Source: Chitinophaga pinensis
GTDB taxonomy: Bacteria > Bacteroidota > Bacteroidia > AKYH767-A > OLB10
Direction: 5' to 3'
Assembly: GCA_943332105.1 (NCBI GenBank)
Contig: CALQOD010000024.1
Location: 1 to 34,579 of the forward strand
Length of the DNA stretch: 34,579 nucleotides
In this document: in pieces, positions 1 to 34,579 of the stretch
How positions within the stretch are numbered: the first letter of the stretch is position 1
Layout: each line of letters starts with the position of its first letter
Notes under the pieces: generated by a model
Database searches by the model: none
Told to the model about the DNA's origin: nothing
Seen by the model: only the letters and a program-made list of their open reading frames with translations
Program-made: the position numbers and the translations under genes

Positions 1-25
1 AATGTTTGTTAATAAATAAACTATA

Positions 26-40
26 CCCCTAAAAAAGGGG
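26..40 (-). other. 5-bp stem-loop at the predicted 5' end of the leftward transcript
   Basis: CCCCT (26-30) and AGGGG (36-40) are perfect complements around a 5-nt A/T loop. On the minus-strand transcript this hairpin would lie within the first ~15 nt after the promoter at 45-74. It could be a 5'-terminal stabilising hairpin or part of a leader element. It is not followed by a convincing T-tract on either strand, so a terminator is unlikely. Confidence 0.4.
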
Positions 41-44
41 AGTG

Positions 45-74
45 CAAAGATACAAACCATAATCACTTAAGCAA
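45..74 (-). promoter_or_regulatory. Bacteroidota-type promoter firing leftward off the window
   Basis: Read on the minus strand there is a TTG (72-74), a 19-nt spacer (53-71) and TATCTTTG (45-52). This matches the -33 TTG / -7 TAnnTTTG pattern of the Bacteroidota primary sigma factor exactly, including the spacing. The transcript would start near position 40 and leave the window, so its gene is unseen. A small GC-rich hairpin (26-40) lies right at the predicted 5' end. The promoter sits 180 nt beyond the rluD stop, so it probably separates the next transcription unit from the rluD operon. Confidence 0.7.
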
Positions 75-255
75 GGCATTGCACTAAATAATTTTAAAAA
101 GTTAATTTAAGTTAAAATAAACGCAATATAAAGCTTAGAATAGATGTTAATTAATACACTGATTATCAATTTATTAAATCTAAAAAAATGAAAGAATTGT
201 AAAATCTAACTTTATGGCCAATTATTATTTTTTTCAACAAAAACGAAGAATAATT

Positions 256-1335
256 CTACTTTTCAGATCCAGTATAGTTTCTCCATTTCAAAATAACCCT
301 TTGCAAATCGTCGGGTAATTCAGTTTCTAAATACAACTCTTTTTTCGTGGTTGGATGGATAAACCCCAACGAAATTGCATGGAGTGCTTGTCGTGGTAAT
401 ATAGAAAAACAATTTTCAACAAACTGCCTATATTTTGAATTAACAGTCCCTTTTAAAATACGGTCGCCACCATAATTACTATCATTAAACAATGGGTGTC
501 CAATATGTTTCAAATGTACTCTTATCTGATGCGTTCTTCCTGTTTCAAGTTTGCACTCTACTAATGTAATGTAATTGAATCGCTCCAAGACTTTATAATG
601 AGTTACAGCGTGTTTGCCAAATTGCCCCTCAGGAAAAACATCCATTATTTTTCGATCTGCCAAGCTCCTACCAACATTTCCAGTAATTGTTCCGCTGTCC
701 TCTTTCACATTTCCCCAAACCAATGCCTGGTACCTCCTATTAATAGTTCGCTCAAAAAACTGATTGGCTAAATGGCTTAACGAATAATCAGTTTTAGCCA
801 AAACAATTAACCCTGAAGTATCTTTATCTATACGGTGTACTAATCCAGGTCGCTGTGATTCGGATGTAATTGGATTTTCACCTAGTTCCGGAAAAAGATG
901 ATAGATTACTGCATTTACCAAGGTCCCTCTGTAGTGACCATATGCAGGGTGAACAACCATTCCAGGTTTTTTATTGACCACAATTAATTCATCATCCTCA
1001 TATAAAATTTCTAAAGGGATATTATCTGGATACAACTCGATTTCTCGAGGAGGATGTGCGAACACTACCGAAATTTCATCACCAGGTTTTACTTTGTAAT
1101 TTGACTTTACTGGCTTCTTATTAACTAATATAGAGCCTACATCAGCTGCCTGCTGAATTTTATTTCTTGATGTGTTTTGCACTCTATTGTGTAAAAACTT
1201 ATCGATGCGCAATAATCCCTGATTAGCATCAACAATAACTTTCAAGTGTTCGAACAACTCATCTTGTTCATGCTCATTATTATCTAATGGAGTTGAGCTA
1301 TCCAAATTTTCAAATGAAGAAAAATCTTGTTCCAA
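256..1335 (-). CDS. rluD: RluD-family 23S rRNA pseudouridine synthase
   Basis: RNA pseudouridine synthase of the RluA/RluD family, which isomerises uridines in 23S rRNA. With the start used here (359 aa) an N-terminal S4 RNA-binding domain spans roughly residues 43-90. The catalytic domain follows, with HRIDKDTSG carrying the nucleophilic Asp (about residue 170), then GRTHQIRVH further on. There is no in-frame ATG before the catalytic domain. TTG at 1335 is chosen because it lies 5 nt after the stop of the upstream gene. Another TTG at 1377 would add 14 residues and overlap that gene by 37 nt, and later TTG codons are also possible. It is the last gene of the rdgB-ddl-PASTA operon. The family assignment is secure. 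Target uridines (E. coli RluD modifies 1911, 1915 and 1917) are inferred by homology. Confidence 0.93.
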   Translation of the reverse strand: MEQDFSSFENLDSSTPLDNNEHEQDELFEHLKVIVDANQGLLRIDKFLHNRVQNTSRNKIQQAADVGSILVNKKPVKSNYKVKPGDEISVVFAHPPREIELYPDNIPLEILYEDDELIVVNKKPGMVVHPAYGHYRGTLVNAVIYHLFPELGENPITSESQRPGLVHRIDKDTSGLIVLAKTDYSLSHLANQFFERTINRRYQALVWGNVKEDSGTITGNVGRSLADRKIMDVFPEGQFGKHAVTHYKVLERFNYITLVECKLETGRTHQIRVHLKHIGHPLFNDSNYGGDRILKGTVNSKYRQFVENCFSILPRQALHAISLGFIHPTTKKELYLETELPDDLQRVILKWRNYTGSEK

Positions 1336-1340
1336 TATGC

Positions 1341-3227
1341 CTATTTTTGAATTGTAATTCGTTTTGTAATCACACAACCATCACCAATAATTTTTAACAG
1401 ATACAATCCAGGCGCTAAACTACTACAGTCGATAGAAGATGCATAAACAGCAGTATGAATCAGCTTGCCTTCCTGAGAGTATAATTCATAAAATTCAGGT
1501 ACAATATTTTGATTTAAACTAATATTAAGGATGTTGTTTGTTGGATTTGGAAAAACAACAACTTGATTTAAATTATCTGTTAGAGGTAATCCTGCAAACA
1601 AATTTGTATCACCCATAACAGGTCTTATCATAAATGTACCATTTGCAACGCCAACATTATTCCAAGTACCACTAATGTTATAAAACATATTTGCGTTTGA
1701 AGTTGTATTTCTATCAAATCCCAAATGCAACCCATCAGGTAATACTTGCTGAAACCCAATATAAATAATACCACTTACAGGAACAATCTGATCTAATACG
1801 TAAGTACTATAACCATTTACTTCATCAACATAACTTGGCTTCTGATTCGATTCTTGATACAAGATTGTTTCAGGACTCAGGCTGCTCCAGATTTTTATTG
1901 CAAACAAGTTGTTAGCAACGCTTGCGCCTTGTTGCGTAAAATAAAAACGAACCGCTCGTAGAGTATCTGGTTTAATAATATCGAATTTCATTGCTAACTT
2001 CCCATTGGGAGCATTAATTAAATCGTAAGCCACTTCAGCACTACCATCATCATAGCTATAGTAGTTATAAAATCCTTGCTTATAGTACAATGTATCATTA
2101 TCTCTAACTCCGGTAAATGAAGCAGAATTTGAAAAAAAAGATTTAACTGTAAAAAAAGTACTATCATCGCTAATTGCAGGAGAATAAGGGAATAAAGAAT
2201 CTAACGGCGATGTATAGCTTAAATTTATATTATAAGGCTTATTTGGAAAAATATTTCCGTTTGTCTGACCAAATCCAGAAATGTAATTACCTAAATAATC
2301 ATAAATTCTGGTATTAAAACCTACATCGTTATTCACATCATCATTAACCCTATAGCTTACAGTTAACGAATCATTGATTAAAGCTAGTTGATCCACAACA
2401 GATAATGCTTTGAAATGGTCCCAAGGGATAGAAGTATATCCATTTAACAATGAACTTAGCGGTTTAATAAAAGACACATCTCTCAAAATAGTATCAATCT
2501 GACCAGTAGCACTATTGTAGGAAGCCTTTAGACGTACATAATCCAAATGCCACACATCTAAATTTCCTGTTTGTGCTCCGTATGAACGAAAACGAAACTG
2601 AAAACCATCTTGATAAAACACCGAATTATTTAATGTAATATTTATAAGATTAAAAACTGAGTCCTGCCCAAAGGAAACGCCTCCCCCTTTCCCCCACTGC
2701 CTAGACCAAACACCAGTTGTTGGATTATAAAAATCGAGCAATAAGGAATCCGCCACCTCTGGCGCATCACCTAATCCTTTCTTTTCATAATAAAAACTTA
2801 GTACTAAGCTATCTGCAAGACTATAATTACCACCAAGCGGTTTCGAATATAAATTAATTGGCCTACTAGTTAAAGTGTCACAGCCTCCTTGCGCAGTCGC
2901 AAATGAATTGTTATAAGGATTACCCAATTCATTCAATCCATCAAAAGTTGCAACACCTAATGTAACAGGATTTATGCAAAATGTATTATTTACATACACC
3001 TTGTTATCTAACCACTTTGTATTATCGGGATAAGGCGAGTTATTAGAAAAGTCATCAATGAAGGGCAAATTCAGATTAACCATAAAAAATCGGTTATTCA
3101 AATTAGATTTTAATTGGTTATTTGTAAGGACTTTATTGTATTTTAATGGAACAATAATTTCATTTTGAGCTATACCTTTAAACTGAATAAGTAAAAAGAA
3201 AACAAGTAGATATTTTTTAATATTCAT
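1341..3227 (-). CDS. Secreted protein with T9SS type A sorting domain
   Basis: A 628-aa exported protein of unknown function. It starts with a signal peptide (MNIKKYLLVFFLLIQFKG, cleavage probably after IAQ). The last ~75 residues form a type IX secretion C-terminal domain: the VVFPNPTNN motif, then a short beta-rich tail ending in KRITIQK. The body (about residues 45-540) is rich in Asn, Tyr and Ser and looks like beta-sandwich material, but I recognise no named domain. The ATG at 3227 is chosen because the signal peptide begins there. It overlaps the PASTA stop by 11 nt, suggesting translational coupling, whereas a longer ORF start at 3257 would put ten extra residues before the signal. It lies between a PASTA protein and rluD, an unexpected place for a surface protein. 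It may act at the cell surface, but nothing in the sequence gives an activity. Confidence 0.85.
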   Translation of the reverse strand: MNIKKYLLVFFLLIQFKGIAQNEIIVPLKYNKVLTNNQLKSNLNNRFFMVNLNLPFIDDFSNNSPYPDNTKWLDNKVYVNNTFCINPVTLGVATFDGLNELGNPYNNSFATAQGGCDTLTSRPINLYSKPLGGNYSLADSLVLSFYYEKKGLGDAPEVADSLLLDFYNPTTGVWSRQWGKGGGVSFGQDSVFNLINITLNNSVFYQDGFQFRFRSYGAQTGNLDVWHLDYVRLKASYNSATGQIDTILRDVSFIKPLSSLLNGYTSIPWDHFKALSVVDQLALINDSLTVSYRVNDDVNNDVGFNTRIYDYLGNYISGFGQTNGNIFPNKPYNINLSYTSPLDSLFPYSPAISDDSTFFTVKSFFSNSASFTGVRDNDTLYYKQGFYNYYSYDDGSAEVAYDLINAPNGKLAMKFDIIKPDTLRAVRFYFTQQGASVANNLFAIKIWSSLSPETILYQESNQKPSYVDEVNGYSTYVLDQIVPVSGIIYIGFQQVLPDGLHLGFDRNTTSNANMFYNISGTWNNVGVANGTFMIRPVMGDTNLFAGLPLTDNLNQVVVFPNPTNNILNISLNQNIVPEFYELYSQEGKLIHTAVYASSIDCSSLAPGLYLLKIIGDGCVITKRITIQK

Positions 3228-4002
3228 AATGTCGTTCAGTTTTATTTTGATAGACAACTCGCAAATTTACGGATTCACCCTGCTTTATAAATATAGAGTC
3301 GCCAGGCATCGGCATTTGTTCCACAACAAAGAAATTCAATGAGTCTAATTTCCCTGGAGGATAATCAACAACTCCTACATTCAATGCGGAGCCTTTTAAT
3401 ACAAATACGGCTTCTTCTAAGGACAAGTTAAGCAAATTCGGAACTGCAACATCTGTTATTCCCACACCATCACCCAATACTAAATCAATACGCGAGCCTT
3501 TTGATATCAACTGACCAGCAGAAATGACTTTTCCGTTACTTGACATTTCCAAAACCGCACCTTTCGCTAAATCTGGTTTGTAAATCATACTTCCCATTCT
3601 AAGTCCATAAGAGAACAAAATTGCTTCAGCTTGTCGTTGGGATACATCAATAAGATTAGGCAATTTTACTTGGGGAGGAACTGTTCGAGTAATGCTAATA
3701 TAAATAGTCCGCCCTTCCTTAACTTGCTCATTAGGACTAGGATCTTGCTCGATTACAACACCTGGGCCTTTATCCAAAATGAAATTGGAGGAGTCTGAAA
3801 TTTTAAAGCTGAGCGATTTCTCTTCAAGAAACTTTTCAAGCTCGGCATAATTCATTCCTTTAATATTGGGCACAGTTACTGTTTCACCGTGGTTTGTATA
3901 AGACCCCAACCAAATTACCAAGGCAATTATGACCACTGCTAACCCTGCTACTGATGCAATCAGATGTATAATTATTTTCTTTTTTGACAATCTTTCTTTC
4001 AT
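3217..4002 (-). CDS. Membrane-anchored PASTA-domain protein (no kinase domain)
   Basis: A 261-aa protein with a short basic cytoplasmic N-terminus (MKERLSKKK), one transmembrane helix at about 13-34, and three PASTA repeats in the periplasm (about 41-108, 112-180 and 186-253). Each repeat starts with a V-P-N or L-P-N motif: VTVPNIKGM, VKLPNLIDV and VAVPNLLNL. PASTA domains in Ser/Thr kinases and class B PBPs bind peptidoglycan or beta-lactams. Here there is no kinase or transpeptidase domain, so a sensing, scaffolding or anchoring role is inference. It begins 7 nt after the D-Ala-D-Ala ligase stop, which supports a cell-wall role, and its stop overlaps the next gene by 11 nt. Confidence 0.9.
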   Translation of the reverse strand: MKERLSKKKIIIHLIASVAGLAVVIIALVIWLGSYTNHGETVTVPNIKGMNYAELEKFLEEKSLSFKISDSSNFILDKGPGVVIEQDPSPNEQVKEGRTIYISITRTVPPQVKLPNLIDVSQRQAEAILFSYGLRMGSMIYKPDLAKGAVLEMSSNGKVISAGQLISKGSRIDLVLGDGVGITDVAVPNLLNLSLEEAVFVLKGSALNVGVVDYPPGKLDSLNFFVVEQMPMPGDSIFIKQGESVNLRVVYQNKTERHYEY

Positions 4003-4009
4003 GCGAAAA

Positions 4010-6715
4010 TCAATTTAAAACATTCTGTGATAGCTTTTCTTTTCTAGAAACACCATAACTCAAGATTTTATCTATAAAGTCAAGTGGTTTATATTTAGCT
4101 ATTGCAGCTTGATGGAAAATACAAGTAGCTGGTGTCATACCAGGCAATGAATTCACCTCAATAAAAACAACTTCTATTTTATCAGCATTAAAAATTCTCA
4201 CAAACGCATCTATTCTGGCATAGCCTTCAATATTTAACAAACGTGCAGCCTTACCTAATTCTTTTTTTACTGCATTAGATATTTTTTGATTTTCAGAAGG
4301 CAGCATTGAATATCTAGCTGGAGTAATGTTTTGTCCTTGCCCAGCTAAAAATTTCTCTTCTAAGGATAACACATCCCCTTCTGACAACGCCTCTGAGGCC
4401 TCAAAAACCTCATAACTCAACTCCCCTTTTTCATTAAAATAAGTTAACATACCACCTGTCACTTCAATAAAATGGGATGCATTTTCAGCAGTAATAAGCG
4501 ATTCAATTAAAAAGGAGGCCTTTATAGGGAATTCTTCTTTGGCCTTAATTTTTAATTGAGCAACAGCCTCTTGATTTAATTCAAGTGAAGAACGAAAAAT
4601 CAATTTGCAAAAAGCAATCAAATCTTCTTTTGACCTCAAAATTTTTACAGCAGAACTACAACCATCATCAACAGGCTTTGCAATAAAAGGAAAAGAAAAA
4701 TCATTTAAAATATGCTGATAAAATGATTCCTCATCTAATTCAAAGTCTACTCTTTTTACCACTTCATGCTTTGCTACATGAAACCCATGTTTGCGTAAAA
4801 TTTCATTGGTATGAAATTTATCTATTGTGATTTCAGAAGAAGAAGGTCCAGAGCCATTATAAGGTACATTTAACTTATCTAATTCTTTCTGTACAGAACC
4901 ATCTTCACCGGGCCTTCCATGCAATGCAATAAACACCACATCAGCCATTTCAGCAAGATTAGCATAAGTAATGCGTTGTGGTTTTTGCAAACTCTTTGCA
5001 GATGAAAATTGTTCCGTGATTGATCCGGCTTTTTTAATAATATCTAGAACAATAGGATGTACTGAATAACTATCCACTTTTTCTTTAATATCATCTGCAT
5101 TATCTTTTAATAAAGCGTTAATTGGCAGCGTAAACAACTCATGATTATCATTTGAACCAGTCAAAAAAACCGGAAACGGTTCATATTTGTCACTAGATGA
5201 CAATTTCTCATACACATTTCGTCCGCTCTCAACTGAAATATGTCGCTCAGAAGAATAACCACCTAAAATAACAGCGGCACGAAGCTTTTTACTTTTTCTT
5301 TCTTTTGCATTATTCAATGACTTTTTCAAATCGGTCAGTAATAATGGCAATTTATCAAACGACTTAAAATCGCTAATTCTAGACCTTAATGAAGAATAAA
5401 TAATAAATGTTATAAACTGAGATGGGTTAAGTCCAATTTCAGCAGCCTGATGAAAAAAGAAAGAGCTAGGCATCATTCCCGAAGTTGTATTAGGATCATT
5501 CAAAAAAACTTTACCCTGATCTGTAATAAAACCATCTATACGAGCATAAACATTAAACTTAAGCGATGTAAATAAACGCTCACACTCTGTCCTTATAAAA
5601 TCAATATGGTCATCATCAATTTGTATTGGAGTAATTTTTCTAGACAATCCTGGTAAATATTTCGAACGATAATCGAATAACTCTTTACCTTTTCTTATCT
5701 CAGTTGGAGGCAACGCAACGGGCATTCCATTAAGATCTTCAACTACGATACATGAAAACTCTTTACCGTCAATAAAAGACTCTAACAAAACCTCTGATTC
5801 ACCCTCAACACCAACAACACGAATCATTTCATCACCATTAGTAAATAAATCAATTATTACCGATAACAATTCTTCAGGATGATAAATTACTCTAGAATCA
5901 ATTTTAACAGGAAGCCCTACTCCTTCTCGTATATCACTTAACTCACGAACAAAATCTAATTTGTCTTGGAATTGAAGAATGTCCCAATCTATTCTTTTAA
6001 TTTCACAAATAAAAAGTGCTTTATTTATTGAATTGTAAAATTGGCCGAATGAATTATTGTCCACAATGGAGATACCAATTGAAGAACCTTGATTAGCAGC
6101 TTTTGCGACATAAGGTACACCTATAGTTTCCATTGCTTCACGAAAAAGCGCAGCTTGGTTTTTTTCATTCATCCAAGCTTCTCGTGAAATTGAATAATAT
6201 TTGGGCACATCAAAGCCAGCATCCTTCATCAGCGACTTTTGAATAGACTTATTCATTCCAATGGCAGAAGAAAGTATACCGGAACCCGTATACGGAATTC
6301 TTAAATACTCTAATAATCCTTGAAGTCGACCATCTTCGCCATCACTACCATGTAAACATAAAAATGCAACGTCAATTATATCTTTTAGCTCAGTAGCATC
6401 AATGACCCTTCCCAATTTTTCTACTAAGTCGTATTGCAAACTTTTATCAATATCGCCTAAACTCTCAGCATAAATTTGAAATCCATTTGAAGAGTAGGGA
6501 ATAAAATCAGATGGAGGATAAAAATCACGAATGCTGCCCATATAAACAAACTCCCAATCAAGTAAAATCAAATTACCAAAGCTATCTACAAAAACAGGTA
6601 TAGCCTCGAATAACGATTTATTTAAATTATCATATACAGTTCGTCCCCCAGCAAAAGAAACTTCGCGTTCACGGGAAGTACCACCGAAGATTACACCGAC
6701 TCTGATTTTTTCCAT
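4010..6715 (-). CDS. ddl: Tandem D-alanine--D-alanine ligase (two fused Ddl units)
   Basis: A 901-aa protein, more than twice the usual Ddl length (about 300-370 aa). It contains two complete Ddl/ATP-grasp units. Unit 1 (residues 1-460) has GGTSREREVS (11-20), HGSDGEDG (122-129), PYTGSG (141-146), KAANQGSSIG (205-214), KYLPG (352-356), ARID (391-394) and NDPNTTSGM (406-414). Unit 2 (478-890) has GGYSSERHIS (485-494), HGRPGEDG (599-606), PYNGSG (618-623), KPVDDGCSS (680-688), KFLAG (788-792), ARID (833-836) and EVNSLPGM (853-860). Ddl joins two D-alanines using ATP to supply the peptidoglycan terminal dipeptide. Key residues differ between halves: the Mg-ligand Glu is Asp407 in unit 1, and the DdlB Tyr216 equivalent is Tyr353 in unit 1 but Phe789 in unit 2. 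Family assignment is firm. Whether both sites are active is unknown. Confidence 0.93.
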   Translation of the reverse strand: MEKIRVGVIFGGTSREREVSFAGGRTVYDNLNKSLFEAIPVFVDSFGNLILLDWEFVYMGSIRDFYPPSDFIPYSSNGFQIYAESLGDIDKSLQYDLVEKLGRVIDATELKDIIDVAFLCLHGSDGEDGRLQGLLEYLRIPYTGSGILSSAIGMNKSIQKSLMKDAGFDVPKYYSISREAWMNEKNQAALFREAMETIGVPYVAKAANQGSSIGISIVDNNSFGQFYNSINKALFICEIKRIDWDILQFQDKLDFVRELSDIREGVGLPVKIDSRVIYHPEELLSVIIDLFTNGDEMIRVVGVEGESEVLLESFIDGKEFSCIVVEDLNGMPVALPPTEIRKGKELFDYRSKYLPGLSRKITPIQIDDDHIDFIRTECERLFTSLKFNVYARIDGFITDQGKVFLNDPNTTSGMMPSSFFFHQAAEIGLNPSQFITFIIYSSLRSRISDFKSFDKLPLLLTDLKKSLNNAKERKSKKLRAAVILGGYSSERHISVESGRNVYEKLSSSDKYEPFPVFLTGSNDNHELFTLPINALLKDNADDIKEKVDSYSVHPIVLDIIKKAGSITEQFSSAKSLQKPQRITYANLAEMADVVFIALHGRPGEDGSVQKELDKLNVPYNGSGPSSSEITIDKFHTNEILRKHGFHVAKHEVVKRVDFELDEESFYQHILNDFSFPFIAKPVDDGCSSAVKILRSKEDLIAFCKLIFRSSLELNQEAVAQLKIKAKEEFPIKASFLIESLITAENASHFIEVTGGMLTYFNEKGELSYEVFEASEALSEGDVLSLEEKFLAGQGQNITPARYSMLPSENQKISNAVKKELGKAARLLNIEGYARIDAFVRIFNADKIEVVFIEVNSLPGMTPATCIFHQAAIAKYKPLDFIDKILSYGVSRKEKLSQNVLN

Positions 6716-6791
6716 TGCTACAAATTTATCAAATCTCTATTTTTAATTCGTTATATTAATGGTATTTATTCCACAATTATGAACAATTAAA

Positions 6792-7379
6792 TCAAGCTCT
6801 GCTAGCAAAAAAATCTTGTAGCTTTTCGAGGGCTTTTGCTCTATGAGAAATTTGATTTTTATCGACCGCCTCCATTTGTGCAAAGGTGCGATCAAACCCA
6901 TCGGGTATAAATATCGAATCATACCCAAAACCATTTGCGCCAAGAGGAATAGTTGTAATTGCCCCACTTACCTCACCATCAAATAGGTATTCATTTCCCT
7001 CGATTACCAAGGTCATAACAGTCACAAAACGGGCACTCCTATCCTGCTCTCCATCCATTTCGCGCAATACGAAATCAATATTTTCAAAATTATTAGGAGG
7101 CAATCCTGCATAATGAGCACTATCCACACCTGGTCTACCATCTAGCGCATTAATTTCAAGTCCGCTATCATCAGAAAGGCAATTCATCCCTGTTCGACTG
7201 AAAACATACCAAGCCTTTTGTCTCGAATTACCTTCAATGGTATTGGTGGTTTCTGGAATCTCATCGAAAAACCCGATATCATTTAATGTTAATAATTTGA
7301 AACCCGTTGGCAATAATTTTCGTATTTCTTCTACTTTCTTTGCATTGTTTGTGGCTAACAGCAATTTAACTACCTTCAT
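6792..7379 (-). CDS. rdgB: RdgB/HAM1 non-canonical purine NTP pyrophosphatase
   Basis: A 195-aa house-cleaning enzyme that hydrolyses dITP, dXTP and XTP to monophosphates and pyrophosphate, keeping deaminated purines out of DNA and RNA. Family motifs are present: TNN (10-12), SDDSGLEI (69-76), GFGYDSIFIP (150-159) and SHRAKA (178-183). The length matches the family (about 190-200 aa), so it looks complete. It is the first gene of the minus-strand run, 76 nt upstream of ddl. Only 30 bp separate its ATG from that of the divergent PKD gene, so promoters of both must overlap coding sequence or be very short. I found no consensus promoter there. Confidence 0.95.
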   Translation of the reverse strand: MKVVKLLLATNNAKKVEEIRKLLPTGFKLLTLNDIGFFDEIPETTNTIEGNSRQKAWYVFSRTGMNCLSDDSGLEINALDGRPGVDSAHYAGLPPNNFENIDFVLREMDGEQDRSARFVTVMTLVIEGNEYLFDGEVSGAITTIPLGANGFGYDSIFIPDGFDRTFAQMEAVDKNQISHRAKALEKLQDFFASRA

Positions 7380-7409
7380 TAAAATAATTTGATAATTCAG
7401 AACGCTAAA

Positions 7410-10400
7410 ATGAGGAATAAAATTCTATTTTTTTTAATTACTTGCTTTTTATTTTCATCGATTATTGGATATGGGCAATGTCCATCTCCTGGATATAGCT
7501 TACCAGATACCGTTTGTCCGAATACACCCATTGCTATTACCAATTCCAGTACTGCTATTTCATTCAATTGGGATAATGGACTTGGCGATTTAGATTCAAT
7601 ACCAACAGCCTCTATATTACCTGCGGTGGCGGGAACACTTACTTACCCTGAAAACATGAAAGTGGTTTTTGAATATGGTAATTATTATGGGTTTGTTCCT
7701 AATGCACTTGCGAGTTATATCACCAAATACGAGTTCGGTAATTCTTTGAACAATAATCCTTCAATATCTAATTTACCATCTGATGCCTCACTATCCAGCT
7801 TTCAAACCGGAATAGATGCAGTAAAAGAAAATGGTAAATGGTATTTATTTATTACAATGTATTCTTCAAATAGTTTAGTTAGAGTTGAAATGGATTCTAT
7901 AAATCAAAACTTGAATTTGATTTATACTAATGTAGCCATAAACGGTCCTTATAATCCATGGAGCATTAAACTATTTGATCATGTAGGATTCATCATGAAT
8001 AACCAAGATGATAAAATTATTAGAATTGATTTTAATGGCAACTATGCCAATACTCCGACAGTTTTACAACCATACGTTTCAACTGGCTATTTTAATAATT
8101 TTGGTTTTGACGTTGTTTATGACTGTATAAGCAATAATTATATAGGCTTTGGAACATCATTTAGTGCTGGAGCAATAATCAAGTTTAATTTTGGAAGTTC
8201 TTTATTAAACACTCCTTCCGTATCAACAATTTTAACAGGTGTTAATGGCGCACAAGGAGTTCAGATAATAAAAGAAAATGGGACATGGCATTTATTTTTA
8301 GTGAGCAACACAAACCTTTTTTATAATTATAGTTTAGGAAATAGTCTAAGTAATAATTTATCACTTCTCTACTCTAGCTCATTAAACGCGGTTTTCAGTG
8401 ATCCAAAAAATATTCAACTTTTTAAAGAAGGAAATAAATGGATTGGAATGATACCTAGTACCAGTTCGTTTAATATCGTTCGAGTTAGCTTTCCCTTTGC
8501 TAATCAAGTCAACAATCAATTTTCAACAGATCAATCACCATCAACTATTTCATTTAGTCCGAATGCGCTTGGTTATCAAAGAATAGAATTCAGAGAGGAA
8601 TTTGGAAATGGAATTAGTAAAGTTTATCTCGACTCAGTTTATGTTAACATCGCTCCACCGATTGCTAATTTTACTACATCCAATCTATGCGTTAATGATT
8701 CAATTAGCTTTTTTGATAGCTCTGAAATTTGCTTTGGAAATATTGTTAACTGGGTTTGGTCGTTTGGAGACGGAGGCACATCAACGGATCAAAATCCGAA
8801 GCATCTTTATACAACAACGGGGTTATTTAATGTATCGCTAGTTATTACTGATAATTTTAACAATACTTCTTCCTACAACCAAAATATAACTGTAAGACTA
8901 AAACCCATTGCTGATTTTAACTTTACCAACAACAGTTGTAGTGGAACCCTCGTTCAATTTATTGATGCATCTGTTTCTGCTGATGGAAATATTACCAATT
9001 GGAATTGGATAATTAGCAGCAATGATTTTTCAAATAGTACAATTAGCAGTTCATTCGTAAGTCCAGGTTTATACCCAATTCAATTAACTACCACAACAGA
9101 ATTTGGATGTTCCGATACAGTAACAAAACAAATTACTATTGAACCAACTCCTATAGCCGACTTTTCTGTAAGCAATACTTGTATTAATGAGATTGCTGTA
9201 TTTAATAATCTCACCGACTCTAATACAATTTCAAATGTTAGCTACCAATGGCAGATTGGTGGATTTTTAGGAACTAATAATCCTAATCCTACTTATCAAT
9301 TTCCTTCGACAGATGGAGTTTATGGTATTTTACTAATTGCAAACTCACCTAACGGATGCGCAGATACGATTATCAAATCAATTTTAATTGGCAACAGACC
9401 AAATCCTGATTTCACATTAAACGCAGATACCGTTTGTCAAAATTCATTATTCACAATTACAGATAATTCTATTCCTGGATTGTACAATACTATCAGCAAT
9501 CGTAGATGGGATATGGGTAATGGTATAACTATCGATGATTCTTTATTATTTCACTATGCATACACCACTCCAGGAACATATCAAATTCAATTAACAGTTA
9601 ACGGACCTACTGACTGCGATTCGAGTGTCTCTAAAACGATTGTTGTTGTTGCTAGTCCTTTGGCAAATTATAATGTAAGCGATGCATGCTTAGGCGCTAC
9701 CACACAGTTTACCGATATATCAACCAGCCCTGTAGGAACATTTATCAATTCATGGCAATTGAATTATGGAGATAACACCCAAACAACTAATCCAAACAGC
9801 ACCCATCTTTATTCAATCGATGGTAATTTCGCAACTTCATTAATTGTAACATCGAACATTGGCTGCTCCGATACTACAAGTATTACTGCACTTGTACATC
9901 CATTACCTACAGCTAATTTCATTATAGGAAAATCCTGTACAGGTAACGAAACAATGTTCACCGACAGTACTACAATATCATCAGGCACAATTACCAATTG
10001 GTCGTGGAACTTTGGTAATAATTTAGGTAGTAGCATTCAACAAAATCCATTGTTTATTTTTCAGAACAACTTTGCTTATCCAGTGCAATTAATCAGCAGT
10101 AGTAGCTTTGGGTGTTTAGATACGATAATCAAATACATTGTAGTTGAAAAGACGCCAGATTTTAATATTATCACAATCGACAACTGCGAAGGCATTTCTA
10201 GTCAGTTAAACTACTCGTTACTATCTTCAGCATCAACCAGCCTTGCATTTTTATGGAACTTTGGTGACTCTACTTCTTCCTTCCAACCAAATCCATCACA
10301 TCTTTATAGTAATTCAGCGACATACAATTTAACACTTGAAGTCACAGACCTGAATAACGGATGTACACTTACCAAAAACGATTCGATAAAAGTAAATCCT

Positions 10401-11474
10401 AATCCAGCAGCTAATTTCAATTACTCGGACGCTTGCATTGATAAAGCAATTTTATTAATAGAAAATTGCAGCTTAGCTTCTGGCGCCATTGTCAGTTTTG
10501 CATGGAATATAAACAACGTACAGACACTCAACGGGAACAGTGTATCTTATATAAGTGGTCAAACAGGACTATTAAACACAACACTTACTGCGACAAGCGA
10601 TTTTGGGTGCAAAGATTCTATCACCAAACCTATTACAATATATCCCAATCCTAATATTGAATTCACCAGCGATATTATTTACGGAGCGCCGCCACTTACA
10701 ATAAACTTCTACAATACTTCATCAACTGGAAATTACTTATGGGATTTTGGTGACGGCTCATCAAACTCTTCACTAACAAATCCATCGCATGTTTATTTTG
10801 ATACAGGAAGCTACCAAGTGGAATTAAATGTTGTAAATCCTTTTGGCTGTATTGATAGTGCGAAGCTAGTCATTAATGTATTCGAACCTATTGTTGACAT
10901 TAGTGTAATCAGCAGCTCAATCGCTCGACAAGGAAATCAATGGTTAATGAAAGCGCTCTTTAAAAATAATGGTAATTTAACAATCAATGATGTTGATGTA
11001 AAATTAAACCTTCAGGGAAAATCAATTTTATACGAGCGCATCACTTCACTTAATCTTTTGCCGGGAAGCATTATAGAATATGAATTCAAATCATCATTCA
11101 ATACGAATGAAAACACACCATCTTATTTTTGTGTTGAAGCAACATCAGTAAATAATTCTAATGATAGAAATAACGAAAACAACTCTTACTGCACAACTAT
11201 CAATGATAAATTTGAATGTTATAATTTATACCCAAATCCAGCAACTGATTATATTAGTTTTGGAATAACCATTCCTGAATATGATATTGTAGAGGTGCAA
11301 TTGTATAATGAATCAGGAGAAGATTGCATTCAATTACAATCGGACTATTACTCAAAGGGATATTCCAATATTGTATTAAACTTTAATAGAGCTACTATAA
11401 AATCTTCTGCTACGTATTTTATTAAAGTGCGTTATAAGGAAGAATTCAGGACATTAAAATTTGTCAAGTATTAG
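7410..11474 (+). CDS. Large secreted PKD-repeat protein with T9SS sorting domain
   Basis: A 1354-aa surface or secreted protein. The ATG at 7410 begins the signal peptide (MRNKILFFLITCFLFSS, cleavage near GYGQ), whereas a TTG at 7389 is in frame but would place seven residues before it. After the signal, residues ~25-410 hold repeated strand motifs (ENGKWYLFIT, ENGTWHLFLV, EGNKWIGMIP) suggestive of a beta-propeller. Then come about nine PKD-like modules. The first and last are canonical (WSFGDG near nt 8757, WDFGDG near nt 10740), while several in between have lost the FGDG core. A CARDB-like segment (about nt 10890-11200) precedes a C-terminal T9SS type A domain (YPNPATDYISF). PKD arrays usually serve as stalks or adhesive spacers. 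Substrate and partner are unknown. It faces the glycan locus convergently with a 1-nt gap. Confidence 0.9.
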   Translation: MRNKILFFLITCFLFSSIIGYGQCPSPGYSLPDTVCPNTPIAITNSSTAISFNWDNGLGDLDSIPTASILPAVAGTLTYPENMKVVFEYGNYYGFVPNALASYITKYEFGNSLNNNPSISNLPSDASLSSFQTGIDAVKENGKWYLFITMYSSNSLVRVEMDSINQNLNLIYTNVAINGPYNPWSIKLFDHVGFIMNNQDDKIIRIDFNGNYANTPTVLQPYVSTGYFNNFGFDVVYDCISNNYIGFGTSFSAGAIIKFNFGSSLLNTPSVSTILTGVNGAQGVQIIKENGTWHLFLVSNTNLFYNYSLGNSLSNNLSLLYSSSLNAVFSDPKNIQLFKEGNKWIGMIPSTSSFNIVRVSFPFANQVNNQFSTDQSPSTISFSPNALGYQRIEFREEFGNGISKVYLDSVYVNIAPPIANFTTSNLCVNDSISFFDSSEICFGNIVNWVWSFGDGGTSTDQNPKHLYTTTGLFNVSLVITDNFNNTSSYNQNITVRLKPIADFNFTNNSCSGTLVQFIDASVSADGNITNWNWIISSNDFSNSTISSSFVSPGLYPIQLTTTTEFGCSDTVTKQITIEPTPIADFSVSNTCINEIAVFNNLTDSNTISNVSYQWQIGGFLGTNNPNPTYQFPSTDGVYGILLIANSPNGCADTIIKSILIGNRPNPDFTLNADTVCQNSLFTITDNSIPGLYNTISNRRWDMGNGITIDDSLLFHYAYTTPGTYQIQLTVNGPTDCDSSVSKTIVVVASPLANYNVSDACLGATTQFTDISTSPVGTFINSWQLNYGDNTQTTNPNSTHLYSIDGNFATSLIVTSNIGCSDTTSITALVHPLPTANFIIGKSCTGNETMFTDSTTISSGTITNWSWNFGNNLGSSIQQNPLFIFQNNFAYPVQLISSSSFGCLDTIIKYIVVEKTPDFNIITIDNCEGISSQLNYSLLSSASTSLAFLWNFGDSTSSFQPNPSHLYSNSATYNLTLEVTDLNNGCTLTKNDSIKVNPNPAANFNYSDACIDKAILLIENCSLASGAIVSFAWNINNVQTLNGNSVSYISGQTGLLNTTLTATSDFGCKDSITKPITIYPNPNIEFTSDIIYGAPPLTINFYNTSSTGNYLWDFGDGSSNSSLTNPSHVYFDTGSYQVELNVVNPFGCIDSAKLVINVFEPIVDISVISSSIARQGNQWLMKALFKNNGNLTINDVDVKLNLQGKSILYERITSLNLLPGSIIEYEFKSSFNTNENTPSYFCVEATSVNNSNDRNNENNSYCTTINDKFECYNLYPNPATDYISFGITIPEYDIVEVQLYNESGEDCIQLQSDYYSKGYSNIVLNFNRATIKSSATYFIKVRYKEEFRTLKFVKY

Positions 11475-11475
11475 C

Positions 11476-12375
11476 TTATTTGAAAAGATAAATCAAGTAA
11501 TATTTGAAAATAGCAAGCGTTCGACGATTAATCACGCAAAGTGGATAACGATTGAAAGCACGAAGTAGATAATAAAAGCTTCTTTTTTTCTTTCCTACGA
11601 GCGCTAAATGCAATGAATTATAAGTATCTGAATGTGCTAAAATTTCCTGCCAATATTTACCATACATTTTAACAACTGCCAAGTCTCTAAATGCATAATC
11701 AATTGCCGATTGTTTACGTTTTACAAGACGTTTTTCATCTACTTTATACACACTTCTATCGTCATGCAAAATAAGGCATGCGCAAATTTTCTTGCCTCTT
11801 CGAAGACCGAAATTAGCACTTAATCGAAGCCATAACTCCCAATCTTCTGAACCAGACAATTCGCGGTCTTCATTAAAAGGAAACTGAAGTGCTTCTGCTC
11901 TTCTTATAAATACACCGAGGCAACTTAACGGATTTCCTTTCACTAAAAATTTCATATCACGATTGTGATAATTGTGTACAAGACGGTCACTGAATTTAAC
12001 ATAACTTCTGATTTCATAGGCTTGATGATAAAAAGGTATATAGTTATGCTTCTCCAAACCTTTAAGGGCTTCCTCAAGATAATCATCATAGAGCTGATCA
12101 TCTGAATCTAAAAATGTAACATAATCTCCGGTTGCAATTTGCACACCAATATTACGAGCCCTCCCACGCTCTGAATTATCAATTCTAATGAATATAATTC
12201 GATTATCTTTAATTGTTGCTACTACGCTTTCTGTTTCATCAGTACTACCATCATCAACTATAATTAATTCCAAATTTTTGTATGACTGCAACAAAACAGA
12301 TCTGATTGCAAGCAAAATAAATTCAACTCGATTAAATGTCGGGATTATTACAGAAAATTTAATATCACGATGCAT
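11476..12375 (-). CDS. Family 2 glycosyltransferase
   Basis: A 299-aa GT-A fold glycosyltransferase, with an inverting mechanism expected for GT2. The nucleotide-binding VDDGSTDE is at 40-47, the metal-binding DSDD at 90-93, and the acceptor-side SEDWELWLRL at 176-185, typical of surface-polysaccharide GT2 enzymes. The C-terminal ~100 residues are basic and may associate with the membrane, as in many such enzymes. It is the last gene of the eight-gene glycan operon, and its ATG overlaps the preceding GT4 stop by 11 nt. Donor and acceptor sugars cannot be read from the sequence. Confidence 0.9.
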   Translation of the reverse strand: MHRDIKFSVIIPTFNRVEFILLAIRSVLLQSYKNLELIIVDDGSTDETESVVATIKDNRIIFIRIDNSERGRARNIGVQIATGDYVTFLDSDDQLYDDYLEEALKGLEKHNYIPFYHQAYEIRSYVKFSDRLVHNYHNRDMKFLVKGNPLSCLGVFIRRAEALQFPFNEDRELSGSEDWELWLRLSANFGLRRGKKICACLILHDDRSVYKVDEKRLVKRKQSAIDYAFRDLAVVKMYGKYWQEILAHSDTYNSLHLALVGKKKRSFYYLLRAFNRYPLCVINRRTLAIFKYYLIYLFK

Positions 12376-13483
12376 ATAAAACCTCCAAAGAAATTATCAT
12401 TTTATTTACACCAAACTTAGATAAAACAGAATTACGACCATTATGAATCAAAAGATCTTTCAATTCATTATCAGAAAGAATTTTATAAATCGAATTATAA
12501 ATCGCCTCAGTACTCTTGAAATCAACAACAAGCGCATTTTTTTTATCTTCAATAAATTCTTTTGCTATTCCAGACATAGTGAAAACTGAAGGTATGCCGG
12601 CTGCTAACGATTCTACATATGTTTGTCCAAATGCTTCTGAATGCTCATCAATTGGTACATGTACAAAAACATTAAATAATTTATAAAGAGAATAGAGCTC
12701 TTTTTCAAATTTAATTGTCACAAAACTATCGTTATCTATAGCATTGAGCTGATCATAAATTTCAGCTTTCATATCGCCCTGTGCATTAGCCAAGATTAAC
12801 AAAGCATTAGGGAAATGATTTTTTATTTTTTGAAATGCGGGGATGATATACTGAACACCTTTCCATTCTGTAAACCGGGAAATAACACCTACTACAGGAA
12901 ATCTGCCAGATGAATTGTATTTTGATTTCAGGAATGAAATATTAGTTTCGTCACGATCAATAAATTTATTTAACTCAAACCCATGATGAATTATTTGCAC
13001 CTTAGTTGCCTTGACATATTCTTTATTGACAAGTACATTTTCAACATTCTTTGAAATAGCGATTATGTTCGTTGATAAAGCATTTATGAGCTTATCATAC
13101 TTTACAGCATGAGGAAAGTAATCGAAATGATAGGTTGAATGATGGCGCGTGTAAATTCTTTTTTTAATACCCATCAAAAATGCTACTGGCAAAGCGGTTA
13201 AACAAGCATCTATTAAATGTACATGCACTACATCAGGTTTAAGTTTAAAAAAGAGCTTCATCAGTTTAAAGGCCACTTTAAGATAATCGACTTTAGAGTT
13301 GAACTTAATAAAGAATGATTTGGTACCTCTTGAAATTAAATCACTATGCAACTTGGGTGTAGTTGGATTTAAAAAAATAAAATGCAAGTCGAACTTGTTT
13401 TTATCTAAATATTTATCGACCCAATCAAAGGCAAGTGCGTAATCAATTCTAGAAATAACATAAATTACTTTTATTTTTTCCAT
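12365..13483 (-). CDS. Family 4 glycosyltransferase
   Basis: A 372-aa GT-B fold enzyme, retaining type, of the GT4 group that includes EPS and LPS mannosyl-, glucosyl- and N-acetylglucosaminyl transferases. The N-terminal acceptor domain carries DVVHVHL (84-90), a usual GT4 strand. The C-terminal donor domain begins near VGVISRFTEWKG (198-209). The E-x7-E signature is Glu283 and Glu291 (EAFGQTYVE). It starts 8 nt after the preceding GT2 stop and overlaps the next GT2 by 11 nt, so it is co-translated within the operon. Length is normal for the family. Sugar specificity is unknown. Confidence 0.9.
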   Translation of the reverse strand: MEKIKVIYVISRIDYALAFDWVDKYLDKNKFDLHFIFLNPTTPKLHSDLISRGTKSFFIKFNSKVDYLKVAFKLMKLFFKLKPDVVHVHLIDACLTALPVAFLMGIKKRIYTRHHSTYHFDYFPHAVKYDKLINALSTNIIAISKNVENVLVNKEYVKATKVQIIHHGFELNKFIDRDETNISFLKSKYNSSGRFPVVGVISRFTEWKGVQYIIPAFQKIKNHFPNALLILANAQGDMKAEIYDQLNAIDNDSFVTIKFEKELYSLYKLFNVFVHVPIDEHSEAFGQTYVESLAAGIPSVFTMSGIAKEFIEDKKNALVVDFKSTEAIYNSIYKILSDNELKDLLIHNGRNSVLSKFGVNKMIISLEVLYAS

Positions 13484-13491
13484 CTAACTTA

Positions 13492-14382
13492 TCATTGAAA
13501 ATAAAAAGTGTCAGAATTTTTTCTAAAAAATGTTTTAAAGAAATTAAAAGGATCAATAAGTAATGAGATTAAGGCAAATTTTATAGACAAAATAAAATGC
13601 CCTGTTTTATAATAGGCACCAAACAATATGTAATTTGATTTTGACAAAAATAATTTACGAACATGATGAATAGGTTTAATAACTTCAATTACATATTTGT
13701 AAAAAAGAATATTGTCATTTATCAAATCTTCACTCAAACGATTTGACATACTTTCATTCCTTATCCGATATAATAAACAAATGCTTTCATCTCTCAAAAA
13801 ATGTCCTTTTAAGTGTTTGTCAATTTGCAATAAAAAATATCTATCTGCAGCACTTGACAGGGTCACATTAAACAAAAGATTATTATCCACTAAATCTACT
13901 TTTCTAAAGACATACCCTCCAGGACATGTTATTATCTCTGTATGATATAATAAAATTTCATTTTGAAAATTATCACAAGCAGATTTCATTAGACCATCTA
14001 CTTTGTTACCCGACTCATCAATTTTTTGAACCCAACCACATGCAAAACTAAAAAATGGATTAGCATTCAAAAATTGAATGCGAGCACTAATAAAATCCGG
14101 AGTCATTAAATCATCTGCATCAAAAAAAATAACATAATCACCACTTGCTTTTTCTAATCCAAAATTACGCGAAGCACTAACTCCGTAATTTTCCCTATTG
14201 AACACATTCATTCTAGGGTCATTAACTGTAGCCAGCACAGTAATTGTATCATCAGTAGAGCCATCATTAACAATAATCACTTCAATATTTGAATGCGATT
14301 GATTAAGCACTGATTGAATCGTATCAAGAATAAATCCTGATGCGTTATAACTGGGAATGATGACAGAAACCAAATCTCTCAT
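13492..14382 (-). CDS. Family 2 glycosyltransferase
   Basis: A 296-aa GT2 enzyme. SVIIPSYN opens the Rossmann-like domain (6-13), VNDGSTDD (38-45) binds the nucleotide, and FDADD (87-91) is the DxD metal site. A short hydrophobic C-terminal stretch (LSIKFALISLLIDP) may sit at the membrane. It lies 34 nt after the preceding GT4 and 8 nt before the next one, within the same operon. Its N-terminal third resembles the other GT2 of this operon, but the C-terminal two-thirds differ, so the two probably add different sugars or linkages. Confidence 0.9.
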   Translation of the reverse strand: MRDLVSVIIPSYNASGFILDTIQSVLNQSHSNIEVIIVNDGSTDDTITVLATVNDPRMNVFNRENYGVSASRNFGLEKASGDYVIFFDADDLMTPDFISARIQFLNANPFFSFACGWVQKIDESGNKVDGLMKSACDNFQNEILLYHTEIITCPGGYVFRKVDLVDNNLLFNVTLSSAADRYFLLQIDKHLKGHFLRDESICLLYRIRNESMSNRLSEDLINDNILFYKYVIEVIKPIHHVRKLFLSKSNYILFGAYYKTGHFILSIKFALISLLIDPFNFFKTFFRKNSDTFYFQ

Positions 14383-14416
14383 GATAATAACTCAAAAATA
14401 GAAAAATTTAAGTAAT

Positions 14417-15691
14417 TCACAGCTTGTTGATTATAGCTGCCAACGCCATTGCCTGATTCTCCCTGGAATAAAACTTTACTGCCTCTAAATTTCTACAAGG
14501 TAAAATATCCTGATTTTTCTCCCACATGCAATACCATCTATTTAACACATCTGTAAAATCCATAGCAGAAAAAACAGATTCACCCGTATTAGTTTTAAAA
14601 AGCAAATCATCAATAATATCTTTATCACCAGGGGCAATTATAATAGGATTACCACTCGCAATATAATCAAATATTTTTGTAGAAATAATCCCTTTAGTCC
14701 CCAGCCATCCAGGATATGATAACACTGTTGCCATTTTTGTTTCCTTAATAGCTTCTTCTTTGGATACTCTATCTGAAATATATAAGAAATCAGGTGGTAA
14801 TTCTTTTTTTACACTTTGACTAATTGCTGGAATAATATTTAATCCAATAAAGCGTAATTGTATTTTATCGGAAGATTTATGTTGCAAAAACAATTTTAAT
14901 CCTTCTAGCATTACCGACATATCTTGCTCAGGATAAATACTACCAACAACTGAAAATATGAATTTATTAGTTTTGACTCTCTCTGCCTGATCAAAAAGAT
15001 CACCTTCGTATCCATTATAAATTACATCAATGGGTCCGTTATAACTATTAACAAGCACCTCGCTAAATGAGGGAGTGATTACTGAAACACGACTAGCATT
15101 TTTCATCCATCTTTTAAAATGAAATGAATAGACCTTATCCCAGAATTGTTGCTGAATACTAGGTTGATAGTTGTTTGTCAACATCATATTATTCCAAAGA
15201 TCTCTTACATCAACAATCACTTTAATTTTGCGTTCATGGAGCAAATCAACCATCTGCAACATATTAAATGGTGGAACCGTCAATATTGCAACATCATATT
15301 TGTTTTGCTTTAAATGCTCAATAATAAAATCTTTGAATGCTAAAGTCCCATCTATTTCCGTATTTAACTTACCAAATATTGATAATAAAAAAAAATAAAA
15401 TTTTCCAAAAAACCTAGCCCCTAAACCAGTACCCGAAAAGAAAACGCTCCATTTATTTCTTTTTGATGGCAAGAAACAAACCCGATAATGGTCGTTAATT
15501 ATCTCTGTTATTGGTGAATTATTCGGACGAATAAAATCTTCCCAGGCATTTTCATGCCCAGTCCAATGTCGTGTGATAATAGTCGTATTAATTCCTTTTT
15601 TATAAAAATTATTAGCCCAGCTGAACGGTCTCCATGCTGGCGCTCCTGTATTAGGAGGGAAATAATAGGAAATCACAAGAACATTTTTCAT
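14417..15691 (-). CDS. GT4-like glycosyltransferase
   Basis: A 424-aa GT-B type glycosyltransferase. The N-terminus (NVLVISYYFPPNTGAPAWRP, 3-22) is the pattern seen in GT4-like EPS transferases with a glycine/alanine-rich donor loop. KIFDYIASGNPIII in the C-terminal half corresponds to the GT4 donor-site region, where the second Glu is replaced by Asp. FSVVGSIYPEQD marks the start of the C-terminal domain. The ATG overlaps the asnB stop by 4 nt (ATGA), so translation is coupled. Specificity is unknown. Confidence 0.85.
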   Translation of the reverse strand: MKNVLVISYYFPPNTGAPAWRPFSWANNFYKKGINTTIITRHWTGHENAWEDFIRPNNSPITEIINDHYRVCFLPSKRNKWSVFFSGTGLGARFFGKFYFFLLSIFGKLNTEIDGTLAFKDFIIEHLKQNKYDVAILTVPPFNMLQMVDLLHERKIKVIVDVRDLWNNMMLTNNYQPSIQQQFWDKVYSFHFKRWMKNASRVSVITPSFSEVLVNSYNGPIDVIYNGYEGDLFDQAERVKTNKFIFSVVGSIYPEQDMSVMLEGLKLFLQHKSSDKIQLRFIGLNIIPAISQSVKKELPPDFLYISDRVSKEEAIKETKMATVLSYPGWLGTKGIISTKIFDYIASGNPIIIAPGDKDIIDDLLFKTNTGESVFSAMDFTDVLNRWYCMWEKNQDILPCRNLEAVKFYSRENQAMALAAIINKL

Positions 15692-17394
15692 TCAGCGAAG
15701 GATTTAATAAAATAGTAAGCTACTAAATTTTGATAATCATTTTTACTTACATGATAGCCCTTACTTTTCAAGTCATTTTTTGAGGTTTTTACAATTTCAC
15801 GAACCTGATCCGTTTCCATCCAGCTGTTTTGAGGAGGAGCAAATCCTATTTTATCAGTACGGTTATAGATAGAATCAGGAAGAACATTTATCATGCTCTC
15901 TCTTAAGATATACTTTGTTTTACCATGATTATAAACATGAGTCATAGGCAATGAAAAAACAAACTCCACTAAATGATGATCAAGAAAAGGCAATCGAACC
16001 TCAATTGAATTTGCCATTGAGTTTCTATCTGCGTAACGCAGTAATTCATTTAAATTATTCTGAGTGTAGTATTTTAAAACCTGCTTCAATGAATGGCCAT
16101 ACTTAAAAACCTCCCGTTTTCTTCCAAAAACTTTGAGCAAAGGATCAATTAAAAAAGCATAGCCGATAGATTTATCTTTACCATAATGTTTCTTAAAATG
16201 ATTACGCTCTTCGAAGAATTTTTTAAAGTTCCCTTTGTGGTAATGCTCCCATAAAGCATAATATTTTAACTCATCATAACCTGCGAGATACTCATCTGCT
16301 CCTTGACCATCCAACAACACCTTCACTCCTTTTGTACGAGGCAACTTCATTACGCACCACTGCGCAAAAACAGAAGCTGATCCTGGAGGATATTCATGAT
16401 GCCAAATCATTTTTTCCAATTCCGATAAAAATGTAGAAGGCTCTGGCCAAATCTCGTTATTGACAAAAGATGTTTTGTTGGTAACATCGTTTATCCATTT
16501 CCCTTCGTCTAATTCACTTTTAAAACGAGCAGAAAATGTTTGCATATTATCAACACCTAACGCACTTACGCTACAAACGATAGACGAAGAATCTAATCCA
16601 CCAGACAAACTACTTCCTACAGGAACATCACTGCGTAAACGCAGCTGAATTGACTTATTAAAAAGCGTAATGAATTTTTCTTTGCTCTCATCAAAGCTCA
16701 ACTTCTCTTCTTTTAATTCAATACTCCAATAAACATGTTTTTCAAATTTATTTTTTGAAACAATCAAATAACTAGCAGGATCTAACGCATTAATATTTTC
16801 AAAAAAAGTAGTTGTGTTATCCATTACAAAACGCTCGTCGAGATAGTTCTGCAATTTCAATCGGTCAATTTTAATGTTTGGCAAATAAGCCTTAATTGAT
16901 TTAATCTCCGATGCAAATACAAAGCAATCTTCAGTATTATAATAATGAAAAGGCTTTTCGCCAAATCGATCACGAGCACAAAACAGTTCTTGCTTTGTGT
17001 CATCCCAAATTGCGAAGGCAAACATACCGTTTAAATATGACAAACATTTAACACCCCATTGCAAATAAGACTTTAAAAGCACTTCGGTATCGGAATTTGT
17101 TTTGAAACTAACATCAAGGCCTATGAGTTCATTTCTAATTTCAATATAATTATAAATCTCACCATTAAAAGCTATTACAGTACTTGCATCATCACTAATC
17201 ATAGGTTGTGAAGCCGCATCCGACAAATCGATAATTGAAAGGCGGCGGTGTAACAAGCGAATGCTATTGCTTTGATTGCTCCATGCCCCTTCACCATCAG
17301 GCCCTCTATGAGCCATCACATCGCACATTAATTGCGCTTTCTGAAGATCGACTTTTACTTCATTAAAATGATAAACACCAGCAATTCCACACAT
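15688..17394 (-). CDS. asnB: AsnB-like glutamine amidotransferase (glycan-locus copy 1)
   Basis: A 568-aa class II glutamine amidotransferase fused to an asparagine-synthetase domain. Cys2 (MCGIAG) is the N-terminal nucleophile, with HRGPDGEG (29-36) and FNGEIYNY (76-83) in the glutaminase domain. The ATP pyrophosphatase loop is LSGGLDSSS (263-271). LDGQGADEYLAGY (361-373) replaces the more usual SGEGGDE form, marking a different subgroup from the second copy at 22024. Family members make asparagine, but copies inside polysaccharide loci are often proposed to amidate a uronic acid or another glycan carboxylate, and that role is inferred here. It lies 6 nt after the acyltransferase and overlaps the next glycosyltransferase by 4 nt. 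Confidence 0.9.
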   Translation of the reverse strand: MCGIAGVYHFNEVKVDLQKAQLMCDVMAHRGPDGEGAWSNQSNSIRLLHRRLSIIDLSDAASQPMISDDASTVIAFNGEIYNYIEIRNELIGLDVSFKTNSDTEVLLKSYLQWGVKCLSYLNGMFAFAIWDDTKQELFCARDRFGEKPFHYYNTEDCFVFASEIKSIKAYLPNIKIDRLKLQNYLDERFVMDNTTTFFENINALDPASYLIVSKNKFEKHVYWSIELKEEKLSFDESKEKFITLFNKSIQLRLRSDVPVGSSLSGGLDSSSIVCSVSALGVDNMQTFSARFKSELDEGKWINDVTNKTSFVNNEIWPEPSTFLSELEKMIWHHEYPPGSASVFAQWCVMKLPRTKGVKVLLDGQGADEYLAGYDELKYYALWEHYHKGNFKKFFEERNHFKKHYGKDKSIGYAFLIDPLLKVFGRKREVFKYGHSLKQVLKYYTQNNLNELLRYADRNSMANSIEVRLPFLDHHLVEFVFSLPMTHVYNHGKTKYILRESMINVLPDSIYNRTDKIGFAPPQNSWMETDQVREIVKTSKNDLKSKGYHVSKNDYQNLVAYYFIKSFAE

Positions 17395-17400
17395 AACAAA

Positions 17401-17919
17401 TCAATCTGCTTTTTCTATTTGCTTAATTACTTTTGCCGGCACCCCTGCGATTATCACATTAGAAGGAAATGATTTTGTTACAACAGCGTTGGCGCCAACT
17501 ACCACATTATCGCCTAACTCTACACCAGCAGTGATTACTACTCCATTACATAACCAGCAATTTCGACCAATTTTTATTGAGGCGGTTTGATATTCTTTTA
17601 AATTACCGGGAATATGATTAGCGGTTTGAAGGCAAATATTATAAGCCCAAATAGTTCCACTACCTACCTCAATTGTTGTATCATCAAAAGCTGCAAGATA
17701 AGCTCCTCCACTTGCTAATAGATTTATAGAAACAGAATCATCTTCAAAGCGAATATTTTTCCATCCAGAAATTTTGTTGGTATAATTAACTAAGAAAGGA
17801 ATATCACTGTTTATGCGAAATACCCGCTGAACTATCCAACAAAAGAAGAGATAACCAACGTTAAAAGTAGTATAATAGGACTTTCCAAATAACTTATAAA
17901 ACCTGCGCATTATACCCAT
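17401..17919 (-). CDS. Left-handed beta-helix (hexapeptide) acyltransferase
   Basis: A 172-aa sugar O- or N-acyltransferase, probably using acetyl-CoA. Hexapeptide coils begin around residue 55. The candidate catalytic His is His102 (TANHIPG). A typical C-terminal set follows: IGRNCWLCNG, GVELGDNVVVGANAVVTKSF and IAGVPAKVI. The N-terminal ~50 residues include a hydrophobic stretch (VGYLFFCWIV, 21-30) that may touch the membrane. ATG at 17919 leaves 1 nt after the flippase stop, and an internal ATG at 17910 is an alternative. It would O-acetylate (or otherwise acylate) the glycan. Confidence 0.88.
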   Translation of the reverse strand: MGIMRRFYKLFGKSYYTTFNVGYLFFCWIVQRVFRINSDIPFLVNYTNKISGWKNIRFEDDSVSINLLASGGAYLAAFDDTTIEVGSGTIWAYNICLQTANHIPGNLKEYQTASIKIGRNCWLCNGVVITAGVELGDNVVVGANAVVTKSFPSNVIIAGVPAKVIKQIEKAD

Positions 17920-17920
17920 A

Positions 17921-19384
17921 TCAAATTCTATTTAACACTTTAAATTTATTCTTTAAGTAATTGGCCAATGAATCGGGAATCAAGTTGAACTTAAAACCAC
18001 CTAAAAGTATAAAAAGAAAATAAAACGGCGCGGAAAAAATGATAAACCAAACAGAATTACAGAAGAGCATATTAACAAAATAAATAATAGCAGATAAAAC
18101 CACAGCCAAACTAACTATTTTACCGATTAGAGGTATATCAAACAAGTCAGAAAAACTACATTCTAGAATTTTTATCGACTTCCACAACAACAATAAAGCA
18201 AAGGTGGTCAAGCTGATGATAAAAGCGCAAGCTGCACCATTGATACCAAAATAAGTGATCAATATGTAATTTAAAATAAGGTTGAGGATTGAAACAAATA
18301 AGACAGACCTGAAAATAAACTTACTGTTTTTACTGATGATTATTATATCCTGATAATCATTCACTCGAATCAACAACGACAAATTAAAAATCATGAATAT
18401 AACGATACTGGCTGAATAGCTCTTCGATAAATAAGTAGAAACTAGCGGCTCTGCAAAAAAGAATAAGAAAATCAATACTGGGTATACAAAAAATATAGTT
18501 CCTGAGATTGCAATTCTTTTTAATCGGATAACTTCTTTCAGATTGCGCTCATTAAACAACTTTGCTATCTCGGGCATAACGATTGCCGTTACAGATCCAT
18601 AAAGTCCTGCAACAAATGGCACCTCAACGGCTCCTGCTCGATAAAAAGCATAAGCTGTTGTTGTAAGCATTGCAGATACCATGACCCCATCTAAGTAAAC
18701 AAGCGACTTTTCGATGAGTGATGAAAAGGCTAACGGGGAAGCCATAACGAACATGTTTTTTGCAAGTGCTTTATCAAAGAATTTGAAACTCAATATATCC
18801 TTAGGCACCTGTGTTAAAAAAGCCACCAACTGAATAAGACTTACAATACTAAGTCCGACCATCAGCGCTTCCAGCGAATGTAAAAAGTGAATCGAATAAA
18901 ACATTGAGGCAACTTTTAAAATATTAGTCAATACTAAAATAGCCACTGTATTCTGCACTCTATTAAAGAAAATTAAAACAGAAATTAAAATAGGAGCAAT
19001 AACCTGTGCAAACAAATTCAACACAGAAAAAGAAAGCAATTTAAATAAAAGTGCATTATCGAATGCAGAACCTGCTAATGGAATACTAGCAAACATAACA
19101 ATACAACTTAAGAGCGACATCCCTAACGAGAATTTTGCTATTGTGGAGAAAACTATCTTAGGATCATTCTCTTCATTGGCAAAATAAATATTGGCAATTT
19201 GATTTAGATTGAAGGTGAAAAAGCCTTGAAGGATGGTCACAATCATTAACACCTGACCGTATGTTCCATAATCATCAAACGATAAAGATCGGACGAGATA
19301 TGGCAATGTGAGAAAATTAATCAGAATATTAATCCCATTACCAATTGCAACTACAATTACTTTAAACGAACGATTACTTTGCAT
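17921..19384 (-). CDS. Wzx-type polysaccharide flippase
   Basis: A 487-aa polytopic membrane protein of the MOP superfamily (oligosaccharide flippases) with about 12-14 hydrophobic helices. The N-terminal signature GNGINILINFLTLPYLVRSL and the following DDYGTYG turn are typical of Wzx/RfbX proteins. It would flip undecaprenyl-linked repeat units to the periplasmic face, where a Wzy polymerase acts. Its start overlaps the methyltransferase stop by 11 nt and its stop is 1 nt from the acyltransferase start. Function is assigned with high confidence at family level. The exact glycan is unknown. Confidence 0.9.
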   Translation of the reverse strand: MQSNRSFKVIVVAIGNGINILINFLTLPYLVRSLSFDDYGTYGQVLMIVTILQGFFTFNLNQIANIYFANEENDPKIVFSTIAKFSLGMSLLSCIVMFASIPLAGSAFDNALLFKLLSFSVLNLFAQVIAPILISVLIFFNRVQNTVAILVLTNILKVASMFYSIHFLHSLEALMVGLSIVSLIQLVAFLTQVPKDILSFKFFDKALAKNMFVMASPLAFSSLIEKSLVYLDGVMVSAMLTTTAYAFYRAGAVEVPFVAGLYGSVTAIVMPEIAKLFNERNLKEVIRLKRIAISGTIFFVYPVLIFLFFFAEPLVSTYLSKSYSASIVIFMIFNLSLLIRVNDYQDIIIISKNSKFIFRSVLFVSILNLILNYILITYFGINGAACAFIISLTTFALLLLWKSIKILECSFSDLFDIPLIGKIVSLAVVLSAIIYFVNMLFCNSVWFIIFSAPFYFLFILLGGFKFNLIPDSLANYLKNKFKVLNRI

Positions 19385-20324
19385 TAGATATTGGCTTATT
19401 GGAAGTAGCTATGATTACAGTGTTAATTCCCAAAGTTCGAATAAACGGCAAATTACCCATCTGAAGTTCCAACTGACGAGACGCCTGATGAATTTTAGCT
19501 GACAAAATTGGAAATATAGGTCCGACCAATGGCAACAATGGATTTAACTGTGTTGTTGATTGATGAATGACATTAAACTTAGCACCCATTAAAACCTTAT
19601 TTCTCCATCGTGTACACCCCCACTCTTTCCATTCAATTAAAAAATGATTTGAATATCCGTGAGGAGGTGGAAATGGAAAAGATCTAAAGATTGAAGGACT
19701 TTTCTCTTTATTAATTTCCACTGAGAGTGTGCTATTCTGAACCACTTTATCCTTTACAAATAATTTACTAATGCGATTCAAAGTAGCCTTAATCAGATAT
19801 GAATAAAAAGAGATAAATGCATATAGTTTTTCAAAACGAACAGGAACAATGCATACATGATAGCCTCCAGGTTTGAGCACACGATAAATTTCATTAAGTG
19901 CCTTTTGCTGATTTGGAATATGCTCTAAAACATGACTTGAAAAAACCATCTCCATCGAATCATCTTCAAAAGGTAATTCTTCTGCAGAACAAGGAATCAA
20001 AGTCACATTATTAATTGCTAGTTGTTTGTGCAATTGTGCAGCTACATCCATACCAGGAGCATGATCGGCAACACTTTCATTGGGCAAATCAGAAGCTACA
20101 ACCGATTTACTGATTTTTGCGAGCATAGCACTTTGATAACCAATACCACAACCTAATTCTAGAATACGCATATCTTTTGTTTCAGGCATCAGATCAACAT
20201 AGCTCTGCATTTCCAATGCTCGCCTATGATAATAAGATGGCCATCGCTCTAATTCAGAACAATTTTCCCTGCAAAACTGGAATATGGACATCAGTTGTAC
20301 CTTTTTCGATTGCATAATAAACAT
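19374..20324 (-). CDS. Class I SAM-dependent methyltransferase
   Basis: A 316-aa methyltransferase with a Rossmann fold. Motif I is ILELGCGIGY (54-63), the acidic SAM-ribose position is Asp79 in VASDLP, and SSHVLEHIP (129-137) and RVLKPGG (148-154) complete a Methyltransf_11-type domain. The C-terminal ~150 residues are less typical. As first gene of the eight-gene glycan operon it may methylate a sugar or a lipid-linked intermediate, which is inferred from context. The ATG at 20324 gives the longest protein; in-frame ATGs at codons 4 and 12 are equally possible starts. Methyltransferases of this fold are hard to assign to a substrate. Confidence 0.88.
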   Translation of the reverse strand: MFIMQSKKVQLMSIFQFCRENCSELERWPSYYHRRALEMQSYVDLMPETKDMRILELGCGIGYQSAMLAKISKSVVASDLPNESVADHAPGMDVAAQLHKQLAINNVTLIPCSAEELPFEDDSMEMVFSSHVLEHIPNQQKALNEIYRVLKPGGYHVCIVPVRFEKLYAFISFYSYLIKATLNRISKLFVKDKVVQNSTLSVEINKEKSPSIFRSFPFPPPHGYSNHFLIEWKEWGCTRWRNKVLMGAKFNVIHQSTTQLNPLLPLVGPIFPILSAKIHQASRQLELQMGNLPFIRTLGINTVIIATSNKPISNAK

Positions 20325-20593
20325 GCTCTAAATTATACACATTAAAACAATCCAAACAATGTGTTCTGCAAAATAAGTAAATTATTTACATAGTTTTATA
20401 AAGCCACTATCCAACTTGTTAGCTGATAAAATTTATAAAACAATTTAGCACACTACCTGCCATGATGTTTAAAGATAATTCAATGTAGCAACCTTCTAAA
20501 TAAATTACGTATAATTTAACCATCGACAATTTTAATTAGATTTGTCTAAAGAATTAAATGCTCATATACTAAGAATACTTAATCTGTATTTGC
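20325..20593. other. Divergent intergenic region of the glycan locus
   Basis: 269 bp between the leftward operon and the rightward GT-C/asnB pair, very AT-rich, with no ORF of note and no RNA gene visible. It must hold the promoters for both transcription units. A candidate rightward -7 box is annotated separately at 20537-20544. For the leftward operon I found only imperfect boxes, the best being TATCTTTA at 20470-20477 on the minus strand. Confidence 0.6.
20537..20544 (+). promoter_or_regulatory. Candidate -7 box (TAGATTTG) for the GT-C/asnB pair
   Basis: TAGATTTG fits the Bacteroidota TAnnTTTG -7 element, 49 nt upstream of the ATG at 20594. At the proper 19-nt spacing upstream the sequence is TTT rather than TTG, so the -33 element is imperfect. 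It would give a leader of about 40 nt. Confidence 0.35.
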
Positions 20594-22021
20594 ATGAAAA
20601 AATTGTTAAAAGAAAAGTCAAATTGGATATATGTAATCCTTCTAGTTGGAATAACTATTAGATTTGCATTTTACTTTTTTGGCGCTAAGATATATTTTGG
20701 TTCAGAAAACCTTTTTAGTGGAGATACCTTTGCATGGTTGAGCTGCATTCAAAATTTAATACATCATGGTACTTTTACAAGTGATTTTAGCTATGCTGAC
20801 GGAATGTATTTCAGACCACCAGGATATTCGTTTTTTTTAATGCCATTTTACTTTTTAAGTGGATTTAATGTGGATACTACTTATAAGATAGCACAATTAG
20901 CTCAGATAATATTGGACGGTATCAGTATTTGGCTTATTTATCAAGTAATGCTTTTTTATAGTAAAAGGTTGGATTTAGCAATCTTATGTTCCTTGTTATA
21001 TTGTTTTTATCCCTTTGTAATTGTTTGGACACCCTATTTACATGCTGAATCACCATCTGTTTTTTTCCTATTGCTCTCATTATATCTGTTAAATCAAGAA
21101 AGTAAAAAGTATTCTATTTATTTATCAGGAATAGCTTTAGGTTTTTCAATACTACTTAGACTCCAGATTCTTTTTGTAATTCCTGCAATCGCAATTCAAT
21201 TACTTCTTGACAAAAAACTTTTTAAATGGAACTTAAATAACAGATTATTAATTTACATAATAATCGCCACAATGACCTATAGTTTGTGGCCCATCAGAAA
21301 TTTAATGCATGGCAAACTTGTAATTACAGAAGAACTCAAAAACAACACAAACTGGTCAGAGGACACATACAACTACATGCTATACATTTGGTCTGTAAAA
21401 ACGGATCACAACCCTCAATTTAATCAAATTATTAATGGCCAAAATGTAAGTTGGCCCAAAGAATCTTATCTACATGAGGGTGATTCATTGGTATTATCAA
21501 ACTTAGCTAAAAAATGTTACGCTTGCGGTAGAGGTTTTAGCAATTGGAAATATTCTGCTGGGCTTGTTAAAAAAACAATAAAAGAAAATAACCAATGCAC
21601 CAAGGATATCGCTGATACTTTCAAAAGATTAAGAAACGAACAAATCACGGACAATCCTGTCCATTTTTATTTAATTGTCCCCCTTTCAAATTTAAAAAAA
21701 GCAATATTCAAGGATAATGTTTATGCTGCTAAAAGTCCAACCGTAAATTTAGCAATATCTATTTTGTTTTTTTTCAGAACAATATTAATTGCATTCGGAA
21801 TAATTGGTATTTGGTTGAACTATAAATACAAGTTAATACCGGTCAATTTCTGCTTAATGATATTATTATATGCAATATTCTGGTACTTTACTATTTGCTT
21901 TGTGTTTAGAAATATCGAAATAAGATATTTATTGATTAACGACGTTTTGCTGCTAATACCAGCGAGTATAACTACAATAAAATTGCTGGAGAAATTAGGA
22001 TTTAAAATTAACTTATCATAG
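20594..22021 (+). CDS. GT-C fold membrane glycosyltransferase (ArnT/PMT-like)
   Basis: A 475-aa integral membrane protein with roughly ten hydrophobic helices. After the first helix the periplasmic loop holds Asp44 in LFSGDTFAW, matching the conserved acidic catalytic residue of GT39/GT83-type enzymes. RPPGYSFFLMPFY is the typical second conserved block. Such enzymes move a sugar from a polyprenyl-phosphate carrier to an acceptor in the periplasm. A hydrophilic segment at about 240-345 carries Cys313 and Cys316 (CYACGRG). The next gene, a second asnB, starts 2 nt after the stop codon, so the two are one operon. Acceptor and donor are unknown. Confidence 0.8.
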   Translation: MKKLLKEKSNWIYVILLVGITIRFAFYFFGAKIYFGSENLFSGDTFAWLSCIQNLIHHGTFTSDFSYADGMYFRPPGYSFFLMPFYFLSGFNVDTTYKIAQLAQIILDGISIWLIYQVMLFYSKRLDLAILCSLLYCFYPFVIVWTPYLHAESPSVFFLLLSLYLLNQESKKYSIYLSGIALGFSILLRLQILFVIPAIAIQLLLDKKLFKWNLNNRLLIYIIIATMTYSLWPIRNLMHGKLVITEELKNNTNWSEDTYNYMLYIWSVKTDHNPQFNQIINGQNVSWPKESYLHEGDSLVLSNLAKKCYACGRGFSNWKYSAGLVKKTIKENNQCTKDIADTFKRLRNEQITDNPVHFYLIVPLSNLKKAIFKDNVYAAKSPTVNLAISILFFFRTILIAFGIIGIWLNYKYKLIPVNFCLMILLYAIFWYFTICFVFRNIEIRYLLINDVLLLIPASITTIKLLEKLGFKINLS

Positions 22022-22023
22022 TC

Positions 22024-23946
22024 ATGTGTGGCATCGCTGGATTTTACTCTAAAGAGAATCGTTTTAATCAGGAAGACCTAATTAAAATGACAAATCGCAT
22101 AGCTCATCGCGGCCCGGATGCAGAAGGCTTTTTTTACGATGGAGTTTGCGGATTAGGCCACCGTCGACTTTCAATAATCGATTTACAAGAAAGGTCGAAT
22201 CAGCCTATGCATTCTACAAACGATCGATTTGTTATTGCATACAACGGAGAAGTTTATAACTACAGAGAAATAGGAGCTTCCTTGAAAGAAAATAATGAAG
22301 GCAATAAAATAATGTTTAAAACCTCAAGTGATACAGAAATTATTTTAGAGGCATTTTCCGCAATAGGCATCGATAGTATTCATCAGTTAAACGGGATGTT
22401 TGCTATTTCAATTTATGATAAACTAAAGAAAGAACTTTATTTAATAAGAGACCGCATAGGAATAAAACCATTATTATATTATTGGGATGGTAAAAACTTA
22501 GCCTTTGCTTCGGAGATGAAAGCTCTTTTGCAGCTTAGTGGATTAGATAAAGAAATAAACAATAATTCAATCGCTGATTTTTTACATCTTGGATACATAC
22601 CTGCACCAAATAGCATATTTAAAAACATTAAAAAATTAGTTCCTGGATCTTATTTAAAAATAAACAGCGAAGGCATTGCTATTACCAAATACTGGAATGT
22701 AAAGCAAAAGCTAACAAATGACATCATAACTGACAAAGAAGAAGCATTAGTTAAGTTAAGTGACTTACTTATGAGCTCTGTTCAATATCAATTGAAAAGT
22801 GATGTGCCTTTTGGTGTGTTTTTAAGTGGAGGTATCGATTCAAGTTTGGTTTCAGCGCAAGCGGTTCGATTATCAGGTGTGAAAGTAAACACCTTCTCGA
22901 TCGGATTTGAAGAAAACAGTCATAATGAATCTGAATATGCAAAAGCTGTAGCCAATTATCTAGGAACAAATCACCATGAATTTATTGTTTCCTATAATGA
23001 TGCTATTTCTCTCCTTGATAATATTTTTGAAACTTATGATGAGCCAAATGCGGATTCATCATTTATTCCAACAATGCTTGTTTCAAAATTAGCTAAGCAA
23101 TATGTAACTGTAACACTATCTGGTGAAGGCGGCGATGAATTATTTTTTGGATATGGCTCTTATCAATGGGCCCGAAGACTTAACAATCCATTATTTAATT
23201 TAATCAGAAAGCCACTTCAATATTCTTTTGACAAAATGGGTTCTCGATATCAGCGAATTGCAAAAATTCTCGATGTTGAAGCATCTGAAAACTTAAGGAG
23301 TCATATTTTTTCTCAAGAACAATACTTATTTACTAACAATGAAATAAATAAAATAGCAAAGTCACCATTTATAAAGTCAGGATTTCTAGCAGATTTTGAG
23401 AGCCAAGAAACAGACTTAATATTAACAGAGCAACAATTAATGGGTATACCGTCGGTTAATGAAAGGAAATTAACCAGTATGGAAAAGCAAGCATTATTTG
23501 ATATCCAATATTATCTTCCATATGATTTATTAGCCAAAGTAGATGGATCTAGCATGCAATATTCTCTAGAAACACGTGTACCGTATTTAGATCATCGAGT
23601 AGTTGAATTTGCTATAAATTTATCTCCGGAATTAAAATATCATAACGGAATATCAAAATACATTCTTAAAAATATTCTTTTTAAATATGTTCCTGAAAAA
23701 TTATTTGAAAGGCCTAAACAAGGATTTGCCATTCCATTAAACAGCTGGCTAAAAGGAGAACTTAATTATTTAATGAAAGATTATTTAAATAAAAATGTTG
23801 TTGAGGAAGTAGGTATTGTTAATTATTCAGAAGTAGCTAAATTATTGAGTGGATTTTATGATGGTAAAGATTTTTTATATGCTAGAGTTTGGTTGTTAAT
23901 TGTATTGCATAAATGGTTTAAAGACAACAAGATTTTCTTGTCTTAA
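22024..23946 (+). CDS. asnB: AsnB-type asparagine synthase/amidotransferase (copy 2)
   Basis: A 640-aa glutamine-hydrolysing asparagine synthase homologue. Cys2 (MCGIAG), HRGPDAEG (28-35) and YNGEVYNYRE (73-82) mark the glutaminase. LSGGIDSSL (267-275) is the ATP pyrophosphatase loop and LSGEGGDELFFGY is the canonical synthetase motif. It is longer than copy 1 and has standard motifs, closer to classical AsnB and to copies found in EPS loci. It may supply asparagine or amidate the glycan, and sequence alone does not decide. Its stop codon overlaps the stop of the convergent Wzy-like gene within the tetranucleotide TTAA. Confidence 0.92.
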   Translation: MCGIAGFYSKENRFNQEDLIKMTNRIAHRGPDAEGFFYDGVCGLGHRRLSIIDLQERSNQPMHSTNDRFVIAYNGEVYNYREIGASLKENNEGNKIMFKTSSDTEIILEAFSAIGIDSIHQLNGMFAISIYDKLKKELYLIRDRIGIKPLLYYWDGKNLAFASEMKALLQLSGLDKEINNNSIADFLHLGYIPAPNSIFKNIKKLVPGSYLKINSEGIAITKYWNVKQKLTNDIITDKEEALVKLSDLLMSSVQYQLKSDVPFGVFLSGGIDSSLVSAQAVRLSGVKVNTFSIGFEENSHNESEYAKAVANYLGTNHHEFIVSYNDAISLLDNIFETYDEPNADSSFIPTMLVSKLAKQYVTVTLSGEGGDELFFGYGSYQWARRLNNPLFNLIRKPLQYSFDKMGSRYQRIAKILDVEASENLRSHIFSQEQYLFTNNEINKIAKSPFIKSGFLADFESQETDLILTEQQLMGIPSVNERKLTSMEKQALFDIQYYLPYDLLAKVDGSSMQYSLETRVPYLDHRVVEFAINLSPELKYHNGISKYILKNILFKYVPEKLFERPKQGFAIPLNSWLKGELNYLMKDYLNKNVVEEVGIVNYSEVAKLLSGFYDGKDFLYARVWLLIVLHKWFKDNKIFLS

Positions 23947-25307
23947 CTATTTCCATCATACAACTGCGCCTTCATCGCATTTTGCTCCTCCAAATATTGG
24001 GAGTGAAAATGTCTGATTATATATAAGGATGCAACATAAAAAGGAATGCAAGGAATTTTGTATCGTACTAATGCTCCGAAATTACTGGTTGATAGGCCTA
24101 TAAAAAATGCGAAAAGAATTGAAAATGAAAATGAAAAAACTAAAAGATGGTGAGATTTTACATATTTAAAAATTCTCAAAATTCTAATATACAACAAAAC
24201 ACGAATTGTTAGAAATAGAATTAACAAGTTTTCAATCGAAGCCAAAAACATTACAGTATTATTAACTTCAAATATCATTGGTCGGAAAATAGCTGAAAAG
24301 ATGGCAATAAAAAATTTACTAGAAATACCCTGAAATGTGGGGTCAAACTCACCAATATCAAAAGAATTACCCTTGTGATAATCGCTCTTTAAATCTTTTT
24401 GATTAATTGCCGCTTTATCTAGAAATGAGTCGAACTTATATTCCTGCAATGAATTACCCATAAATTTCAAAAATACTAATCCAAATACTAATCCTAAAAC
24501 AAGTAAAAATGGGAAAGCAATAGACCTTATCGTTGAAATATCAATCTTCTTTAATAACTTAAAAATCAACCATAAAATTGATGACGGGACTAAACCAACG
24601 AGGATATAAGGCTTTATAGAAACAATGATGAATCCAGAAAGTAAGATAGTAATAAATCCTCGAACAAAACCTTTATTAGTAATTAACATGTTATATACCC
24701 CACTAATAAAAAATCCTAATGCAGCTAATGTAAAAGTATCTTTTAGCAAACCCGAACCCCAAAAGAAAACTGAAGGAATAAACAAAAATGAAATTGCCAT
24801 TTCCCTTTGTAATTCAGGAAACTCTTGAGCAAAAACACGATACAACTTCCATATACCAATAAATGATAAGGCAGAGCAAAGAATAGTAGTTATAAGAAAA
24901 CTTTGCATACTCAATCCTACAAGGAAGAGCGAAATCTTAACGACAAACCAAGCCTTGGGGTCGCGACAATAAGCTGGATAACCAGTTTCACTGTTGAAGT
25001 AATAAAAGTTGCTGATATCTGCTTTAGCTGTTAATACATACCAAAATGACTTAAAATCGATAAACATTAATTTCTGAAAAGCGAGACTGTCCCAATAATA
25101 CTGTAATGTATCACCACCAGGGTAATAAACAGTATAAACCACAGCAAGCCCAATCCCACCACAAATCTTTGCAATTAATCCTGTTAGAAAGTAACGATAT
25201 TCAGGATTATCAACAATTTTTTTAGCTTGATAAATACGCGCATAAAACAAAATAATAAAAAGGTAAACCGGAACAAATAATATGTCAAGTAAAGAATATA
25301 CGTTCAT
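23943..25307 (-). CDS. Wzy-like polytopic membrane protein
   Basis: A 454-aa integral membrane protein with about ten hydrophobic helices and no soluble domain. YYPGGDTLQYYWDS (82-95) begins a ~60-residue hydrophilic loop after the second or third helix. A second large loop (about 285-330) is followed by FGALVRYKIPCIPF near the C-terminus. Loop distribution and a conserved Arg in the late loop are typical of O-antigen polymerases, which are too divergent to assign by motif. Position in the locus, with a flippase nearby and no other polymerase candidate, supports Wzy. It is transcribed alone, from a minus-strand promoter candidate at 25334-25341. Confidence 0.6.
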   Translation of the reverse strand: MNVYSLLDILFVPVYLFIILFYARIYQAKKIVDNPEYRYFLTGLIAKICGGIGLAVVYTVYYPGGDTLQYYWDSLAFQKLMFIDFKSFWYVLTAKADISNFYYFNSETGYPAYCRDPKAWFVVKISLFLVGLSMQSFLITTILCSALSFIGIWKLYRVFAQEFPELQREMAISFLFIPSVFFWGSGLLKDTFTLAALGFFISGVYNMLITNKGFVRGFITILLSGFIIVSIKPYILVGLVPSSILWLIFKLLKKIDISTIRSIAFPFLLVLGLVFGLVFLKFMGNSLQEYKFDSFLDKAAINQKDLKSDYHKGNSFDIGEFDPTFQGISSKFFIAIFSAIFRPMIFEVNNTVMFLASIENLLILFLTIRVLLYIRILRIFKYVKSHHLLVFSFSFSILFAFFIGLSTSNFGALVRYKIPCIPFYVASLYIIRHFHSQYLEEQNAMKAQLYDGNS

Positions 25308-25333
25308 GGTTGACTTTTCAATTTAATCGTTTT

Positions 25334-25366
25334 CAAAGATAAAATTTCTTAGGCAAGTTTAACCAA
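25334..25366 (-). promoter_or_regulatory. Candidate promoter for the Wzy-like gene
   Basis: On the minus strand TATCTTTG (25334-25341) is a perfect -7 box, 27 nt upstream of the Wzy-like ATG. The nearest TTG upstream is at 25364-25366, giving a 22-nt spacer, longer than the usual 19-21. The -7 match is strong and the -33 match is weak. Confidence 0.45.
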
Positions 25367-25405
25367 TCAACATTATCAATTTTTGAGTAATTTAGCAAAT
25401 AAAAA

Positions 25406-26644
25406 TTGATAGTCAGAGTTCTCTATATCTCCTATGATGGCATGACAGATCCACTTGGTCAGTCGCAGGTATTACCTTACCTCTGCGGACTAAGCAAAAT
25501 GGGATTTGAATTTGATTTAATTAGTTTTGAAAAGCCAGATAAATTCTCATTACACCAATCATTAATTGAGAAGATTTGCAACGAACACAACATTACCTGG
25601 CATCCTATAAAGTACACTAAGAAACCTCCTATTTTAAGCACTATCTACGATTTGTTTAAAATGAACAATATGGCGAACAAACTATATCAACAAAAAAAGT
25701 TTGAAGCCGTACATTGCAGAAGTTATATTCCTGCAATTGTAGGGAGGCAATTAAAATTAAAATACCAGCTCCCTTTTATTTTTGATATGCGTGGCTTTTG
25801 GGTGGATGAACGTGTGGAAGGTAAAATATGGAATTTAAAAAGCCCTGCATTCGAATTTATTTATCAGTATTTTAAAAAACTCGAAAAAAAGTTATTTTCA
25901 TCTGCTGATTATATCATATCACTTACCAATGCGGCAATTCCAACTATAAATAAAATTAGAGGAGGAACCCAACATAATATCAGTGTGATTCCCTGCTGTG
26001 TAGATGATCATCATTTTGATTATACAGAAATCTCACATGTTAACACTATTGATCTAAAAACAGAATTAGGATTTAAAAATGATGATTTTATTCTTACCTA
26101 TTTAGGAAGTTTTTCAACTTGGTATATGCCTGATAAAATGCTCGATTTTTTCAAGGTGCTTCAATCAAAAAAAGTGAATGCGAAATTTTTATTTATTACG
26201 CAGGAAAATCCTAAGGCAATACAAGACCTGGCAAATTCAAAAAATATCAATTTATCTGACCTGATTTTTAAATCAGCCAATAGAGCCGAATTACCTACAC
26301 TACTAAGTATAAGTGATGCAACTGTTTATTTCATAACACCAAGTTTTTCTAAAATAGCGAGTTCTCCAACAAAAAAAGCGGAATTGCTCTGCATGGGTAT
26401 TCCGACAGTTTGCAATGATGGTGTTGGCGATACGAGTAAAATTATGGAAGAGAATAATTCAGGTTATGTATGTAAGAATTTTAATACAGACGAATACAAT
26501 AGTGCAATTGACTTCTTGATTAATTCCTTGAATAATGTAAATGAGAAATCGCGACTGCGTTCTATTGGTCAAAAGGAGTTTTCTTTAAAGTCAGGAATTG
26601 AAAAGTATTACCTTGCTTATCAAAAACTATTAAATTTAAAATAA
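25406..26644 (+). CDS. GT4-type glycosyltransferase with TTG start
   Basis: A 412-aa GT-B glycosyltransferase. The N-terminus VLYISYDGMTDPLGQSQVLP is a hallmark of a GT4 group common in Bacteroidota surface-polysaccharide loci, followed by HCRSYIPA and FDMRGFWVDERVEG in the acceptor domain. In the donor domain ASSPTKKAELLCMGIPTV is the E-x7-E region, with only the second Glu kept. No ATG precedes these conserved residues and an in-frame stop lies 2 nt before position 25403, so the TTG at 25406 is the only plausible standard start. It is transcribed away from the Wzy-like gene and converges on rlmH with a 1-nt gap. Confidence 0.88.
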   Translation: MIVRVLYISYDGMTDPLGQSQVLPYLCGLSKMGFEFDLISFEKPDKFSLHQSLIEKICNEHNITWHPIKYTKKPPILSTIYDLFKMNNMANKLYQQKKFEAVHCRSYIPAIVGRQLKLKYQLPFIFDMRGFWVDERVEGKIWNLKSPAFEFIYQYFKKLEKKLFSSADYIISLTNAAIPTINKIRGGTQHNISVIPCCVDDHHFDYTEISHVNTIDLKTELGFKNDDFILTYLGSFSTWYMPDKMLDFFKVLQSKKVNAKFLFITQENPKAIQDLANSKNINLSDLIFKSANRAELPTLLSISDATVYFITPSFSKIASSPTKKAELLCMGIPTVCNDGVGDTSKIMEENNSGYVCKNFNTDEYNSAIDFLINSLNNVNEKSRLRSIGQKEFSLKSGIEKYYLAYQKLLNLK

Positions 26645-26645
26645 A

Positions 26646-27116
26646 CTATTGATGATGATAAGGCTCGTTTTTCAAAATTGTCATAGCCCGATACAACTGC
26701 TCGGTAAAAAACAATCTTGCCATCTGATGAGTTAATGTCATTTTTGAAAGTGATATTGACTCACTCGACCGCTCTTTTAAATCTGGATGAAATCCGAATG
26801 CCCCTCCAACAATAAACACGATATCGCTATTCACAGAAACAAACTTTTTATTCATCCATTCAGCAAACTTAATTGAACTAAACTCTTTCCCCCCTTCGTC
26901 TAGCAACACAATATAATCAGACTTTTTCAGCACCTGATTCACCTTTTTATATTCTTCGGCTAACATAGCATCTTTCGTTTTCAGCTTCTGCAAATTGACC
27001 TCTAATTCAATATGCTCAAAAGGAATATAATTCGACAAACGCTTACTGTATTCAGTCAACCCACTTTGAATCCAGGCAGCATTTGTTTTGTGAATTGAAA
27101 TCAATTTAACCTTCAT
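26646..27116 (-). CDS. rlmH: 23S rRNA (pseudouridine1915-N3)-methyltransferase RlmH
   Basis: A 156-aa SPOUT-class methyltransferase that methylates pseudouridine 1915 of 23S rRNA in helix 69 (the pseudouridine itself is made by RluD, also in this window). SPOUT knot motifs: FIVGGAFGF (101-109), SLSKMTLTHQMARL (122-135) and the C-terminal EPYHHQ. ATG at 27116 is chosen because it gives the family's normal length (about 155-157) and starts at MKVKLISI. An ORF reaching 27179 would add 21 unconserved residues. It is the first of the housekeeping genes beside the glycan locus. Confidence 0.95.
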   Translation of the reverse strand: MKVKLISIHKTNAAWIQSGLTEYSKRLSNYIPFEHIELEVNLQKLKTKDAMLAEEYKKVNQVLKKSDYIVLLDEGGKEFSSIKFAEWMNKKFVSVNSDIVFIVGGAFGFHPDLKERSSESISLSKMTLTHQMARLFFTEQLYRAMTILKNEPYHHQ

Positions 27117-27194
27117 AATTTTTTTTGTTGAAAACATCCTGCTTTCAGTTTGGAAAAATACAAAAAATGCAATTATCATTGTAGCAGCTTAATT

Positions 27195-27221
27195 AAGCCA
27201 TGATAATATTTCTAATGGCTT
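27195..27221. other. Inverted repeat between rlmH and the DUF4783 gene
   Basis: AAGCCAT (27195-27201) and ATGGCTT (27215-27221) are perfect complements around a 13-nt A/T loop and are followed by ATTTTTGG. It lies between two divergent genes, so a simple terminator would be unexpected. It could be an operator-like palindrome or a leader hairpin of the DUF4783 gene 32 nt downstream. Confidence 0.35.
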
Positions 27222-27253
27222 GATTTTTGGGAGCAAAAAACTAAAACTCACTT

Positions 27254-27643
27254 ATGAAAAAATTGATTTTGTTTTTAATAATTTCTCCCCTTTTATTTTT
27301 ATCCGCAACTTCTGTTTTAGACCCTTACGAAGACATCGCCAATGCAATTCGTTCGGGAGACGCAAAATCAGTTTCCAAATATTTTTCCAGTTCAGTAGAT
27401 TTAACAATAATTAGTCGGGAGGACGTTTATAGCAAAGCTCAAGCAGAGCAAATCTTAAAAGACTTTTTCAACAAAAATACACCTCGCAGTTTTTCAATTA
27501 TTCACCGCGGTGAATCAAAAGACGGATCCAAATATGCTATAGGAAACCTAACTACCTCCAACGGAAATTACAGAACTTACTATTACTTTAAAGTCGTCGG
27601 TGGCAATATAAACATACAGGAACTGCGCTTTATGAAGGAATAA
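27254..27643 (+). CDS. DUF4783 family exported protein
   Basis: A 129-aa protein with a signal peptide (MKKLILFLIISPLLFLSATS) and a small NTF2-like alpha+beta domain. It matches my knowledge of DUF4783: DPYEDIANAIRSGDAKSVSKYF near the N-terminus and a late YYYFKVVGG strand. No Cys follows the signal, so it is probably soluble periplasmic rather than a lipoprotein. The family is largely restricted to Bacteroidota and has no known function. It is followed by a strong terminator, so it is likely a monocistronic transcript, with nadC just downstream. Confidence 0.85.
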   Translation: MKKLILFLIISPLLFLSATSVLDPYEDIANAIRSGDAKSVSKYFSSSVDLTIISREDVYSKAQAEQILKDFFNKNTPRSFSIIHRGESKDGSKYAIGNLTTSNGNYRTYYYFKVVGGNINIQELRFMKE

Positions 27644-27649
27644 AACACG

Positions 27650-27680
27650 AAGGTTGCTTAAATAGCAACCTTTTTTATTT
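27650..27680 (+). terminator. Rho-independent terminator after the DUF4783 gene
   Basis: AAGGTTGCT (27650-27658) pairs perfectly with AGCAACCTT (27664-27672) around a 5-nt loop, a 9-bp stem followed by TTTTATTT. It starts 6 nt after the DUF4783 stop codon. It is the only convincing intrinsic terminator I find in the window, and it separates DUF4783 from nadC, which then needs its own promoter. Confidence 0.85.
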
Positions 27681-27703
27681 ACTTTGTACTTTATTTCCTT
27701 CAA

Positions 27704-28537
27704 ATGGACATTACAAGTTTTATTAAACAGTCGTTACAAGAAGATATTGAACAAGGAGATTATACTACGCTCTCAACTATCAATAAAGATCAGCAAGGCA
27801 AAGCTAAGTTGCTTGTTAAAGAAAATGGCGTTCTAGCAGGTATTGACCTTGCCAAACTTATTTTTCAGGAGGTTGATTCAACCTTAAATTTCCAACAATT
27901 ACTAAATGACAGTGATGAAATTAAAAAAGGGGATATTGCATTCATAGTTGAAGGCAAAACACAAAGTATACTGATTGCTGAAAGGCTTGTTTTAAATTGC
28001 ATGCAGCGAATGAGTGGTATTGCTACAATAACTAGCGAGTTATCATTATTACTTAAACCTTATGGGATTAAAATTCTAGATACACGGAAAACAACTCCGC
28101 TTAATCGACTAATTGAAAAATGGGCAGTACGCATTGGTGGTGGCCTCAATCATCGATTTGGTTTATATGATATGATTTTAATTAAAGACAATCATGTTGA
28201 TAGTGCTGGAGGCATAAAAAATGCACTAATTAAAGCACAACAATTTTTACAGAAAAACAAAATGACTATTCCAATCGAAATTGAGACTCGCAACTATAAC
28301 GAAATTATTGAAGCATTAAGTACAGGAATTCCTGACCGAATTATGTTAGATAATTTTGATCCGAATGCAATTAAAGAAGCAGTAAAAATAATTAATGGGC
28401 AATGTGAAATTGAAATTTCAGGAGGTATTACAAAAGAAAATATTTTGCACTATGCAATTAAGGGAGTTGATTTCATTTCAATGGGAGTATTAACGCATTC
28501 AGTAAAAAGCTTAGATTTAAGTTTAAAAATCAACTGA
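27704..28537 (+). CDS. nadC: Nicotinate-nucleotide pyrophosphorylase (carboxylating)
   Basis: A 277-aa quinolinate phosphoribosyltransferase, which converts quinolinate and PRPP to nicotinate mononucleotide, CO2 and PPi in de novo NAD synthesis. Motifs: LDTRKTTP (125-132), GGGLNHRFGLYDMILIKDNH (145-164) including substrate-binding Arg, His and Lys, then IEIETRN, IMLDNF and EISGGI in the C-terminal alpha/beta barrel. Length and motifs are those of a complete enzyme. nadA and nadB are not in the window. The stop overlaps the next ATG (TGATG), so the YihY protein is translationally coupled. Confidence 0.97.
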   Translation: MDITSFIKQSLQEDIEQGDYTTLSTINKDQQGKAKLLVKENGVLAGIDLAKLIFQEVDSTLNFQQLLNDSDEIKKGDIAFIVEGKTQSILIAERLVLNCMQRMSGIATITSELSLLLKPYGIKILDTRKTTPLNRLIEKWAVRIGGGLNHRFGLYDMILIKDNHVDSAGGIKNALIKAQQFLQKNKMTIPIEIETRNYNEIIEALSTGIPDRIMLDNFDPNAIKEAVKIINGQCEIEISGGITKENILHYAIKGVDFISMGVLTHSVKSLDLSLKIN

Positions 28538-29484
28538 TGTTAAAAAAAATAAAAAATATAATTATTAACTCAATACCTGCTATTTTAATTGTAAATTTTT
28601 CAAAGCAATTAAAGATTCCAGGATTTGAAGGAATACCATTGTATAATGTGGCTAGCTTTTTTATTCAAAGGATTAAAGTAGGAGAGCTTCAAACTAGAGC
28701 GCGCTCTTTAGCATTTAGTTTTCTTTTAGCTCTTTTCCCTTCAATTATTTTTCTTTTTACACTTATTCCCTATATACCTATTGATGATTTTCAAAATAAA
28801 TTACTTTCTTTGATTGGCACTTTATTGCCAGGAAATACCTACGAAGCAGCATACAATACTATTGAAGATATTGTACGGCATCAGCACAGTGGATTACTTT
28901 CATTTGGTTTCTTTTTCGCTTTGTTTGTATCTACAGATGGAATAATGGCGTTGATGAAATGGTTTAACAGAAGTTATCATGGGAAAGATAATCGTCCAGT
29001 TTGGAAGCAACGTTTTCTATCTATAGGTATCACATTACTTCTTGCTACATTAGTAATTGTTGCCATTGTTTTAATAATCATCAGTGAACTAATTTACTAC
29101 TATATCACTAGTAAAGAATTATTATTAGAAAACATCTTTCACCTTTTACTGCTGCAAGTAGGCAAATGGATCATACTGGTCACATTGTGCTTTACAGCCA
29201 TCTCTATCCTCTATTTTTTTGGTCCATCAAAACGAGAAAAAATAAAGTTCGTAACAGCAGGATCATCATTAGCTACATTTCTTTTAATTGTAACTTCTTT
29301 AGGATTTAATTATTTCGTTACCAACTTTGGTAGTTATAACAAAGTGTACGGATCCATCGGAACGCTGATGATTATCCTTATCTGGCTTTACATCAACTCA
29401 CTTGTGATGCTGATAGGATATGAATTAAATGTAGCAATTAGAAAAGCGAAAGACAAAGGGACTACTCCGCTTCCCATTCAGTAG
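28537..29484 (+). CDS. yihY: YihY/BrkB family inner-membrane protein
   Basis: A 315-aa membrane protein with six predicted helices. RSLAFSFLLALFPSIIF (57-73) and the late signature SYNKVYGSIGTLMIILIWLY (266-285) with YELN (295-298) define the YihY/BrkB family (formerly mis-annotated as ribonuclease BN). The molecular role is unsettled. It shares one nucleotide with nadC. Its last 23 nt overlap, on the opposite strand, the 3' end of the giant PKD gene. Its final residues (KGTTPLPIQ) lie within this overlap and may not be native to the family's usual C-terminus. Confidence 0.92.
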   Translation: MLKKIKNIIINSIPAILIVNFSKQLKIPGFEGIPLYNVASFFIQRIKVGELQTRARSLAFSFLLALFPSIIFLFTLIPYIPIDDFQNKLLSLIGTLLPGNTYEAAYNTIEDIVRHQHSGLLSFGFFFALFVSTDGIMALMKWFNRSYHGKDNRPVWKQRFLSIGITLLLATLVIVAIVLIIISELIYYYITSKELLLENIFHLLLLQVGKWIILVTLCFTAISILYFFGPSKREKIKFVTAGSSLATFLLIVTSLGFNYFVTNFGSYNKVYGSIGTLMIILIWLYINSLVMLIGYELNVAIRKAKDKGTTPLPIQ

Positions 29485-32400
29485 TACTTCCAGTAACAAC
29501 TTTTATTTGTTCCCAGGCGCCATTACTATTTAACTTTTCAATAACGTATTTTTCAACACCTGAATCCCAATCAGTGTATTTTGTCCATTTAAGAATATTT
29601 GTAATTTCACTTTCATACACATCCAACAAAATAGAAGAACCAATTCGTCCTTGCAAAGTAGACATATTACATGTATTGACAATTTCTACTTTGTAGAAAT
29701 AATTTTGCGCATCCACATTCACATTATTATCATCATAATATGATGCCTGCGATGGTACGGTTGCGATCAAATTATAATTTACTTGATCAACAGACCTATA
29801 AATATTATAACTCGTGATCAGATCAGAACGATATGAAGGTGGTTTCCATTCTGTCAGTGTATAACTATCGTTAATAACAGTAGTTCGTGTAATATCAACA
29901 AACTGTTTATCCAAATCGCTTGTTGTTATTGCCATAGCGGTATCACTCCACGAATCGAAACGAGCATCACCACATATTGAAACTGCTTTTATCTGATAAG
30001 TATATTCGCCTTCACAATATGCAGTTGTATCCTGATAATTATTGATTGATTTAGGAACAGAAGTTAAATACACTAACGAAGAATTGATATTGTCTTTTCT
30101 GTAAAGTTCATAATGTGAGAAGTCACATCCAAGATAATGATTCCAACTTATATCATTTTTCATAAATCCGCCAACAACACTAACTTCAATTGTTTTGTGA
30201 GCTATTAAATTTTCCAACGACTGAAATCCTCCACAATAGTCATGCGCCTGCACTTTGTAAGTATATGCATTATTCAAGGTATTTAATCCAGAATCTACAT
30301 AGGCCATAAATGCACTTGTTTGTTGATAGATAGTTGCAATTGAATCATATCCGTTAGTAGTTAAATTAAGTCGGTAGATAATATATTTTGTAATATCTGG
30401 CTCATTACTAACTGGCCATGATATTTTAACTCTTGAATTGTCCAATACCGTCACATAACTAATTGATGTTGGAAGAGGCAATGCCCGGTCATAAACTACT
30501 ATTGGGCTAGCCATATAGAATGTATCCTGACACCCACCTTGATTAATTACAACTAGATAAGGTGTAAAATTTCCACTGTTTAAATAAGTATATAAAGGAC
30601 TATTTTGTAATGAAGAATCCTGATTACCAAAATTCCAGTAATAAGCAGCATTAGTTAAGTTCGATGATGTATTATTAAATTGTATAGGCAATGGGTTACA
30701 TCCTATTTGAGTACTTGATGTAAACGTTGCGGTTGGTGTTTGGTATACATTAATTGTATCTGGATAAATTAATGAATCGACACAACCACCATTATTATAT
30801 GCAATGAGTTTAATTAAATACTGACCTGCATTTTGGTAGGTATATATAGGATGCGTACCTGTGACTTTTGATCCATCACCCATATCCCAAACCAAACTAT
30901 CAGCAATAGTATTATTGTCATTAATAGATAATGTAAATGGCGAACATCCCGATGTAGCAGATACCGTATAATCCAATACAGGTTTCTCACCAACTATTAT
31001 CGGATCAGGATAAGAATATATTGTTGAACATCCTGTTGAATCATAAGCATAAAGCGAAGCAGTAAAATTGCCTTGATTAGAATAGCTATGCGTTACACTT
31101 GCAGAAGAATCAGTAGATCCATCACCAAAACTCCAGTAGTAACTAATTGCTCCAGTAGATAAATTATTAAATGTAATGTACACAGGTGCACAACCGTTAG
31201 TTGAACTAACACTAAAATCAGGAATAGCACCTCGAATATTAATCATATCAGTTTTTGTGATAGTATCGGTACAACCAAATATATTTTGCGTTACTAACCT
31301 AACTGTATAGATACCTGGAGTCGTATAAACGTGATTAGGGTTTTGATTAGACGAGGTACTGCCATCTCCAAAGTCCCACTCCCATACAGCTACATTAGTC
31401 GACATATCATTAAACTCAACCAAAAATGGCAAACAACCGTCAGAAGTATCTGCGATAAAATCAGCATTTGATTGCCCTACTACAATTAATGAGTCCATAT
31501 GAATTGTACTAAAGCATCCTTCAGCAGCTTCAACAGTTAATTCAACATCATAACTTCCGTTAGCGGTATATGTATGTGTAGGATTAGCATCGGTTGAAGA
31601 TGAACCATCACCAAAATTCCATAACCAAGAAATCGGGTTTATTGAAGAATCAGCGAATGCAACAGTAACAGGATTACAATTTCCAGTTGAAGTAAATCCA
31701 AGAGCCGCATTCGTTAATTCAATATTATTTTTTGTAGTATCTTTTTGACAACCATTTACGTCTTTAATAATTAATGTGACTGGATTAATAGGGACAGAAG
31801 TGTAAATATGAATTGGATTCTGGACAGTATCTGTTGCACCATCACCAAAATCCCAATACCATTTAGCTGCATCAACACTCAGATCCTGAAATGTTGAAGT
31901 AATTGGCAAACAAACCGATGATTGAGTATATGTAAAGTTAGCAGAAGGCCGACTTACATAAATTGCATTTGGAATTACCAACGTATCTGAACATATGTTC
32001 TCATATGCAATCAATGTGATATCATAATAACCAGGAGTACTATAAGATTTATATGGAACAACATTGGAAGAATTAGAACCATCACCAAATTTCCATAGCC
32101 ATGAAGAGTAATTAGTACTGTTATTATTTATATAAGCAACAACAGTAGTACAATTCGTTGTAGTTGTAAAATTAAAATTAGCTTTAGGATTAAAGACTTC
32201 TATTTGATATGCTAAATTAAAAGTATCAATACAGCCGTTGATATCAGTTACAATTAATATTACCTGATAAACTCCAGCATCCTGGTAAGCATGGACAGGA
32301 TGTTTTACTATTGATGTATTACCATCTCCGAAGATCCAGAAATAATTTTGATAATTAATAACACCGGCATTAAATACAATATCAGAATTAGCACATGCCC

Positions 32401-34579
32401 TTCTAACATTTGAAGAAATTGGAGATGTAGCGTTGACCTGAAAGGATTTAGCAACATATGAATTACACTGATTGGTGTCAGTTATATTCAAACTTATTAA
32501 ATAGGACGCATTGGTTAAAGGGTAGTTATATGTTGCCGAAGATGTATTAAAAATAATTCCATTGCCGAAATTCCACTTGTAAGAATTAGCAGCCTGAATT
32601 GTTGATGTAGTAACAATAACACCATTACAAAGACTTGTTGTATTAATCGCAAAATCAGTAACTGGTTTTACTACATAATAAGGCAGCGGATAAAACATAG
32701 TATCATTTACACCATTTAATCCCGTGATAATCACGCTCGGAATAAAGGCTCCGCTATCAGTATAAGTATGTGAAGGATTTGGATCATTTGATATATGTCC
32801 ATCACCAAAATTCCATAACCAATTTAATCCGGAACTTAATGGAGAATAAAATTGAACATCAAATGGAGAACAATGTACTTCCTTTGGAACAACTACTACT
32901 CCACCACCTCCTAATGAACCTCCATTACTAGATCCATGTCCTAAGGTTGTATTTGGAAAATCTAATGTATAAGTACAGCTATCATTGCCAACTGTTAGTG
33001 TTAATGAAAACGGACCGTTCGAAGTATATAAGTGCGTTGGGTTTTGAATATTAGAAGTATTACCATCACCAAAATCCCATAACCACCAAGTAGCATTACT
33101 TGAATTTGCCTGGAATGCAACATTATATGGAGCAACGGTATCAATACATGTCATTGTAGGATTTGCACCTAAGCCTGTAATATTTACTCCATTACTAATT
33201 GAAATATTTGTCGGACAGCCGTTGGCGGTAGTAGTTGTTAAGCTAACGTTGAAATAGCCTATACCTGGAAAGGTATGTATCGCATGCTGATCGATTGAAT
33301 TTCCACCATCGCTAAACGACCAATTCCATGCAACTGCATTATGACTGGTATCTGTAAATTGTACTATTAAAGGAGGACATGTACTTACTGTATATGTAAA
33401 ACCAGGATCTGATTTATCAATATAAAATGTTTGAAAATTAGTAATCGTTCTTTCACAGCCACCATTTACTCCCCATGTAGTTAAACTTACAACATAAGTA
33501 CCTGATTCAGAATAAGTATGCTGCGGATTTGAAAGTATTGAAGAAGTTCCATCACCAAAATCCCATAACCATTGCGTTGATGCACTGTTATCGGCAAAGT
33601 TGGCAGAAAATGGTGCACATCCAATTATAGGAGCGGGTGAAATATAATTGACAACGGGAGCATTCACATTTATTGCAATAGGATATATAAGTGTATCAGA
33701 GCATCCTGTTCCGCTATATGCAATTAATTTAGGAATATACAAACCGATATTGTTATATATATGTGTTGGATGCTGAGCCGTGGAAGTTGTTCCATCACCA
33801 AAATCCCAATGCCAAGATGTTGCTGCATTTGAATGGTCAGTGAAATTAACGGTTAAAGGAGGACAACCTGATGTAACATCAGGATTGAAAATTGCTTCAG
33901 GGGCTTCAACAATGATATTCAGATTTAAAGGATGACCCTCTACGCAGCCATTAGCACTAGTGGCTTGAAGTGAAATATGATAAGATCCTTGCGTTGTATA
34001 AGAATAATTAGGTAAAAATTGTGTCGATGTATTGCCATCTCCAAAGTCCCATAAATATGTATTGTTACCTGTAGTGCTATTAGTTAAAATTACATTAAGT
34101 GGTGCGCAGCCGATATAATTACTTATACCAAATTGCACAACCGGACTTGGATATACTGTAATATGATCTAACAAGGCTGAGTTAACACAACCATTATTAT
34201 AATTCACAGTTATAGTTGGAATATAATTACCAGGATTCTGGTAGGTATGATATGAAGCGAAGGTATTGACATTGGCAGATGAATCTCCATGACTCCATTG
34301 GTAAGAGAATTTAGGATTCCATGTGGTGAATAAAGCAATATAGTGAGGATTACAACCAGTAATTGAACCCGAGGTTATCATCGGCTTAGGATTATACTTA
34401 ATATGAATATAATTCTGTTTGGTCACTGTAGCAGGACAGCCATTAGCTGATACCGCAGTCACCGATATTGAAAAATAACCAGTGTCATTATAAACGTGAT
34501 TAGGATTTTGAAGTGTAGATGTAGATCCATCACCAAAATCCCATAACCAGCTTATAACATTATTGGCTGATGCAGTAAA
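29462..34579 (-). CDS. Giant PKD/fibronectin-III surface protein, N-terminus outside window
   Basis: At least 1705 residues. The frame stays open to the right edge, where 39 more codons before a GTG at 34462 still encode a PKD module (WLWDFGDG), so the gene is partial at its 5' end. In protein order there are 17 PKD-like modules of about 80-90 residues, most with a W-x-FGDG core, H-x-Y and a closing Gly-Cys. After them come three fibronectin-III-like modules (about nt 29600-30480) and a fourth that breaks off after TGSTTEWEAE. A glycine-rich linker (GGSLGGGG, near nt 32910) interrupts the array. Such proteins in Bacteroidota normally end in a T9SS or gliding-type C-terminal domain. None is present here. 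The stop lies inside the antisense 3' end of yihY. It is likely a large adhesin or filament-type surface protein, possibly a truncated allele. Confidence 0.88.
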   Translation of the reverse strand, partial: FTASANNVISWLWDFGDGSTSTLQNPNHVYNDTGYFSISVTAVSANGCPATVTKQNYIHIKYNPKPMITSGSITGCNPHYIALFTTWNPKFSYQWSHGDSSANVNTFASYHTYQNPGNYIPTITVNYNNGCVNSALLDHITVYPSPVVQFGISNYIGCAPLNVILTNSTTGNNTYLWDFGDGNTSTQFLPNYSYTTQGSYHISLQATSANGCVEGHPLNLNIIVEAPEAIFNPDVTSGCPPLTVNFTDHSNAATSWHWDFGDGTTSTAQHPTHIYNNIGLYIPKLIAYSGTGCSDTLIYPIAINVNAPVVNYISPAPIIGCAPFSANFADNSASTQWLWDFGDGTSSILSNPQHTYSESGTYVVSLTTWGVNGGCERTITNFQTFYIDKSDPGFTYTVSTCPPLIVQFTDTSHNAVAWNWSFSDGGNSIDQHAIHTFPGIGYFNVSLTTTTANGCPTNISISNGVNITGLGANPTMTCIDTVAPYNVAFQANSSNATWWLWDFGDGNTSNIQNPTHLYTSNGPFSLTLTVGNDSCTYTLDFPNTTLGHGSSNGGSLGGGGVVVVPKEVHCSPFDVQFYSPLSSGLNWLWNFGDGHISNDPNPSHTYTDSGAFIPSVIITGLNGVNDTMFYPLPYYVVKPVTDFAINTTSLCNGVIVTTSTIQAANSYKWNFGNGIIFNTSSATYNYPLTNASYLISLNITDTNQCNSYVAKSFQVNATSPISSNVRRACANSDIVFNAGVINYQNYFWIFGDGNTSIVKHPVHAYQDAGVYQVILIVTDINGCIDTFNLAYQIEVFNPKANFNFTTTTNCTTVVAYINNNSTNYSSWLWKFGDGSNSSNVVPYKSYSTPGYYDITLIAYENICSDTLVIPNAIYVSRPSANFTYTQSSVCLPITSTFQDLSVDAAKWYWDFGDGATDTVQNPIHIYTSVPINPVTLIIKDVNGCQKDTTKNNIELTNAALGFTSTGNCNPVTVAFADSSINPISWLWNFGDGSSSTDANPTHTYTANGSYDVELTVEAAEGCFSTIHMDSLIVVGQSNADFIADTSDGCLPFLVEFNDMSTNVAVWEWDFGDGSTSSNQNPNHVYTTPGIYTVRLVTQNIFGCTDTITKTDMINIRGAIPDFSVSSTNGCAPVYITFNNLSTGAISYYWSFGDGSTDSSASVTHSYSNQGNFTASLYAYDSTGCSTIYSYPDPIIVGEKPVLDYTVSATSGCSPFTLSINDNNTIADSLVWDMGDGSKVTGTHPIYTYQNAGQYLIKLIAYNNGGCVDSLIYPDTINVYQTPTATFTSSTQIGCNPLPIQFNNTSSNLTNAAYYWNFGNQDSSLQNSPLYTYLNSGNFTPYLVVINQGGCQDTFYMASPIVVYDRALPLPTSISYVTVLDNSRVKISWPVSNEPDITKYIIYRLNLTTNGYDSIATIYQQTSAFMAYVDSGLNTLNNAYTYKVQAHDYCGGFQSLENLIAHKTIEVSVVGGFMKNDISWNHYLGCDFSHYELYRKDNINSSLVYLTSVPKSINNYQDTTAYCEGEYTYQIKAVSICGDARFDSWSDTAMAITTSDLDKQFVDITRTTVINDSYTLTEWKPPSYRSDLITSYNIYRSVDQVNYNLIATVPSQASYYDDNNVNVDAQNYFYKVEIVNTCNMSTLQGRIGSSILLDVYESEITNILKWTKYTDWDSGVEKYVIEKLNSNGAWEQIKVVTGSTTEWEAE
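33063..34549. repeat. Three identical 23-bp copies within PKD modules
   Basis: The same 23-bp sequence, encoding WLWDFGDG on the minus strand, occurs exactly at 33063-33085, 33549-33571 and 34527-34549. The spacings (486 and 978 bp) are multiples of three and equal about two and four modules. Other modules carry one- or two-base variants. Recombination between exact copies would delete or duplicate whole modules in frame. Confidence 0.8.

Follow-up and report, generated by a model that had tools for sequence, protein, structure and literature searches.

D-alanine--D-alanine ligase (Ddl) is an essential drug target and is generally regarded as a plain homodimer. A common dimer arrangement is seen in Ddl structures, and its pairing residues correspond to positions 70, 74, 88, 92 and 96 of E. 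coli DdlB (PMC6899670). Two active-site residues, Ser150 and Tyr216, are conserved in Ddls making only D-Ala-D-Ala, and DdlB altered at both positions toward LmDdl2, which carries Ala at 150, gained weak D-Ala-D-Lac activity (PMC7691350). It was also described that Tyr versus Phe at the 216 site decides between dipeptide and depsipeptide activity (PMC5996685). In plants, DDL consists of two fused DDLs throughout the lineage, including Physcomitrella and Arabidopsis (PMC9954125), just as a preliminary description of the present locus had noted for land plants, and moss Ddl was reported to be nearest to the Fibrobacteres-Chlorobi-Bacteroidetes group (PMC9434261). Here, a bacterial ddl gene is described that likewise encodes two Ddl units in one chain. 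It lies in the window, which is the whole stretch of DNA that was analysed (34,579 nucleotides).

Architecture of the fused Ddl

The gene is located on the minus strand (window 6715..4010), starts with ATG and encodes a protein of 901 aa with two complete Ddl units, while the plus-strand frame at 4010-6715 contains many stops and no open frame. In a Pfam analysis of the 901-aa protein, Dala_Dala_lig_N was found twice and Dala_Dala_lig_C in several pieces in both halves (whole-protein E = 3e-49 and 5e-50, respectively), and both halves were matched by NCBIfam Ddl models. The solved-structure sequences matching the protein (37 distinct) were without exception Ddl or Van-type ligases. The proposal of two full ligase units in a single reading frame was thereby confirmed, with the strand now given as minus; the boundaries proposed for the halves (1-460 and from 478) also hold, the C half extending to residue 901. 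The parts of the gene and the codons referred to below are as follows.

5336..6715, minus strand: N half, aa 1-460, D-Ala-D-Ala-type Ddl unit (Pfam, residue census)
5285..5335, minus strand: linker, aa 461-477, mostly inside a predicted helix at 455-472 (translation, AF2 model)
4010..5284, minus strand: C half, aa 478-901 and stop codon, diverged Ddl unit (residue census, dimer-face reading)
6083..6085, minus strand: Ser211 codon of the N half (DdlB S150)
5657..5659, minus strand: Tyr353 codon of the N half (DdlB Y216)
5495..5497, minus strand: Asp407 codon of the N half (DdlB E270)
4658..4660, minus strand: Cys686 codon of the C half (DdlB S150)
4349..4351, minus strand: Phe789 codon of the C half (DdlB Y216)

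The fused gene is the sole Ddl of the source genome (2.77 Mb, 96% complete). In the search for another ddl that the preliminary description had suggested, none was found by profiles, and the remaining PF07478 matches of this genome lie in frames without a PF01820 domain. Two other ligase frames of the genome may be mentioned. A second MurF lies in an 846-aa frame (C71:1242-2513), presumably a MurF-alanine racemase fusion, besides a stand-alone MurF at C38; the long-frame form occurs class-wide. An 880-aa frame with ATP-grasp and Mur-ligase matches (C68:8567-10078) has the look of a cyanophycin synthetase.

Distribution of the fusion

The fused architecture was detected in 34 of 41 related genomes, one of the 34 being interrupted by the end of a contig. 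When species-representative genomes were scanned, 292 candidate stretches were found to encode a relative, cultured Pontibacter and Rufibacter isolates included. In a class-wide sample, about 160 of 396 genomes carried the C half (matches with E < 1e-60 to the C half, counted by hand), almost always within a frame of some 870-950 aa; in a phylum-wide sample, consisting mostly of other groups, the fused form was rare. Exactly two PF01820 domains were present in all 25 fused genomes checked, single-contig ones included, and among the matches listed for these genomes each lay inside one long frame (868-1389 aa). Since the same architecture recurs across many genomes, some of them single-contig, chance and an assembly or frameshift artefact are excluded.

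The class-wide count also rules out a rare oddity. Judged from the genomes sampled, the fusion arose long ago and has a wide distribution in the class, and the view of this gene as a parallel made notable by its rarity could not be upheld. The architecture is common, but neither a fused Ddl in Bacteroidota nor the invariant asymmetry of N and C halves reported below was found in the literature searched, which mostly did not extend to subscription papers. In a search of plasmids, a full-length fused copy was absent among the matches listed, the best match being the truncated form of Bernardetia.

Gene neighbourhood

The following genes surround the fused ddl in the window.

6792..7379, minus strand: RdgB/HAM1-type nucleotide pyrophosphatase (name based on sequence), lies upstream and is retained in many loci
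3217..4002, minus strand: PASTA-domain protein (Pfam), 7 bases downstream of the fused ddl
1341..3257, minus strand: C-terminal sorting-type domain protein (name based on sequence), third in the cluster and also conserved
256..1377, minus strand: RluD-type pseudouridine synthase (Pfam), conserved fourth gene of the cluster

This cluster of rdgB-type gene, fused ddl, PASTA gene, sorting-domain gene and rluD is kept in many relatives. The PASTA gene adjoins the fused ddl in 37 of 80 named loci, several of the others ending at contig ends, and it often adjoins the single ddl genes of the class as well. From both observations we conclude that the fused gene occupies the ordinary ddl position of the class. 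Genes for a D-lactate dehydrogenase or a dipeptidase (vanH, vanX) are absent beside the fused ddl, its neighbours being those listed above. The one M15 peptidase of the source genome, which has a VanX-type look and an apparent signal peptide, lies on another contig and has no link to the fused ddl.

Elsewhere in the window, a surface-polysaccharide-type cluster (11476-26644) comprises glycosyltransferases, a hexapeptide transferase, a Polysacc_synt flippase, a methyltransferase and two asparagine-synthase-type amidotransferases (15688-17394 and 22024-23946), as well as two proteins of 475 and 454 aa without a Pfam match (20594-22021 and 23943-25307). A 1361-aa ORF (7389-11474) has by eye the look of a PKD-rich secreted protein, and a very large protein of at least 1666 aa with about 15 PKD domains (29462-34579) is open at the window end.

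The halves differ at substrate-determining residues

Residues were numbered after E. coli DdlB and read in 111 distinct fused proteins and 25 more distant ones, down to 40% identity (136 in total). The N half keeps E15, H63, K97, K144, S150, K215, Y216, R255, D257, N272 and G276, with K144R in one protein, and its Mg ligand Glu270 is replaced by Asp in 136/136 (motif NDPNTTSG in the 901-aa protein). The C half keeps E15, H63, K97, K144, S151, K215, R255, D257, E270, N272 and G276 in all 136 proteins, and carries S150C and Y216F in all of them; in the census of 111, E17H, G153A and S281T were also found. Ser150, Tyr216 and Glu270 were present in all 49 single Ddls read (23 + 26). The ATP, Mg and catalytic residues of the C half are therefore complete, and its substitutions fall at substrate positions, not at ATP positions. 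To judge from these invariant and opposite substitutions, the earlier guess that the two halves have specialised appears to be correct.

Both halves evolve at a similar pace. Mean pairwise identity among the 111 proteins was 0.622 for the N half and 0.640 for the C half, with a correlation of 0.90, and dN/dS against close relatives, where measurable, was about 0.03-0.05 for both halves, dS being near saturation. By these sequence comparisons purifying selection is equally strong on both halves, and with identity and dN/dS close to those of the N half, the C half does not appear to be a decaying second copy.

Dimer face and predicted structure

The published dimer numbering was moved to DdlB via His63/His70, and the face was scored at seven positions (74, 75, 78, 88, 89, 92 and 99), some of which were added by us from the same helices. 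The dimer face is hydrophobic and conserved in the N half and polar and variable in the C half: mean hydropathy was +2.2 in N halves, +2.4 in single Ddls and -2.3 in C halves, and charged residues made up 56% of the face in C halves against 1% in N halves (0-1% in N halves and single Ddls). Entropy was 2.46 bits in the C half versus 0.91 bits in the N half. Core strands were equally hydrophobic in N halves, C halves and single Ddls. With a C-half face of this kind, the two halves are unlikely to form a symmetric internal Ddl dimer, and it is simpler to infer from these sequences that N pairs with N' of another chain. The proposal put forward for this protein, an obligate heterodimer formed inside one chain in the usual Ddl manner, is accordingly not supported: the N half retains the canonical face, which in the C half is charged and variable.

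An AF2 model of the fused protein, built with 46 sequences, reached a pLDDT of 85 and a pTM of 0.86, with the lowest confidence in its two omega-loops (344-357 and 780-793). The model suggests a defined placement of the halves relative to each other.

Origin of the halves

In profile comparisons the halves resembled each other less than either resembled single Ddls: the scores were 453 for N with DdlA-type, 428 for N with DdlB-type, 372 for C with DdlB-type, 284 for C with DdlA-type and 258 for N with C. In a tree, N halves and C halves each fell on one side of a branch, and N was joined beside C, the two stems being very long (1.6 and 3.7 changes per site); this placement is to be read with a warning of long-branch effects. 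A recent tandem duplication of one ddl is not supported, as N-C is the lowest profile score and the stems are long. The halves may have originated either by tandem duplication or by fusion of two different ddl genes.

Truncated forms and an apparent replacement

In one family (f15), represented by four genomes (99-100% complete, one single-contig), the sole PF01820 gene encodes 558-590 aa, made up of a full N half and about 110 further residues. A similar protein of 623 residues is found in Bernardetia sp. Wsw4-3y2; the gene of this truncated fused Ddl (NZ_CP147018.1, L222 4998-6869) lies on a 602-kb replicon labelled as a plasmid. A profile of the C-half N-lobe matched the f15 and Bernardetia tails with 14-39 bits, the best of 200 shuffles reaching 5.5 bits, and on this ground the short tails are regarded as C-half remnants. 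When N halves were placed in a tree with single Ddls as the root, the truncated forms branched as the sister group of all full-length ones (support 90); it is therefore the homology of the remnants, not nesting in the tree, from which C-half loss is inferred. A two-gene ddl in f15 was considered and rejected, as the stop ends a truncated C half and does not separate two genes. The four f15 genomes depend on an N half that also has Asp at 270, and since it is their sole Ddl, the N half suffices as the Ddl of the cell.

In one genome of the window's own order (G037), the fused ddl is absent and a single DdlA-type gene lies directly before the same PASTA gene. This gene (L192 43-1926) is 53% identical to E. 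coli DdlA and appears to be a replacement in place. As read from these genomes, the C half, conserved where present, can be lost in evolution.

Discussion

We propose that the fused gene would be the only source of D-alanine--D-alanine ligase in the cell, its product consisting of two Ddl units that are not alike. The N half would make the D-Ala-D-Ala of the cell wall and would pair N-N' between chains like an ordinary Ddl. The C half, tethered to the N half and packed against it in a defined way, would be a retained ATP-dependent ligase unit with a rebuilt acceptor site. It may link D-Ala, or some other D-amino acid, to a second molecule of a different kind; alternatively, its D-Ala-D-Ala activity would at least be much reduced. 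That the N half is a D-Ala-D-Ala ligase and the C half an ATP-using ligase unit with a changed acceptor site is our best explanation of the residue pattern, and one that we hold tentatively. It has to accommodate that the C half persists as a mere remnant in f15 and Bernardetia and that the whole gene appears to have been replaced in G037, from which it follows that any second product is not essential everywhere, and also that the C-half Cys150 differs from the Ala of LmDdl2. The more specific claim of a bifunctional Ddl in a large part of Bacteroidia, whose N half makes D-Ala-D-Ala and whose C half produces some other D-Ala-X dipeptide or depsipeptide, is unlikely on present evidence; if true, these bacteria would have a hidden second cell-wall precursor or D-amino-acid product. 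A partner for a second product was not found, and a link of the fusion to the second MurF is ruled out, as two MurFs, one of them in the long fused frame, occur class-wide with or without a fused Ddl.

The changes at substrate positions rather than ATP positions would also fit a regulatory pseudo-ligase, in which the C half is able to bind ATP as well as D-Ala or D-Ala-D-Ala, carries out no useful ligation and adjusts the N half through contact; ligand-binding residues would then stay conserved while the acceptor chemistry is lost. The defined packing in the AF2 model (pTM 0.86) and the fact that f15, Bernardetia and G037 do without a full C half agree with such a role, which we nevertheless consider somewhat unlikely: R255, D257, E270, N272, K215 and the remaining catalytic positions do not vary in any of the 136 C halves, which exceeds what a mere binding domain needs, and the rate of evolution is no higher in the C half than in the N half. 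It is less probable still that both halves are ordinary D-Ala-D-Ala ligases and that the fusion merely doubles the dose. All catalytic residues are indeed present in both halves of what is the sole Ddl of the genome, but S150C and Y216F are invariant in the C half and absent from 49/49 single Ddls, one invariant opposite signature is not expected of redundant copies, and the halves are less alike than either is to single Ddls. An intramolecular pseudo-homodimer formed through the usual Ddl interface, as the preliminary description had modelled it, would be in line with the shared dimer arrangement of Ddl structures (PMC6899670) and with the defined packing of the halves in the AF2 model; the polar, variable and highly charged face of the C half, set against the conserved and nearly uncharged one of the N half, makes it very improbable. 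Overall, the interpretation given in the preliminary description stands for the two units, their specialisation, the sole ddl and the plant fusion, and fails for rarity and for the internal heterodimer of the usual type.

In a large share of one bacterial class, Ddl is thus a two-unit chain with a second unit that is equally conserved and altered at acceptor-determining residues. If the C half is active, these bacteria may have an unrecognised product; if it is regulatory, they would have a built-in control of cell-wall precursor supply. The function of plant DDL is debated, and through the shared architecture the bacterial fused Ddl may serve as a tractable model for which half does what, with the natural truncations as ready comparison enzymes.

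Comparison with known systems

Compared with bacterial Ddl (DdlA/DdlB of E. coli, TIGR01205), each half has the same domain pair in the same order and nearly all catalytic residues, and the same cellular role of the fused protein is probable from its status as sole Ddl. In contrast to E. coli DdlB, there are two units per chain, and the halves are longer (about 468 and 431 versus 306 residues); the N half has Asp for Glu270, and the C half carries S150C and Y216F and is without the canonical dimer face. Like the D-Ala-D-Lac ligase LmDdl2 of Leuconostoc, the C half has Phe at the Tyr216 position and a replaced Ser150, but the residue at 150 is Cys and not Ala. Unlike LmDdl2 and VanA, the C half belongs to a gene without adjacent vanH or vanX, comes from Bacteroidota and is joined to a D-Ala-D-Ala-type unit. 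In the MurC-Ddl fusion (NCBIfam NF011171/PRK14573) and the MurF-Alr fusion, peptidoglycan-precursor enzymes are likewise joined in one chain, but there the enzymes are different, whereas here two units come from one family. Land-plant DDL likewise has two Ddl units per polypeptide, the plant form being chloroplast-associated and found in a eukaryote.
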